Virus record (IMG/VR): IMGVR_UViG_3300022822_000014
Location: 1-64,000 of that record
DNA from: a virus
Direction: 5' to 3' (one strand)
DNA: 64,000 nucleotides
The notes beneath the pieces were generated by a model that saw nothing but the letters and a program-made list of their open reading frames with translations, was not told the origin of the DNA and made no database searches. The position numbers and the translations under genes were made by a program. Shown one piece after another: positions 1 through 64,000 of the stretch (position 1 is the stretch's first letter; the number at the start of each line of letters is the position of its first letter).

Positions 1-2
1 AA

Positions 3-824
3 TTAGCTAAGAATTTTGGATCTTTAAAAGATTTCCAAGATATGAATATTCTTGCACAAGATTCTTTAGCTAAAGCAGTAAACATGACCGCTGATGAATT
101 ATCTACTGTTTTATTACAGCAAGAAAACATAAATAAATTAAGTGCTCAAACAAAAAAAGATATACAAGAAAGAGTTGAACTATTAACAAAAGCAGGCGAC
201 ATTGAAGGGGCAAATAGAGTACTCTCACAAGCAGCCTCAGAAGAAGCCGCTTTAGCATTATTAGAAAGAGCTAGCCTCCAGGATAGGTTTAATGGGGCAC
301 TAGATAAAGCAAAAGATATGTTTGCTTCCCTTATAGACAATCTACCTACTTTAGTTGGAATTTTAACAGCCCTTGGAGTAGCCATGGCAGCAATAGCTGT
401 TAGTGCAGTAATGACCGCACTCGCCCTAAGCGGAGGTACCGCTGCTATCGGAATATTAGCGGGTTTAGCAGCCGTTGGGGTAGTCGCAGGTGGACTCACA
501 GCAGCAACTATGGGTCCTAGCCCGGAAGAGGAAGAATCAGGCACCCCCACTAAAGTAAGTGACGATAGGATAGACGACGGTATTATAGACCCCCAAGGAG
601 GACTAGTAGTATCCGGGCAAAAAGGATCTATACAGTTAAACAAACAGGATAGTATAATAGCAGGAACAAATCTTAACGGTAGCAGTAGTAACCAAAAAGG
701 AGAAAGCGCTATACTTGCAAAACTAGAGAAACTTATTGCAGCAGTAGAAAAAGGAGGAAATGTTTATATGGACGGAAATAAAGTAGGAGAAGCCCTTGTG
801 CTATCATCCTATAAGTTAAGTTAA
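3..824 (+). CDS. Tail tape measure protein, C-terminal part (5' truncated by window edge)
   Basis: The frame is open to the left edge, so this is the end of a longer gene; the ATG at 42 is internal. The visible part has a helical, Ala/Glu/Lys-rich N-terminal stretch, then about 60 hydrophobic Ala/Gly/Val/Ile residues (around residues 95-155 counted from the ATG at 42) and a charged, low-complexity C-terminus. That composition and its position just ahead of baseplate genes fit the end of a tape measure protein, which sets tail length and is injected with DNA. The family is inferred from context and composition; no diagnostic motif is visible. Confidence 0.6.
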   Translation, partial: LAKNFGSLKDFQDMNILAQDSLAKAVNMTADELSTVLLQQENINKLSAQTKKDIQERVELLTKAGDIEGANRVLSQAASEEAALALLERASLQDRFNGALDKAKDMFASLIDNLPTLVGILTALGVAMAAIAVSAVMTALALSGGTAAIGILAGLAAVGVVAGGLTAATMGPSPEEEESGTPTKVSDDRIDDGIIDPQGGLVVSGQKGSIQLNKQDSIIAGTNLNGSSSNQKGESAILAKLEKLIAAVEKGGNVYMDGNKVGEALVLSSYKLS

Positions 825-825
825 A

Positions 826-834
826 CTATTTATA
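826..834 (+). promoter_or_regulatory. Late-type promoter motif CTATTTATA
   Basis: One of seven identical 9-base copies that lie 4 to 45 bases before genes in this window (structural, lysis and homing-endonuclease genes). Here it sits in the gap between the tape measure gene and a 59-residue gene. Promoter function is inferred from recurrence. Confidence 0.45.
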
Positions 835-849
835 ATAAAATAAACTAAT

Positions 850-1029
850 ATGGGATTACTAGATTCATTACCAAATTCAAACTTAGGGCTAAAAGGTCAA
901 GCACCACCCCTGAGAGCAGGAGCATTAAAATCTTCTCCAATACACAACCCCGATTCATTTCCCGATCAATCTGATTTGGATTTAGACGGAAAAACACCAC
1001 AAAAATACGTAAACAACTTACCTAGGTAA
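850..1029 (+). CDS. Small baseplate-region protein, 59 aa
   Basis: The ATG at 850 opens a 59-residue frame that ends TAA at 1029, four bases before the next start. The protein starts MGLLDSLPNSNLG and is rich in Pro, Asn and Asp (SSPIHNPDSFPDQSDLDLDG), without membrane segments. Its tight fit between tape measure and baseplate genes and the CTATTTATA box 16 bases upstream support it as real. Function is unknown; a small structural or assembly role is an inference from position. Confidence 0.6.
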   Translation: MGLLDSLPNSNLGLKGQAPPLRAGALKSSPIHNPDSFPDQSDLDLDGKTPQKYVNNLPR

Positions 1030-1032
1030 TAC

Positions 1033-2490
1033 ATGGCCTTAATAGAATCATTTGCTAACGGAACTCAAACCCAACTTAATAAACTTAAGTTTGGGGAAAT
1101 AGCATCTATAGGCAATGTTCCAATAGTTACTAAAAAGATTCCTACTGGCCTAAGAGAAAACGGACCTTCCTCTAACGGAGTATCAAGACGTATTGATGAT
1201 TTAAAGAGAATAGGTACTTTACTTACTCAAAAACCAGGCCTTAAGTGGATAGCAAATGAAACCCTATTAAATAAAGCAAGTGTAGAAATAAAGCCAAAAC
1301 CCGACGGTACCGATAGAACAAGAGTAGGAAGTATATTTGCTACAGTTGGAGCAAATCTTTTCAATAGCGTTAAAATTATAGGTTCCACCCTAGCCCAAGT
1401 ACCTTTAAATGGAACCGGTACCCATTTTGTAAAAGGATTCGCCGGAAATAAAGGATACTTAGAGGACATACAGGGACATGCCTTATCCATTAATTCACCT
1501 ACAGTATTTTCAGACACACCGTGGGATGCTCCAAAATCTCCTTTGGAAACAATAGGGGGCAGAAAACTAAAAAACTCCGGTTTAAAAGGCGAAGAAACAC
1601 AGTATCAGGAGGTAGACGGATATGCTAGAAGACTTAAAGAGGCTACCGGTATAGAATTAAATCCCATAAAAGAAACAGCAAATATAGTAAGAAAAGAAAA
1701 TAGAATAGGCGTTAGCGATCATTCTGCTAAATGGATGCAGGGGAGTAGGGTTGAATACTGGAGCCCCTCTGAAAAAGCAGCTATAGATAAACTTAACATT
1801 AAAGGTATAGTAGATGAAAGGTCTAGAGAACCCGCTACAACAGCAGAATTAGGAAGGGATATAATTAAATTTAGATTTAATATAATCACCCCAGAAGTAG
1901 AAAAAGTACTATTCTTTAGAGCGTACTTAACTTCCTTTACTGATAATTATGCAGGAAATTGGAACAGTTTTAATTACGTCGGTAGAGGAGAAGACTTTTT
2001 TACCTACCAAGGTTTTAATAGAACTATTTCGGTAGGGTTTACTATATCAGCAAATACAAGACATGAAATGCGACCTCTTTATCAAAAAATAGTAGCTTTA
2101 GCATCTGCAACCGCTCCTACATATACTGAACAGGGGTATATGAGAGGAACAATTGCTAAGTTGACAGTAGGGGATTATGTAGACAAACAGTACGGGATTA
2201 TAGAAAGTGTTAACTACTCTTGGGACCAAAACTACCCATGGGAGATAGCTATGAATAACCCGGAAGCAAAAGAAGGAGAGAATAAAGCAGATATTGATCA
2301 ACAAGAACTCCCTATGTTATTAAACTGTCAGGTTAATTTTAGACCTATACATGAATTTGTCCCACAGACAGGTCTTTATCATTATATTACCTCCAAAAAT
2401 GCTAACGTCAAAGCAAAATTTTTTAATACGACTACATCAAATACATCTAAATTCGGTGGAACAGAAGTTCCAGAGGCAACTAAAACATAA
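1033..2490 (+). CDS. Baseplate/tail structural protein, 485 aa, unknown family
   Basis: Starts MALIESFANGTQTQLNKLKFG three bases after the preceding stop. The C-terminal third holds beta-rich sequence (VEKVLFFRAYLTSFTDNYAGNW, then GFNRTISVGFTISANTRHEM, residues about 295-345) and the run NYSWDQNYPWEIAMNNPE that reads like a phage tail or baseplate protein built from tube-like beta-sandwich folds. It precedes a LysM-like wedge protein and the hub, so a baseplate wedge or tube-initiator role is likely. No enzymatic motif is seen. Confidence 0.55.
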   Translation: MALIESFANGTQTQLNKLKFGEIASIGNVPIVTKKIPTGLRENGPSSNGVSRRIDDLKRIGTLLTQKPGLKWIANETLLNKASVEIKPKPDGTDRTRVGSIFATVGANLFNSVKIIGSTLAQVPLNGTGTHFVKGFAGNKGYLEDIQGHALSINSPTVFSDTPWDAPKSPLETIGGRKLKNSGLKGEETQYQEVDGYARRLKEATGIELNPIKETANIVRKENRIGVSDHSAKWMQGSRVEYWSPSEKAAIDKLNIKGIVDERSREPATTAELGRDIIKFRFNIITPEVEKVLFFRAYLTSFTDNYAGNWNSFNYVGRGEDFFTYQGFNRTISVGFTISANTRHEMRPLYQKIVALASATAPTYTEQGYMRGTIAKLTVGDYVDKQYGIIESVNYSWDQNYPWEIAMNNPEAKEGENKADIDQQELPMLLNCQVNFRPIHEFVPQTGLYHYITSKNANVKAKFFNTTTSNTSKFGGTEVPEATKT

Positions 2491-2502
2491 TAAAGTTATA
2501 AA

Positions 2503-2805
2503 ATGAATAGATATACAGATATAGATAATATAGAAACTCAAGAAGGTAGACAGTATAAAAGAACTACTATATACCCAGCTATTCCTGTATCCGAAGATGA
2601 TATCTATATTATAACTACTATAGAGGATAGATATGATACATTATCCCTACAGTTCTACAATGATGCTTCACTGTGGTGGATAATAGCATCAGCTAATAAC
2701 TCAGAAAGAGCCTCCCTAATAGTACAGCCAGGGGTACAATTAAGAATTCCTGCAAGTAAATCACAAGCAGTTGAGTTATTTAATAGAGAAAATACAATAA
2801 GGTAA
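2503..2805 (+). CDS. LysM-like baseplate wedge protein (gp53-like)
   Basis: A 100-residue protein with one LysM-like unit: the stretch EDRYDTLSLQFYNDASLWW followed by IIASANN and a Pro-containing QLRIPAS end (residues about 42-85) has the classic D-T-L-x-x-I-x-x-N layout with the W-W-x-I-A of phage baseplate LysM proteins such as T4 gp53. These proteins join wedge to hub rather than binding free peptidoglycan. The start at 2503 lies 12 bases after the previous gene and the stop is 1 base before the hub gene, consistent with a baseplate operon. Confidence 0.7.
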   Translation: MNRYTDIDNIETQEGRQYKRTTIYPAIPVSEDDIYIITTIEDRYDTLSLQFYNDASLWWIIASANNSERASLIVQPGVQLRIPASKSQAVELFNRENTIR

Positions 2806-2806
2806 A

Positions 2807-5662
2807 ATGAGCAAAATATCTAATCCCCTAAATATTGATATAGACAGTGCTATTATAGGTGGACCGCTAGACCGAGGAGTAATTAACCAGCTTACTGCTA
2901 GAAAAAATATTATTAGTAAGAGACATACAAGGACTAAAGATGATATACTATACCTAAATAGTAATACCGGATGGGTAAAACTCTCCTCATCTGTTAACAT
3001 AGAAATCTCCAAAGTTATTAAAACAGGGGAAGTAATTTCACCCACAGAAGTACCAAAATATAGCTCAGAATTAGCTAAAAACAATGTACTTTTAGGTGGA
3101 ACGTTATACAGAGGCAAGGAACTTCAGGCTGGTTTTAATCCTGATACCGGTGCATATAAAAAATCGAATCTCTACGGAGAACGACCTATGCCAGGAATTA
3201 CTTCTATGACTGTTTCAAGTAAAAATCAATTTGGTACACTAAGAGAAGGAAAAGTAGAGTTTAAAGCTAACTCTATAGAGCAGTTAGATGATTTAGAGCA
3301 AATATACCTAAGACCAGGGTATACAATCCTACTAGAATGGGGACATTCTATGTACGTAGGAAACAATAACGAGATAGGTACACTAATCTCCTCATTTTCG
3401 GACTACTTTACAGGTCAATCCAAATCAGTTATACAATCTAAAATACAGACTCTTAAGAAAAATTCAAGCTATAATTACGATGCAATGTTTGGATTTATTA
3501 AAAACTTTTCTTGGAGTTTTAACGTAGATGGAACATATAATTGTAGTGTAGATATAATATCTCCCGGTGAGTTAATAGAATCTATTCAAACTATTATATC
3601 CCCCAACACCGGATCACCGTCAAACACTTACCCCTCTAGTGTATATACTAATAATTCCCCCGTACTAGAAAGTAAACCGTTTGGCCCACAAGAATTCCCC
3701 GACGATCCTACTGATTTCTACGATGGGGAGATTAAAAAAAGTATCCTTCATCAATACTTAATTACTATAAAAAGCTATACGGGAGAGGAAAAGGTAGTAG
3801 AAGGCCTTACAATGTATGTACCTACGTACTATAATAAAATAAAAAGTAATTTAGAAAACAATAAACAAGCTTTTGACTTTATAGAATTTGATGTGAAAAT
3901 TAAAGAAAGCTCAATCGGCACGAGTAAGGTAAAGTTAATCCCCTTACATCACCTTTTAGAATTAGTTAATATAATTTACATGGTTACCGACCAAGAGGGA
4001 GAAAATATTATTAAATTTTACACAGGAAACAAAGAAGAAAAAATAAAAACCCAGTTTTTAACATACTTTCAGCATTTCGCTTTAGACCCTACCATTGCAG
4101 TATTACCTAAAGGAGATCAGAATACAGAATATAATTATGCAGTAGCATCTAAATGTAAAGTTGAAAGTAAATTCTCAAACGATATACTCAATATATACGT
4201 GGGAATAGATCATATACTATCGATATTAGATGAGACTATAACAACACCCCACCCAACCCAATCAACTGTATTCAAATTTGTTAAAGAACTATTAGCTACT
4301 ATACAAAAAACAATGGGGGGGATTAATGAGTTTGATTTTCATTATGATGAAGATGAATTTACTTATTATATAGTGGATAGAAAAGTAGTTCCCAGAGGAG
4401 ACGCCCTTAAGAAGAGTGAGTCAATTATAGACCTAGTAGGTTTAAATTCTATGTTAGAAAATTTATCTTTTACCTCTAAGTTGAGTAGTAATATTACCAC
4501 AATGATGGCTATATCAGCACAGTACGGATCCACAGATTTAGGCACAGACACCGGCGCACTTCTTAACTGGAATAAGGGCATACAGGATAGACACCTTGTT
4601 ACTAAGAATATAGGCTCTACAATTAAAACAGAGGAAACCCCTAAAAAAACACCTATAGTAAACGTAAAAGATGGTGAACAACTAGTTTTGCATTTACATC
4701 GCGCAAACGATCAATTTAATAACTTGAATGCTTTAATATTTGATACTAATTCCCTTAAAGCTATAATTCCTCACCATACTAGCTTTACAACCTCCTTTGT
4801 AGAATATACAACAAAAGAACAAAACACTAATCCTGCAGGTATTATACCTTTTGAATTAAGCTTTACGATAAAAGGAATCGCTGGAATTAAAATTGGACAA
4901 TCCTTTCTTGTACCTAACGAAGTAATTCCTAAAAAGTACAAAGATAAAATTGCTTTTCTAGTGACAGGAGTTTCAAACAGCATCAAAAGCGGAAGATGGG
5001 TTACGGATATAAAAACTCAGATGATTACCACCGCCATCGTGACAGGAACAAAGGAAGAGTTAGACCTAACAGCCTTTTCAGACGAAGCTTTTACAGAAAA
5101 AATCTTAGGAGGGTACGCTGCAGTCCCCATGCCTGATCTTGACTATATAAATCCATTAGGTAAAAAAGGTTTAAATACCCGAAATGATGACGAAGGAAAA
5201 GGAGTTTGGACAAGTCCAAGAAAGAATAAGATAACAGGGATAACAACCTTACATAAAGCCTGGGATATACTAGTAACAAAAGGAGATTTAGTCTACTGCC
5301 CATTCCCGGGAACAATCACCTGGAACGCACCATATTCAAAAGGACAGAAAATAGATACAAAAACCATAGGACGCTTTAGAATCACCGGAACCGGGGAATA
5401 TAAGGGCATTATTATGACACTTGGGTATGTAACAAAATTTTCCAATGAACAAAGATTTAATGGAAAAACCGTAATACAAGCATCCACTGTTATAGGAAGA
5501 ATGGGATCAGTATCGGAATCTTATCAATCAACTAAGATGTTAGACCATTTACATATATACGTGACTAAAGGTAATGGGATAGGTGACCCTTCTAAACTAC
5601 GCTGGAGAAATGTTGAAGAGACTACTAATAATTTTGTTCAAAAAAATGCTTTTGGTTTTTAA
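2807..5662 (+). CDS. Baseplate hub protein with C-terminal M23 peptidase domain
   Basis: 951 residues. The first two thirds are hub-like: residues about 130-260 contain GEKLREGKVEF-type and RPGYTILLEWGHS segments found in gp27/gpD-like hub proteins. From about residue 800 there is a metallopeptidase M23-like fold: LHKAWDI gives the H-x-x-x-D metal pair and DHLHIYVTKG gives the H-x-H, with GRMGS between them as in LytM domains. Such hubs sit at the tail tip and open the peptidoglycan during DNA injection. Fusion of hub and endopeptidase in one chain replaces the separate gp27 and gp5 of T4. Peptidase activity is inferred from the motif only. Confidence 0.7.
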   Translation: MSKISNPLNIDIDSAIIGGPLDRGVINQLTARKNIISKRHTRTKDDILYLNSNTGWVKLSSSVNIEISKVIKTGEVISPTEVPKYSSELAKNNVLLGGTLYRGKELQAGFNPDTGAYKKSNLYGERPMPGITSMTVSSKNQFGTLREGKVEFKANSIEQLDDLEQIYLRPGYTILLEWGHSMYVGNNNEIGTLISSFSDYFTGQSKSVIQSKIQTLKKNSSYNYDAMFGFIKNFSWSFNVDGTYNCSVDIISPGELIESIQTIISPNTGSPSNTYPSSVYTNNSPVLESKPFGPQEFPDDPTDFYDGEIKKSILHQYLITIKSYTGEEKVVEGLTMYVPTYYNKIKSNLENNKQAFDFIEFDVKIKESSIGTSKVKLIPLHHLLELVNIIYMVTDQEGENIIKFYTGNKEEKIKTQFLTYFQHFALDPTIAVLPKGDQNTEYNYAVASKCKVESKFSNDILNIYVGIDHILSILDETITTPHPTQSTVFKFVKELLATIQKTMGGINEFDFHYDEDEFTYYIVDRKVVPRGDALKKSESIIDLVGLNSMLENLSFTSKLSSNITTMMAISAQYGSTDLGTDTGALLNWNKGIQDRHLVTKNIGSTIKTEETPKKTPIVNVKDGEQLVLHLHRANDQFNNLNALIFDTNSLKAIIPHHTSFTTSFVEYTTKEQNTNPAGIIPFELSFTIKGIAGIKIGQSFLVPNEVIPKKYKDKIAFLVTGVSNSIKSGRWVTDIKTQMITTAIVTGTKEELDLTAFSDEAFTEKILGGYAAVPMPDLDYINPLGKKGLNTRNDDEGKGVWTSPRKNKITGITTLHKAWDILVTKGDLVYCPFPGTITWNAPYSKGQKIDTKTIGRFRITGTGEYKGIIMTLGYVTKFSNEQRFNGKTVIQASTVIGRMGSVSESYQSTKMLDHLHIYVTKGNGIGDPSKLRWRNVEETTNNFVQKNAFGF

Positions 5663-5682
5663 ACAATAATAGGACTTTAAAT

Positions 5683-6192
5683 ATGTATATACCCAAATCA
5701 AAATATAGTGAACCTAAACATTCAAGAGGAGACTTTCTTTTTAAAAAAGACGGTACCCCGTATGTGGGGTGGTATATAAAGACTTATAATGATAGGTACC
5801 TGACAGGGAAGGTACCCTCTAATACTACAAAGGAACTTACCATTGTTAGTGAAGAACCTTACACTAGAGAATTTACTTTTACACTGGATATAATTGCTCC
5901 AAAACAAGGAGATTATGTACGTGGATACTTTACAAGGTATGTACTGCAAGATAGGAGAAATTTAAAGATAATAGAAGTACAACAAGACAAGTACTATTAC
6001 CTTATAAAAGAAACTCATATTAAAGGCATAGAATTAAACTGGGTTATTAAAGGACCAGCCAAGGACTTGGTTAAACCCCCGTATATTTACCAAGGAGCTG
6101 AAACAAAAAATAAACAAACCATAGAAATACAAAATAATCTTATAAAAGGATTAAAAGATTATATAAAAGACTATGGGGAGTTTGTAGAATAG
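5683..6192 (+). CDS. Baseplate-associated protein, 169 aa, unknown family
   Basis: Starts MYIPKSKYSEPKHSRGDF 20 bases after the hub gene. The sequence is basic and Tyr-rich (KTYNDRYLTGKVP, GDYVRGYFTRYVLQDRRN) with a predicted beta-rich core and no membrane segment. It closes the tail block: a promoter-like box and a polymerase gene follow. I do not recognise the family; a baseplate or tail-tip role is inferred from position. Confidence 0.55.
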   Translation: MYIPKSKYSEPKHSRGDFLFKKDGTPYVGWYIKTYNDRYLTGKVPSNTTKELTIVSEEPYTREFTFTLDIIAPKQGDYVRGYFTRYVLQDRRNLKIIEVQQDKYYYLIKETHIKGIELNWVIKGPAKDLVKPPYIYQGAETKNKQTIEIQNNLIKGLKDYIKDYGEFVE

Positions 6193-6200
6193 AAAATTTA

Positions 6201-6212
6201 TCTTATATTATA
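6201..6212 (+). promoter_or_regulatory. Promoter-like box TCTTATATTATA with GTTATA leader
   Basis: A variant of the recurrent TTCGTATATTTA box, followed by GTTATA at 6219-6224 just before the start at 6231. It separates the tail block from the replication block. Confidence 0.4.
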
Positions 6213-6230
6213 TAAAAGGTTATATTAAAA

Positions 6231-7556
6231 ATGTTTTATATAGTAGAAGAAGAAGATAAGTTACTTAACTTAGAGATGTTGGCCAAAGAAGGAGTTTACG
6301 TAGATGTAATCTCCACCAATGATCTATACCATCCAAAACTTACTACGACTGTAGCGGTCTACATAAGACCTCTTTTAAGTCAGCACGGCTTTATAGTACC
6401 TATTAATCATGATGAAGGTATAAACATTGCAAAAGACCGTCTCTATAAACTGCTTTCGTCTTCAAGTAAACTGTATACATTAGATAAGAAAACCCTACTC
6501 TACCACTTTAATCTACAGGAAGCTATAGATTTATCGCTAGTTTACTCCATGGTAAAGTTTGATAGGTTAGAGTATTCAAAAGAAAACGAGACGTTAAACT
6601 TTTTTTATAATAAATTTAGAGGTTTTTCAAACATTAATCAGTTGATCCCTATATCTAAATTATATGAATCATGTGAAAAAATATATAATCAAGTTAAACA
6701 CGTAATTGAGTTAAATATCCCACCAGGCTTTGACTTTTATAACAAAACCGCAGTAAATGTATTCTATTTATTAGAACAGCCCGGAATAGGAATACACTAC
6801 GATGCATTTAATCAACTGTTTACACCACGAGACCCTAAATATAACGTGGAAAATAACATAGTTTTAACCCAATACAATTTGTATAATGTCACATCTAGAC
6901 CTACTAATGCTTTTAACTCTGTTAATTTCGCTGCTATTCCTAAGAGTGCAGAGCACAGGAACTGTTTCTTCCCGCAAGGGGATTATTTTGTTGAACTCGA
7001 TTTTGATGGGTATCACCTTCGTTTACTGTGTGATCAGATTCATTACCTATTAAAAGGAGATTCTGCCCACAGAGAATTAGCAAAAACCTACTTTGGGACT
7101 GAAGATATATCAGAAGAGCAGTATATACAGGCAAAACAAATCAACTTCCAAGCAATTTACGGTAAAATACCGGAAGAACATAAAGACTTACCTATATTTC
7201 GGAAAGTACAGCAGTACATAGATGATATGTGGAAATCCTACCAAAATGACGGGGTGGTGTACAACCCGATATCAAACAAACCTTTCACCAAAGAGCTAAA
7301 AGAAATGCATCCAGCCAAATTAATGAACTATATGATGCAATCGTTGGAAACCGCAAGAAATATACTTACATTAAAAGATGTATTAAGGTACCTAAAAGAT
7401 AAGAAAACCAAGATAGTCTTGTATACCTACGACGCATTTTTATTTGACTTTCATAAAGAGGACGGTAAGGAAACATTAGAAGATATTAAAAGAATAATGC
7501 AATCGGGTGGCAATTACCCGGTAAAGTTTAAATTTAGTAAGAATTTAGTTTTATAG
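6231..7556 (+). CDS. Divergent family A DNA polymerase, exonuclease-less
   Basis: 441 residues. The C-terminal half carries the three palm/fingers motifs of family A polymerases: motif A VELDFDGYHLRLL (around residue 254), O-helix motif B KQINFQAIYGK (around 300) and motif C TYDAFLFDF (around 398). Both catalytic Asp are present, but the usual His-Asp-Glu of motif C reads Tyr-Asp-Ala. The N-terminal 230 residues show no 3'-5' exonuclease motif and no 5' nuclease motif. A second, full-length PolA-type enzyme lies at 47482, so this one may have a special job (gap filling, lesion bypass, priming) or a purely structural role. It starts the replication block with SSB, UvsX and helicase downstream. 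Confidence 0.7.
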   Translation: MFYIVEEEDKLLNLEMLAKEGVYVDVISTNDLYHPKLTTTVAVYIRPLLSQHGFIVPINHDEGINIAKDRLYKLLSSSSKLYTLDKKTLLYHFNLQEAIDLSLVYSMVKFDRLEYSKENETLNFFYNKFRGFSNINQLIPISKLYESCEKIYNQVKHVIELNIPPGFDFYNKTAVNVFYLLEQPGIGIHYDAFNQLFTPRDPKYNVENNIVLTQYNLYNVTSRPTNAFNSVNFAAIPKSAEHRNCFFPQGDYFVELDFDGYHLRLLCDQIHYLLKGDSAHRELAKTYFGTEDISEEQYIQAKQINFQAIYGKIPEEHKDLPIFRKVQQYIDDMWKSYQNDGVVYNPISNKPFTKELKEMHPAKLMNYMMQSLETARNILTLKDVLRYLKDKKTKIVLYTYDAFLFDFHKEDGKETLEDIKRIMQSGGNYPVKFKFSKNLVL

Positions 7557-7575
7557 ACAACAAAGATATTTATAT

Positions 7576-8028
7576 ATGATAACAGATGTTATGACGTCCC
7601 GGTTCGACTACGATATTGAACCATTTTATTTAAATGAAGATATGAGTAACAAACTATTCTGTACCTTCGCTTCTGAAGATACTTTAGACGAAGTATTATC
7701 GACAGTACAAGAGAGGTATAAGATTATATATAATAAAATATTCGTTCTATACTCAAAGAGCCAAGACGAATACATATGTACATATAACGTGGACTTCGGT
7801 AACGTCGGTACATTCCTAGATAATACTATCTTAGTGCATCGCAAAAAAGAGTCCAATACTCTCTACACTATTAATGCACTTAATACACTAATCAAACAAT
7901 TAAACGATGGAGAGTTAGATTCTAACTTCCGTATTAATTGGGCAGACTACAAAAACTGCGTACTTTTAACCAAAGGACCGGAACTAAAAAGAGTAAATAC
8001 AAAATTACACAAGATTATTGAAATCTAG
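7576..8028 (+). CDS. Hypothetical protein, 150 aa, in replication block
   Basis: Starts MITDVMTSRFDYDIEPFYL 19 bases after the polymerase gene. Alternating hydrophobic and charged residues (YKIIYNKIFVLYSKSQDEY, VGTFLDNTILVHRK) suggest a small mixed alpha/beta domain. No motif is recognised. Location between a polymerase and SSB suggests a replication accessory factor, which is inference only. Confidence 0.5.
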   Translation: MITDVMTSRFDYDIEPFYLNEDMSNKLFCTFASEDTLDEVLSTVQERYKIIYNKIFVLYSKSQDEYICTYNVDFGNVGTFLDNTILVHRKKESNTLYTINALNTLIKQLNDGELDSNFRINWADYKNCVLLTKGPELKRVNTKLHKIIEI

Positions 8029-8047
8029 TTGGTAGTTTAAGATATTA

Positions 8048-8058
8048 TTCTTATATTA
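8048..8058 (+). promoter_or_regulatory. Promoter-like box TTCTTATATTA before ssb
   Basis: Same class as the TTCGTATATTTA boxes; followed by GTTATA at 8066-8071 and GTTAT directly before the ATG at 8089. Probably drives the SSB-UvsX-exonuclease-helicase run. Confidence 0.4.
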
Positions 8059-8088
8059 GATAAACGTTATAATTTTAAAATCAGTTAT

Positions 8089-8910
8089 ATGGACATTAAT
8101 GCAATTAAAGCAAAGCTAGAAGCTTTGAACTCTACTAGTCAGGACACAGAAAAAACTGACTATTCAACTATTTTTTGGAAACCCTCATTAGGTAAACAGA
8201 CAATTCGTATTGTCCCGTCTGCTTATGACCCTGCGTTCCCATTTAAAGAATTAAAATTCCATTACGGAATTGGAAAGTATCCAATGGTAGCTTTATCAAA
8301 CTTTGGTAAACAAGACCCAATCGAAGAGTTCGTAAAAGAACTTAGGAAGACATCAGATAAAGACAACTGGTCCTTATCAGGTAAATTAAACCCTAAAACT
8401 CGTGTTTTCGCTCCTGTTATAGTAAGAGGAGAAGAAGACAAAGGAGTACGTTTATGGGGATTCGGTGTAACAATATACAAAGCATTACTTGCTTTAGCAG
8501 AGGATGAAGATATTGGGGACTTCACAGATGTTATGCAAGGATGGGATATGGTGGTAGAACAATCAGCTGGTAACCCTTACCCTGAAACTTCTGTACGTAT
8601 TAAACCTAAACAAACTACTCTATCAGATAAAAATGAAGAAGTAGATTTGTGGCTGAAGACTCAACCAAACCCAGTAGATGTACATACCCAATATGATTAC
8701 GACTACATTAAAAAACAACTTCAAGGATACTTAGACCCTTCTTCGATTACAGAAGAGACAACTACTACAGTTACAAAACCGGTAGATAGTAATATTGATA
8801 CATCATTACCAGAAAGCCTAGGACAAAAAAAGTCTGACTTTAGTCTAGAGACTGCTACTGCTGGAAAACAGGATACAGTTAGCAAATTTGACGACTTATT
8901 TAACGAGTAA
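8089..8910 (+). CDS. Single-stranded DNA-binding protein, T4 gp32-like
   Basis: 273 residues with the layout of gp32: a short basic N-terminal segment (MDINAIKAKLEAL), a core that begins TIFWKPSLGKQTIRIVPS and continues with FPFKELKFHYGIGKYP and VRLWGFGVTIYKALL, and an acidic tail ending KFDDLFNE. It coats ssDNA during replication and recombination and its acidic tail normally recruits polymerase, helicase and recombinase. Two bases separate it from the UvsX-like gene. The cysteines of the gp32 zinc site are not present, so this is a zinc-free version. Confidence 0.8.
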   Translation: MDINAIKAKLEALNSTSQDTEKTDYSTIFWKPSLGKQTIRIVPSAYDPAFPFKELKFHYGIGKYPMVALSNFGKQDPIEEFVKELRKTSDKDNWSLSGKLNPKTRVFAPVIVRGEEDKGVRLWGFGVTIYKALLALAEDEDIGDFTDVMQGWDMVVEQSAGNPYPETSVRIKPKQTTLSDKNEEVDLWLKTQPNPVDVHTQYDYDYIKKQLQGYLDPSSITEETTTTVTKPVDSNIDTSLPESLGQKKSDFSLETATAGKQDTVSKFDDLFNE

Positions 8911-8912
8911 TT

Positions 8913-9983
8913 ATGGCGAAGAAACAGGAAGTACAGGAGGCCGCATCTGCGGCCATCAAGAAGAATTTTAATCTTGGTAATTTTAAAAAAAAGAAAGGCT
9001 TTGCAGAAGCATCTGTAAAATTTAAAGAGCAGGGTTGGATACCCCTATCTAAAGCTTTTCAAGATATTACTTCCTTACCCGGTATTCCAACCGGTCACAT
9101 CACCTTACTACGAGGGCATTCTGACACAGGAAAAACTACTGCTTTATTAGAAGCAGCAGTAAGTGCACAGAAAATGGGTATCTTACCGGTATTTATTATC
9201 TCGGAGATGAAATGGTCATGGGAGCATGCAAGGGAGATGGGGCTTCAATTTAATGAAGTTAAAGATGAAAACGGTAAAGTAGTAGATTTTGAAGGACATT
9301 TTCTATATGCAGACCGAGGATCTTTAAATACCATTGAAGAAGTAGCTGTACATATGGCTGACTTAATGGATGAGCAGGCTAAAGGTAACTTACCTTTCGA
9401 TTTATGTTTCTTTTGGGATTCTATCGGTTCTATACCATGTGACTTATCAGTTCGTTCTAATAAGAATAACAATGAATGGAATGCGGGAGCGATGTCCACA
9501 CAGTTTGGTAATAATTTAAATCAAAAGATTTTATTATCAAGAAAAGAAAACTTTCCCTACACCAATACTCTTGTAGCTATTAATAAAGTATGGACTATGA
9601 AACCTGAGCATCCAATGGGACAACCTAAGCTGCAGAATAAAGGAGGAATGTCTATGTGGTACGACGCTACCTTAGTAGTTACCTTCGGTAATATTACAAA
9701 CCCGGGCACTTCTAAGATTAAAGCAGTTAAAGATGGTTTACAGGTAGAGTTTGCCAAACGTACAAACATCCAGATTGAAAAGAACCACATAGGGGGAGTA
9801 CAATCTAGAGGGAAAGTAGTAATGACCTCTCATGGATTTATTGAAGATGATAAAAAAGCTATCGATAAGTACAGAGACGCCCATAAAGAGCACTGGTTAA
9901 AACTTGTTGGATCAATAGATTTCGACTTAATTGAAGAAGGAGATTTAGAAGAAGAAACAATTACACCAAACCTACTAGACTAA
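8913..9983 (+). CDS. uvsX: UvsX/RecA-like recombinase
   Basis: 356 residues. Walker A GHSDTGKTT at about residues 69-77 follows GIPTGHITLLRG, as in UvsX; PVFIISEMKWSWEHAREMGL carries the post-Walker Glu, and CFFWDSIGSIP (about residue 168) is the Walker B strand. RTNIQIEKNHIGG near residue 285 is in the DNA-binding part of the family. It pairs homologous strands for recombination-dependent replication together with the SSB directly upstream. Its stop codon overlaps the start of the exonuclease gene by one base. Confidence 0.85.
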   Translation: MAKKQEVQEAASAAIKKNFNLGNFKKKKGFAEASVKFKEQGWIPLSKAFQDITSLPGIPTGHITLLRGHSDTGKTTALLEAAVSAQKMGILPVFIISEMKWSWEHAREMGLQFNEVKDENGKVVDFEGHFLYADRGSLNTIEEVAVHMADLMDEQAKGNLPFDLCFFWDSIGSIPCDLSVRSNKNNNEWNAGAMSTQFGNNLNQKILLSRKENFPYTNTLVAINKVWTMKPEHPMGQPKLQNKGGMSMWYDATLVVTFGNITNPGTSKIKAVKDGLQVEFAKRTNIQIEKNHIGGVQSRGKVVMTSHGFIEDDKKAIDKYRDAHKEHWLKLVGSIDFDLIEEGDLEEETITPNLLD

Positions 9984-11011
9984 TGACGGACTATTCAGAT
10001 CTTCTGAAAAATTTAAAACAGTCCCCACCCCGAGAGTTAAACGACCATATTTTAGTTATAGATGCTATGAATATGCTAATTCGAAGCTTTTCACTCCTTA
10101 AGGCAATGAACCCTTTAGGCCACCATGTAGGCGGTCTAATTGGTTTCCTGCGATCATTAGGATTTGTAACCCGTACTTTTGACCCGACAAGGGTACTTAT
10201 AATATGGGACGGAAAAGGAGGTTCTGCTAATAGAAAGAATATAGACCAGAATTATAAAGCCAATCGAGCAACATCTCGAATTACGCACTGGGGACTATAC
10301 GATACAAAAGCCGAAGAACAGGAAGCATTAATAGCACAACTGTATAGAACACAGGACTATATAGAATGTTTACCAGTTCAGCAGGTTATGATGGAAAAAC
10401 TTGAAGCAGATGATATTATAGCATATTTAGCAAAAACAGCATCGTCTACTAATAAGAAACTTACCATAATTTCATCAGATAAAGATTTTTTACAGCTTGT
10501 AGATGAAAACGTAGAGGTTTATGCTCCGGTTAAGAAACTTCTATTAACAGCTGCTAACATTCAAGGAGAATTACAAGTTCTTCCTGAAAACTATAATGTT
10601 GTAAAAGCCCTTTTAGGGGACAACTCTGATAATTTAGCAGGAGTAAAAGGTTTGGGGATAAAGACTATAATCTCACAGTTCCCTGACCTGGTAAATGTAC
10701 CCGGCACAACATTAGAGTATGTGTACGATGTCTGCGCAGCTAAGTTAACAGACCCCAAAGTAAAAAAAATCTTTCCTAAAATTATAAGCGAATGGGATCG
10801 TGTGGAAACTAATTTTAAATTAATGGATTTACACATTACAGCGTTGGATCAGAAAGAAAAAGACCATATATTAGAAGTAATAAAGAGCCCAATACCGGCA
10901 CTACAGGTAGGAGGATTCCTACACTTACTGGACACAGATAAGATTGAAGGGATCACCAAAAATACAGAAGGTTGGTTGGAAAATTTTAGAGGATTAACAA
11001 TATTTAAATAG
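9983..11011 (+). CDS. 5'-3' exonuclease (FEN/PolI N-domain family)
   Basis: 342 residues with the full set of acidic metal ligands: LVIDAMNMLIRS at residue 24, IIWDGKGGSANRK at about 73, MEKLEADDIIAYL at about 135, ISSDKDFLQLV at about 163, and GDNSDNLAGVKGLGIKT at about 212, the last being the helix-hairpin-helix DNA-binding element. It removes RNA primers and flaps on the lagging strand. Neither polymerase in the window carries a 5' nuclease domain, so this stand-alone gene supplies that function. Confidence 0.88.
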   Translation: MTDYSDLLKNLKQSPPRELNDHILVIDAMNMLIRSFSLLKAMNPLGHHVGGLIGFLRSLGFVTRTFDPTRVLIIWDGKGGSANRKNIDQNYKANRATSRITHWGLYDTKAEEQEALIAQLYRTQDYIECLPVQQVMMEKLEADDIIAYLAKTASSTNKKLTIISSDKDFLQLVDENVEVYAPVKKLLLTAANIQGELQVLPENYNVVKALLGDNSDNLAGVKGLGIKTIISQFPDLVNVPGTTLEYVYDVCAAKLTDPKVKKIFPKIISEWDRVETNFKLMDLHITALDQKEKDHILEVIKSPIPALQVGGFLHLLDTDKIEGITKNTEGWLENFRGLTIFK

Positions 11012-11019
11012 GTTATACA

Positions 11020-12357
11020 ATGACACTTAAATCACTTCAGCAATACGGAAAAGGCTTCCAATTAAAAGTACTAGGATCACTACTAACAGACAAAACATTC
11101 CTACAGAATACCAGAGATGTATTAACAGATGTCTATTTCGATGCGGATTCACATAAGTGGATTATAAATGAAATTATCAGGTACTTTGATAAATACCATA
11201 CAGTAGTAACAATGGATGTTCTGAAAGTAGAACTTCAGAAGGTAGAGAATGAAGTACTAGTCGTAGCGTTAAAAGAAGAGCTTAGAAACTCTTACGCAGC
11301 ATCTCAAGAGGATTTAGAGTATATTCAACAAGAGTTTTTAGGCTTTTGTAAGAACCAAGAGATGAAAGCTGCAATTTTAGCATCAGCAGACCTTTTAAAA
11401 GATGGAGATTTCGACGGGATTAGAAATCAAGTTGAAAAGGCAATGAAAGCTGGGATGGATAAAAACATTGGCCATGAATACAATAAAGATGTAGAGACTC
11501 GATACAGAGTTGACTACAGGCCTACTATCCCAACACCTTGGCCTATAATGAATGATGCTATACAGGGAGGATTCGGACCAGGAGATTTAATTATCATGTT
11601 TGGTAACCCAGGAGGTGGAAAATCATGGACTATGGTAGCAGCTGGAGCCCACGCTGTAAAACTAGGGTATAATGTTATATATTACACCTTAGAATTAGGA
11701 GAAGACTATGTTGGGAAACGATTTGACTGTTATTTTACCGGATATTCTATAGATGAAGTAAACAAACATAGAAAAGAAGTTCAGAAGACAGTAGACGCAC
11801 TAAAGGGGAAGTTAATTGTTAAAGAATACCCACCAAAGGGAGCAACAGTAAATACTATTAAGTCTCATATACAGAAATGTACCGATATGGGGCATAAACC
11901 AGACTTAGTAATCATTGATTATGTTGATTACCTAAGAGCACCTTCAAGAGGTAAATTCGCCGAAAGAAAAGATGAAATCGATGATGTTTTTATCGCAACT
12001 AAAGGATTAGCCAAAGAATTAAAAATACCAATCTTAACACCTTCACAGGTTAACCGTATGGGAGCTAAAGATTCAATAATAGAAGGAGATAAAGCTGCAG
12101 GATCGTATGATAAGATGATGGTAGCCGATGTATGTTTATCCTTATCTAGGATGAAAGAAGATAAAGTTTTAGGAACTGGTCGAATTCATATTATGAAAAA
12201 CAGATACGGTATGGACGGAATGACTTACGACATAAACATGGATACCAATAACGGACATATATCATTTAAAGGTAAAACAGACTTAGATGATCTATTAGCA
12301 GAAGCCGCTAAACCTAAGTATAACTTAACATCAGAAACGCTACAGAAATTACTATAA
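11020..12357 (+). CDS. Replicative DNA helicase, DnaB/gp41 family
   Basis: 445 residues. The N-terminal domain (residues 1-130) is helical; the RecA-like motor has Walker A GNPGGGKSW at about 199, the ELGEDYVGKRFD arginine-containing segment, Walker B DLVIIDYVDYLR at about 296, and PSQVNRMGAKDS followed by MKNRYGMDGMTYD at the end. It unwinds the fork as a hexamer on the lagging strand. The start is preceded by GTTATACA. No separate primase gene was recognised in the window. Confidence 0.85.
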   Translation: MTLKSLQQYGKGFQLKVLGSLLTDKTFLQNTRDVLTDVYFDADSHKWIINEIIRYFDKYHTVVTMDVLKVELQKVENEVLVVALKEELRNSYAASQEDLEYIQQEFLGFCKNQEMKAAILASADLLKDGDFDGIRNQVEKAMKAGMDKNIGHEYNKDVETRYRVDYRPTIPTPWPIMNDAIQGGFGPGDLIIMFGNPGGGKSWTMVAAGAHAVKLGYNVIYYTLELGEDYVGKRFDCYFTGYSIDEVNKHRKEVQKTVDALKGKLIVKEYPPKGATVNTIKSHIQKCTDMGHKPDLVIIDYVDYLRAPSRGKFAERKDEIDDVFIATKGLAKELKIPILTPSQVNRMGAKDSIIEGDKAAGSYDKMMVADVCLSLSRMKEDKVLGTGRIHIMKNRYGMDGMTYDINMDTNNGHISFKGKTDLDDLLAEAAKPKYNLTSETLQKLL

Positions 12358-12384
12358 TAAAGTTCTTAAAAAACCAGACAAAAG

Positions 12385-12400
12385 TAGAATATATATTCTA
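12385..12400. promoter_or_regulatory. 16-base perfect palindrome upstream of nrdB
   Basis: TAGAATATATATTCTA reads the same on both strands, 74 bases before the NrdB start and in the only sizeable gap (116 bases) around it. It could be an operator for ribonucleotide-reductase expression or the core of a promoter; either is inference. Confidence 0.35.
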
Positions 12401-12473
12401 TTTATTAAAACGTCCCCGAGAGATAACCAAGAGGATATTCCCATCTAATTTAACTTCAAATATATAAATACAT

Positions 12474-13448
12474 ATGAGTCTTTTACAGGAACGAATTGTT
12501 TACAAGCCCTTTGAATATCCACAAGCATTCGACTACTGGCTCCGACAGCAACAAGCCCACTGGCTACATACAGAAATACCAATGTCACAAGATGTAACAG
12601 ACTGGAATTCTAACCTAAAGGATCATGAAAAGAACCTTATTGGGGGAATCTTAAAAGGATTCGCACAAACCGAAACAGTAGTAAATGACTACTGGACTAA
12701 TTTAGTTACAAAATGGTTTAGAAAACCAGAAGTCATTGCAATGGCGGTCACTTTTGGATCTTTTGAAACAATACACGCAGAAGCTTATTCATTATTAAAC
12801 GAACAGCTGGGTTTGGATAATTTTGCGGAGTTTATGGAGGATGAAGCTACAATGGCAAAAATTCAACATCTAATGGATGTTAGAGATTCACACGAATCTC
12901 CGGATTGGCACCAAAGAGCTGTCTCTCTCGCTATCTTCTCTGCTTTCACAGAAGGAGTTAACTTATTTAGTTCCTTTGCAGTGTTACTTTCATTTAAGAT
13001 GAGAAACAAACTAAAAGGTGTTGGACAGATAGTAGAATGGTCAGTAAGAGATGAATCACTACACTCAGAAGCAGGATGTTGGTTATTTAGAACATTAATG
13101 AAAGAGCACCCAGAATTTAAAACAACTAAATTAGAGCAGGATATAAGAGAAGCGGCAATTGCTGCCATAAAACTTGAATACGACTTTATAGACAAAGTCT
13201 TCGAAATGGGGGATTTAGAGAATCTTACCAAAGAAGAGCTTAAGAATTTTATTAAACATAGAGTAAACACCAAAATGGGGGACTTAGGACTAAAACCATT
13301 AATACCCTCAACAGAAATTGACACAGGAGCATTAAAGACAATGAAATGGTTTGACGCAGTAATTGCAGGTAAACAGCAAACAGACTTCTTTGCAAGCAGG
13401 GTTACAAATTATAGTAAAGGACATATGGATTGGGATTTAGCATTTTAA
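12474..13448 (+). CDS. nrdB: Class Ia ribonucleotide reductase, small subunit
   Basis: 324 residues. Di-iron ligands are readable: FETIHAEAYSLL holds Glu, His and the radical Tyr (E-x-x-H-x-x-x-Y), AFTEGVNLFSSF the next Glu, and VRDESLHSEAG the last Glu-x-x-His pair; the first ligand position appears to be the Glu of AQTETVVND where E. coli has Asp. The C-terminus MDWDLAF should dock into the large subunit. It generates the tyrosyl radical needed to make dNTPs. The gene lies 9 bases ahead of nrdA. Confidence 0.9.
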   Translation: MSLLQERIVYKPFEYPQAFDYWLRQQQAHWLHTEIPMSQDVTDWNSNLKDHEKNLIGGILKGFAQTETVVNDYWTNLVTKWFRKPEVIAMAVTFGSFETIHAEAYSLLNEQLGLDNFAEFMEDEATMAKIQHLMDVRDSHESPDWHQRAVSLAIFSAFTEGVNLFSSFAVLLSFKMRNKLKGVGQIVEWSVRDESLHSEAGCWLFRTLMKEHPEFKTTKLEQDIREAAIAAIKLEYDFIDKVFEMGDLENLTKEELKNFIKHRVNTKMGDLGLKPLIPSTEIDTGALKTMKWFDAVIAGKQQTDFFASRVTNYSKGHMDWDLAF

Positions 13449-13457
13449 ATATAAAAC

Positions 13458-15173
13458 ATGAGCACAGTAATAAGTACTTCCAATTGGGAAGCAGGAAAAG
13501 ACTATCCGGAATGGATGAACGAAGTTTCAATAGCAACAATATCAAAAGGGTATTTACTACCAAATGAAACACCAAAATTAGCATACAAGAGAGTAGCTGA
13601 TACGGTAGCTAAAAGACTAGATCGACCAGATTTAGCACCAAAATTCTTCAGGTATATGTGGAAAGGGTGGTTAAATTTAGCCTCACCTGTTCTATCAAAT
13701 ACAGGAACTGATAAAGGATTACCAATCTCATGTTTCGGAATTGATACCCCCGACTCAATTCGAGGTATTGGCTTGACCAATGCTGAACTCATGAGATTGA
13801 CTTCCTTAGGGGGTGGAGTTGGTATTGGATTATCTAAAGTTAGAGGTAGAGGTCAAAAAATCGGAACCTTAGAAATGGGACAGTCAGAAGGTGTAATACC
13901 TTGGGCTAAGATTTACGATTCTACTATCATAGCAACTAACCAAGGCGCAGTTCGTAGAGGAGCAGCATCAGTTAACCTAGATATAAATCACCCAGATATT
14001 AAAGAATTTTTACAAATTAGAAGACCTAAAGGAGACCCTAATAGACAGTGTCTAAACCTACACCAATGCGTTGTAGTGGATGATAGCTTTATGGAGAAAC
14101 TCGACAGGAGAGTACCGGAGGCAATGGAGACATGGGTAGAGATACTTAAGTCTAGAGTAGAAACAGGAGAACCCTATATTATGTTTAAGGATAACGTTAA
14201 TAATGACAATCCTCCTGCATATACGAGAAATAACCTTGAAGTTACGATGACAAATATCTGTTCGGAAATTACATTATTTACCGACGAAGAACATTCCTTT
14301 ATTTGTTGTCTATCCTCAGTAAATTTAACGAAATGGCACGAATGGAAAAATACAGATTTGATAGAAACAGCAATTTATTTCTTAGATGGAGTACTAGAGG
14401 AATTTCTAGCAAAGACCTCTGGAAGAGATTCCTTGATAAGATCAGCAAGATCTGCTAAAAAAGGAAGAGCACTTGGATTAGGAGTATTAGGATGGCATAC
14501 ATTTTTACAAAACGAAAGAATACCTTTCAATTCGATAGCAGCAACATCGTACACACATCAAATATTCTCGGATATTAAAAATAAAGCAGAAGCAGCTTCA
14601 AGAAAACTAGCAGATGAGTATGGAGAGCCGTTATGGTGCAAAGGAACTGGAATGAGAAATAGTCACTTACTGGCTATCGCACCAACAGTATCAAATTCCA
14701 CTATATCAGGAGGAGTTTCAGCAGGAATTGAACCAGTACCAGCAAACGTTTATACCTTTAACTCAGCAAAAGGAACTTTTATTAGAAAAAATCCAGCATT
14801 AGAGTCATATTTAGACGAAAAAGGGCATAATACAGAAGAAGTTTGGGATCAAATCATGAAAGATAGAGGTTCTGTAGCTAATCTACCTGAAGATATTATG
14901 ACAGTAGAGGATAAAGAGGTATTCTTAACATTTGCTGAAATAAACCAACTTGCTTTGGTAGAACAAGCAGCAGTTAGACAAAAATACATTGATCAAACAC
15001 AATCTTTAAACTTAGCCTTTGATCCAACAGATAGTCCAAGATTTATCAACCTAGTTCACCAACAAGCTTGGAAGTTAGGAATAAAAACACTATATTACCT
15101 AAGAACAGACTCAGTAATAAACGGAGATATAGGATCAAGAACATCTGAAGATTGTTTAAGCTGTGATGGGTAA
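13458..15173 (+). CDS. nrdA: Class Ia ribonucleotide reductase, large subunit (no ATP cone)
   Basis: 571 residues, much shorter than the roughly 750 of cellular NrdA because the N-terminal ATP-cone is missing, so dATP feedback through that domain should be absent. The active site is present: PISCFGID (first redox Cys), TNICSEI with Asn, catalytic Cys and Glu (around residue 270), and FICCLSSVNL (second redox Cys). The tail ends SRTSEDCLSCDG, whose C-x-x-C accepts electrons from thioredoxin; a thioredoxin gene is at 19214. The last 15 codons occur again at 15660-15704 after an intervening nuclease gene. Confidence 0.92.
   Translation: MSTVISTSNWEAGKDYPEWMNEVSIATISKGYLLPNETPKLAYKRVADTVAKRLDRPDLAPKFFRYMWKGWLNLASPVLSNTGTDKGLPISCFGIDTPDSIRGIGLTNAELMRLTSLGGGVGIGLSKVRGRGQKIGTLEMGQSEGVIPWAKIYDSTIIATNQGAVRRGAASVNLDINHPDIKEFLQIRRPKGDPNRQCLNLHQCVVVDDSFMEKLDRRVPEAMETWVEILKSRVETGEPYIMFKDNVNNDNPPAYTRNNLEVTMTNICSEITLFTDEEHSFICCLSSVNLTKWHEWKNTDLIETAIYFLDGVLEEFLAKTSGRDSLIRSARSAKKGRALGLGVLGWHTFLQNERIPFNSIAATSYTHQIFSDIKNKAEAASRKLADEYGEPLWCKGTGMRNSHLLAIAPTVSNSTISGGVSAGIEPVPANVYTFNSAKGTFIRKNPALESYLDEKGHNTEEVWDQIMKDRGSVANLPEDIMTVEDKEVFLTFAEINQLALVEQAAVRQKYIDQTQSLNLAFDPTDSPRFINLVHQQAWKLGIKTLYYLRTDSVINGDIGSRTSEDCLSCDG
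15126..15170 (+). repeat. NrdA-tail direct repeat, copy 1
   Basis: 45 bases coding DIGSRTSEDCLSCDG at the end of nrdA. Compared with copy 2 the first 20 bases are identical and the rest differ at 5 positions, all synonymous (two Ser codons and one Asp codon). Confidence 0.9.
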
Positions 15174-15188
15174 ATTAAATTAATTATT

Positions 15189-15617
15189 ATGTATATACTA
15201 TATATACTGGTATCTGCTGCACTATTAGGTGTAGTAGTATTCCTTATAATACAAGTAAAAAAACTTAAGAGAGAATTAATACAGCAGCAAGTATCGTTTG
15301 ATAAACAGAAAAGCAAAATATCTGCTGATGCTAAAAAAAGATCAGGTTCTGTGCAGTGGGGATTAACTATTGAGAATTTTGTACCCTTTATGGATGTTTT
15401 CCCTATACCTCCGGAAAATACTCATCATTTAGGTAAACCTATTGATTTTTTAGGCTTTACAGATTTGGATAAACCAGAAACAACTACTGTTCATCTCATT
15501 GAGGTAAAAAGTGGGACAGCTTTTTTGAATGGCCATCAAAAAAACATAAAAAAAGCGGTAGAAGACGGTAGAGTAAAGTGGCATGAAGTTAGAGTAAAAG
15601 CAAACACAGTTAAGTAA
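15189..15617 (+). CDS. Membrane-anchored PD-(D/E)XK nuclease, Holliday-junction-resolvase-related (PF10107-like)
   Basis: 142 residues. Residues 2-22 are a hydrophobic anchor, 23-50 a charged helix, and the rest a compact nuclease-like domain: GLTIENFVPFMDVFPIP, then GKPIDFLGF (catalytic Asp) and HLIEVKSGTAF (catalytic Glu-x-Lys), then IKKAVEDGRVKWHEVRV. This matches my memory of the family described as endonuclease related to archaeal Holliday junction resolvases. It starts 15 bases after nrdA and is followed by a second copy of the nrdA tail, a layout expected for a mobile nuclease inserted at the 3' end of nrdA. A DNA-processing role unrelated to mobility is also possible. Confidence 0.65.
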   Translation: MYILYILVSAALLGVVVFLIIQVKKLKRELIQQQVSFDKQKSKISADAKKRSGSVQWGLTIENFVPFMDVFPIPPENTHHLGKPIDFLGFTDLDKPETTTVHLIEVKSGTAFLNGHQKNIKKAVEDGRVKWHEVRVKANTVK

Positions 15618-15626
15618 CTATTTATA
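15618..15626 (+). promoter_or_regulatory. Late-type promoter motif CTATTTATA
   Basis: Identical to the six other copies; it directly follows the nuclease stop codon region and ends 3 bases before the ATG of the 31-residue NrdA-tail ORF, so any transcript would be nearly leaderless. Confidence 0.35.
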
Positions 15627-15629
15627 CCT

Positions 15630-15725
15630 ATGCCAAAAATTATTACAGTAACAGGAATAGATATAGGATCAAGAACATCAGAAGACTGTTTATCATGTGA
15701 TGGGTGGATTTTAAAGAAGTTATGA
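15630..15725 (+). CDS. 31-residue ORF containing a free-standing NrdA redox tail
   Basis: ATG at 15630 reads MPKIITVTG, then IDIGSRTSEDCLSCDG, then WILKKL and stop. Fifteen residues equal the NrdA C-terminus including the C-x-x-C. It may be the displaced original end of nrdA, kept after insertion of the nuclease gene with a recoded tail, or an expressed mini-protein. The six extra residues after CDG are not in NrdA as now encoded. Whether it is translated is unknown. Confidence 0.45.
   Translation: MPKIITVTGIDIGSRTSEDCLSCDGWILKKL
15660..15704 (+). repeat. NrdA-tail direct repeat, copy 2
   Basis: Second 45-base copy, 534 bases from copy 1, same amino acids, 40 of 45 bases identical. Confidence 0.9.
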
Positions 15726-15786
15726 ATAAAATAGAAGAAATTTTTAAAGCATAGACTACCCTACATTAATACATAAATCTTACTAA

Positions 15787-16986
15787 ATGATTATAGAATT
15801 AAACGATTTTTTAAATACACAAGATTGTGATGCATTAATTAAATTAATAAAGGCAAATAATCAACCTTCCACTGTAGCTGATGCTACAAAAAAAGCTGTA
15901 GTTGATAGTTCAAGAACTTCAACCACTTGTAATTTACCTGCTGATAATGATGTAGTGTTAAGACTAAGTAAAAAAATAGCAAATACTTTAGGAATTAGAA
16001 CAGCCAAAATAGAAGCATTACAAGGACAATTATATAAAGTAGGGCAGGAATTTAAACCCCACTATGACTTCTTTTTAGGCGAACATTATAACCAGCACTG
16101 CTTATCATCAGGTAATCGAACGCAAACACTAATGATTTACTTAAATGATGGTTTGGAAGGTGGTGAAACAGAATTTTCTATTTTAAAACAATCGTTTAAA
16201 CCTACTAAAGGTAAAGCTTTACTATGGAATAACATGATAGACGGTAAAGTAAATAATGATGTATTACATGCAGGAAAACCTATTATAAAAGGAAAAAAAT
16301 ATATTATTACTGCTTGGATTAGAGAAAATGATTGGAACGGCGCAGAAGACAATAGATTAGCACAAGAACATATGGTTAAAAAATCCCACACATTTTCATC
16401 AGCATTAGATTTCCCTAAATTAACAAAAAATGGTTTCGAAGTATTTAAATTTGATGATAAACTATTTAATGACTGTGTTGAAGGAATAATAAGTGTAGCC
16501 GATAAAAGTTATAAAGAGGAATATGCTGGTAAAGATACTACTCAACCCGGTTCATCAACAATTTATCCTATATGGGAAATACCTAATTTAACAAATAAGA
16601 TACACGATTACTTATTACCTAAATTAGAAGCTTGGTGTGGTAAAGAATTAGAAAAAACATTCATATATGGGTTTAGAAATTACCATAAAAATAGTAGTTT
16701 AATCTTACATACTGATAGAATTGAAACACACCAAATTAGTGCTATAATAATGATGTCAAAAGATTTAAGTTGCGGGTGCGGCTATAAAGAATTCGGTGAT
16801 GACTGGGCACTACAAATAAAAGGACATGACGGCGAAACAAATGAAATATTCTTCGAACCACAAGATATGGTATTTTACGAATCAGCAGTATGTGAGCATG
16901 GTAGAATAAAACCATTTGAGGGTAAAGACTATGTTAATTTTTATGTCCACTACAAGTTAAAAAACTACTCTTACATTAATGATTAG
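15787..16986 (+). CDS. Tandem-domain prolyl 4-hydroxylase (2OG-Fe(II) oxygenase)
   Basis: 399 residues containing two complete P4H-type double-stranded beta-helix domains. Domain 1 (about 1-185): FKPHYDFFLG gives H-x-D near 92, ND.LHAGKPI the distal His near 161, and the Lys of GKKYIITAWIR binds 2-oxoglutarate; the TQTLMIYLND and GGETEFSIL strands are typical of P4H alpha subunits. Domain 2 (about 210-399): SLILHTDRIE gives H-x-D near 307 and AVCEHGRIKPFEG the distal His near 371. Both domains look catalytically intact. Prolyl hydroxylation of a protein is the expected reaction. Its 3' end overlaps the next gene by 8 bases, and two glycosyltransferases follow, suggesting that the hydroxyproline made here is then glycosylated. 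Confidence 0.8.
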   Translation: MIIELNDFLNTQDCDALIKLIKANNQPSTVADATKKAVVDSSRTSTTCNLPADNDVVLRLSKKIANTLGIRTAKIEALQGQLYKVGQEFKPHYDFFLGEHYNQHCLSSGNRTQTLMIYLNDGLEGGETEFSILKQSFKPTKGKALLWNNMIDGKVNNDVLHAGKPIIKGKKYIITAWIRENDWNGAEDNRLAQEHMVKKSHTFSSALDFPKLTKNGFEVFKFDDKLFNDCVEGIISVADKSYKEEYAGKDTTQPGSSTIYPIWEIPNLTNKIHDYLLPKLEAWCGKELEKTFIYGFRNYHKNSSLILHTDRIETHQISAIIMMSKDLSCGCGYKEFGDDWALQIKGHDGETNEIFFEPQDMVFYESAVCEHGRIKPFEGKDYVNFYVHYKLKNYSYIND

Positions 16987-17791
16987 TATTCCTTGTGCTG
17001 TAGCAACAAATCATTTTAAGTGGCAAATAAGTTTATTCGAATTTAACCATTTTAAAGTGTACGGAGAAGATGCTTATAGTAAAGCTATAATTCCTATCGT
17101 AAATCGCAATTATAAAAGCGACGCAATAACAACGGAATTAGATTGGGGGCTACGCCTACCACATAAACTAGTAGATAGCGTTTTAGATATGTACAACTTT
17201 ACTGAACCTCGATATATAGTTAATAATGTATTCACAGCAGCTTACCAAGTTACAAGAGATGTAGATGATGAAGAATACCTAGAAATAATAGATGCTGATT
17301 TATTTCATTTAAAAAAATATGATGGTTACCTTCCTAGTGATAACGAAGTAGTTGTAGACGCTACATACGAAAATTGGCATTTAAAAGTAAACAGCGACAA
17401 TAGAAATATTATTCACAAATACTTACACCACAATGATTATCAGTACATGAATGGAGGTTTTAATGTCATACTAAAGAAAAAAGTATTTGACAAAATCTAC
17501 CACGAAGCAGTAGAAACATCAATCAAAGTCAGTGACGAATATCCTAATACTAGCCATAGCTGGTGGGCTTTAATGTATGGGCTTAACGTGGCATGTCACA
17601 ATAGTAAAATTAAAATGGTAGACGGTAAAAATTGTTATTACCCAAACATAAATGAATTAAAAGAATCACACCACATAGCACATTATAGTTGCGACCCCCT
17701 ATTCAATAAAAATAAATTTCACGAAATAAAATGGGATAATTTTCCTAATAACAAATTTTACAAGTCAATTACAGAATGGAAACAATATTAG
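16979..17791 (+). CDS. Glycosyltransferase resembling hydroxyproline O-arabinosyltransferase / peptidyl-serine galactosyltransferase
   Basis: 270 residues. Starts MISIPCAVATNHFKWQISL, where the N-x-F-x-W-Q order recalls the N-terminus of plant HPAT/SGT1 enzymes. EYLEIIDADLFHLKKYDG (about residue 100) offers a D-x-D metal site; YMNGGFNVILKKKVFDKI, WWALMYGLNVACHN and HHIAHYSCDPLFN correspond in order to the nucleotide-sugar and acceptor segments of that family. Sequence similarity is judged by eye and is weak, so the precise sugar is open. The gene overlaps the P4H gene upstream by 8 bases and the GnT1-like gene downstream by 16, making a three-gene translational unit. Confidence 0.45.
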   Translation: MISIPCAVATNHFKWQISLFEFNHFKVYGEDAYSKAIIPIVNRNYKSDAITTELDWGLRLPHKLVDSVLDMYNFTEPRYIVNNVFTAAYQVTRDVDDEEYLEIIDADLFHLKKYDGYLPSDNEVVVDATYENWHLKVNSDNRNIIHKYLHHNDYQYMNGGFNVILKKKVFDKIYHEAVETSIKVSDEYPNTSHSWWALMYGLNVACHNSKIKMVDGKNCYYPNINELKESHHIAHYSCDPLFNKNKFHEIKWDNFPNNKFYKSITEWKQY

Positions 17792-18639
17792 TTTTTATAG
17801 CTTGTCGATTAGACAATGACTTACTTAATACGGTAAACGATTTATTAGACAAAGCCAACGAACCAAATAATTTAGACATAGTAATATATAATCAGGACTT
17901 CGAAGAAGGTATGTGGCAACAATCACAATTCCCAGATAATGTAACATTAATAAACGTAAGAGAAGATAAAACACGAAACGTAACTCAAGTTAGGGCACAC
18001 GCTCATTTATATATAAAACCATCCCACAAATACTACTTATGTATAGATGCTCATACTAGGTTTGATAAGGGGTGGGATAAAATAATGGTAGACGCTGTTG
18101 ATAATTACGATGGGGATTGCTTAATTACCTGTTACCCTAAAGTGTATACTTCAAAAGATGGTGTAGATACTTATAGCAAGCACAACCAACATATGGTAAA
18201 CGTTTTAAAAAGTGACATTCATTGTAATTATAAATTTAGATTCACCGCTGAAGCAATCGAAAACAAAGGCGATTACTATAGATCATTAGGTGCCGGTGGA
18301 TATCATATCAGTGACATATACTGGTTAGCAAATGTAGGTTACGATCCATATGCCGGTTGGCAATTCGAAGAATTAGATATGACATTACGCTCCTACACAA
18401 ACGGATATGATGTAGTAAATTATAAGGATACTCCCATATATCATCTGTATGATCATTCACAGAGAAAATCTATAAAACAACCCACATTTAATTTTGATAT
18501 CGATACTAGGGAACGTATATTAAGTAAGCTACATAAACAAAATTCAACGTTTTTAGAGCATAAGTATCAATTAGGTAATAAACGTAGTATATACGATTGG
18601 ATAGAAGAATACGGCTACGACATTTTTCCTTTAATTTAA
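17776..18639 (+). CDS. Skp1-type hydroxyproline GlcNAc-transferase-like glycosyltransferase (PF11397-like)
   Basis: 287 residues. Starts METILVFIACRLDNDLLNTV, a GT-A entry strand, then VTLINVREDKTRNVTQVRAHAH, YYLCIDAHTRFDKGWDKI (about 85-105) with the D-x-H-x-R-F hallmark of the GnT1 family, and finally YDPYAGWQFEELDMTLR and SYTNGYDVVNYKDTPIYHLY, which fit the E-E-x-x-x-x-x-R-x-x-T-x-G-Y-D and terminal His of the same family. In Dictyostelium and Toxoplasma this enzyme adds GlcNAc to the hydroxyproline that a cytoplasmic P4H makes on Skp1. The P4H gene two genes upstream makes an analogous pathway likely. Substrate protein unknown. Confidence 0.7.
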   Translation: METILVFIACRLDNDLLNTVNDLLDKANEPNNLDIVIYNQDFEEGMWQQSQFPDNVTLINVREDKTRNVTQVRAHAHLYIKPSHKYYLCIDAHTRFDKGWDKIMVDAVDNYDGDCLITCYPKVYTSKDGVDTYSKHNQHMVNVLKSDIHCNYKFRFTAEAIENKGDYYRSLGAGGYHISDIYWLANVGYDPYAGWQFEELDMTLRSYTNGYDVVNYKDTPIYHLYDHSQRKSIKQPTFNFDIDTRERILSKLHKQNSTFLEHKYQLGNKRSIYDWIEEYGYDIFPLI

Positions 18640-18672
18640 TATAGGTATGAGTGAAAGATTATTATAAATAGA

Positions 18673-18735
18673 ATGAAAAGACTAGCCATTATATCTTGTA
18701 AAGCCAAGAAAAAAACATATAAATGCAGGTATTGA
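18673..18735 (+). pseudogene. 20-residue fragment resembling the start of a DUF6884-type protein
   Basis: ATG at 18673 reads MKRLAIISCKAKKKTYKCRY and stops. The order L-A-I-I-S-C-x-x-x-K-K resembles the beginning of DUF6884 nucleotide-processing proteins, whose remaining 130 or so residues are missing. It looks like a remnant at the edge of the glycosylation cassette; alternatively a +1 shift would join it to the next frame. Confidence 0.3.
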
Positions 18736-18766
18736 TTTTTCCAATAGAATACTACACCCCAATATT

Positions 18767-18997
18767 GTGAAAGGCATAAATCCACCCACCACTCTAGAAT
18801 CCGATAAAGAGTGGAGGACCCACAAATCAAAAACCTTCTCACTTAACTTAGACTGGTCCAAAAATTGGGAAGAAATTAATAAACAAGTAGGAGAGGGGTG
18901 TGAGTTAGATTTTATATACTTAGGTATTGAGGATTTAAATGAAAATGTACTGTTTAGAGAGGATTACTATTTTTACGAAATAAATAAAATTCTCTAA
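18767..18997 (+). CDS. Hypothetical protein, 76 aa (GTG start)
   Basis: Frame opens before 18767 (upstream residues read INAGIDFSNRILHPNIV with no ATG), so GTG at 18767 or frameshifted joining to the fragment at 18673 are the options. The protein contains several Trp (EWRTHKSK, LNLDWSKNWEE) and an acidic C-terminus; nothing is recognised. It may be the tail of a decayed gene. Confidence 0.35.
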   Translation: MKGINPPTTLESDKEWRTHKSKTFSLNLDWSKNWEEINKQVGEGCELDFIYLGIEDLNENVLFREDYYFYEINKIL

Positions 18998-19036
18998 AGA
19001 AGTACAGAGTAAAACAGTTGTAAATACACGTAATAG

Positions 19037-19047
19037 TTCGTATCTTA
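19037..19047 (+). promoter_or_regulatory. Early/middle-type promoter box TTCGTATCTTA
   Basis: Member of the recurring TTCGTATMTTTA class, 27 bases before the ATG at 19074; begins the thioredoxin transcription unit. Confidence 0.45.
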
Positions 19048-19073
19048 AAATATATAAAAATAACCTACAGAAT

Positions 19074-19214
19074 ATGGCAAACTCATCAAAACAGACGTAC
19101 ACACAGTTAATGGAATGGTTAGAAGTTAGGAAACAAAAAACTACCTACTCAACAGTAACACCTTCTATTCAAAGATTTTCAAAAGCAGACACCTATAATA
19201 AAGTTAAGAGATAA
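19074..19214 (+). CDS. Small protein, 46 aa, upstream of thioredoxin
   Basis: Reads MANSSKQTYTQLMEWLEVR and ends TYNKVKR; its TAA overlaps the thioredoxin ATG (TAATG), indicating translational coupling. Basic, Thr/Ser-rich, no motif recognised. The promoter box 27 bases upstream supports expression. Confidence 0.5.
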   Translation: MANSSKQTYTQLMEWLEVRKQKTTYSTVTPSIQRFSKADTYNKVKR

Positions 19215-19474
19215 TGAAGGAAATAATTAAGTTCTGGGCCACCTGGTGTGCACCCTGTAAAACATACGCACCAATCTTTGACAGTGTTGCAAAAGAATAT
19301 GAAGGACAAGTAAAATTTACAACCGTAGATATTGAAACAGATACTAATGGTTTAGCAGCCAAATATAGAGTTAGAAACATACCCCATACCGTATTGATTA
19401 GAGAGGACGGAACAAGACTAACAAAAGTGGGGGTTCTATCAAAAGAAGACCTAAAAGAATTAATACTCAGCTAA
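19214..19474 (+). CDS. Thioredoxin
   Basis: 86 residues, a minimal thioredoxin fold: IIKFWATWCAPCKTYAPIF carries the active-site W-C-A-P-C at residues 11-15 and VRNIPHTVLIRED the cis-Pro loop near residue 57. It should reduce the C-x-x-C tail of the phage NrdA encoded 4 kb upstream and so complete the dNTP-making set. Shorter than the usual 105 residues because the first helix and strand are missing, as in other phage thioredoxins. Confidence 0.85.
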   Translation: MKEIIKFWATWCAPCKTYAPIFDSVAKEYEGQVKFTTVDIETDTNGLAAKYRVRNIPHTVLIREDGTRLTKVGVLSKEDLKELILS

Positions 19475-19510
19475 AAAATCCGTACAATAATATAAATAAA
19501 AGCTATAGAT

Positions 19511-19819
19511 ATGTTAAGAAAACCTAATTCAATCCCTGCCGGGGATACACTTATTCAAGACCTAGTAATGGAACCTTTCTTTATTGCTAAATCTCAATCA
19601 GGAGGTTATACAGTATACGAAAGAGTTACTAAAGGAGAAAAAAGTACGGAGTATATTAAAACCGTATGTTATCCGTCTAATTTTAACCATGCTTTAAAAG
19701 TAGTGGCTAACGAAAAACTAAATAATGGGGAAAGTAAAAGCTATACTCTTAAAGAGTATACAGATCGTTGGGAAGATATTCAAAAAGAGATGTTGTCAAT
19801 GACAACCATTGAGGGATAG
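19511..19819 (+). CDS. Hypothetical phage protein, 102 aa
   Basis: Starts MLRKPNSIPAGDTLIQDLV and contains EPFFIAKSQSGGYTVYERV and YIKTVCYPSNFNHALKVVA followed by a helical C-terminus. The arrangement (short strand with G-G-Y-T-V-Y-E, then Y-I-K-x-x-x-Y-P) recurs, as far as I recall, in small proteins of other large Bacteroidota phages, but no function is known to me. It sits between thioredoxin and queC. Confidence 0.5.
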   Translation: MLRKPNSIPAGDTLIQDLVMEPFFIAKSQSGGYTVYERVTKGEKSTEYIKTVCYPSNFNHALKVVANEKLNNGESKSYTLKEYTDRWEDIQKEMLSMTTIEG

Positions 19820-19880
19820 AAAATAAAGAAGCGTTCGCCTATACGTTTAATAATACCTGGCAGTTATAAATTTAAATAAA

Positions 19881-20738
19881 ATGAGTAAAACAAAAAAACA
19901 TTGCGTGGTTAGCCTTTCAGGAGGAATGGATAGTAGCACTTTACTACTTAGAGCATTAAAAGAATATGATACTGTAACAGGTATTTCATTCGACTACGGT
20001 CAAAAACACAGAGTAGAGTTAGAAAGAGCTCAATCATTAGTTAACTATCTAAATGGTAATGTAGAAAGAATAGAACAGGATCAATTAGGGACAATCACAA
20101 TTGTGGGGTTAAACTACAATACAATTAATTACCGTCAAATTAAACTAGACGGATTAGCAGACTTACTAGATTCAGCTTTAGTAGAAGGAGGTAAAGATGT
20201 ACCGGAGGGACATTATGAAAATAGCAACATGAAAGAAACTGTTGTTCCTAACCGTAATAAAATATTTGCTTCTATCACCCAAGCAGTAGCATTATCGATA
20301 GCAAACCGTACAGGAGAAACCTGTGATATTGCTTTAGGAATTCATGCGGGAGATTTTTCAGTTTACCCAGACTGCAGACAGGAGTTTAGAGATGCAGATG
20401 ATAAAGCCTTTAGAGAAGGTAACTGGGATGCTGAACGAGTAGGTTATTTTACACCTTACTTACAAGGTATGAAATTAGATATTTTAAAAGACGGTTTAGT
20501 TTTATGTGAAGAACTAGGACTAGAATTTGATGAGGTATACAGACGTACAAACACCTCTTACAAACCCTACCCAAGTGGTAATAGCGATTACAAATCAGCT
20601 TCTTCAGTAGAACGTATTGAAGCATTTATTGAACTTGGTAGACCTGACCCTGTGCAATATGAAGATGAATCTGGTACTGTATCTTGGGAAGTGGCCCGAG
20701 ATGCAGTTAAAGAAGTACTTGCTCAACACGGTAAGTAG
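19881..20738 (+). CDS. queC: 7-cyano-7-deazaguanine synthase (QueC), zinc cysteines absent
   Basis: 285 residues. CVVSLSGGMDSSTLL (residues 8-22) is the ATP pyrophosphatase P-loop and ISFDYGQKHRVEL follows as in QueC; ETVVPNRNKIFASI and ALGIHAGDFSVYPDCRQEF are further family segments. QueC converts 7-carboxy-7-deazaguanine to preQ0. Cellular QueC ends with four zinc-binding Cys, but here the equivalent stretch TNTSYKPYPSGNSDYKSASS has none. It is 17 kb away from queD and queE, with which it works. Confidence 0.82.
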   Translation: MSKTKKHCVVSLSGGMDSSTLLLRALKEYDTVTGISFDYGQKHRVELERAQSLVNYLNGNVERIEQDQLGTITIVGLNYNTINYRQIKLDGLADLLDSALVEGGKDVPEGHYENSNMKETVVPNRNKIFASITQAVALSIANRTGETCDIALGIHAGDFSVYPDCRQEFRDADDKAFREGNWDAERVGYFTPYLQGMKLDILKDGLVLCEELGLEFDEVYRRTNTSYKPYPSGNSDYKSASSVERIEAFIELGRPDPVQYEDESGTVSWEVARDAVKEVLAQHGK

Positions 20739-20907
20739 TACAGAAAAAAATTAATTATATTATCTTTTATAGTAGTGTCTAACATGGTGACTTAATTGTA
20801 CGGTTGATTGTACAGCTACTATATTAAGATAAAAACTAATAGTCATATTTATATATGGACCACCTCACTCAACTTACATATAAAAAGTAGAGGGCATTAA
20901 CAATTTA

Positions 20908-21435
20908 ATGATAAAATTAATAGATCTCTTAGAAAATAAAATCCTAGTCCCTAGACGTTCCCCTGAAGAACGTTCTAAGAATTATTTAATTGCTACTCAA
21001 AAGAAAATCCAACAATACATGAAGGATGGAAGTAAAGGTAATCTTAATTTAGCAGATACACCAATAACCTCCCTACCTCAAGATTTGAAAGTAGGAGGTA
21101 ATCTCATTTTATATGGGACTAAAATAACCTCCCTACCTCAAGGTTTAACAGTAGGAGGTTTTCTTTATTTAAGAAATACTCTAATAACCTCCCTACCTCA
21201 AGGTTTAACAGTAGGAGGTATTCTTGATTTAACTAATACCCCAATAACCTCTCTACCCCAAGATTTAAAAGTAGGAGGTTCTCTTAATTTATATGGGAGC
21301 AAAATAACCTCCCTACCTCAAGGTTTAACAGTAGGAGGTTATATTGATTTAAGAAATACCCCCATCTCTAAAAAATATAATGAAGAACAAATTAAACAAA
21401 TGGTACCTGGTGTGAAAGGTAAAATTTATATATAA
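20908..21435 (+). CDS. LRR-type repeat protein 1 (five 20-residue units)
   Basis: 175 residues. An invariant N-terminal cap (MIKLIDLLENKILVPRRS, then EERSKNYLIATQKKIQQYM) is followed by five 20-residue units of the form L-x-L-x-x-T-x-I-T-S-L-P-Q-x-L-x-V-G-G and a cap SKKYNEEQIKQMVPGVKG. The unit is exactly 60 bases. The L-P-x-x-L pattern recalls IpaH/YopM-like leucine-rich repeats, so a binding solenoid is expected. It is the first of five tandem paralogues; its TAA is overlapped by the next ATG (TAATG). Function unknown. Confidence 0.7.
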   Translation: MIKLIDLLENKILVPRRSPEERSKNYLIATQKKIQQYMKDGSKGNLNLADTPITSLPQDLKVGGNLILYGTKITSLPQGLTVGGFLYLRNTLITSLPQGLTVGGILDLTNTPITSLPQDLKVGGSLNLYGSKITSLPQGLTVGGYIDLRNTPISKKYNEEQIKQMVPGVKGKIYI

Positions 21436-21902
21436 TGATTAAATTAATAGATCTCTTAGAAAATAAAATACTAGTCCCTAGACGTTCCAAAGAAGAACGC
21501 TCTAAGAATTATTTAATTGCTACCCAAAAGAAAATCCAACAATACATGAAGGATGGGAGTAAAGGTGATCTTGATTTAAAAAATACTCCTATCACCTCAT
21601 TACCTAAAGACTTAACAGTAGGAGGTTCTCTTGATTTAAAAAATACTCCAATAACCTCTCTACCCCAAGATCTAACAGTAGGAAAGGGTATTTATTTAGA
21701 AAATACCCCAATAACCACCCTACCTCAAGGTTTAACAGTAGGAGGTTTTCTTGATTTAGAAAATACTCCAATAACCACCCTACCTCAAGATTTAAAAGTA
21801 GGAGGTAATCTTTATTTAACTAATACCCCCATCTCTAAAAAATATAGTAAAGAACAAATCAAACAAATGGTACCGGGAGTTAAAGGTACTATTTATATAT
21901 AA
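21435..21902 (+). CDS. LRR-type repeat protein 2 (four units)
   Basis: 155 residues with the same caps as copy 1 and four 20-residue units, including an irregular one (LTVGKGIYLENT). Start overlaps the end of copy 1 by one base. An unrelated gene separates it from copy 3. Confidence 0.7.
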   Translation: MIKLIDLLENKILVPRRSKEERSKNYLIATQKKIQQYMKDGSKGDLDLKNTPITSLPKDLTVGGSLDLKNTPITSLPQDLTVGKGIYLENTPITTLPQGLTVGGFLDLENTPITTLPQDLKVGGNLYLTNTPISKKYSKEQIKQMVPGVKGTIYI

Positions 21903-21913
21903 AAAACAACAAT

Positions 21914-22663
21914 ATGAAATTTAATTTTTCAAAACTCTTAATTGAGAATAAACATTCAATATTAGAAAACATAAGACAGGCAAAACAATATGTTGAATCC
22001 GGTAAACTAACCCAAGAGGAGTTAAAAATATTAACTGATATAGACCCTTCCCCAACACGTAAGTATGTAGGATGGATGGCAAAACAATGGGCAGAAAAAC
22101 AAATTACAGATATAGATGATTTAAGAAACACCATTGAAGAGTTCAATACACTCTTAGAAAAAGGTAAAACAAAAACCAAAGATATTTACCAAATTAAATC
22201 ATTTAAAGCCCTTCAAGACGAAGTTGGCCAAATAAACAACTCAGGAGAAAACATATCTACCCGAGAACTTGAATCCGACTACGATACTGTATTAGAGAAT
22301 TCAGATCTATTAATAATGTCCCCCCACACCCACGAAGCATCTCGTAAACTTGGATTATCCCAATTTGCATTTAGAGATTGTGGGGATGATGGAAAAGATT
22401 CTTCATGGTGTACAACATATAAAGCCCCCGATCACTTTAATGATTATTACTATACAAATAATGTAACTTTTTATTATGTTAAAGTAAAGTCACAGCAAAT
22501 GATAAACCAACTTCAGGATAAATTTCCAAAAACTTGGAAGAATTTAGTAGTTGTTGCTTTGGCGGTATTAGATAATGGGAACATTGATGGGTATGATGGG
22601 TTAGATAAACAAATTTCAAAGGGTAATATAAAAGAATATACTGATATTATAGGAATTTCATAA
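21914..22663 (+). CDS. Hypothetical protein, 249 aa, embedded in LRR array
   Basis: Starts MKFNFSKLLIENKHSILEN and is helical to about residue 120; the C-terminal half has DSSWCTTYKAPDHFNDYYY and NVTFYYVKVK, a W-C-T-T-x-x-x-x-x-x-F-x-x-Y arrangement that I associate with conserved proteins of unknown role in large phages. It ends with its stop overlapping the ATG of LRR copy 3 (TAATG). Being locked inside the LRR operon suggests it works with those proteins, possibly as the partner they bind. Confidence 0.5.
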   Translation: MKFNFSKLLIENKHSILENIRQAKQYVESGKLTQEELKILTDIDPSPTRKYVGWMAKQWAEKQITDIDDLRNTIEEFNTLLEKGKTKTKDIYQIKSFKALQDEVGQINNSGENISTRELESDYDTVLENSDLLIMSPHTHEASRKLGLSQFAFRDCGDDGKDSSWCTTYKAPDHFNDYYYTNNVTFYYVKVKSQQMINQLQDKFPKTWKNLVVVALAVLDNGNIDGYDGLDKQISKGNIKEYTDIIGIS

Positions 22664-23250
22664 TGATTAAACTATTAGACATATTAGAAAATAAAATCCT
22701 AGTCCCTAGACGCTCCCCTGAGGAACGTTCTAAGAACTTTTTAATTGCTACTCAAAAGAAGATTCAACAGTATATGAAGGATGGAAGTAAAGGTGATCTT
22801 GATTTAGCAGGTACACCAATAACCTCCCTACCTCAAGGTTTAACAGTAGGGGGTTATCTTGACTTAATAAATACTCTAATAACCTTCCTACCTCAAGGTT
22901 TAACAGTAGGAGGTGATCTTTATTTAGCAGGTACACCAATAACCTCCCTCCCTCAAGAGTTAACAGTAGGAGGTAATCTTGATTTATATGGGAGCAAAAT
23001 AACCTCTCTACCTCAAGGCTTAACAGTAGGAGGTTATCTTGATTTAAGAAATACCCCAATAACCACCCTACCTCAAGGTTTAACAGTAGGAGGTTATATT
23101 TATTTATCTAATACTAAAATAACCACCCTACCGCAAGGCTTAACAGTAGGAGGTTCTCTTTATTTAAAAAATACCCCCATTTCTAAAAAATACTCTAAAG
23201 AACAAATTAAACAAATGGTACCTGGTGTGAAAGGTAAAATTACTATATAA
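22663..23250 (+). CDS. LRR-type repeat protein 3 (six units)
   Basis: 195 residues, same caps, six 20-residue units. The N-terminus differs slightly (MIKLLDILENK). TAATG overlap with copy 4. Confidence 0.7.
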   Translation: MIKLLDILENKILVPRRSPEERSKNFLIATQKKIQQYMKDGSKGDLDLAGTPITSLPQGLTVGGYLDLINTLITFLPQGLTVGGDLYLAGTPITSLPQELTVGGNLDLYGSKITSLPQGLTVGGYLDLRNTPITTLPQGLTVGGYIYLSNTKITTLPQGLTVGGSLYLKNTPISKKYSKEQIKQMVPGVKGKITI

Positions 23251-23897
23251 TGATAAAATTAATAGATCTATTAGAAAATAAAATTTTAGTCCCTAGACGT
23301 TCTCCTGAAGAACGTTCTAAGAACTTTTTAATTGCTATGCAAAAGAAAGTACAACAATACATAAAAGATGGGAGTAAAGGGGATCTTGATTTAAGTAATA
23401 CCCCAATAACCTCCCTACCTCAAGATTTAACAGTAGGAGGTTTTCTTTATTTAAGAAATACTAAAATAACCTCCCTACCCCAAGGCTTAAAAGTAAAAGG
23501 TGCTCTTTATTTATCATATACTCCTATCACCGCATTACCTAAAGACTTAACAGTAGGGGGTTCTCTTGATTTAGAAAATACTCCAATAACCACCCTACCT
23601 CAAGGTTTAACAGTAGGAGGTTATCTTGATTTACAGAATACTCCAATAACCTCATTACCCCGAGGTTTAACAGTAGGAGGTAATCTTGTTTTAACTAATA
23701 CCACAATAACCACCCTACCCCAAGATTTAAAAGTAGGACGTAATCTTGATTTAACTAATACCCCAATAACCACCCTACCCCAAGGTTTAACAGTAGGAGG
23801 TTGGCTTGATTTAAGAATTACCCCCATCTCTAAAAAATACTCTAAAGAACAAATTAAACAAATGGTAACTGGTATAAAAGGTGAAATTTATATATAA
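23250..23897 (+). CDS. LRR-type repeat protein 4 (seven units)
   Basis: 215 residues, the longest copy, seven 20-residue units; includes LKVKGALYLSYT, a unit variant shared with copy 5 and suggesting exchange of units between genes. TAATG overlap with copy 5. Confidence 0.7.
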   Translation: MIKLIDLLENKILVPRRSPEERSKNFLIAMQKKVQQYIKDGSKGDLDLSNTPITSLPQDLTVGGFLYLRNTKITSLPQGLKVKGALYLSYTPITALPKDLTVGGSLDLENTPITTLPQGLTVGGYLDLQNTPITSLPRGLTVGGNLVLTNTTITTLPQDLKVGRNLDLTNTPITTLPQGLTVGGWLDLRITPISKKYSKEQIKQMVTGIKGEIYI

Positions 23898-24484
23898 TGA
23901 TTAAACTAATAGATCTATTAGAAAATAAAATATTAGTCCCTAGACGTTCCAAAGAAGAACGCTCTAAGAATTATATAATTGCTACCCAAAAGAAAGTACA
24001 ACAATATATGAAGGATGGAGGTAAAGGTACTCTTGACTTATACGGTACCCCAATAACCTCCCTACCTCAAGGTTTAACAGTAGGACGTAATCTTGTTTTA
24101 TATGGGAGCAAAATCACCTCCCTACCTCAAAATTTAAAAGTAGGAGGTTATCTTGATTTACAGAATACTCCAATAACCTCCCTCCCCCAAGGCTTAAAAG
24201 TAAAAGGTGCTCTTTATTTATATAAGAGCAAAATAACCTCCCTCCCCCAAGGCTTAACAGTAGGAGGTGATCTTTATTTAGATAATACCCCAATAACCAC
24301 CCTACCCCAAGATTTAAAAGTAGGAGAGTACCTTAATTTAAGGGATACCCAAATAACCTCCCTACCCCAAGATCTAACAGTAGGAGGTAATCTTAATCTA
24401 GCTAATACCCCCACCTCTAAAAAATATAGTAAAGAACAAATTAGACAAATGGTACCTGGTGTGAAAGGTGAAATTATTATATAA
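23897..24484 (+). CDS. LRR-type repeat protein 5 (six units)
   Basis: 195 residues, same caps, six units; the last cap reads TSKKYSKEQIRQMVPGVKG. It ends the array; a promoter box follows at 24522. Confidence 0.7.
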   Translation: MIKLIDLLENKILVPRRSKEERSKNYIIATQKKVQQYMKDGGKGTLDLYGTPITSLPQGLTVGRNLVLYGSKITSLPQNLKVGGYLDLQNTPITSLPQGLKVKGALYLYKSKITSLPQGLTVGGDLYLDNTPITTLPQDLKVGEYLNLRDTQITSLPQDLTVGGNLNLANTPTSKKYSKEQIRQMVPGVKGEIII

Positions 24485-24521
24485 AAAACATTTAAAATAA
24501 AGTTGGACTGAAAAGATAAAG

Positions 24522-24533
24522 TTCGTATATTTA
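24522..24533 (+). promoter_or_regulatory. Promoter box TTCGTATATTTA
   Basis: Exact copy of the consensus; 20 bases before the ATG of a 50-residue ORF. Confidence 0.5.
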
Positions 24534-24552
24534 TTAAAGATAAAAAGAAACA

Positions 24553-24705
24553 ATGAAAACTATTACAAACATACACTCACTCTTACAAACAGTGATACAG
24601 TCCATTATATGGGCGAGTTCAGTATGTGGCGATATTACAGATTTTATGTTAGCCAATAATGAATATAAGCAGCCGAGATACATATCCGGGAATAGTATAA
24701 GTTGA
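24553..24705 (+). CDS. Small ORF, 50 aa
   Basis: Reads MKTITNIHSLLQTVIQSI and ends PRYISGNSIS. It lies between an exact promoter box and a good terminator (24733), so a short transcript covering it is likely. No motif is recognised. Confidence 0.4.
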   Translation: MKTITNIHSLLQTVIQSIIWASSVCGDITDFMLANNEYKQPRYISGNSIS

Positions 24706-24732
24706 TAGAATAAAACATATCAAACCAAAACT

Positions 24733-24764
24733 AAACCCGGATCCAAAAGATTCGGGTTTTTTTA
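24733..24764 (+). terminator. Rho-independent terminator
   Basis: AAACCCG pairs with CGGGTTT (7 bp) and is followed by a run of T. Confidence 0.75.
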
Positions 24765-24804
24765 TTAAAGTAAGTGTAAAAAAATTAGGAGATGTGAAAT
24801 ATAG

Positions 24805-24816
24805 TTCGTATATTTA
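24805..24816 (+). promoter_or_regulatory. Promoter box TTCGTATATTTA with extended upstream consensus
   Basis: Preceded by AAAATTAGGAGATGTGAAAT, a stretch repeated with few changes before the boxes at 24997 and 29391. Nineteen bases separate it from the ATG at 24835. Confidence 0.6.
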
Positions 24817-24834
24817 CGTATTGAAATTAGAGAT

Positions 24835-24972
24835 ATGGAAAAATTTAAAGACACTAAAGTATTTAAAATGTTAGCTGAAAGATGGAAAGGTAGAGACATG
24901 GAAACATATTTTATCGAAAAAAACAAAACCTTCCATGAAAGGCTAAAAAAAGAAGTTAAAAACTTGACATAA
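24835..24972 (+). CDS. Small ORF, 45 aa
   Basis: Reads MEKFKDTKVFKMLAERWKG and ends EVKNLT; strongly helical and basic. It lies between two strong promoter boxes. Function unknown. Confidence 0.4.
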   Translation: MEKFKDTKVFKMLAERWKGRDMETYFIEKNKTFHERLKKEVKNLT

Positions 24973-24996
24973 AAGATTAGGAGGTGTGAAATACAG

Positions 24997-25008
24997 TTCG
25001 TATATTTA
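24997..25008 (+). promoter_or_regulatory. Promoter box TTCGTATATTTA for the tRNA array
   Basis: Exact consensus with the conserved upstream GATTAGGAGGTGTGAAATA segment; 42 bases before the first tRNA. Confidence 0.6.
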
Positions 25009-25025
25009 CATTATAAGAAATTAAA

Positions 25026-25046
25026 GTTCATTGACATATTGGATAA
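25026..25046 (+). promoter_or_regulatory. boxA-like leader of tRNA array, copy 1
   Basis: GTTCATTGACATATTGG and four more bases recur identically at 29419. Both copies lie between a promoter box and a tRNA, and the sequence resembles the boxA antitermination element GCTCTTTAACA, so an antitermination role is plausible. Confidence 0.45.
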
Positions 25047-25049
25047 TAA

Positions 25050-25137
25050 GGAAGGTTGGCAGAGTTGGTCGATTGCACCAGTCTTGAAAACTGGAGGTGT
25101 GTTAAAGCATTCGTGGGTTCGAATCCCACATCTTCCT
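25050..25137 (+). tRNA. tRNA-Ser(TGA)
   Basis: Acceptor GGAAGGT pairs with ATCTTCC, anticodon loop CTTGAAA, long variable arm as expected for Ser, T arm TGGG-TTCGAAT-CCCA. No encoded CCA. Confidence 0.88.
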
Positions 25138-25145
25138 CAAAAGAT

Positions 25146-25220
25146 TCTACCCTGATATGAAGGCTGGCCTAACGGTCCGGCTGATATGCTTGGTAGAGGA
25201 CATAGGAGACCGGCTCCTAT
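25146..25220 (+). other. Structured spacer (two hairpins)
   Basis: TCTACC (25146-25151) pairs with GGTAGA (25192-25197) around a GC-rich core in which CTGATATG occurs twice; then ATAGGAG pairs with CTCCTAT (25202-25220, 5-base loop). No tRNA fold was found. Confidence 0.4.
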
Positions 25221-25224
25221 ATTT

Positions 25225-25296
25225 TAGACTGTGGTATAACGGTTATTACATTTGACTTTGACTCAAATAATGGGAGTTCGATTCTCTCCAGTCTAA
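25225..25296 (+). tRNA. tRNA-Gln(TTG)
   Basis: TAGACTG pairs with CAGTCTA; anticodon stem TTTGA/TCAAA with loop CTTTGAC. Confidence 0.88.
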
Positions 25297-25304
25297 CAAT
25301 AATA

Positions 25305-25379
25305 CGGGTAGTATTCTCGGGGTGAGAAGCTCGGTTTGGAGCCGAGAGGCGGGAAGTTCAACTCTTCTCTACCCGACCA
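25305..25379 (+). tRNA. tRNA-Pro(TGG)
   Basis: CGGGTAG pairs with CTACCCG, stem CTCGG/CCGAG, loop TTTGGAG; ACCA follows, so CCA is encoded here. Confidence 0.85.
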
Positions 25380-25385
25380 TTAGTA

Positions 25386-25543
25386 ATATGGTAGGCATAC
25401 CATATAAAATAAAAGATTAAGCTTAATATCATAATAAGCTCTCTTAGCCATAGAGGTAACTGCGACAACAGGTTTAAATGTAATGATATCAAATCATTTA
25501 AATGTAGGTGGGTGTTATACCCACAAAACTTTTATTTAAGTTT
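25386..25543 (+). other. Structured spacer with tRNA-like remnants
   Basis: Opens with an 8-bp hairpin (ATATGGTA/TACCATAT, loop GGCA, 25386-25405). Near 25490-25535 there is a 9-bp ATTTAAATG/CATTTAAAT hairpin and a T-arm-like GTGGG-TGTTATA-CCCAC, but no matching acceptor stem, so no tRNA is called. Confidence 0.3.
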
Positions 25544-25614
25544 GCCCTTTAAGCTTTAAGGTGAAGCACGATACTTTTAATATCGGGAAGTAGGATCGTT
25601 ACCTACAAGGGGTA
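25544..25614 (+). tRNA. tRNA-Lys(TTT)
   Basis: Stem CGATA/TATCG with loop CTTTTAA; T arm GTAGG/CCTAC with loop ATCGTTA. Acceptor GCCCTTT/AAGGGGT includes a G1-U72 pair. Confidence 0.8.
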
Positions 25615-25674
25615 CAAAGTGGTTAGGTTTAGAGAAATCCGGGTATTGGCTTTAATAATACAAAAACTCTAATT

Positions 25675-25745
25675 GCCTCGTTGGCGTAATGGAAGCGTAA
25701 TTGTTTTACATGCAATTGGCAGTGGTTCGATTCCACTACGAGGTA
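25675..25745 (+). tRNA. tRNA-Val(TAC)
   Basis: GCCTCGT/ACGAGGT acceptor (G1-U72), anticodon stem ATTGT/GCAAT with loop TTTACAT, T arm GTGG-TTCGATT-CCAC. Confidence 0.82.
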
Positions 25746-25844
25746 CAAAATTAGTTGGGTGTATATAAATACGGTACTGTAATATCGTTAATTGCATTTA
25801 CTAGTCTATTTGTTTGGAGATTACAGTCTTCTTAAAGATAGTTG

Positions 25845-25934
25845 TTTTGTGTGGTGAAATTGGGATACACGACCCATTCTAAGGGTTGAAGTTACCGCAA
25901 GGTCTTCGTATAGGTTCAAGTCCTATCACAAAAT
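25845..25934 (+). tRNA. Class II (Leu-like) tRNA body with TCT anticodon
   Basis: TTTTGTG/CACAAAA acceptor, D arm GTGAAATTGGGATACAC as in Leu tRNAs, 5-bp stem GACCC/GGGTT with 7-base loop ATTCTAA (anticodon TCT, Arg), long variable arm with GAAG/CTTC and ACC/GGT pairs, T arm ATAGG-TTCAAGT-CCTAT. Body and anticodon disagree: the anticodon reads AGA while the long arm is typical of Leu, Ser or Tyr. A normal Arg(TCT) tRNA is at 28589. Confidence 0.65.
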
Positions 25935-25939
25935 CAATT

Positions 25940-26020
25940 GGGGACAGAAAGTCGTTCGGATACGACAGCGAGACTGTAAATCTCGTCCGCAAGGGAGTGG
26001 TTCGAATCCACCTGGCCCCA
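25940..26020 (+). tRNA. tRNA-Tyr(GTA)
   Basis: GGGGACA/TGGCCCC acceptor with one mismatch, stem CGAGA/TCTCG, loop CTGTAAA, long variable arm TCCGCAAGGGA. Confidence 0.85.
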
Positions 26021-26071
26021 CCGGTAGCTGTTTTTGTATTTCCTTACTATTTATTAGAAAGGAAGTACATT

Positions 26072-26731
26072 ATGGCAAAGAAAGAATACGGTACAAGAAA
26101 GAAGTACCATTTTATTTATAAAACTACAAATACACTAAGCGGAAGATATTATATAGGAATGCATTCAACGGATGATTTGAATGATGGGTATTTAGGATCT
26201 GGAACGTATTTAAAAAGATCTATAAATAAACATGGAAAAGAAAATCATTCAGTTGAGATCTTAGAATTTTTAAATTCAAGAGAAGGCTTAGCAGCAAGAG
26301 AAAAAGAAATAGTATCTCTTCAAGAAATTGCTAAGAAAGAATGTATGAATTTGAAAGTAGGGGGTAAAGGAGGCTTTTCAACAGAAGTACAGAAAAGAGG
26401 TTCAATAGCAGGAAATTTAGAAAAAACCAGATTAAGAAAAGAAGACCCTGCATTTAGAGCAAGGTTCACCAAAGTTATGTCAGAATGCATGAAGAAACAG
26501 TTTCTAGAGGGAAAACGAACATCTTTTAACATAGGACAGTGGATAGGAAAAAAACACACAGAAGCGACTAAGCTAAAAATGAGTAAATCAGCATCAAACA
26601 AACCACCTGAACAGAATTCACAATTCGGCACATGTTGGATAACTAATGAAGTTGAAAGCAAAAAGATTAAAAAAGGCGATGATATTACAGAAGGTTGGAG
26701 ATTAGGACGAATAGTGAATATCGTGGCGTAA
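26072..26731 (+). CDS. GIY-YIG homing endonuclease, NUMOD3 type, in tRNA array
   Basis: 219 residues from ATG 26072. An in-frame start at 25886 was rejected because it would run through two tRNAs. The GIY-YIG domain is at 10-95: HFIYKTTNTLSGRYYIGMHS, LGSGTYLKRSINKHGKENH, then the Glu of AAREKEIVS and N-L-K-V-G-G-K-G-G. The C-terminal half has the NUMOD-type G-K-K-H-T-E-A-T-K-L-K-M-S motif and binds DNA. These genes spread by cutting tRNA or gene targets lacking them. It shares about half of its N-domain residues with the enzyme at 27688. Confidence 0.85.
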   Translation: MAKKEYGTRKKYHFIYKTTNTLSGRYYIGMHSTDDLNDGYLGSGTYLKRSINKHGKENHSVEILEFLNSREGLAAREKEIVSLQEIAKKECMNLKVGGKGGFSTEVQKRGSIAGNLEKTRLRKEDPAFRARFTKVMSECMKKQFLEGKRTSFNIGQWIGKKHTEATKLKMSKSASNKPPEQNSQFGTCWITNEVESKKIKKGDDITEGWRLGRIVNIVA

Positions 26732-26815
26732 GCCCCATTAGTACGACGATATAAAATAAACGAGAAAGGGCGAAAGCACACTAGCTAGAAGGTGTAAGTA
26801 GCAACGAAGGGATAT

Positions 26816-26891
26816 GGAATTTTTGTGTAGATGGTTCGCACGCTAGTCTGAAGAACTAGAGGAGAAGGTTCGATTCCTTCAGATTCCACCA
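26816..26891 (+). tRNA. tRNA-Phe(GAA)
   Basis: GGAATTT/AGATTCC, stem CTAGT/ACTAG with loop CTGAAGA; discriminator A and encoded CCA. Confidence 0.88.
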
Positions 26892-26896
26892 TTATA

Positions 26897-26977
26897 TTAC
26901 GATGCAGGTGCGTTGACTGTTCCATTGGCAGTACCGGTAGATATACCCAATGAAGGTTCGAGTCCTTTAATCGTAAC
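26897..26977 (+). tRNA. tRNA-like element, anticodon not assignable
   Basis: A perfect 7-bp acceptor TTACGAT/ATCGTAA and a T arm GAAGG-TTCGAGT-CCTTT are present, but the middle contains an ATTGG/CCAAT hairpin instead of a normal anticodon arm. Could be a decayed tRNA or an unusual RNA. Confidence 0.4.
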
Positions 26978-27064
26978 AACTACATCGTAGTTAGTTGCTT
27001 CTACCCCACAGAACCATAACTGAGAAGCTTATAGAGGGGTGACTAATAGGAGAGACTAAATCCA

Positions 27065-27141
27065 GGGTTGGTAGCTAAGTGGTAAAGCATTTGCCTGTTA
27101 AGTAAAAGATTCCGTGGGTTCGACCCCCACCCAACCCTCCA
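27065..27141 (+). tRNA. tRNA-Asn(GTT)
   Basis: GGGTTGG/CCAACCC, anticodon stem TTTGC/GTAAA, loop CTGTTAA; CCA encoded. Confidence 0.87.
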
Positions 27142-27143
27142 AT

Positions 27144-27200
27144 TAGTTTATAGGAAGTCCTGCCCTTGAGTTCTAGTGATTGTATCAAAAACTCTAAAAA
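27144..27200 (+). repeat. Inter-tRNA spacer repeat, copy 1
   Basis: TAGTTTATAGG, then CCTTGAGTTCTA, then TCAAAAACTCTAAAAA: the same order as at 31077-31128. Contains a GAGTT/AACTC hairpin. Each copy follows a tRNA with encoded CCA. Confidence 0.55.
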
Positions 27201-27206
27201 GACCCA

Positions 27207-27279
27207 CGGAGTGTAGCTCAATCGGTAGAGCGTTCGCCTGATACGCGAAAGGTAGTAGGATCGTAACCTACCATTCCGA
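27207..27279 (+). tRNA. tRNA-Ile(GAT)
   Basis: CGGAGTG/CATTCCG, stem TTCGC/GCGAA, loop CTGATAC, D arm GCTCAATCGGTAGAGC. Confidence 0.88.
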
Positions 27280-27284
27280 CAAAA

Positions 27285-27370
27285 GGAAGATAAACTATGA
27301 TGGTGATTAGGGTATCCTGCTAAGATAATCGTGCTATAAAAGGCATTCGGTTCGATTCCGATTTCTTCCT
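27285..27370 (+). tRNA. tRNA-Ser(GCT)
   Basis: GGAAGA/TCTTCC acceptor core, loop CTGCTAA, long variable arm, T arm TTCGG-TTCGATT-CCGAT. Confidence 0.78.
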
Positions 27371-27376
27371 CAAAAT

Positions 27377-27448
27377 ACTAATATAGCTCAATGGTAGAGC
27401 GGCTCTTTCATACGGAGTAGGTTGATGGTTCGATTCCATCTATTGGTA
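27377..27448 (+). tRNA. tRNA-Met(CAT) or Ile2
   Basis: ACTAATA/TATTGGT, anticodon stem GCTCT/GGAGT, loop TTCATAC. One of three CAT tRNAs; which is initiator, elongator or Ile(CAU) is not decided by the sequence. Confidence 0.82.
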
Positions 27449-27453
27449 CTATA

Positions 27454-27562
27454 TTTAAAACCGCTCGGGTTCAAACATAGAAATATGTGGAGGATAATTC
27501 AGTCACCCGCACCTCGTAAGAGACAACTATAGACTGACACGTAAGGAAAGTGGGAGCCTTAC
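27454..27562 (+). other. Structured spacer before tRNA-His
   Basis: Contains a CATA-GAAA-TATG hairpin and a GTAAGG/CCTTAC hairpin (27541-27560); no tRNA fold found. Confidence 0.3.
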
Positions 27563-27568
27563 AAACAT

Positions 27569-27641
27569 GGTGTTTGTAGTTCAATGGTAGAATGTTTGAC
27601 TGTGAATCAAAAGACGAAGGATCGATACCTTCCTTACACCC
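27569..27641 (+). tRNA. tRNA-His(GTG)
   Basis: Stem TTTGA/TCAAA, loop CTGTGAA, T arm GAAGG/CCTTC, discriminator C as expected for His; acceptor has two mismatches at its base. Confidence 0.82.
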
Positions 27642-27664
27642 GGTATACTTTTTGAAACAGTTAG

Positions 27665-27673
27665 CTATTTATA
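27665..27673 (+). promoter_or_regulatory. Late-type promoter motif CTATTTATA
   Basis: Fifteen bases before the ATG of the GIY-YIG gene at 27688. Confidence 0.45.
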
Positions 27674-27687
27674 ATAAACAAACATAA

Positions 27688-28368
27688 ATGGCTAACTATT
27701 CAAAAAAGAAGAAATACCACTTTACTTATAAAACAACAAATATAATAAACAGTAGATATTACCTAGGAATGCATTCAACTAACCGTATCGATGACGGATA
27801 TTTAGGAAGCGGTACAAGACTACGCTACGAAGTAACTAAGTACGGTAGAGACAATTTTAAGGTTGAGATAATTAAGTATTTTAATTCAAGAGAAGACCTA
27901 GTTCAAGCTGAAATGCAGTTAATAACAGAACAGGATCTAAACAGTGTAAACTGCTTAAACTTAATAACAGGAGGAAATGGATTTAGTATAGAAACTTCTA
28001 GGTGTGCAAATGAGATTAGAAAACAGAAATTACAACAGGACGTAGATTGGAGAGAGGCATATATACTAAAACTTAAAGATACAAAAAAAGAGTGGGTAAA
28101 AAATCTAACACAGCAGGACAAAGACACTATCTCTAAAAAAATAAAAAGAGGTCTAAAAAAAAGCGGACATATTCATAACTCTTTTCTAGGAAAAAAACAC
28201 TCGAAAGAGACTATACTTAAGATGAAAAAAGCTAAAATAGGACAGGGGTGTGGGAATAAAAACTCACAATACGGAAAACCAAGGAGTGAGGAAACTAAAA
28301 AAAAGATAAGAGAAAGTCTTAGGAAGACTCGTGAAATGAAAAAAAATGCCCATATGGTGAAACGGTAA
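27688..28368 (+). CDS. GIY-YIG homing endonuclease in tRNA array
   Basis: 226 residues. N-terminal GIY-YIG domain: HFTYKTTNIINSRYYLGMHS (residues 11-30), YLGSGTRLRYEVTKYGRDNF, AEMQLITEQ and N-L-I-T-G-G-N-G-F; C-terminal NUMOD3 repeats with F-L-G-K-K-H-S-K-E-T-I-L and Y-G-K-P-R-S-E-E-T. It has its own late-type box. Its last seven codons overlap the 5' end of the following tRNA-Leu gene, so insertion did not destroy the tRNA but used its sequence as coding end. Confidence 0.87.
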   Translation: MANYSKKKKYHFTYKTTNIINSRYYLGMHSTNRIDDGYLGSGTRLRYEVTKYGRDNFKVEIIKYFNSREDLVQAEMQLITEQDLNSVNCLNLITGGNGFSIETSRCANEIRKQKLQQDVDWREAYILKLKDTKKEWVKNLTQQDKDTISKKIKRGLKKSGHIHNSFLGKKHSKETILKMKKAKIGQGCGNKNSQYGKPRSEETKKKIRESLRKTREMKKNAHMVKR

Positions 28369-28420
28369 ACACAACAGGTTTAAGCCCTGTAAGCTGTAGG
28401 TTCGAATCCTACTATGGGTA
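28348..28420 (+). tRNA. tRNA-Leu(TAA), short variable loop
   Basis: GCCCATA/TATGGGT acceptor (G1-U72), stem ACAGG/CCTGT, loop TTTAAGC. The variable region is only AAGCT, not the long arm expected for Leu. Overlaps the end of the upstream GIY-YIG gene by 21 bases. Confidence 0.8.
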
Positions 28421-28511
28421 CAATAAGGAAGAGCTAGAGAGTCCTAAATGATATCTAAAATCTCCTCGCAGTTTTTAAGATTGGTTTTTTGCTTTAAAAA
28501 ATCCTTCAAAT

Positions 28512-28583
28512 GGCTTTATAGTTTAATGGACAGAACCTTCGGCTACGAACCGAAAAATGGGAGTTCGAATCTCTCTAAAGCCT
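28512..28583 (+). tRNA. tRNA-Arg(ACG)
   Basis: GGCTTTA/TAAAGCC, stem TTCGG/CCGAA, loop CTACGAA. Confidence 0.87.
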
Positions 28584-28588
28584 CAACT

Positions 28589-28660
28589 ACCTCCATAGTT
28601 AAATGGACATAACAAAACTCTTCTAAAGTTTAGATCCAAGTTCGATTCTTGGTGGAGGTT
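28589..28660 (+). tRNA. tRNA-Arg(TCT)
   Basis: ACCTCCA/TGGAGGT, stem AAACT/AGTTT, loop CTTCTAA; reads the AGA codon that dominates Arg use in these genes. Confidence 0.87.
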
Positions 28661-28670
28661 CAAACAAAAT

Positions 28671-28739
28671 GCTTCTCGGGCTAAGGTAGCCAAATAGTCT
28701 CCAAAACTATAGGACAAGGTTCGATTCCTTGGGGTTGCG
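28671..28739 (+). tRNA. tRNA-Trp(CCA)
   Basis: Stem ATAGT/ACTAT, loop CTCCAAA, T arm CAAGG-TTCGATT-CCTTG. Acceptor GCTTCTC/GGGTTGC contains two T-T mismatches. Confidence 0.75.
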
Positions 28740-28764
28740 CAAACATTAACTTAATTATTAACTC

Positions 28765-29274
28765 ATGAAAAATCGTTATGACAAAACACTAGTGGTTGAT
28801 TCAAGCTACATTGCAAGAAGCATCATTACTACCGAAAGAGCTTTCGTGATTTCGTATAAAGGTAATGCTGATGTAGTAGTTGAACACCCTGAAACATTTG
28901 GAGTTGTAAACCCCAAACTAGAAATTTTTAAACCATCTGTTATTAGAGTCTACACTTATGTAAAACTAGAATACCAGAAAGTAGCTCTAACAAGAGATAA
29001 TGTATTTAAAAGAGATGGACATGAATGCGTATACTGCGGTTGTAATAACAGAAAAACACTTACATTAGATCACGTAGTACCACAATCAAAAGGAGGACCA
29101 AACACTTGGGATAACTTAGTAACTGCTTGTAAAGTTTGTAATAACGAAAAAGCAAATTTAACATTAAAAGAATACGGTAGGGAAATACCTAAACCAAAAA
29201 GACCACACTACTTAATGTTATTAAAGAAAACAAGTTTTATACCTGAAGAGTGGAAACCTTACCTATTATTCTAG
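28765..29274 (+). CDS. HNH endonuclease
   Basis: 169 residues. The HNH core is at about 78-125: VFKRDGHECVYCGC (first zinc Cys pair), TLDHVVPQSKGGPNTWDNLVT (catalytic D-H, then N) and ACKVCNNEKAN (second Cys pair). This short McrA-like HNH protein is of a type frequently seen in Bacteroidota genomes and phages. In the tRNA array it may be a free-standing homing endonuclease or a nuclease used in DNA processing. Confidence 0.82.
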   Translation: MKNRYDKTLVVDSSYIARSIITTERAFVISYKGNADVVVEHPETFGVVNPKLEIFKPSVIRVYTYVKLEYQKVALTRDNVFKRDGHECVYCGCNNRKTLTLDHVVPQSKGGPNTWDNLVTACKVCNNEKANLTLKEYGREIPKPKRPHYLMLLKKTSFIPEEWKPYLLF

Positions 29275-29280
29275 GTAGAT

Positions 29281-29350
29281 GAGTGAGTTGTTCTTGGAGA
29301 ACAGTTGGTTTGCAAAACCAATAGAGTAGGTTCGATTCCTACCTTACTCT
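29281..29350 (+). tRNA. tRNA-Cys(GCA)
   Basis: GAGTGAG/CTTACTC, stem TTGGT/ACCAA, loop TTGCAAA. Starts 6 bases after the HNH stop codon. Confidence 0.87.
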
Positions 29351-29390
29351 CAAAAATAAACATAAAAAAATTAGGATATACAGTAAATAG

Positions 29391-29402
29391 TTCGTATATT
29401 TA
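29391..29402 (+). promoter_or_regulatory. Promoter box TTCGTATATTTA, second tRNA unit
   Basis: Exact consensus with upstream AAAAAAATTAGGATATACAG like the 24805 and 24997 copies. Confidence 0.6.
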
Positions 29403-29418
29403 TATATAATAAAGATAG

Positions 29419-29439
29419 GTTCATTGACATATTGGATAA
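29419..29439 (+). promoter_or_regulatory. boxA-like leader of tRNA array, copy 2
   Basis: Identical 21 bases to 25026-25046, again directly before a tRNA. Confidence 0.45.
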
Positions 29440-29442
29440 ATT

Positions 29443-29515
29443 GCTCGTGTGGTGGAATGGTATACACGGCCGTCTTAGAAACGGTCTTTTGCAGGTTCGA
29501 GTCCTGCCATGAGTA
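29443..29515 (+). tRNA. tRNA-Leu(TAG), short variable loop
   Basis: GCTCGTG/CATGAGT (G1-U72), Leu-like D arm, stem GCCGT/ACGGT with loop CTTAGAA, but variable region is CTTTT only. Confidence 0.8.
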
Positions 29516-29535
29516 CAAAAACTGTTCGAGTACTA

Positions 29536-29700
29536 ATTATGACTTATCACTCTAATTAGGAAGTAGTGGGCAAATATATTAAAGGTTATTAATCAATAAA
29601 CTACCTAGAATAGTTCTGATACTGGACTTGAGATTAAAGCGGTTGGATCCCGAAGTGTTAACAGGTTTATAAGGGTAAGCTAAGTTACTGTTAGTGCAAA
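29536..29700 (+). other. Gene-free spacer with hairpins
   Basis: CTAATTA pairs with TAATTAG near 29536-29562 and TAACAG with CTGTTA near 29660-29696. No tRNA or ORF seen. Confidence 0.25.
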
Positions 29701-29705
29701 ATTAT

Positions 29706-29808
29706 AGCTGTGAAATCATTGGTTGATAGCACCTCTCCAGGGTTAAGTTTAACGATAAGTTCACTTAGAATTGTAAAGCCGGATTAGGTTCGAATCCTAA
29801 CATAGCTA
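29706..29808 (+). tRNA. Oversized tRNA-like RNA, 103 nt
   Basis: AGCTGTG/CATAGCT acceptor with discriminator A, D arm ATCA-TTGGT-TGAT and T arm TTAGG-TTCGAAT-CCTAA are good, but about 60 bases lie between D and T arms and no standard anticodon stem is seen (best candidate CTCTCCAGG is poor). Confidence 0.4.
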
Positions 29809-29820
29809 CAAAATTAAAAT

Positions 29821-29973
29821 GGTCCTATATATAGTAGTGGATCGCTCCTACTACTATCAGTGGGATAACGTTACGGCTTTTGGTTTAACACTTCTTATAC
29901 TAGTTTGAAGAGAAAAGTTAAAACATTAGAGTAAGTAACTTATCAAAGGTTGGTTCGATTCCAACTAGGGCTA
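29821..29973 (+). tRNA. Oversized tRNA-like RNA, 153 nt, with 10-bp inserted hairpin
   Basis: GGTCCTA/TAGGGCT acceptor and T arm GTTGG-TTCGATT-CCAAC fit a tRNA, but a 10-bp hairpin (ATAGTAGTGG with CCTACTACTAT region, 29831-29857) replaces the D arm and about 90 more bases follow. Interrupted or degenerate tRNA. Confidence 0.4.
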
Positions 29974-30043
29974 CAAAATACAAGTTAGACGTTCGAAGGA
30001 GAACTTAAAAGGTATTCAAACCACCATTCTAACTTATAATATT

Positions 30044-30140
30044 AAGAGAGTTAGTGAAGCTAGGACAAGCTGGAATAGGATAAAGGTTTATCCCCAGTCC
30101 CAGATATTTCTAGAAACCTCGAAAGACCCGAAGCTCTCTT
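30044..30140 (+). ncRNA. 97-nt structured RNA candidate
   Basis: Closed by AAGAGAG/CTCTCTT (7 bp, perfect), with an internal GGATAAA-GG-TTTATCC hairpin. No T-loop consensus, so not a tRNA. Confidence 0.35.
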
Positions 30141-30146
30141 ATATTT

Positions 30147-30218
30147 GCCTCTAAAGCATAAATGGTAATGTGCCCGGTTTGTACCCGGAGGAACAGGGTT
30201 CGATTCCTTGTAGAGGCT
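30147..30218 (+). tRNA. tRNA-Thr(TGT)
   Basis: GCCTCTA/TAGAGGC, stem CCGG/CCGG, loop TTTGTAC. Confidence 0.85.
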
Positions 30219-30219
30219 C

Positions 30220-30278
30220 AAAAGTAAATTAACCTCGCTTAACGATAATATCACCGAGGGAGGTCAATGTTTACTTTT
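30220..30278 (+). ncRNA. 59-nt structured RNA candidate
   Basis: Closed by AAAAGTAAA/TTTACTTTT (9 bp, perfect) with inner CCTCG/CGAGG stem; fills the whole space between tRNA-Thr and tRNA-Gly. Confidence 0.4.
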
Positions 30279-30281
30279 AAT

Positions 30282-30353
30282 GCGAATATAGTATAGTGGC
30301 TATTATGTCTGGCTTCCAACCAGAGGACGAGAGTTCGATTCTCTCTATTCGCT
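30282..30353 (+). tRNA. tRNA-Gly(TCC)
   Basis: GCGAATA/TATTCGC, stem TCTGG/CCAGA, loop CTTCCAA. Confidence 0.88.
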
Positions 30354-30395
30354 CGAACAGCCCGAAGTACAAGGGAACGAAGATAGAGATTACAG

Positions 30396-30436
30396 ATATG
30401 AGTTGAAATAACAAATACCTTCGGGTACACTCATAT
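30396..30436 (+). ncRNA. 41-nt structured RNA candidate
   Basis: ATATGAGT/ACTCATAT (8 bp) encloses a TACC-TTCG-GGTA tetraloop hairpin. Confidence 0.35.
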
Positions 30437-30507
30437 AGGCGTGGATGCTCTCCAAATCGTAGGTTGGTACAGTTGGTAACTCTGGGAATATTACAAAAGT
30501 TACAAAT

Positions 30508-30579
30508 GCTCCTGTCGACAACTGGCTAAGTCACTACCCTTTCACGGTAGAGTAGAGGGATCGATACCCTCCAGGAGTA
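30508..30579 (+). tRNA. tRNA-Glu(TTC)
   Basis: GCTCCTG/CAGGAGT (G1-U72), stem CTACC/GGTAG, loop CTTTCAC. Confidence 0.86.
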
Positions 30580-30589
30580 CTTTTATTAA

Positions 30590-30771
30590 AAATTCTTTGC
30601 TTAAAGATAGACATAGTGAAAGCATTCCCTGATAGAAAAGGCGAGAAAGACCACAATTGAAAGTGGATAGCTATAGACTGTATCAGCAGTTGTGTTTATT
30701 GTAAAGGTATTGGTGATTAGGTTCATAGCGTTAAGAGCGTGATATTACACTGAAATTTGTACAAAGAGTTT
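30590..30771 (+). ncRNA. 182-nt structured RNA candidate
   Basis: AAATTCTTTG pairs with CAAAGAGTTT over 10 bp (one G-U) and spans the entire spacer between tRNA-Glu and tRNA-Ala. Inner folding not resolved. Confidence 0.35.
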
Positions 30772-30781
30772 TTAATAATTT

Positions 30782-30854
30782 GGGGATATGGTGAAATTGG
30801 CTATCATAGTAGATTTGCATTCTACTGTTCCGAGTTCGAGCCTCGGTTTCTCCA
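30782..30854 (+). tRNA. tRNA-Ala(TGC)
   Basis: Stem GTAGA/TCTAC, loop TTTGCAT, T arm CCGAG/CTCGG; acceptor GGGGATA/TTTCTCC with one mismatch. Confidence 0.83.
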
Positions 30855-30922
30855 CGAGATATCTACCCTAGGTAGGTGTTTTACTCAAGGTTTTATTGGT
30901 TGTACCTCAACAACCAATACCT

Positions 30923-30994
30923 AGCTTCATAGTTAAACGGCTATAATGTCGCCCTGTCACGGCGAAGTTCGGAGTTCGATTCTCCGTGGAGCTG
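30923..30994 (+). tRNA. tRNA-Asp(GTC)
   Basis: AGCTTCA/TGGAGCT, stem TCGCC/GGCGA, loop CTGTCAC, discriminator G as in Asp. Confidence 0.86.
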
Positions 30995-31000
30995 CATATT

Positions 31001-31073
31001 GCGGTTTGGTGTAATTGGTAGCATGAGGGGCTCATAACCCCAAGGCGAGGTTCGAGTCCTTAATCCGCTTCCA
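31001..31073 (+). tRNA. tRNA with CAT anticodon (Met or Ile2)
   Basis: GCGGTTT/AATCCGC with one mismatch, stem GGGG/CCCC, loop CTCATAA; CCA appears encoded after two T. Confidence 0.8.
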
Positions 31074-31076
31074 AAA

Positions 31077-31128
31077 TAGTTTATAGGTCGTTCTGTCCTT
31101 GAGTTCTATTTCAAAACTCTAAAAAAGG
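31077..31128 (+). repeat. Inter-tRNA spacer repeat, copy 2
   Basis: Same element as 27144-27200, slightly shorter, again after a tRNA with CCA. Confidence 0.55.
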
Positions 31129-31131
31129 CTA

Positions 31132-31206
31132 GGTCATGTAGCTAAGTTTGGTAAGGCAGCTCGCTCATAACGAGAAGATTCATAGGTTCGAATCCTATCA
31201 TGACCA
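31132..31206 (+). tRNA. tRNA with CAT anticodon (Met or Ile2), last of array
   Basis: GGTCATG/CATGACC, stem CTCG/CGAG with loop CTCATAA, T arm ATAGG/CCTAT. Confidence 0.84.
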
Positions 31207-31273
31207 CATTTAATTTTATCCAATAAGTTAAACATTGAAATACCTTTAAAAAACAGATAACATTAGTTTCTTC

Positions 31274-31282
31274 CTATTTATA
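31274..31282 (+). promoter_or_regulatory. Late-type promoter motif CTATTTATA, fibre operon
   Basis: Twenty-five bases before the ATG of the first fibre-region gene. Confidence 0.45.
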
Positions 31283-31307
31283 CTAAATAAGTTAACTAAA
31301 TAGTATT

Positions 31308-31916
31308 ATGCATATAATATATAAAGATAAAGAGGAAGATTTTGAATGTAAAATAGCGGTTGAAGGAGCAGACTTAAGTAACGCCAAAGCGCGTTTAATA
31401 TTGGAAAATAACAACCAAAGTTTACTTTTTAACGGAATAATTGACTCCGAAGGGAACTGCAAAGTCCATTTAGGAAAATTAAAAGTACTTCCGGAACACT
31501 TAAAAGGAACATTAAAACTAGAAGTAATTGTAGATGAAGACACCTACTTTGTACCCTACCAAGATGAATTTGTCTTAGAAGTTAGTAAGAAAGTTACTGT
31601 AGAGGTAGTAAATAAAAGAGAGTCCCCAATTAGTAAAAAGAAAGTCACAGTAGAAATAGCTCAAAAACCCAATAAATTAGTTGAAAGGAAGTATACAGAC
31701 AATAAGGCAGAAAACCAAAATTGGACTTTGGCAGTACTAGAAGCCCGCAAGGTACTATCAGGAGAGAAAATAAAAGAATTTAAACCTGAAGTAAGAAACC
31801 GCATATCACAGGAGATAGTAAAAGAAATTGCAAACAAATACAAAATACCCACTTCAAAAATATCAGAATTTAAATTAAAAGTAATACGAGAATTAACAGA
31901 ACCGAAAAAGAAATAA
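31308..31916 (+). CDS. Structural protein of fibre region, 202 aa
   Basis: N-terminal half (MHIIYKDKEEDFECKIAVEG, then ARLILENNNQSLLFNGIID) reads as a beta-sandwich; the middle has KVTVEV and KVTVEIA strands and the C-terminus (EKIKEFKPEVRNRISQE) is a basic helix bundle. I do not recognise the family. Gene order, late-type promoter and fibre genes downstream make a virion role likely. Confidence 0.5.
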   Translation: MHIIYKDKEEDFECKIAVEGADLSNAKARLILENNNQSLLFNGIIDSEGNCKVHLGKLKVLPEHLKGTLKLEVIVDEDTYFVPYQDEFVLEVSKKVTVEVVNKRESPISKKKVTVEIAQKPNKLVERKYTDNKAENQNWTLAVLEARKVLSGEKIKEFKPEVRNRISQEIVKEIANKYKIPTSKISEFKLKVIRELTEPKKK

Positions 31917-31925
31917 AGAATATAA

Positions 31926-32126
31926 ATGAGTAATGATCTTACAGACACATTAATACAAGATACCTACCCTAGATTAGTTCAGACAGTAGACGGTGTATTA
32001 TATGATGGTTTAGGAAATAATTTAATTATAAGCTCGATTACCCTCCCTCTTAGGATAAGTGAAGCAGCTAATTTTATTCAAACACAGAATATATACGCTA
32101 AGTATATTTTAAAACAACAGTTATGA
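31926..32126 (+). CDS. Small virion-region protein, 66 aa
   Basis: Starts MSNDLTDTLIQDTYPRLVQ and contains VDGVLYDGLGNNLIIS, a D-G-V-L-Y-D-G-x-G pattern common at the N-terminus of fibre proteins that attach to particle. Overlaps the next gene by 4 bases (ATGA). Confidence 0.55.
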   Translation: MSNDLTDTLIQDTYPRLVQTVDGVLYDGLGNNLIISSITLPLRISEAANFIQTQNIYAKYILKQQL

Positions 32127-32326
32127 CTACAGAGGAATCAATTGTAAATTTAACCACCCAAACCACAAATTTATTAGATACAGTTGGGGATATTAGTTCT
32201 ACTTTAGATGGACGTATAGAAACCGCCGTTACTGCCTCACAAAACGCTGCTTTAATACCGCTGGTTACTGTAGCAACAAATCTTATAGATACCCAAACCA
32301 TTTTTATAAACTATATAACCCAATAA
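32123..32326 (+). CDS. Small coiled-coil virion-region protein, 67 aa
   Basis: MTTEESIVNLTTQTTNLLD with heptad-like spacing of Leu and Ile and Thr/Ala-rich stretches suggests a short trimeric coiled coil. It lies between fibre-related genes. Confidence 0.5.
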   Translation: MTTEESIVNLTTQTTNLLDTVGDISSTLDGRIETAVTASQNAALIPLVTVATNLIDTQTIFINYITQ

Positions 32327-32330
32327 CAAA

Positions 32331-32948
32331 ATGTCTTTAGAAACAGAAGTAGCTGGGTTAACATCCGCCACTACAGCATTAACAAACGCTGTAGCACAAC
32401 AACAATTAAATGTATCTTCATCCGTAGCAAACTTTGCTGATATTATTAACAAGGTCAATACCGAATTAAATTTAGTAGATAACACATCAGATGCTGATAA
32501 ACCATTAAGTGATGCAGCGATTATAGAATCAGCTACAAAACAAGCAACACTTGTAGACGGTGTTAACATAAGTACAGTAAATGGTGTTTCACTTTTAGGT
32601 GGAACTCCCTTAGTAATAGAGAGAAGTAAAACAGAGCTTGAAACTTTAATATATGAAAATAGAGGAAATTTAAGAACACCCTCTATACCCTTACCCAGCT
32701 CTGATGATTCAATAGTTATAGAAGGTATTGGTCTTTTAATATTTGAAGGGACAACATTAGAGCCTGATGATGACGAAACCTGCTTTACCGCAATAGATCC
32801 AGTAACATCCATCCCATTCGGACAGTGGCTTTTAAATGTAGCAGCTCCTGATTTACAATCTGCATGGGCAACCGACGATAGAAATTTTAGAGATGAACTT
32901 GATGAAGATGAAACAAGTAGATTAACATCTTTTTTTGTAACAAAGTAG
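32331..32948 (+). CDS. Tail fibre or whisker protein, 205 aa
   Basis: N-terminal coil (TEVAGLTSATTALTNAVAQQ), then NTELNLVDNTSDADKPLSDA, the L-x-L-V-D-N-T-S-D-A-D-K-P-x-S motif found in many phage fibre proteins, then VNGVSLLGGTPLVIERSKTE and an acidic C-terminal domain. Likely a short trimeric fibre or connector for the large fibre encoded next. Confidence 0.65.
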   Translation: MSLETEVAGLTSATTALTNAVAQQQLNVSSSVANFADIINKVNTELNLVDNTSDADKPLSDAAIIESATKQATLVDGVNISTVNGVSLLGGTPLVIERSKTELETLIYENRGNLRTPSIPLPSSDDSIVIEGIGLLIFEGTTLEPDDDETCFTAIDPVTSIPFGQWLLNVAAPDLQSAWATDDRNFRDELDEDETSRLTSFFVTK

Positions 32949-32972
32949 AAAAACCAAATTAAAATAAAATTT

Positions 32973-35054
32973 ATGCAATTATCAACAAGAAGACTGTTAA
33001 CAGCAGTAAAATCAGGCACGGTATTAGGTGCAGAATTAGATACAAGGTTATCCAATGCAGGAACAAGGGTAGGTTTTGAGGAAGCTCTTTCGATGCGAAG
33101 TGAAACAAAGAGTTTAGCGGCAAACCAATTAGCAATCACTGCTATTATTGCAAGCCCAATAGCAACGGATTCTGTTTTTGGAGCAGCTAGCATAAATAAC
33201 TCTACAGCCGCACAAGCAATGTCTGCAAGTCCTGTAGCAATGCTAAATGTGACGCTTAACTTGCCAACCCTAACTAAAATCATAAACAATCAGGTAGCGT
33301 GGGACATATACTTACAAAGTCCTTATGCTGTAGATAATCTTGGTTATGCAGCCGCAGTTTTTGCAGAATTAGATTTAGTAGCATATCCTGATAGAACTTA
33401 TGTATTTGCTGACCCTGTTGCAATGGCACAAATTATAGGTAGTACTAATGCAATTAGAGCTATCATAGAAGATGATGATTTAGTTTTAAGAACATCAGTC
33501 AATAGTATAGGTATGGAGCTTGTAGCTACAAATGCAAGTGCTTTAAGCTATATCACGTTTTCTCAAAGAAGTATGACGGCTATTGCTAATAGTACAATAG
33601 CTATGTTTGAATTATCTTCAAAGTCATTGGCTGTAGCTGCTATTTCCAATAGTAAGATAGCAGTAGATACGATATATGCTAATAGTGTTGCAAGAGCTTC
33701 CTATAAAGGCAGTGCCTTCTTTGTGGCAAATTTAAAAAATACAATAGCAAACCTAGCAGGAATTAACCCTTTATCTTTTGCAACAATTGACGATATTATA
33801 AATGACGCTGTTGCAATAGGGGCAGTTAATGCAAATGAAAGCGCATCAGAAGCATTAGCTTCAAGTAGTGATGCAATGCTAACATTGGGTGCAAGCGCTA
33901 ATCTTTCTATCGTAACAGGTAATACTGTTATTATGGCTGCATTGGCAAGCAATAATACTGCAATGGTTAATATAGCTACAGGTACAAACTTTACACTTAT
34001 AAAAAGTAATGCAGTAATAATGACAGCACTTGCTGGCAATTCATCAGGAGTAACAGCATTATCTACTCACGCTAATTTAACACTTGCTATTAACGACTCT
34101 GTAGGAATGCCTATACTATCGTCTAATACAATATCAGTTGGAATTTTAGTTGGTGCAACCTCTACAGTAGGAATAAGAGATATTATTTTTAATTCCGAAA
34201 ATGCAATGACATCGGTGTCTAATAAAACAACTTCAATTAATGCTATTAATGCGAATGCTACCAGATGGGGAGAATTTAAAGGAAGTCCTTATTATGAAGA
34301 CAATGCTTTTGCAATAACTTATAATCTTGCAGGAATAACTTTAATAATGTCAACCTTTGCTCAAATCATAGCTAAAGCATCAGCTTTAACACTAGTAAAT
34401 GCAAACGCAGGAGCATCAGAAGTACTAGCAACTAGTTCAGATGCGATGCTTACCCTTGCTACAAGTGCAAACTTTAGTATTGTAGCTGGGAATAGTCTTA
34501 TTATGACAGGATTTGTTGCTAATACAGCAGCACTTATAGCACTTGGAGGACATTCAAATATTAATGTAGCAATAGGAAACGCAGTAGCAATTGGATTAAT
34601 AGTAAATTCAGCACCAGCAATGGCAAGCTATGTTTCTAACAATACTTTACTAGGATCTCTGTTTGGTAGTTCAATAGCCAAAGCAGCTATATTTACATCT
34701 ACAGTAGCAGTTGCAGCATTAGCAGGTTCTGCATCAGCGGTTACTTACTTGAAATCAATTCAAACATTATTATTATCATCAACAACCCCAACAGCTGGGA
34801 ATTGGGTTTCATTTGGAAGCGGTGTACCAGCGAAAATACTTATGGTAACTTACAGACAACAAGGTATTGGAGCTATTGAAACCCCAATTAGGTACCGTTC
34901 CCCAGAAAGTATACAATTAAGTATGGTTGGTACAGCAGCAATTGGTGACCAGATTGGTAGAACCCACATTGGTGCTTTTAGCAACCTAGAATTTAATACT
35001 ACGGCTATTAGTGCAATCACTGGTGCAGGTATTGGATATATTTCAATGGTCTAA
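32973..35054 (+). CDS. Large repetitive tail fibre protein, 693 aa
   Basis: Rich in Ala, Ser, Asn and Ile. Residues about 180-610 consist of short imperfect repeats of type S-x-x-A-M-x-x-I-A-x-N; two longer blocks of about 140 residues are homologous (K-G-S-x-x-x-x-x-N with L-A-G-I near 247 and near 435, each followed by S-S-D-A-M-L-T-L and S-A-N-x-S-I-V). The C-terminal 100 residues (from GNWVSFGSGVPAKILMV) are a non-repetitive beta domain, probably the receptor-binding tip. No collagen-like Gly-x-Pro repeats, so an obvious P4H substrate is not seen here. Confidence 0.65.
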   Translation: MQLSTRRLLTAVKSGTVLGAELDTRLSNAGTRVGFEEALSMRSETKSLAANQLAITAIIASPIATDSVFGAASINNSTAAQAMSASPVAMLNVTLNLPTLTKIINNQVAWDIYLQSPYAVDNLGYAAAVFAELDLVAYPDRTYVFADPVAMAQIIGSTNAIRAIIEDDDLVLRTSVNSIGMELVATNASALSYITFSQRSMTAIANSTIAMFELSSKSLAVAAISNSKIAVDTIYANSVARASYKGSAFFVANLKNTIANLAGINPLSFATIDDIINDAVAIGAVNANESASEALASSSDAMLTLGASANLSIVTGNTVIMAALASNNTAMVNIATGTNFTLIKSNAVIMTALAGNSSGVTALSTHANLTLAINDSVGMPILSSNTISVGILVGATSTVGIRDIIFNSENAMTSVSNKTTSINAINANATRWGEFKGSPYYEDNAFAITYNLAGITLIMSTFAQIIAKASALTLVNANAGASEVLATSSDAMLTLATSANFSIVAGNSLIMTGFVANTAALIALGGHSNINVAIGNAVAIGLIVNSAPAMASYVSNNTLLGSLFGSSIAKAAIFTSTVAVAALAGSASAVTYLKSIQTLLLSSTTPTAGNWVSFGSGVPAKILMVTYRQQGIGAIETPIRYRSPESIQLSMVGTAAIGDQIGRTHIGAFSNLEFNTTAISAITGAGIGYISMV

Positions 35055-35064
35055 AGTATAGTAT

Positions 35065-35367
35065 ATGAAAATACCTTATACATGGGGTAATGCTGATTTT
35101 ACATGGAATGATAATGATTTCATATGGCAAGATGTATATTACATACTAGAGAAGATAAAAAAAGGAGGTAATAACTCATCATCTATATCTTCTCTTACCA
35201 AAAAAGAAAAAGAAAAACTAATTAAGGTTATTCTTACTTTAAACGGGATAGATTACAGAGAACAAAAAACCATTTTTAAGACTTATAAGGTAACTGCTAA
35301 AGACATAGAAATGGTATCAACTAAAATTAAGATATTAGTTGAAAGTAAATCAATAAAAATAGTTTAA
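35065..35367 (+). CDS. Fibre-associated small protein, 100 aa
   Basis: Starts MKIPYTWGNADFTWNDNDF; the W-G-x-x-x-F-T-W-x-x-x-x-F-x-W cluster of aromatic residues recalls small tail proteins encoded right after fibres. The C-terminus (LTKKEKEKLIKVILTLN) is basic and helical. Role unknown. Confidence 0.5.
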   Translation: MKIPYTWGNADFTWNDNDFIWQDVYYILEKIKKGGNNSSSISSLTKKEKEKLIKVILTLNGIDYREQKTIFKTYKVTAKDIEMVSTKIKILVESKSIKIV

Positions 35368-35411
35368 TATAGAAATAAATACTATTTTCTATAGAAACAA
35401 AAATAAAAGTT

Positions 35412-37079
35412 ATGATACAATTAGGTATATCTGCTTTTTATCACAATTCAGCAGCCTGTCTGGTTAAAGACGGTAAAGTTCTATATGCTGTAGAAGAAGA
35501 AAGGTTTACAGAAATAAAACATGATGCTTCCTTCCCGATCAACTCAATTAAATGGTTACTTAAAGAATCAGGAATAAAACTAACAGACATAGATGAAGTT
35601 TGTTGGTATGAAAACCCAGATAAAAAGAAAAATAGGGTAGTTACTACGTTTAAAAAAAGACCAATTAGTACATTTTTTCAAAAACGTAAATTTCTTAAAG
35701 AACAAGAAGCCAATTCACCAAAAACCCTTTTACAGAATATCGGATATACCGGTAAAATTTCATATACCGATCATCACCTCTCCCATGCAGCTTTCACCTA
35801 TTATACCTCAAATTTTCAAACCTCTGCAATATTAACAATAGACGGAGTAGGGGAATGGGCTACAGCAACAATCGCTGAAGGTAGAGGGGATAGAATTTAC
35901 AACCATTTATCAATTAATTTCCCTAATTCTCTAGGAATGTTTTACTCAACCTTTACAGCCTACTTGGGATTCAAACCTAATGAAGGAGAGTATAAGGTAA
36001 TGGGTCTTGCACCATATGGAGATTCAAGTCAATTTAAAGACAAGCTTAAAAGTATCTTTTTCACTACAGATAATAAATTCTGGATAGATCAGAAGTATTT
36101 TACATGGGAATACTCAGATAAAATAATGTTTAATAAAAATCTATGCCGGTTACTGGGCATTCCCCCCCGTCTGCCGGAAGAACCTATAACCCATGAACAT
36201 CAAAACTTAGCAGCAGCTTTGCAAGAGGTATATGAAGAGAGATTTCTTGTATTAGTAGAAAAAGCTAAACTTATCACAGGATCTGAAAATTTATGTATAG
36301 GAGGAGGATGTGCTTATAATGGAGTAGCAAACTTTAAAGCATATAAATACTTTAAACATTTACATATACCATTTGCACCCTCTGATGCAGGTTCAGCCAT
36401 AGGAGCGTGTCTCTACCAATATGAAGGAAAGAGCCAAGAGAACTCATCCCCTTACTTAGGCCCAGAGTACACAGACACGGAGGTAAAGAGAGAACTTAGA
36501 AAATATGAAGATAGGGTACTTTCATTTCATCTTACGGATGAAAAGATTATTAAAAAAACAGCTGAACTTTTAATTGCACAAAATATAGTAGCATGGTTTC
36601 AAGGTCAAATGGAATTTGGAGCAAGAGCATTAGGAAATAGATCTATATTAGCTTCTCCTGCAAATCCTAAAATGAGAGAAAAGCTTAATTATGTAATTAA
36701 AAAAAGAGAAGGTTTTAGACCATTTGCACCTTCAGTATTAGAGGAAGACGGAAATAAATGGTTCGGGACAACAGAACCAGTCCCTTATATGAACGTAGTC
36801 TCTTTTGCTAGAACATCACACAATGTAATCCCCTTCCCCGCTGCCACCCATATAAATAAAACTTGCAGAGTACAGACAGTAAGTAAAAAGCAAAATGAAA
36901 AATATTATAATCTACTATCGGAAATGAAAAGAGTAACAGGAGCAGGAGTACTGTTAAATACTTCTTTTAATTTAAAGGACCAGACAATCACTATGTCACC
37001 TAAACAAGCCATAGAGAGATTTATAGATTCAGAAATAAACTACCTGGTAATAAATAATTTTTTAATCAAGAAGATATGA
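35412..37079 (+). CDS. Carbamoyltransferase (NodU/TobZ family)
   Basis: 555 residues. The N-terminal ASKHA-like domain has ISAFYHNSAACLVKDGKVLY (His of H-N-x-A-A) and EEERFTEIKHD; SYTDHHLSHAAFTYY (about 118) and LTIDGVGEWAT hold metal and ATP ligands; GGGCAYNGVANFK, FQGQMEFGARALGNRSILA and FRPFAPSVL are the YrdC-like/C-terminal family motifs. These enzymes move a carbamoyl group from carbamoyl phosphate via carbamoyl-AMP to a hydroxyl. In a phage with glycosyltransferases and DNA modification, the acceptor could be a sugar on protein, polysaccharide or base. A small partner gene overlaps its stop codon. Confidence 0.85.
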   Translation: MIQLGISAFYHNSAACLVKDGKVLYAVEEERFTEIKHDASFPINSIKWLLKESGIKLTDIDEVCWYENPDKKKNRVVTTFKKRPISTFFQKRKFLKEQEANSPKTLLQNIGYTGKISYTDHHLSHAAFTYYTSNFQTSAILTIDGVGEWATATIAEGRGDRIYNHLSINFPNSLGMFYSTFTAYLGFKPNEGEYKVMGLAPYGDSSQFKDKLKSIFFTTDNKFWIDQKYFTWEYSDKIMFNKNLCRLLGIPPRLPEEPITHEHQNLAAALQEVYEERFLVLVEKAKLITGSENLCIGGGCAYNGVANFKAYKYFKHLHIPFAPSDAGSAIGACLYQYEGKSQENSSPYLGPEYTDTEVKRELRKYEDRVLSFHLTDEKIIKKTAELLIAQNIVAWFQGQMEFGARALGNRSILASPANPKMREKLNYVIKKREGFRPFAPSVLEEDGNKWFGTTEPVPYMNVVSFARTSHNVIPFPAATHINKTCRVQTVSKKQNEKYYNLLSEMKRVTGAGVLLNTSFNLKDQTITMSPKQAIERFIDSEINYLVINNFLIKKI

Positions 37080-37192
37080 AAGTAATAAATTGGATTAAAG
37101 CTAAAATTTGGAATTGGAGAAAAGAAAGAGAGTATAGAAAGAAAATAGCTGAACTTAAAAAAAGAGACCCTTTTAATTATAAAAACTTTTAA
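37076..37192 (+). CDS. Small partner of carbamoyltransferase, 38 aa
   Basis: ATG at 37076 overlaps the carbamoyltransferase stop (ATGA). Reads MKVINWIKAKIWNWRKERE and ends KKRDPFNYKNF: an amphipathic, basic helix with a Pro-Phe end. Small genes directly after carbamoyltransferases are common in bacteria, which supports it as real; function unknown. Confidence 0.5.
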   Translation: MKVINWIKAKIWNWRKEREYRKKIAELKKRDPFNYKNF

Positions 37193-37272
37193 AAATAGTT
37201 GCATAAGTAATTTATATTTCTTATATTGAATTATAAGACACAAGTGTCGTAGCCCCACTCTAAAAACAAAAA

Positions 37273-37575
37273 ATGGCAAACCTTAGACAAAACCAAGTAG
37301 AAAAAGAAGTCCTAGAACAGGAACTTTACAAAGCAGACCTGAGACATTCATTTTTGAAGGCGGAACAGGAAGAGTACCCTTACAATCTACAAACCCCACT
37401 ATTACCACACTTAAACCCAATGAACCACCCTGATGCAAAAAAACATCAGATAGTGTCATTTATTAAATCAGGTATTCGTATATTAGGTTATATATTGATA
37501 CCTTTTGATTTTGGAGCAGCAGCAATAGTGCTAGTAATATCAGAAACAGTAGGAGTATACGAAGAATTAGTTTAA
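37273..37575 (+). CDS. Hypothetical protein with membrane segment, 100 aa
   Basis: Starts MANLRQNQVEKEVLEQELY; N-terminal helix is charged, the middle is Pro/His-rich (LQTPLLPHLNPMNHPD) and residues about 70-92 (ILGYILIPFDFGAAAIVLV) form one membrane segment. Ends 9 bases before queD. Unknown function. Confidence 0.45.
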   Translation: MANLRQNQVEKEVLEQELYKADLRHSFLKAEQEEYPYNLQTPLLPHLNPMNHPDAKKHQIVSFIKSGIRILGYILIPFDFGAAAIVLVISETVGVYEELV

Positions 37576-37584
37576 ATAAAAGAA

Positions 37585-38052
37585 ATGGGTAAATTTACAT
37601 CAACAAAAGTATTTGACGGGTACTCTACTGTATTTCGTCAATGGAGAGCAGAAACAACTCATTGCCGTTTTTTACATGGCTATGGAATTTCATTTCAACT
37701 ATGGTTTGAAGGGGAATTAGATGAACGTAATTGGGTTTGGGATTTTGGCGGAATGAAAAGAGCTAAAGGAACTATAGACGGTATGTCCCCTAAAGATTGG
37801 ATGGATTATATGTTTGATCATACTCATATAGTAGCAGAAGATGATCCCTTTAAAGACTCTTTTTTAAAAATGGAACAAGCAGGTGTATCTCAAGTAAGAG
37901 TTGTACCGGCAACAGGAGCAGAAAGCTTTGCAAAATTTATATTTGATAAAGTATCCCCGTTTATACTAGAAGAGACCGAAGGAAGAGTTAAAGTAACAAA
38001 AGTTGAATTTAGAGAACACGCTAAAAACGCAGCATCGTATGAGCTTAGGTAG
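37585..38052 (+). CDS. queD: 6-carboxy-tetrahydropterin synthase (QueD)
   Basis: 155 residues of the PTPS fold. FRQWRAETTHCRFLHGYG (residues 17-34) holds Cys and His in the order of the variant family that has HGY in place of HGH; NWVWDFGGMK and FDHTHIVAEDDPF are the following signature segments, and the Glu of KVEFREH completes the site. It makes CPH4 from dihydroneopterin triphosphate supplied by FolE (40306). Its end overlaps the queE start by 14 bases. Confidence 0.85.
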   Translation: MGKFTSTKVFDGYSTVFRQWRAETTHCRFLHGYGISFQLWFEGELDERNWVWDFGGMKRAKGTIDGMSPKDWMDYMFDHTHIVAEDDPFKDSFLKMEQAGVSQVRVVPATGAESFAKFIFDKVSPFILEETEGRVKVTKVEFREHAKNAASYELR

Positions 38053-38818
38053 AATAGAAGATTATAGTAGAATTTTACCTATTGTTGAGATTTATACAGC
38101 AGTACAATCAGAAGGTTCAAGAGCAGGGTATCCAACAGTAGTTATTAGAACTACAGGGTGTACCCATAGGTGTTATTTCGGAGAAGGAGGCTGGTGTGAT
38201 AGCTGGTACACTTCAATACACCCAGAGAAAGGAAAATTTAACTTTAATGATATAATTCAAGCGTATAAGAATAACCCTCATATTACTGAAATGATGTTGA
38301 CGGGGGGAGCCCCTACAATGCATCCAAAGTTAGTAAACGAATTAACCCACTTTGCACATGAAAGGGGTATTTTTATAACAATGGAAAACGAAGGGTCCCA
38401 TTACCTGGAAACTGATTACCCTATCGATCTACTTTCGATATCTCCTAAGTTTAGCAACTCTATCCCTGTCCTCGGTGTACTCACCCCAGAAGGTAAAGTG
38501 ACTGATGAGAGAATGATTAAACAGCATAATAAGTTTAGGCTTAACTATGATGCAATAAAAAAGAGTATATTATTTCATAAAAACTACCACTTAAAACCGG
38601 TCTGGGACGGAAAAGACCAAGGAGCATTGGAAGAAATATTAGATTGCATTAAAACATTAGAAATACCCCAGGATAAAGTTTGGTTTATGCCGGCTGGTGA
38701 TAGTAGGGAAGCTCTATTTATATCATATCCACTACTATTTGATTGGGTGAGAGATAATGGATACAGAATGACTTGGAGACCGCATATAATCGCCTTTCAA
38801 GATGCAAGATGCGTCTAA
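38039..38818 (+). CDS. queE: 7-carboxy-7-deazaguanine synthase (QueE), radical SAM
   Basis: 259 residues from ATG 38039; a TTG 12 codons upstream was not chosen because ATG gives the usual start before PIVEIYTAVQSEG. The Fe-S site is RTTGCTHRCYFGEGGWCDSWY, with Cys spacing C-x3-C-x7-C rather than C-x3-C-x2-C. EMMLTGGAPTMHPKLVNEL is the SAM GGEP-like strand, and YHLKPVWDGK is in the substrate part. It converts CPH4 to CDG. A ferredoxin gene follows 25 bases later and may supply electrons. Confidence 0.85.
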   Translation: MSLGRIEDYSRILPIVEIYTAVQSEGSRAGYPTVVIRTTGCTHRCYFGEGGWCDSWYTSIHPEKGKFNFNDIIQAYKNNPHITEMMLTGGAPTMHPKLVNELTHFAHERGIFITMENEGSHYLETDYPIDLLSISPKFSNSIPVLGVLTPEGKVTDERMIKQHNKFRLNYDAIKKSILFHKNYHLKPVWDGKDQGALEEILDCIKTLEIPQDKVWFMPAGDSREALFISYPLLFDWVRDNGYRMTWRPHIIAFQDARCV

Positions 38819-38843
38819 GTAGTAAAAATTTAATTTAAAGATA

Positions 38844-39155
38844 ATGAGCTATATAATAGGTAGCCCTTGTGTTAGTACATGTGATACTGCCTGCGTTAAT
38901 GTATGTCCAGTAGACTGTATTCATGGTCCAATAGACATTACTGGAGCCGGAGCAGAGGTATTTGGAATGTCCAAAGACGAACTACAAGGAAAAATGTTAT
39001 ATATCAACCCAGATGAATGCATAGACTGTGGGGCATGCTTACCTGAATGCCCAGTTTCTGCAATATTTGATACAGAAGAAGAAGCAATAGAAGCCGGGGA
39101 AGAAGAGTATGTTCATAGGAACTACGAGTTTTTTGGACTTAAATTTATAAATTAA
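38844..39155 (+). CDS. Bacterial-type ferredoxin, two Fe-S clusters
   Basis: 103 residues. Two Cys groups: [22 protein letters not shown] and [18 protein letters not shown], compatible with two [4Fe-4S] clusters or a 3Fe-4Fe type; acidic tail. Placement directly after queE suggests it reduces the radical-SAM cluster of QueE, and possibly other Fe-S enzymes. This is inference from position. Confidence 0.85.
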
Positions 39156-39157
39156 AA

Positions 39158-39451
39158 ATGACACTAGACCAGATTTTAAATCAAAGTATTGACAAAATGT
39201 CAAACGTAATTACCATTAACGGAAGTCCAGTATGGGACTATAAAGAAGGAAACTACCCCTACATTTACCTTATATCAGAAGATCCTTGGAAAGTGGCTGA
39301 AGAAGAGTATGTAACTGTACAGGAATTATTAGATTTCTGTAATACTGTAGCGCAAAGACATAAAACAATTGAATTTGCAACAGAAGCAGATCAACAGCCT
39401 TTAACTACATTAACTTGGAAAACAGGAGTTTTAGAATTATCACATTTTTAA
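39158..39451 (+). CDS. Hypothetical protein, 97 aa
   Basis: Starts MTLDQILNQSIDKMSNVIT two bases after the ferredoxin. Contains WDYKEGNYPYIYLISEDPW and ends VLELSHF; small mixed alpha/beta protein, no known motif. It may be part of the deazaguanine operon by position. Confidence 0.45.
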   Translation: MTLDQILNQSIDKMSNVITINGSPVWDYKEGNYPYIYLISEDPWKVAEEEYVTVQELLDFCNTVAQRHKTIEFATEADQQPLTTLTWKTGVLELSHF

Positions 39452-39469
39452 GGATTAAGAAGGAATACA

Positions 39470-39835
39470 GTGTATAAGTACGGAGCAAAATTAATAAGGG
39501 TAGTAGACGGAGATACAGTAGACTGTATGATCGATTTAGGATTTGATACCTGGGTAAAAGCAAGATTACGGCTTAAAGGCGTTGATACTTGGGAAAGCAG
39601 AACAAGAGATCTAGAAGAAAAGAAAAAAGGAAAAGCAGCAACAGCCTTTACAAAAAAATACATGGAAAAGAATGACGGAAAATTTACTCTTCAATCTTAT
39701 GGGAAAGGAAAGTTCGGTAGGGTGCTAGCTGAGATTTTTATCGAAGGAGAAAATAGTTCCTTGAATAATCTTCTTATAGAAAATAACCACGCTTACGTAT
39801 ACGAAGGTGGTAAAAAACAAATATTTAAAACTTAA
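39470..39835 (+). CDS. Thermonuclease-like (SNase) nuclease
   Basis: 121 residues starting with GTG at 39470. IRVVDGDTVDCMIDLGF gives the catalytic Asp, RLRLKGVDTWESR the Arg and Glu of the SNase active site, YGKGKFGRVLAEIFI the second Arg, and LLIENNHAYVYEGG the last strand. Calcium-dependent nuclease of the staphylococcal type; no signal peptide, so intracellular. Role could be host DNA degradation or DNA repair. Confidence 0.8.
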   Translation: MYKYGAKLIRVVDGDTVDCMIDLGFDTWVKARLRLKGVDTWESRTRDLEEKKKGKAATAFTKKYMEKNDGKFTLQSYGKGKFGRVLAEIFIEGENSSLNNLLIENNHAYVYEGGKKQIFKT

Positions 39836-39843
39836 ATTAAGTT

Positions 39844-40263
39844 ATGGCGGAAAAGGTTTTTTTAGATTGGGAATGGGTGTCTCATCAACTCAATACAATC
39901 GCAGACAAGTTACAGGGTGATAACCTAGATATTTATGCAGTTACTGGAATACCTAGAGGAGGACTAATCCCTGCAATAATGTTCTCACATCGATACGGAA
40001 TACCGTACATGGATTTTAGCCAAGCAAAAAATTTACCGAGATTTTCTCGTAAGAAAATTATAGTCTTAGACGATATAGCAGATACCGGAAAGACATTAGA
40101 GGAAATACTTCCTCTAACTTTTATCACCGCAACACTAGCATACAGAGATATGTCCTCAATAGTCCCTGATTATTTTGGTGAGCATATTAAACATGGAGAC
40201 TGGCTGGTGTACCCGTGGGAAGAAAAAAGTTCAAAAACAGTACAAGATTATCTTGTTATATAG
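39844..40263 (+). CDS. Phosphoribosyltransferase
   Basis: 139 residues of type I PRTase fold: GIPRGGLIPAIMFSHRYGIP (PPi loop side), then KIIVLDDIADTGKTLEEI (about 75-95) which is the PRPP-binding D-D-x-x-x-T-G-x-T. Substrate base not determined by motif; a purine or xanthine/guanine type is plausible. It is adjacent to folE. Confidence 0.78.
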   Translation: MAEKVFLDWEWVSHQLNTIADKLQGDNLDIYAVTGIPRGGLIPAIMFSHRYGIPYMDFSQAKNLPRFSRKKIIVLDDIADTGKTLEEILPLTFITATLAYRDMSSIVPDYFGEHIKHGDWLVYPWEEKSSKTVQDYLVI

Positions 40264-40271
40264 AAAAGTAA

Positions 40272-40283
40272 TTCATATATTTA
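40272..40283 (+). promoter_or_regulatory. Promoter box TTCATATATTTA with GTTATA leader
   Basis: One change from the consensus; GTTATA follows at about 40295 before the folE ATG at 40306. Confidence 0.45.
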
Positions 40284-40305
40284 AATATAAACAAAAGTTA
40301 TAAGA

Positions 40306-41010
40306 ATGTCAAAAAAGTTTATTACCGGAACTGAATTAGTTCAAGCAGGATTTGCAAACGGAATCTCAACACAGTTAGCAGCTAAACAGCTAAAAGACGG
40401 CCCAGAAGCTACCCTTACCGAAATTGAAAAAAGTACTATTATTGTAAATGCATCTACAGCATTTGCAGATTTCCTTACAGCTTTAGGGGTAGATTATAAA
40501 GCAGATCCTAATTCTTCCGATACTCCAATGAGAGTAGCTAAAGCGTACGTAAATGATTTATGGGCAGGAAGATACTCCCCTTTAGATAGGGTTACTGCTT
40601 TCCCTTCGGATGGATATGATGGAATCGTTCAAGAAAGTAGAATACCTGTAACATCAATGTGTTCTCACCATCACCAGCAAATCAGAGGAGAAGTGAGTAT
40701 TGCTTATATTGCTTCAGAAGACGGAAAAGTAGTGGGGTTATCTAAACTTAATAGGATTGTTGAACAATTCAGCAGAAGAGGTGCTATACAAGAGCAATTA
40801 ACAGTAGCAATCTGGAATGCAGTTAATAAGATTTGTGAAGGAAATCAAGGAGTAGCTGTTATGATTAATGCAACTCATGCTTGTGTATCCTGTAGAGGAG
40901 TAAAACATCAAGGAGCCGCTATGCAGACAGCTAAACTGTCCGGTGCATTTTTACATGAAGACTCGGCCAAAGCAGAGTTTTACAAAAACATAGAATTATC
41001 AATTAAATAA
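40306..41010 (+). CDS. folE: GTP cyclohydrolase I
   Basis: 234 residues. The core has TSMCSHHHQQIRGEVSIAY (zinc Cys and catalytic His, about 121-140), VVGLSKLNRIVEQFSRRG (helix with the family signature) and ACVSCRGVKHQGAAMQT (second zinc Cys). It opens GTP to dihydroneopterin triphosphate, the first step toward 7-deazaguanine made by QueD, QueE and QueC, and probably not for folate. The first 45 residues (ITGTELVQAGFANG) are an extension before the catalytic domain. Confidence 0.9.
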   Translation: MSKKFITGTELVQAGFANGISTQLAAKQLKDGPEATLTEIEKSTIIVNASTAFADFLTALGVDYKADPNSSDTPMRVAKAYVNDLWAGRYSPLDRVTAFPSDGYDGIVQESRIPVTSMCSHHHQQIRGEVSIAYIASEDGKVVGLSKLNRIVEQFSRRGAIQEQLTVAIWNAVNKICEGNQGVAVMINATHACVSCRGVKHQGAAMQTAKLSGAFLHEDSAKAEFYKNIELSIK

Positions 41011-41019
41011 AAAACAGAA

Positions 41020-41223
41020 ATGACACAGTATTGGCAAGTAACCGCTCAATTCGAAAGAGAAAATGACAGAGGTAGGATTCAAAAAATTAAAGAAGTATAC
41101 CTAGTAGATGCTTTAACAGGAACAGAGGCAGAAGCTAAGACCTATAAAGCGTTAGAAACTGAAGGTGAAACAGGATTTAAGATTATAAGCCTTACAGAAT
41201 CTAGAATTATAAAAGTCATTTAA
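41020..41223 (+). CDS. DUF4494-like protein, 67 aa
   Basis: MTQYWQVTAQFERENDRGR, then EVYLVDALTGTEAEAKTYK: the W-x-V-x-x-x-x-E-x-E...E-x-Y-L-V-D-A layout fits DUF4494, a small Bacteroidota and phage family of unknown role. Followed by a terminator with TTCG loop. Confidence 0.6.
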   Translation: MTQYWQVTAQFERENDRGRIQKIKEVYLVDALTGTEAEAKTYKALETEGETGFKIISLTESRIIKVI

Positions 41224-41230
41224 AAAACAG

Positions 41231-41254
41231 TAGGTCCTTCGGGACCTATTTCTT
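41231..41254 (+). terminator. Terminator (UUCG tetraloop) fused to next promoter
   Basis: TAGGTCC/GGACCTA stem with TTCG loop, then ATTTCTT. The T-rich tail runs into a TTCTTATATTA promoter box (41250-41260). Confidence 0.7.
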
Positions 41255-41260
41255 ATATTA
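41250..41260 (+). promoter_or_regulatory. Promoter box TTCTTATATTA with GTTATA leader
   Basis: GTTATATG follows directly at the start of the MazG-like gene (41279). Shares bases with the terminator tail. Confidence 0.4.
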
Positions 41261-41278
41261 ATAAAAAATAAAAGTTAT

Positions 41279-41797
41279 ATGCAATTAAATTTATTTAACG
41301 AAAATAAAGGTAGTAAAGCTCCTATGAGTGTACCTTTCGTTAACGAAGTAGAGATATTTAACGCTACATTTGGAAAACCCAACAACTATGAACCCATTAT
41401 CCCCGAAAAAAAAGAATGGCAATTTGTCTATGACTTTATCCTCGAAGAACTTGAGGAATATAAACAAGCTTGCGAAAACGGAGACATCGTGGAAGTTTTG
41501 GACGCTCTTTGCGATATTACTTATGTTTCCCTTGGGAACGGTGTTATGCTACACGGCCTTAAAGATAAGATATGGCCAGCATATCAAGAAGTACAAGGAA
41601 GTAATATGTCAAAAGCTTGTACAACTGAGGAAGAAGCCATACTTACCGTCAGCAAAAGAAGTAAGGAACAAGGTGAGGCCTGCCATTTTGAGAAAATTGC
41701 GGAAGGAAGGTATATTGTCTATAGATCAAGAGATAAAAAAGTAATGAAGTCTATTAACTACTATAGACCTAACCTTAAACAATTTTTCAATGATTAA
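41279..41797 (+). CDS. MazG-like / phosphoribosyl-ATP pyrophosphohydrolase-like protein
   Basis: 172 residues. FVYDFILEELEEYKQACE (about 57-75) supplies E-E-x-x-E and VLDALCDITYVSLGNGV the second helix D-x-x-x-D, the metal-binding pattern of all-alpha NTP pyrophosphohydrolases. The C-terminal half (EACHFEKIAEGRYIVYRSRD) is an extra domain. Could remove non-canonical or deazapurine nucleotides, or alter (p)ppGpp signalling; substrate unknown. Confidence 0.75.
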   Translation: MQLNLFNENKGSKAPMSVPFVNEVEIFNATFGKPNNYEPIIPEKKEWQFVYDFILEELEEYKQACENGDIVEVLDALCDITYVSLGNGVMLHGLKDKIWPAYQEVQGSNMSKACTTEEEAILTVSKRSKEQGEACHFEKIAEGRYIVYRSRDKKVMKSINYYRPNLKQFFND

Positions 41798-42008
41798 TTT
41801 AGACGAACATAAAATTTTTAATCACGACTTAAAGTTAGAGACTGTTCCTCTTTCTGTTGCAAAAGCAGCTGTCGCCGAAGCCCTAGAGTCTGTAAGTGCA
41901 AATACAGTAACTGAACTAGAGAGTGTTATGAGTTTGATTCAAAAATCTATGTTAGAAATGAATGAAGCTGTAGAGGAATTATCAAAATTAGAGAACTTAG
42001 ATGATTAA
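41790..42008 (+). CDS. Hypothetical helical protein, 72 aa
   Basis: MINLDEHKIFNHDLKLETV then continuous helix with Ala and Glu (VAEALESVSANTVTELESV). Overlaps its neighbours by 8 bases on each side, so it is translationally linked to the MazG-like and dpdA genes. Confidence 0.5.
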   Translation: MINLDEHKIFNHDLKLETVPLSVAKAAVAEALESVSANTVTELESVMSLIQKSMLEMNEAVEELSKLENLDD

Positions 42009-42795
42009 AATAGCACATGAATCCCCGAAGAGTATCTCCCAGCTAGTAGAAAGTGTAACTGATTATAGTTATGCTCTCGTGCACCTTTTCGAAGAAGATA
42101 CTCAATACTTAGCACAGTTCGAAGAAGCAGTAGCAAACGGCCGTGAAGTTATATTGGATAATTCTATATTTGAATTAGAAGAAGCATTCAATGAAGAAGG
42201 ATTCGTAAAATGGGTTAAACATTTAAAGCCGGAATGGTATATAGTTCCCGATGCATTGGAAGATGCAAAAAGAACGATGTCTAATATGGCTGGTTGGAAC
42301 TTACGACAGAAAGATGTACCGGGAAAGAAAATTGGAGTAGTTCAAGGTAAAACATATGAGCAAATAAAAGCCTGTTATGATTATATGGATAAGATAAGTG
42401 GAGTTGATATGATAGCTATATCCTTTGATTACTCTTACTATACCGTATCTGTCCCTCATCCTAACAAGTACGTAAGTTGGATGTTAGGAAGAGTTAAACT
42501 TTTAGGAGACCTATTAAGAGACGGTATAATAAACGTAAATAAACCTCACCATCTATTAGGAAGCTCACTATATTGGGAAGGTCAGTTCTATAAGGACTCA
42601 GACTATAACTGGATATATTCGATGGATACTTCGAACCCTGTAGTATATGGAATGAAAGTAGGTGAATACGGAGGGTTAACATGGGATAAACCTTCAGTTA
42701 AACTGCACACACTTATCGACACAAATATTAGTACTATTCCTATTGAATCTGTACTAGAGAACATTAAGTCTTTTAGAAAAGCCTGGAATGGGTAG
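42001..42795 (+). CDS. dpdA: DpdA-like DNA deazaguanine transglycosylase (TGT family)
   Basis: 264 residues. VILDNSIFELEEAFNEEGF (about 42-60), PEWYIVPDALEDAKRT and KKIGVVQGKTYEQIKACYDY follow the order of phage DpdA proteins, TIM-barrel relatives of tRNA-guanine transglycosylase without the zinc tail. It exchanges guanine in DNA for a 7-deazaguanine made by the Que genes nearby. The length is at the short end for phage DpdA. With QueF at 45697, the inserted base may be preQ1 or preQ0. Confidence 0.75.
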   Translation: MIKIAHESPKSISQLVESVTDYSYALVHLFEEDTQYLAQFEEAVANGREVILDNSIFELEEAFNEEGFVKWVKHLKPEWYIVPDALEDAKRTMSNMAGWNLRQKDVPGKKIGVVQGKTYEQIKACYDYMDKISGVDMIAISFDYSYYTVSVPHPNKYVSWMLGRVKLLGDLLRDGIINVNKPHHLLGSSLYWEGQFYKDSDYNWIYSMDTSNPVVYGMKVGEYGGLTWDKPSVKLHTLIDTNISTIPIESVLENIKSFRKAWNG

Positions 42796-42824
42796 TCCCT
42801 ATTAGGGTGTTCTCTTCCTCAAGA

Positions 42825-42833
42825 CTATTTATA
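42825..42833 (+). promoter_or_regulatory. Late-type promoter motif CTATTTATA
   Basis: Thirteen bases before the ATG of the GIY-YIG gene at 42846. Confidence 0.45.
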
Positions 42834-42845
42834 TAAAAGTATAAT

Positions 42846-43565
42846 ATGAAAATAGTTGGATATAGAACTGAAAACAAAGTAAATGGACACTTTTATTACG
42901 GTGTACGGACTTTAAGAAAGGAAAACGATCCGTATTTAGGTTCTGGCCTAAGGCTTAAGAAAGCAGTAGACAGGTACGGCAAAGGTAACTTCGTGAGAAT
43001 CGATTTATTAGATTTTGAAACTTTTGCAGAAGCTTTAGAATGGGAAAGAGGAATAATAACTGAAGAGTTAATAAATACCCCAGAATGTTATAACCTTAAA
43101 CCTGGCGGAGCAGGAGGAGGCACCCCTTGGACAGAAGAAAGAAAAGAGAAACATAAAGAAAAGAAGAGTTATAAAAAAACCCAGGAAACAATAAAGAAAA
43201 TGTCAAAAGCAGCAATTTTAAGGTTTAAGACAGAACCTGGAACGTTCCTAGGAAAAGTACATACGGAAGAAACAAAAAAGAATCTCTCGGAAAGGAGAAA
43301 AGGAAAACCCGGATATAATAAAGGAAAGAAATTAAACCTGACCGAAAATAGACGTAAAGAACTTCGGAAACCCAAATCGCAACAGGTAAAAAATAAGATA
43401 TCAAGATCCTTGTGCAAACTAACAGAATACCAGGTTAAATTCCTACAAGAAGAATTTGTAGATAGGTACGGGGAAAGAACTAAAGTTTGTAAACAGTGGG
43501 GGATAAATTTAGACCAAATAGCACGTATAATAGGAAGAAGAAATGGCAACAAGAGCAAAGTATAA
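42846..43565 (+). CDS. GIY-YIG homing endonuclease after dpdA
   Basis: 239 residues. GYRTENKVNGHFYYGVRTL (G-Y-R...F-Y-Y-G in place of GIY-YIG), YLGSGLRLKKAVDRYGKGNF, EWERGIITEEL with the catalytic Glu and NLKPGGAGGG; C-terminal NUMOD-like repeats (FLGKVHTEETKKNLSER) and a helix-turn-helix-like end (VCKQWGINLDQIARIIGRR). Its own late-type box and extragenic position between modification genes are typical of free-standing homing endonucleases. Overlaps the next gene by 23 bases. Confidence 0.85.
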   Translation: MKIVGYRTENKVNGHFYYGVRTLRKENDPYLGSGLRLKKAVDRYGKGNFVRIDLLDFETFAEALEWERGIITEELINTPECYNLKPGGAGGGTPWTEERKEKHKEKKSYKKTQETIKKMSKAAILRFKTEPGTFLGKVHTEETKKNLSERRKGKPGYNKGKKLNLTENRRKELRKPKSQQVKNKISRSLCKLTEYQVKFLQEEFVDRYGERTKVCKQWGINLDQIARIIGRRNGNKSKV

Positions 43566-43737
43566 AAAAGGAGATAAGGTAGATTTTTCTTTTGCTGGTG
43601 CGACTGAAACTGGCACCATCCAGGAAATTAAAATTGAAAAATTAAATAATAAACAAGAAGTAACTTACTATATAACAAACAGTAGGTATAAATACCCATC
43701 GGTACTAGAGACTAAAGTGTTAAAAAAATTATGGTGA
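43543..43737 (+). CDS. Small beta-barrel-like protein, 64 aa
   Basis: MATRAKYKKGDKVDFSFAG then ETGTIQEIKIEK and VTYYITNSRYKYPSV: alternating strands with a K-x-G-D-x-V start, like KOW/Tudor-like domains. Start lies in the 3' end of the GIY-YIG gene. Function unknown. Confidence 0.5.
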   Translation: MATRAKYKKGDKVDFSFAGATETGTIQEIKIEKLNNKQEVTYYITNSRYKYPSVLETKVLKKLW

Positions 43738-43784
43738 TTTACGGAATTTTCGATAAAGTATCAGGAAAAGGTATAATAACTTAA
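43731..43784 (+). CDS. Possible 17-residue ORF
   Basis: MVIYGIFDKVSGKGIIT; overlaps the preceding gene's stop by 7 bases. It could be a remnant of a small gene; weakly supported. Confidence 0.2.
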   Translation: MVIYGIFDKVSGKGIIT

Positions 43785-43799
43785 ATAGAAAGGATAAAA

Positions 43800-44360
43800 A
43801 TGAATAATATTCCAAAAAGATTTTGGATAGTTTTTTTTTCACAAACAGGTACTGAGATAGTGGATTTAGCCAAAGCTTTAAATAGGTGGCCGGATTTAAT
43901 AGTAACAAATAAAAGACCGAAAGAACTTAGAACTATTAATCCTGAGTTAGAAGGTAAAGTAGTATTTGTAGAGAATAAACCTACTACTGAGGAACTTAAA
44001 CTTATTTTAAGACCATACAAAAACCCCATAATAAGCTTACATGGTTGGTTAAGAATAATGCCTGAAGGGATATGCAAATCGTATTCAATTTATAATGGTC
44101 ACCCTGGACTAATAGTAGATTATCCGGAACTTAAAGGAAAAGATCCTCAAGTTAGGACCTACAAAGGCATCCAGAAAGGTATCTACGAAACTGCGGGATG
44201 TGTAATTCATAAAGTAACACCTGGAGTAGATGAAGGTAGTGTAGAATCTTTCGAAAGATTTAATACACATACAGTAGAAAGTTTAGATGATTTATTTGAT
44301 GTCTTAAGGGATAGGAGTTTATACCTTTGGGTACAGTTTTTTAAAAGCAAAGCAGTATAG
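43800..44360 (+). CDS. Formyltransferase-fold protein (PurN/GART-like)
   Basis: 186 residues. PIISLHGWLRIMPEGICKS leads to IYNGHPGLIVDYPELKGKDP (about 96-115), which gives the N-x-H-P catalytic motif of 10-formyl-THF-dependent transferases, and VIHKVTPGVDEGSVES gives the catalytic Asp loop. It transfers a formyl group to an amine, but the substrate is not PurN's GAR by context: it lies between dpdA and queF, next to a ferredoxin, so a modified nucleobase, sugar or amino group is possible. Confidence 0.75.
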   Translation: MNNIPKRFWIVFFSQTGTEIVDLAKALNRWPDLIVTNKRPKELRTINPELEGKVVFVENKPTTEELKLILRPYKNPIISLHGWLRIMPEGICKSYSIYNGHPGLIVDYPELKGKDPQVRTYKGIQKGIYETAGCVIHKVTPGVDEGSVESFERFNTHTVESLDDLFDVLRDRSLYLWVQFFKSKAV

Positions 44361-44683
44361 TGACAGACATTACCTTTACAGTAATAGACAGAGAAGGAAT
44401 AGAACATAAAGTGACTGCCCCTACTGATATGAATATGAATATGATGGAAGCTCTAAAACTTAATGAGTTCCCAATAGAAGCCATATGTGGGGGAATGGCA
44501 ATGTGCGCTACCTGTCAATGTTATATAGAATCAGACCACATACTACCAGAAATGACTGATGAAGAAGATTCTATGCTAGAAGACGTATATATGATAAGGA
44601 ACCCCAACAGCAGACTCACCTGTCAAATACCGGTAACCGAAGATTTAGATGGGTTAAAATTAACTATTGCACCAGTTGTATAG
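44360..44683 (+). CDS. [2Fe-2S] ferredoxin, adrenodoxin type
   Basis: 107 residues; GTG start overlaps the preceding TAG stop (TAGTG). EAICGGMAMCATCQCYIESD has C-x5-C-x2-C and NSRLTCQIPV the fourth Cys, as in adrenodoxin-type ferredoxins. Second ferredoxin in this region; it may feed an oxygenase or radical enzyme. The dioxygenase-like P4H is not a normal client, so the partner is unknown. Confidence 0.85.
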   Translation: MTDITFTVIDREGIEHKVTAPTDMNMNMMEALKLNEFPIEAICGGMAMCATCQCYIESDHILPEMTDEEDSMLEDVYMIRNPNSRLTCQIPVTEDLDGLKLTIAPVV

Positions 44684-44694
44684 TAAGGAAAATA

Positions 44695-44706
44695 TTCGTA
44701 TCTTTA
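44695..44706 (+). promoter_or_regulatory. Promoter box TTCGTATCTTTA with GTTATA leader
   Basis: GTTATA follows at about 44720, directly before the ATG at 44730. Confidence 0.5.
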
Positions 44707-44729
44707 ATAAGAAGTAATAGGTTATAAAA

Positions 44730-45248
44730 ATGATAAAAAGAGTTGCATTAGTTGGAGCGAGTAGTACGGGTAAAACCACAGTCTACGAATTACTATTAAA
44801 TAAACTACCAGAATATAAATTTATTAATGAATCGACTAGAACAGTTAAAAGTTACGGATTCCCTATTAACGAAAAAGGAACTTCTGAAACTCAATTAGCT
44901 ATTAGTTCATTTCATTTAGAAGCCCTATTAAAACCTAATAATCTACTTTTAGATAGATGTTATATGGATTTAGTAGTGTATAGTTCTTTAATGCCTAACT
45001 GTTCCAAAGAAGCAAATAGGTACATAGAATCTACTTGGAACAGAATCCAAAGCGAATATACACATTATATTTATTTTCCTATTGAATTTGAATCTGTCGA
45101 TGACGGAGTAAGAAGCGTTAATGAAGGGTGGAGAAAAGATGTGGACAATACCTTTAATAAACTATTAAACGATTTAAAAACCCCCCACCTGACCGTAACA
45201 GGGTCACCATTACAAAGAGTTAATCAAATCTTAAATTTTATAAATTAA
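44730..45248 (+). CDS. P-loop kinase, NadR/AAA_28-like
   Basis: 172 residues. IKRVALVGASSTGKTTVYE (Walker A at 8-16), then FINESTRTVKSYGFP, LLLDRCYMDLVVYSSLM (Walker B-like D-R) and GVRSVNEGWRKDVDNTF, in the order of NadR-type nicotinamide riboside kinases and related nucleotide kinases. The substrate may be a nucleoside or cofactor precursor. Confidence 0.72.
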   Translation: MIKRVALVGASSTGKTTVYELLLNKLPEYKFINESTRTVKSYGFPINEKGTSETQLAISSFHLEALLKPNNLLLDRCYMDLVVYSSLMPNCSKEANRYIESTWNRIQSEYTHYIYFPIEFESVDDGVRSVNEGWRKDVDNTFNKLLNDLKTPHLTVTGSPLQRVNQILNFIN

Positions 45249-45254
45249 AATAGG

Positions 45255-45710
45255 ATGTTTACACAACTAGAACCGGGTTTATTGCAAAAAAGGAATTCAC
45301 AGATTGAGCTATGGAAAAAAGTACCCCTCTGGGCTTCAAAGATATACTTAATGACATTCAGAAAATATTTTGAAGAGTATACATTAGAGGTGGTAAAAAT
45401 AGGACAAACAGCCTTTTATGAAACTTACGATAGGATACTTTATAACCATGCTATTTTTAAAGAAGGAAAAGAGAAAGAATATATAAAAGATACTATGTTT
45501 GGGTACTACGATGAAATTAAGGTAAATACCAGCGCAATGTTACCTTCCGGTAAAGTGGATGATATTGAAAAGGAAGTTTTAAGGCTATGGGGCCCACAAG
45601 ATTTGGAAATACCTAAGATGAATGGTATGAGTGAAATGAGAAAGTATAGTAAAGAGAGATATGCAATTGCAAGTTTAATAATAGAAAAAAATAGATATGT
45701 CAAACGTTAA
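45255..45710 (+). CDS. Hypothetical protein, 151 aa, upstream of queF
   Basis: Starts MFTQLEPGLLQKRNSQIEL, mostly helical with Tyr-rich segments (IYLMTFRKYFEEYTLEVVK) and a basic C-terminus. Overlaps queF by 14 bases. No family recognised. Confidence 0.5.
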   Translation: MFTQLEPGLLQKRNSQIELWKKVPLWASKIYLMTFRKYFEEYTLEVVKIGQTAFYETYDRILYNHAIFKEGKEKEYIKDTMFGYYDEIKVNTSAMLPSGKVDDIEKEVLRLWGPQDLEIPKMNGMSEMRKYSKERYAIASLIIEKNRYVKR

Positions 45711-46599
45711 AAATTACGAAGAAGTAATTGCTTTAGCTAGCAAACATTTAGGGAAAGTAGGAGGAGATGGATATTCAGATCAATACAATCCTGAACTACT
45801 AGTTAAAATCCCCCGTTATTTAAACCGAGAAGGTTATGGATTAACAGGAAAAGAATTTGTTGGTGTAGATGTATGGAATGCATACGAAGTATCAGCAATT
45901 ACATCTAAAGGTCAACCGGTAGCAGGAATGCTAAAAATTGTATGCCCTTCAGATTCAGAAAACCACGTAGAATCTAAATCTATAAAGTTATATTTAAATT
46001 CATTTAATATGACTAAAATTGGAATTTCGGCAAGAGACTGTATCAAAGGTATCCAAGCTAGAGTTAAAAGAGATTTAGATGAATTATTAGAAACAGATAC
46101 CATAGTTTCATTTTATTCAACTTCTGATGAAGTACCAGCACTCTCTTTTGAAGGCTACAAAGATGTAGCCGAAGTAGCTAATCTAGACGAAATTGACTTT
46201 ACATCATTTCAATCAGATGCAACTCAATTAGAAGGCACAGGGAAACCAGGTAATATTAAATTCTCATCAAATTTATTAAGATCAAATTGTAGAGTTACAA
46301 ACCAACCAGATTGGGGGGATGTATACATTAACATTAAAGGTAATAATGTTCCTACAGCGGAATCATTAGCCCGGTACATAGTATCTCATAGAACAGTTTC
46401 TCATTTTCATGAAGAAATTTGTGAAATGATATTTGCTCATTTATCTGAAGCATTTAAACCAGAAGAACTAATGGTATCATGTCTTTATACACGAAGAGGG
46501 GGATTGGATATTAACCCAATTAGGGCAACACATTCTATGTTAATACCTGAATTTTATACATCCCCAAATTATCGAATTGCTAAAACACTACGTCAGTAA
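45697..46599 (+). CDS. queF: 7-cyano-7-deazaguanine reductase (QueF, bimodular type)
   Basis: 300 residues. N-terminal module: VDVWNAYEVSAITSKGQP and VESKSIKLYLNSFNMTKIG, the E-S-K-S-x-K-L-Y-L-N-S-F substrate motif of QueF. C-terminal module: LLRSNCRVTNQPDWGDVYI with the catalytic Cys, TVSHFHEEICEMIFAHL with the NADPH/metal His and Glu, and YTRRGGLDINPIRATHS. It reduces preQ0 to preQ1 with NADPH. Length and order match the bimodular E. coli type. With QueC and DpdA in the window, the phage could place preQ1 in its DNA. Confidence 0.88.
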   Translation: MSNVKNYEEVIALASKHLGKVGGDGYSDQYNPELLVKIPRYLNREGYGLTGKEFVGVDVWNAYEVSAITSKGQPVAGMLKIVCPSDSENHVESKSIKLYLNSFNMTKIGISARDCIKGIQARVKRDLDELLETDTIVSFYSTSDEVPALSFEGYKDVAEVANLDEIDFTSFQSDATQLEGTGKPGNIKFSSNLLRSNCRVTNQPDWGDVYINIKGNNVPTAESLARYIVSHRTVSHFHEEICEMIFAHLSEAFKPEELMVSCLYTRRGGLDINPIRATHSMLIPEFYTSPNYRIAKTLRQ

Positions 46600-46853
46600 T
46601 GAAAGAAACAGTAGAAAAAGCAGAATTAATTGCAATCCGTGTTCCACCAGGAGATAATTGGCAATTAACTATAGATAAAGACATAACCGTGGAGGGGCTA
46701 GTACCAACATTGACCCAATACATGAGAAAAACAAAATTTAAAGGCAACTACAGGTTAGAACCTTTGAATGGAAAGCTGTTTATACTTAAAGAAGAAGAAG
46801 TTGAAATACAAGAACCCGAAGCAGTAGTTTTTGATTTGTACGGTGAAAACTAA
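46599..46853 (+). CDS. Hypothetical acidic protein, 84 aa
   Basis: MKETVEKAELIAIRVPPGD, then WQLTIDKDITVEGLVPTLT; TAATG overlap with queF and one-base overlap with the J-domain gene. Small alpha/beta protein, unknown role. Confidence 0.45.
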   Translation: MKETVEKAELIAIRVPPGDNWQLTIDKDITVEGLVPTLTQYMRKTKFKGNYRLEPLNGKLFILKEEEVEIQEPEAVVFDLYGEN

Positions 46854-47440
46854 TGTCAAAAGCACTCCAAAAACTAACCCATAAGTATGAATTCCTTAAA
46901 TTAGAATTAGAGGAAACTAAAGATGAACTTGCAACTTACCTAAGTAAGTGGAATAAATACTTTGGTAAATACTTCGCAGATAAAAATGCGGAAATGTGGG
47001 TTAATGAAGAGACAGGTGAAATGAAAAAAGAACCACCAGGAGAAGAACTAACTACTAACCGAAAATCTCGAAAAACTAAACCAGCAAAACTTAAAAAACT
47101 TTATAAACACCTTTCCAAATATATTCACCCAGATAAAGGAGGAAAGCAAGAAGACTTCAAGAAAATGAAACAATCCTACGAAGAGGAGGATTTATTAGAG
47201 CTACTTAAGTTTGCAGGTTTATATAAAATAGATTTTGAATTAGAAAAAGATGATGAGCTTTTAATCGAAAAGACTTGTTCTAATTTTCAACAGCAGATAG
47301 AAAACCATAAAGGATCTCTTGCTTGGGCATATTTTACAGGAGATAAAAGTAAAAAACTAGCAGTACTCCAAATGTTAGAAAAACACTTGGGAAAAGAAAT
47401 AAAAAAAGAAGATTACCCTCCTGAATTGTTGGAGGATTAG
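46853..47440 (+). CDS. J-domain protein (DnaJ-like)
   Basis: 195 residues. Residues 1-60 form a coiled coil (LTHKYEFLKLELEETKDEL). LKKLYKHLSKYIHPDKGGKQEDFKKM (about 81-107) holds the H-P-D tripeptide and helix II/III residues of a J domain; the rest is helical and charged. It should stimulate host DnaK. With GroES and GroEL encoded 3 kb downstream the phage brings most of a chaperone set. Confidence 0.7.
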   Translation: MSKALQKLTHKYEFLKLELEETKDELATYLSKWNKYFGKYFADKNAEMWVNEETGEMKKEPPGEELTTNRKSRKTKPAKLKKLYKHLSKYIHPDKGGKQEDFKKMKQSYEEEDLLELLKFAGLYKIDFELEKDDELLIEKTCSNFQQQIENHKGSLAWAYFTGDKSKKLAVLQMLEKHLGKEIKKEDYPPELLED

Positions 47441-47447
47441 AATATAA

Positions 47448-47459
47448 TTCGTATATTTA
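47448..47459 (+). promoter_or_regulatory. Promoter box TTCGTATATTTA with GTTATA leader
   Basis: Exact consensus; GTTATA 15 bases later, directly before the polymerase ATG at 47482. Confidence 0.55.
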
Positions 47460-47481
47460 AGTAGACTTAGAAAGGTTATAA

Positions 47482-49845
47482 ATGCAGATAGAAAAAAAAT
47501 ACTACACCGTCCAAGATGAAGAGACCTTAAGACTCTTATTCCAACATATTAAAAACTCAGATGTAATTGCAGTCGATACGGAAACTACAGGACTAAACCC
47601 TAGAAAAGATAAAATTATAGGATGGTCAGTGTCCGGTGAAGAAGGGGTTGGATTTTACTTACCAACCTTAGTTTGGGATTACCACAGAGAAGAACTTATA
47701 TTACAGTCTATAGAAGGTCAATCCACTGAAGTAATCTCTAAAAATTTAATAAAGATGCTTAAAGGAAAAAAACTTGTATTTCACAATGCTTCCTTTGACG
47801 TACAGTTTATAAAAAATTATTTTGGAGTAGACCTTATAGAAGATATTTGGGTTGATACTGGTTTACTAGTTCATACAGTTTACGAAGAAGGAGCTTTTGG
47901 CTTTGGAAATCCATTTGGATTAAAATCTATAGCGATAATGAACCAGGAAGCTTTAGGTTTAAACGTTCAAGAAGCCGCCAATCAGGAGCAACTTGAATTA
48001 AAAGACTCAATTAAAAAGAATGGAGGTTCGGTTACAAAAGAAAGTTACGAAATCTTTAAAGCAGACCTTAGTATTCTTAGTAAATATGCTAGTGCGGATA
48101 CGGATTTAACATTGCGTATATGTAACCTGTATTTAGGGAAGCTTAAAGAGGAAGGCTTAGAGAAATTCTTTTTCGAAGATGAAGTTATGCCAATCTACCG
48201 GGAAGTAACAGTCCCAATGGAAGCATATGGTGTGGACTTAGATGTTGATTTAATTAATAAGATTTACGATGAAATTTTAATAGATCAAGTAGAGAATAAA
48301 GAAATTGTGATGAAATCTCTACTAGATATTCCTGCAGTAAAAAGATGGGTAGTAGATACTGCAGCAGATAACTACCCTGTTTCTCATAAAGGTAATTGGG
48401 CACAGAGTTTAGTCGAGAGGTATTCCTTACCCCTTTCAAAGTCTGAGAAGACAGGAAAGTATTCTTTAACACAGAAGAATATCGAAGCATTTGAACCTAC
48501 CAATGAAAAAGAAGAGAAAGTAAAGCAATTTCTATTAACCGGAGACGAGTCCTTTATAGACGAGTTAGAAAGACACAGAATTTCCATGGCATTATGGAAA
48601 GAAAGTAACGACGGAGAGTATTTAAATATTCAGTCGAAAAAACATCTGGGCGAGATCGTTTTCGGTTATATGGGAATTGAACCTAAAGTAAAAGGAGCTA
48701 ATACTAAATCCGGTAGAGATAAATTCGATATGGATATGGTAAAGGAGCTTGCCAAAGAACATCCATGGGCAGAAAATCTACGTGTTTATAATAAATTATT
48801 AAAGATTAAATCTACCTATGTAGACAGATTTAGAGATAGACAAGAAGATGGAAAATATTACTTTTACTTTAAGCAGAACGGTACAGTCTCTGGACGATAT
48901 GGCTCAGATGCTCAGCAATTACCTAAACCGTTAGAACCCGGTGATGATGCACCAATCATACTGAAATATGTGAACATAGTTAGAAAGTTCATGATTGCCG
49001 GAAAAGATAGAAAGGTAATTGATTCAGATTACGAATCATTAGAACCACATTGTTTTGCTTCAATAACAGGAGATGTAGCTCTTCAAGAGATCTTCAATAA
49101 AGGATGGGATTTCTACTCTACAGTTGCTATTAAGACGGAAAGGTTAGACGAAGATAGAGCTAGATTTCCCAACGGAGTATCAGCAGATAAAAAGGCAGAT
49201 AATTACCTTAAGAAATTAGATCCAAACGCCCGTAATAAAGCAAAAGCCTACTCACTAGGAATTGCTTACGGAATGGAAGCATATGCTCTTAAGATGACTT
49301 TAGATATAGATCAAAAAACAGCTGAGAAATTAGTACAGGGGTATCTAGATGGTTTTCCACAGCTTAAACAATGGAGAGAAGATTCAAGATTGCAAGTAAA
49401 AGCTCATGGGTACATTAAAAATTACTTAGGACGAGTTAGACACTTACCCAAAGTACAAAAAACCTATATTAAGTTCCAGGATAGAATACTAGATTGGAGA
49501 TTTAGAAAAGAATTAGAATCAAGATACGGAAAAGTAGTTGTTTTACAGGCTTATAGGGATTATCGAAATGGGCTTAACAACTGTCTAAACTTCCAACTCC
49601 AATCATTAGCAGCAGCTGTTGTAAACCGAGCAGCATTAGTAATTAACCGTAAAGCCAGAGAGTTAGGAATAGATGCTCAGGTGCAAGCACAGGTTCATGA
49701 TCAACTTATTATAAATGTTCATGAAAAAGATGCAGAAATGTTCGCACCTTATGTACAGGAGATTATGATAAACACAACCATACTTCCTGGGGTAACATTA
49801 AAAGCTCCACCTGAGATAGCAAACAATTGGGCAGAAGGCCACTGA
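47482..49845 (+). CDS. polA: DNA polymerase, family A, with 3'-5' exonuclease
   Basis: 787 residues. N-terminal 3'-5' exonuclease: VIAVDTETTGLNPRKDKI (Exo I, about 30), LVFHNASFDVQFIKNYFG (Exo II, about 95) and LSKYASADTDLTLRICN (Exo III, about 195). Polymerase: motif A IDSDYESLEPHCFASITGD (about 512), motif B RNKAKAYSLGIAYGMEAYAL (about 584), motif C AQVHDQLIINV (about 737, Gln where most have Glu). This is the likely replicative polymerase; there is no 5' nuclease domain, which is supplied by the gene at 9983. Confidence 0.9.
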   Translation: MQIEKKYYTVQDEETLRLLFQHIKNSDVIAVDTETTGLNPRKDKIIGWSVSGEEGVGFYLPTLVWDYHREELILQSIEGQSTEVISKNLIKMLKGKKLVFHNASFDVQFIKNYFGVDLIEDIWVDTGLLVHTVYEEGAFGFGNPFGLKSIAIMNQEALGLNVQEAANQEQLELKDSIKKNGGSVTKESYEIFKADLSILSKYASADTDLTLRICNLYLGKLKEEGLEKFFFEDEVMPIYREVTVPMEAYGVDLDVDLINKIYDEILIDQVENKEIVMKSLLDIPAVKRWVVDTAADNYPVSHKGNWAQSLVERYSLPLSKSEKTGKYSLTQKNIEAFEPTNEKEEKVKQFLLTGDESFIDELERHRISMALWKESNDGEYLNIQSKKHLGEIVFGYMGIEPKVKGANTKSGRDKFDMDMVKELAKEHPWAENLRVYNKLLKIKSTYVDRFRDRQEDGKYYFYFKQNGTVSGRYGSDAQQLPKPLEPGDDAPIILKYVNIVRKFMIAGKDRKVIDSDYESLEPHCFASITGDVALQEIFNKGWDFYSTVAIKTERLDEDRARFPNGVSADKKADNYLKKLDPNARNKAKAYSLGIAYGMEAYALKMTLDIDQKTAEKLVQGYLDGFPQLKQWREDSRLQVKAHGYIKNYLGRVRHLPKVQKTYIKFQDRILDWRFRKELESRYGKVVVLQAYRDYRNGLNNCLNFQLQSLAAAVVNRAALVINRKARELGIDAQVQAQVHDQLIINVHEKDAEMFAPYVQEIMINTTILPGVTLKAPPEIANNWAEGH

Positions 49846-49896
49846 TAAAATATAAAAGAGTTTGTTTATTGAAATAAATTTCATATATTATTTCTA

Positions 49897-50082
49897 ATGA
49901 ATCAGATTATAGAAATACACGGAAATCTTTACACAGTAATAAGAACTATTAAAGAGAGTCAGGTAAATGAAAATATCGACGGATTAAAAGCTTGGGTTGA
50001 GTATTTACATTGTGATAGATCATTTAAAAACAACGGACAATATTATATTGTTAAAGACATAACAGATATAGAATTTGAATAA
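49897..50082 (+). CDS. Hypothetical protein, 61 aa
   Basis: MNQIIEIHGNLYTVIRTIK then ENIDGLKAWVEYLHCDRSF: mostly beta, with a TTTCATATATTA box 15 bases upstream (near 49880). It ends 2 bases before groES. Unknown function. Confidence 0.45.
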   Translation: MNQIIEIHGNLYTVIRTIKESQVNENIDGLKAWVEYLHCDRSFKNNGQYYIVKDITDIEFE

Positions 50083-50084
50083 TT

Positions 50085-50393
50085 ATGAGTAAAAAGTTAC
50101 AACCAACAAATGACCGTATCCTTCTAAAACCGATTGACGAAGGAGAACAGATGTACGGTAATATCGTAATCCCGGATATGGGGAAGGAAAAACCTGAAAT
50201 GGGCGAAGTACTAGCAGTAGGACCTGGAAGACAGTCCGAGTTAGATCCTTCAAAACTCATTACAGTTAGGTCCTGTAAAGTAGGAGATATCGTACTTGTT
50301 CCCAAATTAGGAACTTTACGAATTGACTTCGAAGGACAGGAGTATTATATCGCACAAGATCGTGAAATTTTAGCAGTTATAAAAGAAGCATAA
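50085..50393 (+). CDS. groES: GroES-like co-chaperonin
   Basis: 102 residues: LQPTNDRILLKPIDEGEQM, then GNIVIPDMGKEKPEMGEVL (the mobile-loop region), AVGPGRQSELDP and KVGDIVLVPKLGTLRIDFE with the C-terminal IAQDREILAVI. The I-V-I-P mobile loop needed for GroEL contact is present. It precedes groEL by one base, the same order as in bacterial operons. Confidence 0.92.
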   Translation: MSKKLQPTNDRILLKPIDEGEQMYGNIVIPDMGKEKPEMGEVLAVGPGRQSELDPSKLITVRSCKVGDIVLVPKLGTLRIDFEGQEYYIAQDREILAVIKEA

Positions 50394-50394
50394 T

Positions 50395-52035
50395 ATGAGT
50401 AAGAATATAACATTTTCAAAAGAAGCAAGGAATAAACTTGCAGCCGGAGTAGATAAATTAGCAAATGCAGTAACATCTACATTAGGACCTTCAGGTCGAA
50501 ACGTTATTATAGAACAAGACAACGGCTTGCCGGTATCTACTAAAGATGGTGTGACTGTAGCAAAGTCCATTACATTAAAAGACAAGGTAGAAAATTTAGG
50601 AGCACAGATTGTGAAACAAGCAGCAATTAAAACAGGAGAACAGGCCGGAGATGGTACTACTACCTCCACCCTACTAGCTCAATCAATTCTATCAGAAGGA
50701 TTAGACCGAATCAAACTAGGATCTAACTCAGTAGAAATTAAAAGAGGAATTGATAAAGCAGTAAAAGAAGTTGTAGAGTTTCTTGAAGGAGAATCTAAAG
50801 AGATCACGGACGAAGAACAGTTAAAACAGGTCGCTACTATATCAGCAAACAACGACACTGAAGTTGGTGAGCTAATTGCAACAGCAATGGATAAAGTAGG
50901 ACGTGATGGTGTTATCACAATCGAAGAATCAAAAACAGGAGAAACGTATTTAGAAACGGTTGAGGGTGTTCAATTCAACAGGGGTTATAAGTCTCCGTAC
51001 TTTGTTACAGATAATAGCACTATGACAGCTGTTCTTCAAGATCCGTTGATACTAATCACAGATAAACGACTAAATCAAATCAAAGAGTTACTACCTGTCT
51101 TAGAAGGCGTTTCACAACAAACTAAGTCTCTTCTTATTATTGCAGAAGATATAGACGGAGAGGCACTCTCTACCCTAGTAGTAAACAAGATGAGAGGTAT
51201 TCTTAATTGTGCTGTAGTAAAAGCTCCTGAATTTGGGGATAGAAGAAAAGCAATGTTAGAAGATATCGCCACCCTTACAGGAGGAAAAGTAATATCAACT
51301 GAAAAAGGAATGAGACTGGATAAATTTCAACCAGACTGGTTAGGTAAAGCAGGCAAGATCACTATTACAAAAGATACGACTACAATCATCGATGCAAAAG
51401 GAGACGAAGAAGCAATCAATATAAGAGTAGAAGAAATTAAAACTCAAATTGATGAAACAACATCTCCTTATGAGAAAGAGAAATTACAGGAGAGATTATC
51501 TACCTTTATTGGAGGTGTCGCAATTGTACATGTAGGAGGACATACTGAGGTAGAGATGAAAGAGAAAAAAGATAGAGTAGATGACGCTTTACACGCAACC
51601 AAAGCAGCTTTAGAAGAAGGTATTGTGCCCGGTGGAGGAATTGCATTATTAAATGCTTCTAAGATGTTAGTATCAAAACTTGAAGATGTAGAAGGTGATG
51701 AAGCAGTGGGCTATGAGATTATAGTAAGCGCTATCGAAAGACCGTTCTATAAGATATTAGAAAATGCAGGATACGATCATGATAGGATTGGGGATATTGA
51801 AGAAGCAATTATAGAGAAAAACGACTTCTGGCAAGGGTATAATCCCAGAACAGTAACACTAGTAGATATGTTTAACAGTGGAATTATCGATCCAGCTAAA
51901 GTAACTAGACTAGCATTAGAAAATGCAGCATCTGTTGCAGGAACGTTATTAATAACTGAGGCAGTAGTCTCAAACGGAAAAGAGAAAAAAAACAATGATA
52001 TGGGAGGGATAGATCCTAACATGCTATTAGGTTAA
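50395..52035 (+). CDS. groEL: GroEL-like chaperonin
   Basis: 546 residues, full length. ATP-binding [15 protein letters not shown] (about 86), equatorial [14 protein letters not shown] (about 26-40), apical domain with [14 protein letters not shown] (about 183), and [12 protein letters not shown] plus [18 protein letters not shown]. The C-terminus [13 protein letters not shown] replaces the GGM repeat of cellular GroEL. It forms the folding chamber with the phage GroES. Sequence is not obviously a recent copy of a host gene: several positions differ from typical Bacteroidota GroEL, which is my impression only. Confidence 0.92.
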
Positions 52036-52056
52036 TTAAATTTTAAAACAAAGATT

Positions 52057-52224
52057 ATGAACAAAAATGAATTATTTGAAGCGATTGAAACAAACTTTAA
52101 TGTTTTATCAGAAAACAACAGTTTAACTACAAAAGCATCCCAGCAGAGAGCTAGGAAAGCAGCGGGTGAATTAAAGAAACTTATTACTGCATACAGAAAA
52201 GCATCAGTAGAAGAAAGCAAGTAG
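52057..52224 (+). CDS. Histone H1-like DNA-binding protein, 55 aa
   Basis: MNKNELFEAIETNFNVLSE, then SQQRARKAAGELKKLITAYRK: a helix with the A-x-R-A-R-K-A-x-x-E-L-x-K-L pattern of the small Hc1-like proteins abundant in Bacteroidota. Could coat phage or host DNA. Ends just before a good terminator. Confidence 0.65.
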   Translation: MNKNELFEAIETNFNVLSENNSLTTKASQQRARKAAGELKKLITAYRKASVEESK

Positions 52225-52286
52225 TACGATGGGCGGGGGGAGGTCATTTTTCTCCTCCACCGAAGGTGCCACGCGCGAATTTAAAC

Positions 52287-52316
52287 AACCCTTCCCTCAA
52301 CCGGAGGGGTTTTTTA
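52287..52316 (+). terminator. Rho-independent terminator after groEL operon
   Basis: AACCCTTCC/GGAGGGGTT stem (9 bp, one G-T) with loop CTCAACC and T-run. Confidence 0.8.
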
Positions 52317-52345
52317 TTGCCATATCTTGCCTCTTTGGTAAATAT

Positions 52346-52357
52346 TTCGTATATTTA
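52346..52357 (+). promoter_or_regulatory. Promoter box TTCGTATATTTA
   Basis: Exact consensus after the terminator; an ATG is only 8 bases downstream. Confidence 0.5.
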
Positions 52358-52364
52358 TTAATAT

Positions 52365-52481
52365 ATGACAGACTTTATTTATTTTGAAGAATCGTGGAAT
52401 GAAGATAGGAAAGGAACAATACTCGATGGGGGAATTAGCTCAACTTTCGAGACGGAGGATGGTACAGAAACATCACGGTGA
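52365..52481 (+). CDS. Possible small ORF, 38 aa
   Basis: MTDFIYFEESWNEDRKGTI... ends TETSR. The ATG is so close to the promoter box that the mRNA would be leaderless. Weak support; acidic peptide. Confidence 0.3.
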   Translation: MTDFIYFEESWNEDRKGTILDGGISSTFETEDGTETSR

Positions 52482-52525
52482 TGATAATGTATATAGGAGA
52501 AAACTAAAACATAAAGATAAAAGTT

Positions 52526-52756
52526 ATGAGTGATTCAATCAAAAAGTGGCATGAAATGCAGGAGGATAAATCTTTAAAGATATTCGAGTCTCCTGATAGA
52601 GGTGAAACAGTAACCGAACGTCCTTTTGGAGGAGATACTTCCCAAAGGAAAGTTATACTAAGCCAAGGAGTTAAAAAACTAGCATACAGTATACTAATAG
52701 AATACCCAGAAGCAGCCATACAAGAAGCAGCCAGGATACTAAAAAGTGGAGAATAA
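52526..52756 (+). CDS. Hypothetical protein, 76 aa
   Basis: MSDSIKKWHEMQEDKSLKI preceded by AAAGTTATG. Contains FESPDRGETVTERPFGGDTS and a helical C-terminus; no motif recognised. Overlaps the next gene by 11 bases. Confidence 0.5.
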   Translation: MSDSIKKWHEMQEDKSLKIFESPDRGETVTERPFGGDTSQRKVILSQGVKKLAYSILIEYPEAAIQEAARILKSGE

Positions 52757-53183
52757 AAGCTGGTACACCCTTATTAATCAGCAAAGCTATACTCCTATCC
52801 AGGGAATGGTTTGGATACAACCTCATACATTTTGTTCGTTAGAAAATACTATTCAAACTAGTATTAATGGCTTTAATGGTAACGTATACTGGACAGAGAT
52901 GTGGGATCTCGATATTGCTAGAGAGAGACTAGAAAGAGGCCATGATTTATTTATAGGAGTAGATCAAGATGGACCACTCGCCCATGTTTGGTTTGAAAAA
53001 AATTACCTTTACAACTTATTTGTTAATCCTAGAAGACCTGATGGATACGGAGAAAAGTTTATTAAAGGGTGTTTAAACTATATTAACTTTCCTACTATTA
53101 CTCTATGTACAGATGACTGGAATATTAAAGCCCAAAAACTATTTGAAAAAGTTGGCTTTATAAAAGATATTTCGTATATTTAA
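52746..53183 (+). CDS. GNAT-family acetyltransferase
   Basis: 145 residues from GTG 52746, overlapping the preceding stop. HVWFEKNYLYNLFVNPRRPD (strand 4 and acetyl-CoA entry), GYGEKFIKGCLNYI (loop with G-x-G in place of Q/R-x-x-G-x-G/A) and LCTDDWNIKAQKLFEKVGFI (the conserved C-terminal N-x-x-A-x-x-x-Y/F-x-x-x-G-F) fit GNAT enzymes. Substrate unknown; could acetylate an amine on a protein or sugar. Confidence 0.65.
   Translation: MENKSWYTLINQQSYTPIQGMVWIQPHTFCSLENTIQTSINGFNGNVYWTEMWDLDIARERLERGHDLFIGVDQDGPLAHVWFEKNYLYNLFVNPRRPDGYGEKFIKGCLNYINFPTITLCTDDWNIKAQKLFEKVGFIKDISYI
53171..53182 (+). promoter_or_regulatory. Promoter box TTCGTATATTTA inside a coding end
   Basis: Exact consensus; its bases also encode the last residues of the GNAT gene. 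The next gene starts 4 bases later. Confidence 0.4.
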
Positions 53184-53185
53184 GT

Positions 53186-53692
53186 ATGATTAGTACGCTA
53201 CCTTATACCCCGATTCACTCTATGGAATGGTTAGAGAGTTTCTTTAAGAAGAATTATTATAAGATGCCCTATAGTAGATTTACGTGGTGGAGATCTTATA
53301 CTACTAAGACTAAACCTCTTACTGGTAGATATCCTTTAAGAGACAGAATACTTAATGGTGACTTTGACTATAGTTCATATAGGTATGAAGCTGAAGTAGT
53401 AGAACATAGGATTAATGAGAAGTTTAGACTTCTTAGAAACGACCCAGGTAGGTACGTAGAAGAAACTTCCCTAGATATATCCAGACGTAAGAGACTTATG
53501 GAGGATTACGGTAAAGATGAGACTACTAAATTAGGGGAACTCAAAAATGCGTTTCTTACTACTTTTAAGTTAGATAAGGACCAATACGAATGTGAACTAA
53601 TGAATACCGAGTTAGAATTAATTGACTTATACTTTTTTATAGAAGAAAAATACGGGATATATTGGAAACCCGCTAAGATTCCGATTAATTAA
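53186..53692 (+). CDS. Hypothetical protein, 168 aa
   Basis: MISTLPYTPIHSMEWLESF, then TWWRSYTTKTKPLTGRYPL and a long charged helical C-terminal half (AEVVEHRINEKFRLLRND). Short basic motifs, no known domain. A late-type box follows at 53694. Confidence 0.45.
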   Translation: MISTLPYTPIHSMEWLESFFKKNYYKMPYSRFTWWRSYTTKTKPLTGRYPLRDRILNGDFDYSSYRYEAEVVEHRINEKFRLLRNDPGRYVEETSLDISRRKRLMEDYGKDETTKLGELKNAFLTTFKLDKDQYECELMNTELELIDLYFFIEEKYGIYWKPAKIPIN

Positions 53693-53693
53693 T

Positions 53694-53702
53694 CTATTTA
53701 TA
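53694..53702 (+). promoter_or_regulatory. Late-type promoter motif CTATTTATA
   Basis: Twenty-two bases before the ATG at 53724. Confidence 0.45.
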
Positions 53703-53723
53703 TTAAATTAAACAAACAAAGAC

Positions 53724-54047
53724 ATGAAATTTATTTTTATCTTATTAGCGGTTCTGTTAGTAGCAGCCGTAACCGGGGCAATTCTTACAAAAAAAGGAAT
53801 TTTAAAAGACACTGACTCTGATGGAATACCTGATGTAGTAGAAGACGTTGTAGATGACGTAAAAGAAAAGTATGACGATATTAAAGAAGAGGTAAAAGAC
53901 CTGCCCAAAAAACTTACCCGTAAAAAACCAGGTAGATCTAAAAAAGAAACAGCTAAAGGAACCACCACAGGAGGCGGACCTAGTAATTCCTTACAGACAA
54001 GTGCTAACGGAGACCATTACAGAAAAAACCGTAAAGCGCAGCAGTAA
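53724..54047 (+). CDS. Membrane-anchored acidic protein, 107 aa
   Basis: N-terminal segment MKFIFILLAVLLVAAVTGA is a signal anchor; LKDTDSDGIPDVVEDVVDDV contains a D-x-D-x-D-G-x-x-D loop of the kind that binds calcium (thrombospondin type 3-like); the C-terminus is basic (KKLTRKKPGRSKKETA). May act in lysis or envelope interaction. Inferred. Confidence 0.5.
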   Translation: MKFIFILLAVLLVAAVTGAILTKKGILKDTDSDGIPDVVEDVVDDVKEKYDDIKEEVKDLPKKLTRKKPGRSKKETAKGTTTGGGPSNSLQTSANGDHYRKNRKAQQ

Positions 54048-54048
54048 T

Positions 54049-54279
54049 ATGCAAGTACAACAACCACAGGTCGACATTACACAGACCTCAGGAGTTACAT
54101 GTGATGATTGTGGGGGAGTATACTTTGATCAATCACTTATATTAAGAAAAGTATCAGGGCTTATTTCCGGAACCGGGAAACCATCCTACATTCCAATCCC
54201 AATATTTGCTTGCAAAAAATGCGGAACAGTGAATGAAGAGTTTCTTCCTCGGGAAATTAAAAACCTAGATAAAGAATAG
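54049..54279 (+). CDS. Zinc-ribbon protein, 76 aa
   Basis: Start chosen at ATG 54049, just after the upstream stop, rather than the in-frame ATG-less opening at 54001. GVTCDDCGGVYFDQS and IFACKKCGTVNEEF give two C-x-x-C pairs, a treble-clef zinc ribbon. Function unknown; such proteins often pair with virion genes. Confidence 0.6.
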   Translation: MQVQQPQVDITQTSGVTCDDCGGVYFDQSLILRKVSGLISGTGKPSYIPIPIFACKKCGTVNEEFLPREIKNLDKE

Positions 54280-54316
54280 GAGACGTTACTTAGAAATAAG
54301 AAACGTTGTAGGTAGC

Positions 54317-54345
54317 AAAGGGAGGTGTAGGAGCCTCCTTTTGTA
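54317..54345 (+). terminator. Terminator after zinc-ribbon gene
   Basis: AAAGGGAGG region pairs with CCTCCTTTT around a short loop, followed by T. Confidence 0.6.
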
Positions 54346-54399
54346 TATACGGAAAATAAAAACTATTTAAAAATGTCGTCATGTTAAAATAAAAGGGTA

Positions 54400-54456
54400 A
54401 TGAAATATGTATTATTTTATGTCTCTATGATAATTACCTACTCAATTATAGGCTAA
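54400..54456 (+). CDS. Possible 18-residue hydrophobic peptide
   Basis: MKYVLFYVSMIITYSIIG and stop; weakly supported, in the gap before the lysis genes. Confidence 0.2.
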   Translation: MKYVLFYVSMIITYSIIG

Positions 54457-54533
54457 ACATTAGAGAAAGTTAAGAAAGAACATTATGTCTAATGAAAGAA
54501 TACACTGCAGATAAGTATCTTTGCTATTTATAA

Positions 54534-54542
54534 TAAAGTATT
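54534..54542 (+). promoter_or_regulatory. Late-type promoter motif CTATTTATA, lysis genes
   Basis: Twenty-two bases before the holin ATG at 54564. Confidence 0.45.
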
Positions 54543-54563
54543 GTTTCACTAAAATTGTTATTT

Positions 54564-54818
54564 ATGTTTAATAAAATAAAACAAAATTGGATGGCTTTTA
54601 AAGACATATTTAAAGATAGTAATGACCTTAACGAAAAGAACATAGTAGGCTTTGCTTCTTTCGCAGTAATGGTAATATTTGCAACAGCAGATATAATATC
54701 AGGATTATTTGGAAAAGATTTAGTAATTAACGAATTGATATACAATTCATTCGTAATTATTACCTTAGGGTCTTTTGGGATTGCTGAAGCAGGAAAGATA
54801 TTTGGCAAAAAAGAATAA
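54564..54818 (+). CDS. Holin
   Basis: 84 residues from ATG 54564; a TTG at 54555 is three codons upstream in frame. Two membrane segments: IVGFASFAVMVIFATADII (about 30-50) and IYNSFVIITLGSFGIAEAG (about 59-79), separated by a short loop, with charged ends. Position directly before the endolysin gene supports a holin that controls lysis timing. Confidence 0.75.
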   Translation: MFNKIKQNWMAFKDIFKDSNDLNEKNIVGFASFAVMVIFATADIISGLFGKDLVINELIYNSFVIITLGSFGIAEAGKIFGKKE

Positions 54819-54857
54819 AGTATGTCCGAAGAATATACAAAACCTTAAAATTAGTTT

Positions 54858-55475
54858 ATGAGTTTAAAAAATTTACAGAGTAAGATTGGAACAACTGCAG
54901 ACGGAATATTTGGACCAGGTACAATGAATAAAGCTATGGAGTTTTACAAATTAACTCCGCTAAGAGCAGCTCACTTCTTTGCTCAAACAGCACACGAAAC
55001 CGGAAACTTTAAATTATTCTCAGAGAATTTAAATTATGGAGCATCCGGACTCTTAGGTATATTTAAAAAATACTTTATAAATGAAGACCTAGCAACACAT
55101 TATGCTAGAAAACCAGAGATGATTGCTAATAGAGTTTATGCATCTCGTATGTCTAATGGAGATGAGGCCTCAGGTGATGGTTGGAAATTTAGAGGTAGAG
55201 GAGCATTACAATTAACAGGTAAGGCGAACTACCAAGCTTTCTCTAATTATTTAGGCAAACCAGAAATTATGACTAACCCTGATTTAGTTGCAACTGAATT
55301 TTCATTCGAATCAGCTATGTTCTTTTTTGATAAGAATAAACTTTGGTCTATTTGTGATAGGGGAATAAATGATGCTTCTATTTTAAAATTAACTAAGCGT
55401 ATCAACGGAGGTACAAATGGTTTAGAAGATAGAAATGTAAAAACTAAAAAATATTACGAATTTGTAAAAAAATAA
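54858..55475 (+). CDS. Endolysin, GH19 chitinase-like with N-terminal peptidoglycan-binding element
   Basis: 205 residues. MSLKNLQSKIGTTADGIFGPGT is a PG_binding_1-like N-terminus; RAAHFFAQTAHETGNFKLF (about 36-54) contains the catalytic Glu of GH19 enzymes, and GWKFRGRGALQLTGKANYQAF (about 110-130) the substrate-groove motif. It cuts the glycan strands at lysis. No signal peptide, so it needs the holin upstream. Follows the holin by 39 bases. Confidence 0.85.
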   Translation: MSLKNLQSKIGTTADGIFGPGTMNKAMEFYKLTPLRAAHFFAQTAHETGNFKLFSENLNYGASGLLGIFKKYFINEDLATHYARKPEMIANRVYASRMSNGDEASGDGWKFRGRGALQLTGKANYQAFSNYLGKPEIMTNPDLVATEFSFESAMFFFDKNKLWSICDRGINDASILKLTKRINGGTNGLEDRNVKTKKYYEFVKK

Positions 55476-55477
55476 AA

Positions 55478-55573
55478 ATGGAAAATTCTACTATAATATT
55501 AGTACAGGGGTTAATAGGAAGTTTATCAATATTAGTATTTTGTTACTTATGGGTAACCTTTAAAAGGGAGTAG
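55478..55573 (+). CDS. 31-residue membrane peptide after endolysin
   Basis: MENSTIILVQGLIGSLSILVFCYLWV then KRE: one membrane span, cytoplasmic basic end. Its start is 2 bases after the endolysin stop. Could be a second holin subunit or antiholin. Confidence 0.5.
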   Translation: MENSTIILVQGLIGSLSILVFCYLWVTFKRE

Positions 55574-55628
55574 TTGTATGTTAGAAAAATATTTCTTATT
55601 TTAACTATATAACTTTATTCAAAAATAT

Positions 55629-56264
55629 ATGTTAAATTCAAAGTTTGATAGTAAAACAATAATACTACTACTACTGTGTATATTTCTTTTAATTAGAAAT
55701 TGCTCTAATAAAGGAAATAATGTAGGTGAAAAAGTAAATATTAATGGTAAAAAGTACGAATTAGTAAAAAAAGAAACAGATACGGTAATTAAAATCGTAA
55801 AAGAAACCACAATCGTATATAAACCAAAGTTGATAACAAGAGTTGAAAAGGAAATTATAAAAGTACCCGCAGATGTAGACACTCTTGCAATACTTAAAGA
55901 TTTTTACACTAAATATCAATATAGAGATACCGTTCTTGTAAGTTCCTACGGAAAAGGGATTATATCAGACATAATTACTCAAAATCAAATTGTAGGTAGA
56001 CAAATAGAATGGGATTTGAATATTCCTTCCGTAAAAGAAACAATTACAGTAAAAGAAAGTCCTAAAACTCAAGTATACTATGGATTTAATCTAGGACTAA
56101 ATAAAACAGATGTATTCAATAATGCTAGTGGTGGGCTTATTCTAAAGACCAAAAAAGATTACCTCTACCAGTTAAATCTTGGATTTCAACCAGCTCCAGA
56201 CTCAAAAATTAACCCTTACCTTGGAGTTGGAATGTACTGGAAAATTAACCTTAATAAGAAATAG
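55629..56264 (+). CDS. Membrane-anchored periplasmic protein, possible spanin
   Basis: 211 residues. TM near residues 10-24 (IILLLLCIFLLIRNC) then a charged, periplasmic helix-rich stretch (KKETDTVIKIVKETTIVYKP) and, from about residue 145, a segment of alternating aromatic strands (TQVYYGFNLGLNKTDVF, YLYQLNLGFQPAPDSK) ending YLGVGMYWKI, which looks like an outer-membrane-type beta sheet. Position after lysis genes fits a spanin that joins inner and outer membranes. Inferred, as no lipobox is present. Confidence 0.5.
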   Translation: MLNSKFDSKTIILLLLCIFLLIRNCSNKGNNVGEKVNINGKKYELVKKETDTVIKIVKETTIVYKPKLITRVEKEIIKVPADVDTLAILKDFYTKYQYRDTVLVSSYGKGIISDIITQNQIVGRQIEWDLNIPSVKETITVKESPKTQVYYGFNLGLNKTDVFNNASGGLILKTKKDYLYQLNLGFQPAPDSKINPYLGVGMYWKINLNKK

Positions 56265-56288
56265 ATTAAGCTCATTCCTTTTATAATA

Positions 56289-57413
56289 ATGAAAAAACTT
56301 AGAAGAAATATACTTCCCATTATAATCACTCTTGCAGCACTATCAGTATCAGGTTCTGCAGCATTTTACAGTGTGAGTGGGCTATCAAAACTATTTGCAG
56401 GCGCCTCCACAGAGGTAATTATAATGGCAGGATCTTTAGAGGTAGCTAAATTAGTTATTGCTTCACTTTTGTACCAATACTGGGGGACATTAAATAAGTG
56501 GCTTAGAGCGTATTTGAGTATTGCTACAGTAATTTTAGTATTAATTACCAGTATGGGTATCTATGGTTTTCTAAGCGCTGCTTACCAACAAACTTATGCG
56601 GGGTTATCGGTTGTAGAAAACAAAATTGAATTTTTAGAACAAAAGAAAAATTTCTATGAAAACGATGTTACAAGGTTTGATCAAGAACTTAAGGGTATTT
56701 CAACCAATATTAATAATTTATCAACTGCGAAAAGCAGTCAAATACAAGTCCGAGATACCTCCTCAACGTCCGGCTTCCGTACTACTATATCTACAACAGA
56801 GCTTAGAATGGCTCAAAAACGTATCGATACAGAAGAAGTAAATAGAAAAAGTATACAATCTAAAAGAGAAGTAGCTGCTGATAGTCTACAAAAATATCAA
56901 CTACAGATTTTAGAATTAAGGACCCAATCTTCAACTTCAGGAGAATTAGGTCCATTAAAATATCTAGCAGGACTAACAGGTATTCCAATGGATAGAATTA
57001 TAAACTATCTTTTGCTTACAATAATATTCGTATTCGACCCATTAGCAATATCTTTAGTAATAGCAGCAAACTTTGCTTTTAATCAAGCAAAGCCTAAGAA
57101 GACCCTTTACGGGGAAGATGAAGATATAGAAGATATAGGTAAGGGTATAAGAAAAGCTGTGGATTCATACGATGATTTACAAAGCGAAATACAAGATTGG
57201 AATACAACTCTTAATGACGGGTTAGAGAATGATGAAGAATGGAAAATTACAGATGAAAATGATAATGAATTACCAGAAAAAAAATCAATTAAAAGAGTTA
57301 TACAGAAATCCCCTAAGAACCGTAGAGTAGAGTTTACTGATGGTACAGTAGGATGGGTGAGTAAGACAGAGCTTAAACAAGACCAAGACGAGCATAAAAT
57401 TACATATTTATAA
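56289..57413 (+). CDS. Polytopic membrane protein with coiled coil, 374 aa
   Basis: Four membrane segments: about 9-33, 42-61, 70-93 and, after the coiled coil, about 237-260. Residues 100-215 are a Lys/Glu-rich coiled coil with KIEFLEQKKNFYENDVTRF. The tail holds KRVIQKSPKNRRVEF and DGTVGWVSKTELK, a small module also found in the next gene. Role unknown; proteins of this layout occur in marine phages as I recall. May act at the host envelope. Confidence 0.5.
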   Translation: MKKLRRNILPIIITLAALSVSGSAAFYSVSGLSKLFAGASTEVIIMAGSLEVAKLVIASLLYQYWGTLNKWLRAYLSIATVILVLITSMGIYGFLSAAYQQTYAGLSVVENKIEFLEQKKNFYENDVTRFDQELKGISTNINNLSTAKSSQIQVRDTSSTSGFRTTISTTELRMAQKRIDTEEVNRKSIQSKREVAADSLQKYQLQILELRTQSSTSGELGPLKYLAGLTGIPMDRIINYLLLTIIFVFDPLAISLVIAANFAFNQAKPKKTLYGEDEDIEDIGKGIRKAVDSYDDLQSEIQDWNTTLNDGLENDEEWKITDENDNELPEKKSIKRVIQKSPKNRRVEFTDGTVGWVSKTELKQDQDEHKITYL

Positions 57414-57435
57414 AGATAAACTAATAACAATTACT

Positions 57436-57666
57436 ATGCAAGAAAAATTTAGTACAAAAGAAATAGAAGTAAATTCACCAGTAACTGTAGAAGCACCTAA
57501 AGCGGAGATAATAGCCCCTAAAGCTGTTAAAAAAGCAGATAAGGTTAAAAAAGTATTGAGAGTAATACAAAAAAAACCTAAGACATTTAGATTACAATTA
57601 CAAGGAGGAGAAGTTGTGGAAGTTCCAAAAGCTAATTTTGATAAAGCGTCTATGAGTATTAAGTAG
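57436..57666 (+). CDS. Small protein sharing module with upstream membrane protein, 76 aa
   Basis: MQEKFSTKEIEVNSPVTVE, then VLRVIQKKPKTFRLQLQGGEVVEVPKANF, which resembles the C-terminal R-V-I-Q-K-x-P-K-x-x-R...G-x-V-x-V-x-K of the protein encoded at 56289. Ends before a terminator. Function unknown. Confidence 0.5.
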   Translation: MQEKFSTKEIEVNSPVTVEAPKAEIIAPKAVKKADKVKKVLRVIQKKPKTFRLQLQGGEVVEVPKANFDKASMSIK

Positions 57667-57695
57667 AAGCAAAAGATTTAATAAATATACAAGAA

Positions 57696-57722
57696 AGAGG
57701 TTGGTTTTTCCAACCTTTTTTC
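57696..57722 (+). terminator. Terminator overlapping a promoter
   Basis: AGGTTGG/CCAACCT stem with TTTTT loop, then TTTTTTCG where the promoter box TTCGTATCTTA begins at 57721. Confidence 0.8.
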
Positions 57723-57731
57723 GTATCTTAA
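57721..57731 (+). promoter_or_regulatory. Promoter box TTCGTATCTTA
   Basis: Shares its first bases with the terminator U-tract; drives the gene at 57753. Confidence 0.5.
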
Positions 57732-57752
57732 AGATATATATAAAGTAGTCAT

Positions 57753-58058
57753 ATGAGTAAGAATAGTGAACTTTTTAGCTGGACGATAAGTTCAACAGCT
57801 ACCGCAGAAAATAGAGACCCCTATGTTCAATCAGTTAAAGATAAATTTGAAGAGCGGTCTCAAGTAGGTATTCGGAAGTACGGTAGAACGTTAGACAGAG
57901 ACGATATTGACTTTTTGGGGTGGATTGACCATTTACAAGAGGAACTTATGGATGCTACATTATATTTAGAAAGATTAAAAGCAAGTTATGTCGAAGAAGG
58001 TAAAAGGGGAAGTAAAAAAAGTTTGGGAAAGCAAAATAAAACAAAGCAAAAAAAATAA
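57753..58058 (+). CDS. Phage conserved protein, 101 aa, MazG-like helices
   Basis: Residues 25-75 contain VKDKFEERSQVGIRKYGRT and IDFLGWIDHLQEELMDATLYLE, helix pairs with E-E-L-x-D-A as in small all-alpha pyrophosphatase-like phage proteins; the C-terminal KKSLGKQNKTKQKK is basic. Overlaps the nuclease gene by 71 bases in another frame, so the basic tail may be a read-through of nuclease coding sequence. Confidence 0.5.
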   Translation: MSKNSELFSWTISSTATAENRDPYVQSVKDKFEERSQVGIRKYGRTLDRDDIDFLGWIDHLQEELMDATLYLERLKASYVEEGKRGSKKSLGKQNKTKQKK

Positions 58059-58935
58059 ACACATTTCCTACTCAGCAGTTTATACATTTCAGACCTGCCC
58101 GAAAATGTGGCACTACCAATACAACAATAAACTAGTACCGTTTACATCTAGCATACATACCATTTTTGGTAGTGCAATGCATGAGACTATTCAAGAATGG
58201 CTGGAAGTACTCTTTCATGACCAAGTGAAGAAAGCAAACGAAATGGATTTAAATTCGTTGCTCTATGCTAAAATGGTACAGGCATTTAAGGTTGCTAGAG
58301 CACAAGCTAAGGGTACATTAGACCCGGGTATAAACGCTAAGGTACTACAGGAGTTCTACTTAGATGGAAAACATATTTTAGATTATCTTAAAAAGAATAG
58401 AGCAGGGTATTTTTCTACTAAAACTATGGAACTTGCCGGAGTAGAAACTTTACTATACCAGGAAATTACCCCTGGGGTGATGTTTAAAGGATTAGTAGAT
58501 TTAGTATTTTACAGTCCCTTAGCAGATACTTGGACGATAATGGACATCAAGACATCAACTTCTGGATGGAAAGATTACCAAAAGAAAGATGATAAAAAAA
58601 TAGCACAAGTGGCTTTATATAGAGAGTTCTTCTCTAAACAGTTTAATATACCGGTAGAAAAAATAAACGTGGAGTACTTTATTCTAAAGAGAAGAGTACC
58701 TGTAAATGCTGATTTTGCTTCTATGCAAAAAAGAGTACAAGAGTTTAGACCCGCTATCGGACCAAGAAAAAGCAAACAATTCAGAGAAACTTTTACACAG
58801 ACATTAAAAGATATGCTTAATGAAGACATGACTTTTAAAGACCATTCACAAAATACAACACCAGAGAAGTTTGCATGTACCTATTGCGATGTAGGAAAAA
58901 TGAAACTTTGTAATGAATGGAAGACTGTTTTGTAA
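57988..58935 (+). CDS. Cas4/RecB-like nuclease with four-cysteine Fe-S cluster
   Basis: 315 residues. The first Cys is in YTFQTCPKMWHYQYNN (about 34); then GSAMHETIQEW, GLVDLVFYSPLADTW (catalytic Asp), TIMDIKTSTSGW (Asp-x-Lys) and QVALYREFF; the last three Cys are in ACTYCDVGKMKLCNEW near the C-terminus. This C...C-x2-C-x5-C layout is that of AddB/Cas4/Dna2-type nucleases with a [4Fe-4S] cluster. Likely a 5'-to-3' DNA exonuclease for recombination or host DNA breakdown. ATG preceded by AAGTT. Confidence 0.8.
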   Translation: MSKKVKGEVKKVWESKIKQSKKNKHISYSAVYTFQTCPKMWHYQYNNKLVPFTSSIHTIFGSAMHETIQEWLEVLFHDQVKKANEMDLNSLLYAKMVQAFKVARAQAKGTLDPGINAKVLQEFYLDGKHILDYLKKNRAGYFSTKTMELAGVETLLYQEITPGVMFKGLVDLVFYSPLADTWTIMDIKTSTSGWKDYQKKDDKKIAQVALYREFFSKQFNIPVEKINVEYFILKRRVPVNADFASMQKRVQEFRPAIGPRKSKQFRETFTQTLKDMLNEDMTFKDHSQNTTPEKFACTYCDVGKMKLCNEWKTVL

Positions 58936-58970
58936 AACAATATATATTTATATATAATAAATAGAAAGTT

Positions 58971-59159
58971 ATGATCCCAAAAACAGAAAAACTGACCTCA
59001 GTCAAAATAACCCAACCTCTTTTTAGCGAATTTAAAATGGCTTGTTTGCAAGACAACTTTTCATTTAAAAAGCTTGCAGATCGGGCAATTTATCTCTATC
59101 TTACGGATAGGGACTTTAAAGAGAAACTTCACAAACAACATAACATTAGATTAAAATAA
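58971..59159 (+). CDS. Ribbon-helix-helix-like small protein, 62 aa
   Basis: MIPKTEKLTSVKITQPLFS, then EFKMACLQDNFSFKKLADRA: a beta strand followed by two helices in the ribbon-helix-helix order; end is basic. A regulator of the glycosyltransferase cluster is possible. Overlaps next start by 1 base. Confidence 0.45.
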   Translation: MIPKTEKLTSVKITQPLFSEFKMACLQDNFSFKKLADRAIYLYLTDRDFKEKLHKQHNIRLK

Positions 59160-60604
59160 TGAACAGTAAACTCGGTTACATACCTAAAGCAGAAAGGAAA
59201 AAAATCTTATTGCTATGTGATGATATTAGAATGCACTCAGGAGTAGCTACAATGGCAAGAGAGTTCGTAGTAGGAACCGCACACCATTTTAATTGGTTCA
59301 ATTTAGGTGCAGCATTAAACCATCCAGAAATAGGAAAAACATTTGATCTATCTGAAGATATAAATAAAAAAGTTGGTATATCTGATTCAAACGTATCTGT
59401 AAGGCCAAACACAGGCTATGGAGATGCTGATATAATAAGAAAACTCCTTAAAACAGAAAAACCAGATGCAATCTTTATCTTCACAGATCCAAGATACTGG
59501 ACATGGTTATTCGAAATAGAAAGAGAGATTAGATCCCAAATCCCAATTTTTTGGTTAAATATCTGGGATGACTATCCCGCACCCCTATACAATAAACAGT
59601 ACTACGATTCAGTGGATGTATTAATGGCAATTTCAAAACAGACTAAGAATATTAATGAGATTGTATTAGGAGAGCAAGCTAAAGATAAAATTATAGAGTA
59701 TGTTCCCCACGGTATTGATGAAACTACATTCTTCCCAATTGATGAGCAACATAAACTGTATGCTCAATTAGTAGATTTTAGAAAAAACACAATTCCGGAT
59801 CCAAACATAGAGTTTATAATTTATTTTAACTCCAGAAATATCCAGAGAAAACATCCAGCAGATACAATTCTTGCGTATAGAATATTTTGTGATATGATTG
59901 GCAAAGAAGCTTCCAAGAAATGTGCACTGCTAATGCATACACAGGCCATAGACCAAAACGGAACAGATTTAAACGCAGTGAAAGAAGCTTTCTGTGACCC
60001 GGATTATATTAACGTGTACTTTTCACAGGGAAGAATATCACCAGCACAAATGAACATGCTGTACAATATTACAGACGTTACAGTACTACTTTCATCAAAC
60101 GAAGGTTGGGGGTTATCTTTAACAGAAGCAATGATGACAGGTAAGATGATTGTTGCCAATGTTACAGGAGGTATGCAAGATCAAATGAGGTTTGAAAAAG
60201 ACGGTAAGTGGATTGATTTTTCACCTGACTTTCCTTCCAACCATAGAGGTACAGTTAGGGAGTGTGGGGAATGGGCAGTACCAGTCTATCCGTCTTCAAT
60301 CTCCTTAACAGGATCTGTACCAACCCCTTATATTTTTGATGATAGATGTTCACCTGAAGATGCCGCAATAGCTTTTTTAAAAGTATACAGTATGACTCCT
60401 GAAGAAAGAAAAGTAAACGGCTTAAAAGGTAGAGAATGGGTAACATCAGAAGAATCGCAAATGTCTGCCTCAACAATGAGTATTAATATTACAAAGGTAC
60501 TGGAAAAAGGATTTAAAGAATTTAAACCAAGACCCTCTTTTGATTTAATTAAAGTAAAACCAAAGGAAAAGAAATATATAACACATAAATTAACAGGTTA
60601 TTAA
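59159..60604 (+). CDS. Glycosyltransferase, GT4-like
   Basis: 481 residues. KKILLLCDDIRMHSGVATMAREF is a nucleotide-sugar GT-B opening; LLSSNEGWGLSLTEAMMTGK (about 315-335) has the E-x(7)-E motif that binds the sugar donor; MIVANVTGGMQDQMR follows. Transfers a sugar to an unknown acceptor. First of a run of glycan genes continuing to the right edge. Confidence 0.78.
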   Translation: MNSKLGYIPKAERKKILLLCDDIRMHSGVATMAREFVVGTAHHFNWFNLGAALNHPEIGKTFDLSEDINKKVGISDSNVSVRPNTGYGDADIIRKLLKTEKPDAIFIFTDPRYWTWLFEIEREIRSQIPIFWLNIWDDYPAPLYNKQYYDSVDVLMAISKQTKNINEIVLGEQAKDKIIEYVPHGIDETTFFPIDEQHKLYAQLVDFRKNTIPDPNIEFIIYFNSRNIQRKHPADTILAYRIFCDMIGKEASKKCALLMHTQAIDQNGTDLNAVKEAFCDPDYINVYFSQGRISPAQMNMLYNITDVTVLLSSNEGWGLSLTEAMMTGKMIVANVTGGMQDQMRFEKDGKWIDFSPDFPSNHRGTVRECGEWAVPVYPSSISLTGSVPTPYIFDDRCSPEDAAIAFLKVYSMTPEERKVNGLKGREWVTSEESQMSASTMSINITKVLEKGFKEFKPRPSFDLIKVKPKEKKYITHKLTGY

Positions 60605-60605
60605 G

Positions 60606-61886
60606 ATGAGTAAAACAACATGCGTAATAAGCTGTCCTATAGACTGTTATAGTGGATATTCAGCAAGATCTAGAGACTTTATCAAAGCGTTAATAAAGAC
60701 AAAACCGGAATGGGATATAAAGATATTATCCCAAAGATGGGGTAATACAAGATTTGGGTACTTAAAAGATCACAAAGAAGTAGATCTTATCTCTAAGATT
60801 ATAGATAAAATAGAAGACCAACCAGACGTATGGATACAAATTACAGTCCCAAACGAATTCCAAAAAATAGGGAAGTATAATATTGGAGTAACAGCCGGAA
60901 TAGAGACTACAGTTTGTGATGTTTCTTGGATTCAAGGATGTAATAACATGGACTTAATAATTACCTCATCAGAACACAGCAAGAATGTTTTTATTAATTC
61001 GGTGTATAGTAAAGAGGATAGTAAAACAAAAGGTATAATTGGGAAGGTGGAAATAACAACTCCTATTGAAGTTTTATTTGAAGGAGCTGATATAAATAAA
61101 TATTTCCCAGCCAAGTCAAATAGGGAGTTGGAAATTAATAAACAGTTAGATGGAATTAAAGAATCGTTCTGCTACCTGGTTGTGGGACATTGGATGCAAG
61201 GAGATTTAGGCCAGGACAGGAAAAATATAGGATACACTTTAAAAGCTTTCTTAGAAACATTTAAAAATAAACCTAATTCACCGGCCTTAATACTAAAAAC
61301 TCATCAAGTTACAACCTCTATTATGGATAGAGAAAAAATATTAGATAAGATTGACAGTATTAGAAAAACTGTAAAAGGCACAGTACCTAACGTATATCTT
61401 CTTCATGGAGAGGTGTCTGATGAGGAAATAAATGAACTATATAATCATTCAAAAATAAAAGCAATGATTAGCCTAACTAAAGGAGAAGGATTTGGAAGAC
61501 CTTTATTAGAGTTTTCCTTAACCAACAAACCTATTATAGCTTCAGCCTGGTCGGCACATCTAGATTTTTTACATAGAGATTATACAACTCTAATTGGAGG
61601 AACTTTAACAAAAGTACACCCATCAGCATCAGTACCAAAAGTAATCTTACCGGAAGCAAGCTGGTTCACACCAGATGCCGGGGAGGTGTCAACAGCATAT
61701 AAAGGAATAGTAAAAGACTATAAGAAGTTATTGGAATTAGCAAAAAGGCAAGGACATAGAAGCAGAAGCTTATTTAGCTTTGATGCTATGACAGAATTAT
61801 TAGGAAAGATTTTAGATGAAAAAATACCAATCTTCCCAAAGAAAATAGAATTAAATTTACCTAAATTAGAGTTACCAAAATTATAA
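60606..61886 (+). CDS. Glycosyltransferase, GT4-like
   Basis: 426 residues. Starts MSKTTCVISCPIDCYSGYS; ISLTKGEGFGRPLLEFSL (about 292-310) gives the donor-binding E-x-F-G-x-P-x-x-E motif; IASAWSAHLDFL next. Its start is 1 base after the previous gene's stop. Likely works in series with the GT at 59159. Confidence 0.75.
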   Translation: MSKTTCVISCPIDCYSGYSARSRDFIKALIKTKPEWDIKILSQRWGNTRFGYLKDHKEVDLISKIIDKIEDQPDVWIQITVPNEFQKIGKYNIGVTAGIETTVCDVSWIQGCNNMDLIITSSEHSKNVFINSVYSKEDSKTKGIIGKVEITTPIEVLFEGADINKYFPAKSNRELEINKQLDGIKESFCYLVVGHWMQGDLGQDRKNIGYTLKAFLETFKNKPNSPALILKTHQVTTSIMDREKILDKIDSIRKTVKGTVPNVYLLHGEVSDEEINELYNHSKIKAMISLTKGEGFGRPLLEFSLTNKPIIASAWSAHLDFLHRDYTTLIGGTLTKVHPSASVPKVILPEASWFTPDAGEVSTAYKGIVKDYKKLLELAKRQGHRSRSLFSFDAMTELLGKILDEKIPIFPKKIELNLPKLELPKL

Positions 61887-61889
61887 GTT

Positions 61890-62339
61890 ATGCAAGATCA
61901 ATTAGTAGAATGTAAACGATGCAAAGGAAATGCATGTTACGAGCAGCACATAGATAAGGATACAACAACATGGTTATGTTTAGGATGTGGTTTTACAACT
62001 TCAACCCTAATGACTGAGGGAGGAAAAGTAACAGCTGATTTAATAGAAACTTCTCCTGAACTATATAGGGATTTATTATTCACAGATGAAGACAAAAGAG
62101 TATGGGCACCCGCCACCATTACCTTACCGGGAAGCGGAATGGTATTCCTAGACGGTTCATCAAAAGAGGAATGGAAATGGTCAGCAGTAAAAGCTATTAG
62201 AATCACTCCAGAAGAGAGAACTACAAAGAGTTTTCCAAAAGATCAGACCCATAAAATGGATATGCCGGAAGCAAAATTCTTTGAACAGAATGAATTTATG
62301 GATGCCCTTGAAGTTATAAACTTTTATGATATAAAGTAA
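61890..62339 (+). CDS. Zinc-finger-like protein, 149 aa
   Basis: Starts MQDQLVECKRCKGNACYEQ; with CLGCGF it gives two C-x-x-C pairs (about 8-36) of a zinc ribbon. The rest (PATITLPGSGMVFLDGSSK) is a beta domain. Between glycan genes; I do not recognise the family. Confidence 0.5.
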   Translation: MQDQLVECKRCKGNACYEQHIDKDTTTWLCLGCGFTTSTLMTEGGKVTADLIETSPELYRDLLFTDEDKRVWAPATITLPGSGMVFLDGSSKEEWKWSAVKAIRITPEERTTKSFPKDQTHKMDMPEAKFFEQNEFMDALEVINFYDIK

Positions 62340-62346
62340 TAACGTT

Positions 62347-62979
62347 ATGAGTAAAATAAAATTGTCATATGCAGTAACACTCTGTAATGAGTTTCTTGAA
62401 ATACAGAAGCTCCTTCCATTCTTGTTAAATAATAAAAGAATAGGAGATGAAATCGTTATACTATATGACCAAGCAAACGGTACAGAAGAGATAGAAATCT
62501 TCCTATCAGAGTTTAATAAACTACCCAACGTACAGTTCTATAGAGGGTATTTCGATGGTCATTTCGCAGATTGGAAAAATAAGTTAACCGAATACTGTAC
62601 TGGGGATTTTATATTTCAAATTGATGCAGACGAGACACCTAATGAACAGCTTATTAAAATACTCCCCCTTCTTGTTGAAAAGAACCCAGACAATGAAGTT
62701 TATCTAGTACCTAGAGTAAATACAGTAGAAGGCTTAACAGAAGATCATATACAGAAATGGGGGTGGAATGTAAACAAAGAGGGCTGGATTAACTGGCCGG
62801 ACTATCAAATGAGAATCTGGAAAAATAAACCGGAGATCAAATGGGTGAATAAAGTGCATGAGAAGTTAGAAGGGTTTGAAACCTACTCTAATTTACCTTT
62901 AGATAAAACTTACGCACTCTATCATCCAAAACAAATAGAAAGACAAGAAAAACAGAATGCATTTTATGACACGTTATAA
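62347..62979 (+). CDS. Glycosyltransferase, GT2-like
   Basis: 210 residues. KLSYAVTLCNEFLEIQKLLP and DEIVILYDQANGTEEI are the opening of a GT-A fold; FIFQIDADETPNEQL holds the D-x-D site (about 90) and MRIWKNKPEIKWVNKVHEKLEG the conserved end segment. Its end overlaps the next gene by 23 bases. Confidence 0.78.
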   Translation: MSKIKLSYAVTLCNEFLEIQKLLPFLLNNKRIGDEIVILYDQANGTEEIEIFLSEFNKLPNVQFYRGYFDGHFADWKNKLTEYCTGDFIFQIDADETPNEQLIKILPLLVEKNPDNEVYLVPRVNTVEGLTEDHIQKWGWNVNKEGWINWPDYQMRIWKNKPEIKWVNKVHEKLEGFETYSNLPLDKTYALYHPKQIERQEKQNAFYDTL

Positions 62980-63223
62980 AGTAGGTATTATAGGAAATGG
63001 ATTTGTAGGAGATAGCCATTTACACGTACCCGGACCAGACGGAAGACACGGTTACGGAGGAACTTGTTTTCCCAAAGATGTTAATGCTATTATTAAATTA
63101 GGAAATAAATTAGGCACTCCAATGAATACTATTGAACCAGGATGGAAAACTAACTTAGAGGTTAGACCTGAAAGAGATTGGGAAGCTAAAAAAGGAAGAG
63201 CAATAAGTAATGATAAAGAATAG
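62957..63223 (+). CDS. Minimal UDP-glucose/GDP-mannose dehydrogenase-like protein (internal deletion)
   Basis: 88 residues. YKVGIIGNGFVG is the NAD-binding G-x-G-x-x-G start of UDP-sugar dehydrogenases, but after six residues it jumps to VPGPDGRHGYGGTCFPKDVNAI, the catalytic-Cys loop normally about 250 residues later. The substrate and most of the dehydrogenase are missing. Either a decayed gene held open or a shortened protein used for another task. Confidence 0.6.
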   Translation: MHFMTRYKVGIIGNGFVGDSHLHVPGPDGRHGYGGTCFPKDVNAIIKLGNKLGTPMNTIEPGWKTNLEVRPERDWEAKKGRAISNDKE

Positions 63224-63899
63224 TTTTAGAGAAGATATAGAGTATATATTTGCAAAATTAAAGAAAAAAGAAAACTTTAGTTTTAGCAAGTACGCTGATG
63301 GGGAATTCGCCATACTAGCCAACCAAGCTATTACTAATGTAGATAATTGGACATTTAAACCAGAACTACATTCTGAAATTAGAACTGAACTAATAAGATC
63401 CTTCCAATATAAAGATCCTGAGTATTATGTAGGTGTAAGCTGTAAATGCTGCCAACCTAAACCAATTGTGGATTGGATGAGAATAGAATCAAAGCAGGAG
63501 ACCCTAACCTGGGCTAACCTCTTTGTAAATAGTAACTACCCCTACTATAAAGAAAACTTTATTCCGGAATATAGTAAACATGATGTGATTTTATTCGCAA
63601 GAGCAAATGCTACAGTACACAAGCTTCCTTTTATTATAGATCAACACGTACCTATCACCACAGAGGCATTTATAGATAATTTTGATATGGTAGAGAATTT
63701 TCCTATTGAGAAATATAAAGGAAAACTCTTTTTATTCTGTGCCGGACCGTTGGGTAATATGTTAGCCGCTAAGTTTTGGGAGAAGAATAAGCACAACATT
63801 TACTTAGACATTGGATCAACTTTAAATGGTTACTTGACTGAGAATAATAGAAGCTACCTTAAAGGAGAGAGTACTTCCTTAAAGACATGTATATGGTAA
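63210..63899 (+). CDS. GT-D fold glycosyltransferase-like protein (DUF1792-like)
   Basis: 229 residues. FSFSKYADGEFAILANQAI (about 24-42) carries the F-S-x-Y-x-D-G-E signature of GT-D enzymes; LFLFCAGPLGNMLAAKFWE and NIYLDIGSTLNGYL match the C-terminal segments of that fold. Transfers a sugar in O-glycan or surface polysaccharide synthesis. Overlaps the previous gene by 14 bases. Confidence 0.65.
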   Translation: MIKNSFREDIEYIFAKLKKKENFSFSKYADGEFAILANQAITNVDNWTFKPELHSEIRTELIRSFQYKDPEYYVGVSCKCCQPKPIVDWMRIESKQETLTWANLFVNSNYPYYKENFIPEYSKHDVILFARANATVHKLPFIIDQHVPITTEAFIDNFDMVENFPIEKYKGKLFLFCAGPLGNMLAAKFWEKNKHNIYLDIGSTLNGYLTENNRSYLKGESTSLKTCIW

Positions 63900-64000
63900 A
63901 TAAGATTTTAATATGTTTTGGAACAAGACCTGAATGGTTAAAAGTAAAACCGTTAGTAGAGACACTAGATAACTGTCAGCTTCTATTTACAGGACAACAT
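63893..64000 (+). CDS. UDP-GlcNAc 2-epimerase-like protein, N-terminal part (3' truncated by window edge)
   Basis: The frame from ATG 63893 (63887 also possible, two codons earlier) reads MVNKILICFGTRPEWLKVKPLVETL, where F-G-T-R-P-E-x-x-K-x-x-P-L-V is the WecB start. The frame is open to the right edge. It would make UDP-ManNAc for glycan synthesis. Confidence 0.75.
   Translation, partial: MVNKILICFGTRPEWLKVKPLVETLDNCQLLFTGQH

Follow-up and report, generated by a model that had tools for sequence, protein, structure and literature searches.

A phage gene cassette for predicted prolyl hydroxylation and hydroxyproline glycosylation, and its relatives beside proline-repeat proteins

The 64,000-nucleotide stretch of viral DNA analysed here, referred to below as the window, is part of a 90,405-base IMG/VR virus record. 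A second record, G001 (121,930 bases), is mostly 97-99% identical to the window's record over most of its length. Three consecutive genes of the window form the subject of this study:

15787-16986, plus strand: gene 1, 399 aa, two-domain 2OG oxygenase
15787-16380, plus strand: domain 1 of gene 1 (residues 1-198), P4H-type 2OG-Fe(II) oxygenase
16393-16986, plus strand: domain 2 of gene 1 (residues 203-399), second, distinct 2OG-type domain with HxD...H
16979-17791, plus strand: gene 2, 270 aa, HPAT-like glycosyltransferase with a predicted GT-A fold and a DxD motif at D105-D107
17776-18639, plus strand: gene 3, 287 aa, PF11397 (Skp1 GnT1-type) glycosyltransferase with a DxH motif at D91-H93

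The coordinates of the open reading frames agree with the earlier note on this DNA, which described three overlapping genes; genes 1 and 2 share 8 bases, and genes 2 and 3 share 16. The trio is flanked by nucleotide-metabolism genes, with no recognised virion gene adjoining. Upstream, a short copy of the ribonucleotide reductase coding end (GSRTSEDCLSCDG) lies at 15651-15705, about 0.5 kb beyond the end of the gene itself at 15173, and is possibly the trace of a duplication or of an inserted gene. Elsewhere in the window, a run of tandem short genes at 20908-24484 carries leucine-rich-repeat-like repeats such as TPITSLPQDLTVGG; its copies are 80-90% alike at the DNA level, and their number apparently differs between the window's record and G001. 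The window also holds 24 tRNA genes (25050-31207), a phage-encoded Nol-like carbamoyltransferase (35412-37079) and a phage-encoded GroEL-like chaperonin (50395-52035). A further expanded family, at least 10 tandem short genes of the form MKEYKVKVYNNRTEWYN...HREDGPAVE, occupies L011:9696-14876 (about 72696-77876 of the record).

By sequence and predicted fold, domain 1 of gene 1 is a prolyl 4-hydroxylase. It matches PF13640 (2.8e-15), and in a phmmer search its residues 2-182 matched prolyl 4-hydroxylases of the PDB, with 5iax, 3itq and 5hv0 at about 2e-26 and human C-P4H 7zsc at 1.5e-18; the matching P4H chains were bacterial, algal, chloroviral and human (2e-26 to 3e-16). The best PDB match of its predicted fold (Foldseek) was 3gze, an algal P4H in complex with a (Ser-Pro)5 peptide (2.7e-16, TM 0.77 by target). 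The Fe ligands H92, D94 and H161 and the 2OG lysine K171 were invariant across 16 aligned phage homologues. Domain 1 also has homologues at 31-39% identity among phage P4H-like auxiliary genes, such as those of Microcystis phage Mel-JY01 and Erwinia phage Y3. Domain 2 matched phrog_2954 (2.1e-14), and its H308, D310 and H371 were invariant on alignment, but it has no conserved 2OG lysine: position 380 varies among K, E, T and N, and the invariant basic residue is R373. The suggestion that both domains carry HxD...H together with the 2OG lysine therefore holds in full for domain 1, and for domain 2 only with respect to HxD...H. Because the expected lysine is not conserved, we file domain 2 as 2OG-type rather than as P4H. 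Its counterpart is a stand-alone 194-aa gene (L009:5420-6004; 42% identity), and in phages of the L009 type this homologue is the sole gene of these two 2OG types found in the 36-kb record, so that it is probably active as a hydroxylase unaided. An operon of cyanophage S-SCSM1 (L302:3054-5471) comprises two 2OG oxygenases and a protein O-fucosyltransferase-like gene; the second of the oxygenases is a relative of domain 2, at 42.6% identity.

The assignment of gene 2 to the HPAT-like family, made from the letters alone, is supported through its homologues and a GT-A model. Taken by itself, the window protein falls below the cut-off of PF23452 (HPAT) and has no significant Pfam match; the profile was matched by 9 of the 18 family members scanned (best 2.7e-7). 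The L009 relative, 54% identical to the window protein, reached 28.5 bits (1.3e-6) and the L210 relative 26.2 bits, against a cut-off of 23.9. The model of gene 2 (pLDDT 85) matches GT-A glycosyltransferases at E values of about 1e-4 and TM of about 0.5; the closest PDB folds are GT6 enzymes, also at a TM of about 0.5. Invariant residues of the family include D105 and D107 of the DxD motif and the stretch H235-Y236-x-C238-D239. No relatives of gene 2 or gene 3 were found among 50,697 named phage records, and a pattern scan sensitive only to fairly close homologues returned no HPAT relatives from the genome_contigs collection (84,980 species). In L210, a 287-kb jumbo virus record, and its relative L211, a GDSL-lipase-like domain is fused to the HPAT-like domain (L210:8383-9837 and L211:8383-9840); the 2OG genes are separate there, and the fusion again follows a proline-rich protein.

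For gene 3, the HMM bore out the reading as a Skp1 GnT1-type transferase (PF11397 at 4e-25; 89.5 bits, with the cut-off at 21). Relatives at 47-49% identity occupy the same place in L028 and L029, and the DxH motif is also kept in more distant ones (22-25%), which occur in crAss-like phages. The third gene of some cassette relatives is instead 269 aa long and lacks a clear Pfam match. In L286:8250-10862 and L287:8851-11823, which adjoin (PT)n proteins, the two-domain P4H and the PF11397 transferase are separated by a radical SAM/SPASM gene that possibly provides a further modification of the repeats.

Profile scans of IMG/VR with gene 2 yielded 28 and then 44 viral loci, in which the usual order is X-Pro-repeat protein, 2OG or 2OG-2OG gene, HPAT-like gene, and then a PF11397 gene, the 269-aa gene or another. 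Between the 2OG gene and the HPAT gene, the overlap is typically 4 bases, and it is 4-8 in most loci. Since this order with its short overlaps recurs in many viral contigs at 45-60% protein identity, the arrangement of the trio is not a chance one. The recurrence also bears on whether the glycosyltransferases build or decorate a surface polysaccharide, the 2OG gene being an unrelated neighbour. Near 59-67 kb of its record the phage does encode further glycosyltransferases, together with an NAD-dependent epimerase and a UDP-GlcNAc 2-epimerase, which would suit that explanation. Such a role nonetheless does not account for the fixed and overlapping 2OG/HPAT pair or for its adjacency to X-Pro proteins, and we regard it as very improbable.

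Among the 37 loci with more than 300 nt of upstream sequence, 30 have an X-Pro-repeat protein, defined by 12 or more prolines within 30 residues, immediately upstream or sometimes one gene away; in the L189/L190/L036 group, a methyltransferase-like gene separates it from the cassette. The seven others are L176-178, which form the window's own cluster, L184, L030, and L037 and L191, where the contig probably ends within the upstream gene. In L045 and L048, with too little upstream sequence to be counted, the repeat protein lies downstream. When the HPAT proteins were clustered at about 85% identity, 16 of 17 clusters included a locus with a repeat protein, the exception being the window's own. 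The key link between the repeat-bearing relatives and the window is L183 (the same locus as L028): it carries the trio of the window and, 17 nt ahead of it, a gene for a 435-aa (SPTP)n protein. DegT aminotransferase and GNAT acetyltransferase genes directly follow the cassette in L186:9821-11460 and L184:6866-8556, which suggests synthesis of a sugar donor within the same operon, with an N-acetylated amino sugar as the donor.

The repeats are of the types (PT)n, (PV)n, (SPTP)n, APTPVPV and PPTPP. The residue ahead of a repeat proline is T, V, A or S in about 95% of cases, and the repeats thus fit the non-contiguous hydroxyproline glycomodule described for plants and Chlamydomonas (PMC5552477). 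Many of the repeat proteins alternate their repeats with short globular domains that are common to different phage types, which suggests that fibre and cassette form a mobile module. Because these domains are shared between lineages, cassette and X-Pro proteins may move as a single unit, and the phage types are accordingly not fully independent of one another. Judging from neighbouring virion genes and, in some cases, from fusion to virion-protein sequence, the repeat proteins are probably part of the particle.

From the observed gene order, overlaps, family membership, conserved catalytic residues and recurrent X-Pro-repeat neighbours, we infer an activity, an order of action, a target and the attachment of a sugar. 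The predicted 2OG oxygenase would act first, hydroxylating prolines within X-Pro stretches; the two glycosyltransferases, HPAT-like and PF11397, would then put sugars on the resulting hydroxyprolines. In the wider family, the most likely target would be a particle protein of the phage itself, the proline-repeat protein whose gene lies immediately upstream. The result may be a stiff, sugar-coated polyproline-II rod bearing small globular, probably receptor-binding, domains, comparable to the hydroxyproline-rich glycoproteins of plants and algae. On balance, we favour the view that the three genes constitute one operon for a two-step protein modification, directed in the wider family at the proline-repeat particle protein encoded upstream. 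The joint pathway put forward in the earlier note, which joined the three enzymes by inference, gains a genomic context in several phage types, where the P4H/2OG-HPAT pair, with or without PF11397, lies downstream of X-Pro-repeat proteins. The cassette is real and conserved, and its proposed mechanism is well supported by this context.

The two enzymatic steps could also be separate, with the 2OG enzyme hydroxylating proline and the glycosyltransferases placing sugars on the threonine or serine of TP and SP repeats. Many repeats are indeed rich in these residues, and PF11397 relatives adjoin (PT)n or proline-rich proteins without a nearby P4H in L228, L237, L241, L243 and L283. Many other repeats, however, are (VP)n with few hydroxyl residues, the HPAT gene is tightly coupled to the 2OG gene (an overlap of 4-8 bases in most loci), and the known relatives of the two transferases, HPAT and GnT1, act on hydroxyproline (PMC5552477; for Skp1, PMC3515798 and PMC9485057). 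On this evidence, threonine or serine as the sugar-bearing residue appears decidedly unlikely, and we retain hydroxyproline as the preferred site.

Virion genes in the neighbourhood indicate that cassette carriers belong to several phage types (crAss-like, siphovirus-like and jumbo). One group is crAss-like and has a PF25729 muzzle alongside the virion protein phrog_14478; a second comprises phrog_38559 phages related to Nonlabens phage P12024, their nearest named relative, which has a flavobacterium host; and a third comprises phages with a tape-measure gene. A large protein is common to L183, L210 and L211, and its L183 copy has a peptidase S74 domain. Two control sets were examined. When 80 loci were picked for a (PT)n pattern in their DNA, the second 2OG domain was nearby in only one and a P4H-like gene in five; proline-threonine repeat proteins are thus also common without the cassette and do not need it. 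The other set, picked through an unrelated virion gene, consisted of 54 crAss-like contigs that had 2.5 kb or more of downstream sequence. A repeat protein together with a downstream cassette enzyme was found in 11, an enzyme only in 1, a repeat only in 0 and neither in 42, counts that shift somewhat with the proline threshold. The corresponding Fisher value of 1e-10 is inflated, as the cassette trait is nearly confined to one clade: a tree of the crAss-like virion protein explains the cassette label with about two changes, and the split of 11 against 42 therefore cannot count as independent evidence. The association in crAss-like phages is consistent with a functional link and is not strong independent proof of one. 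In 5 of the 11 co-occurrences, moreover, the enzyme was a PF11397 transferase without a P4H, which keeps threonine or serine glycosylation alive as an explanation. Cultured-phage P4H genes, including those of the Mel-JY01 and Y3 type, were checked for repeat-protein neighbours and had none.

The phage from which the window derives is the exception to this pattern. The earlier note had seen no substrate in the window, and we found none there; the candidate substrate occurs in relatives. No X-Pro-repeat protein was present in the 90.4 kb of this phage, in the 122-kb G001 or in the 63-kb L029 record, and no collagen-like Gly-X-Y targets were found in the window, the 90-kb record or G001. A search of the window's genome for homologues of the large and the repeat-bearing virion proteins of the relatives was likewise negative. 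A protein encoded at G001:87229-87996 on the minus strand, containing KIPKIPNPIPNIPNPIPKIPNPI, was considered as a target in this lineage and set aside as only a lead, being not alternating X-Pro and lying outside the window's record. For the window itself, our claim is one of predicted chemistry and not of target; the latter may lie in an unsequenced part of the genome, or may consist of a few X-Pro sites in another phage or host protein. A host target, for instance a translation factor or a surface protein, would mean that the cassette, in the window's phage at least, serves as a module for host takeover. The setting of the trio between nucleotide-metabolism genes, apart from recognised virion genes, and the lack of a repeat target in this genome both fit such a role, and the bacterial P4H structures matching domain 1 include some that, going by their entry titles, act on elongation factor Tu (5v7y, 4iw3). 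Against this stand the 16 of 17 HPAT clusters that adjoin an X-Pro-repeat protein, among them that of L183, which has the same three genes, and we consider a host target unlikely.

The preferred reading, hydroxylation followed by glycosylation of an X-Pro protein, can be set beside several known systems. In plants, (SP)n modules are hydroxylated and O-glycosylated, and they are glycosylated in Chlamydomonas, which has HPAT homologues (PMC5552477). The phage set resembles this hydroxyproline-rich glycoprotein pathway in its P4H-type hydroxylase, whose fold best matches the algal enzyme with (Ser-Pro)5, in its HPAT-family transferase and, in cassette relatives, in alternating X-Pro repeats as candidate substrates. 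It differs in being one operon of compact enzymes without a secretory pathway, with an extra second 2OG domain and often a third gene. Skp1 of Dictyostelium and Toxoplasma is hydroxylated and then glycosylated (PMC3515798, PMC9485057, PMC11570480). That pathway shares with the cassette the sequence of a P4H followed by a PF11397-type transferase; unlike the cassette, it modifies a single proline of Skp1 and serves oxygen sensing. The phage set adds an HPAT-like gene, its likely targets are repeats, and no Skp1 is expected; to our knowledge, none exists in bacteria. Chlorovirus PBCV-1 likewise encodes a P4H, but it is a eukaryotic algal virus and its enzyme has a single domain. We know of no HPAT linked to the PBCV-1 P4H. 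Hydroxyproline in viral proteins was proposed for this virus (Eriksson 1999, as cited in PMC9301287; PDB 5c5t), and P4H genes of environmental viruses have been counted in a Baltic Sea survey that calls the viral use of P4H "cryptic" (PMC9301287). The auxiliary P4H genes of the Mel-JY01 and Y3 type have a homologous domain 1 and lack both an annotated glycosyltransferase neighbour of the cassette kind and an adjoining X-Pro protein. A search of an open-access library of papers found no description of such a cassette, in line with the earlier impression that it was undescribed.

O-glycosylation of hydroxyproline is considered a modification of eukaryotes, namely plants, algae and some protists. 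We put at about even the chance that bacterial viruses of several types make true hydroxyproline-O-glycoproteins, with an X-Pro-repeat fibre of the particle hydroxylated and glycosylated by a mobile P4H-HPAT(-GnT1) operon, as the phage equivalent of the extensins and arabinogalactan proteins of plants. If this is true, the range of hydroxyproline O-glycosylation would come to include bacteria and their viruses, hydroxyproline glycans could be made in bacteria with a compact enzyme set from a single operon, and the modification would suggest why some phages build long TP, VP and SP repeats into their proteins.
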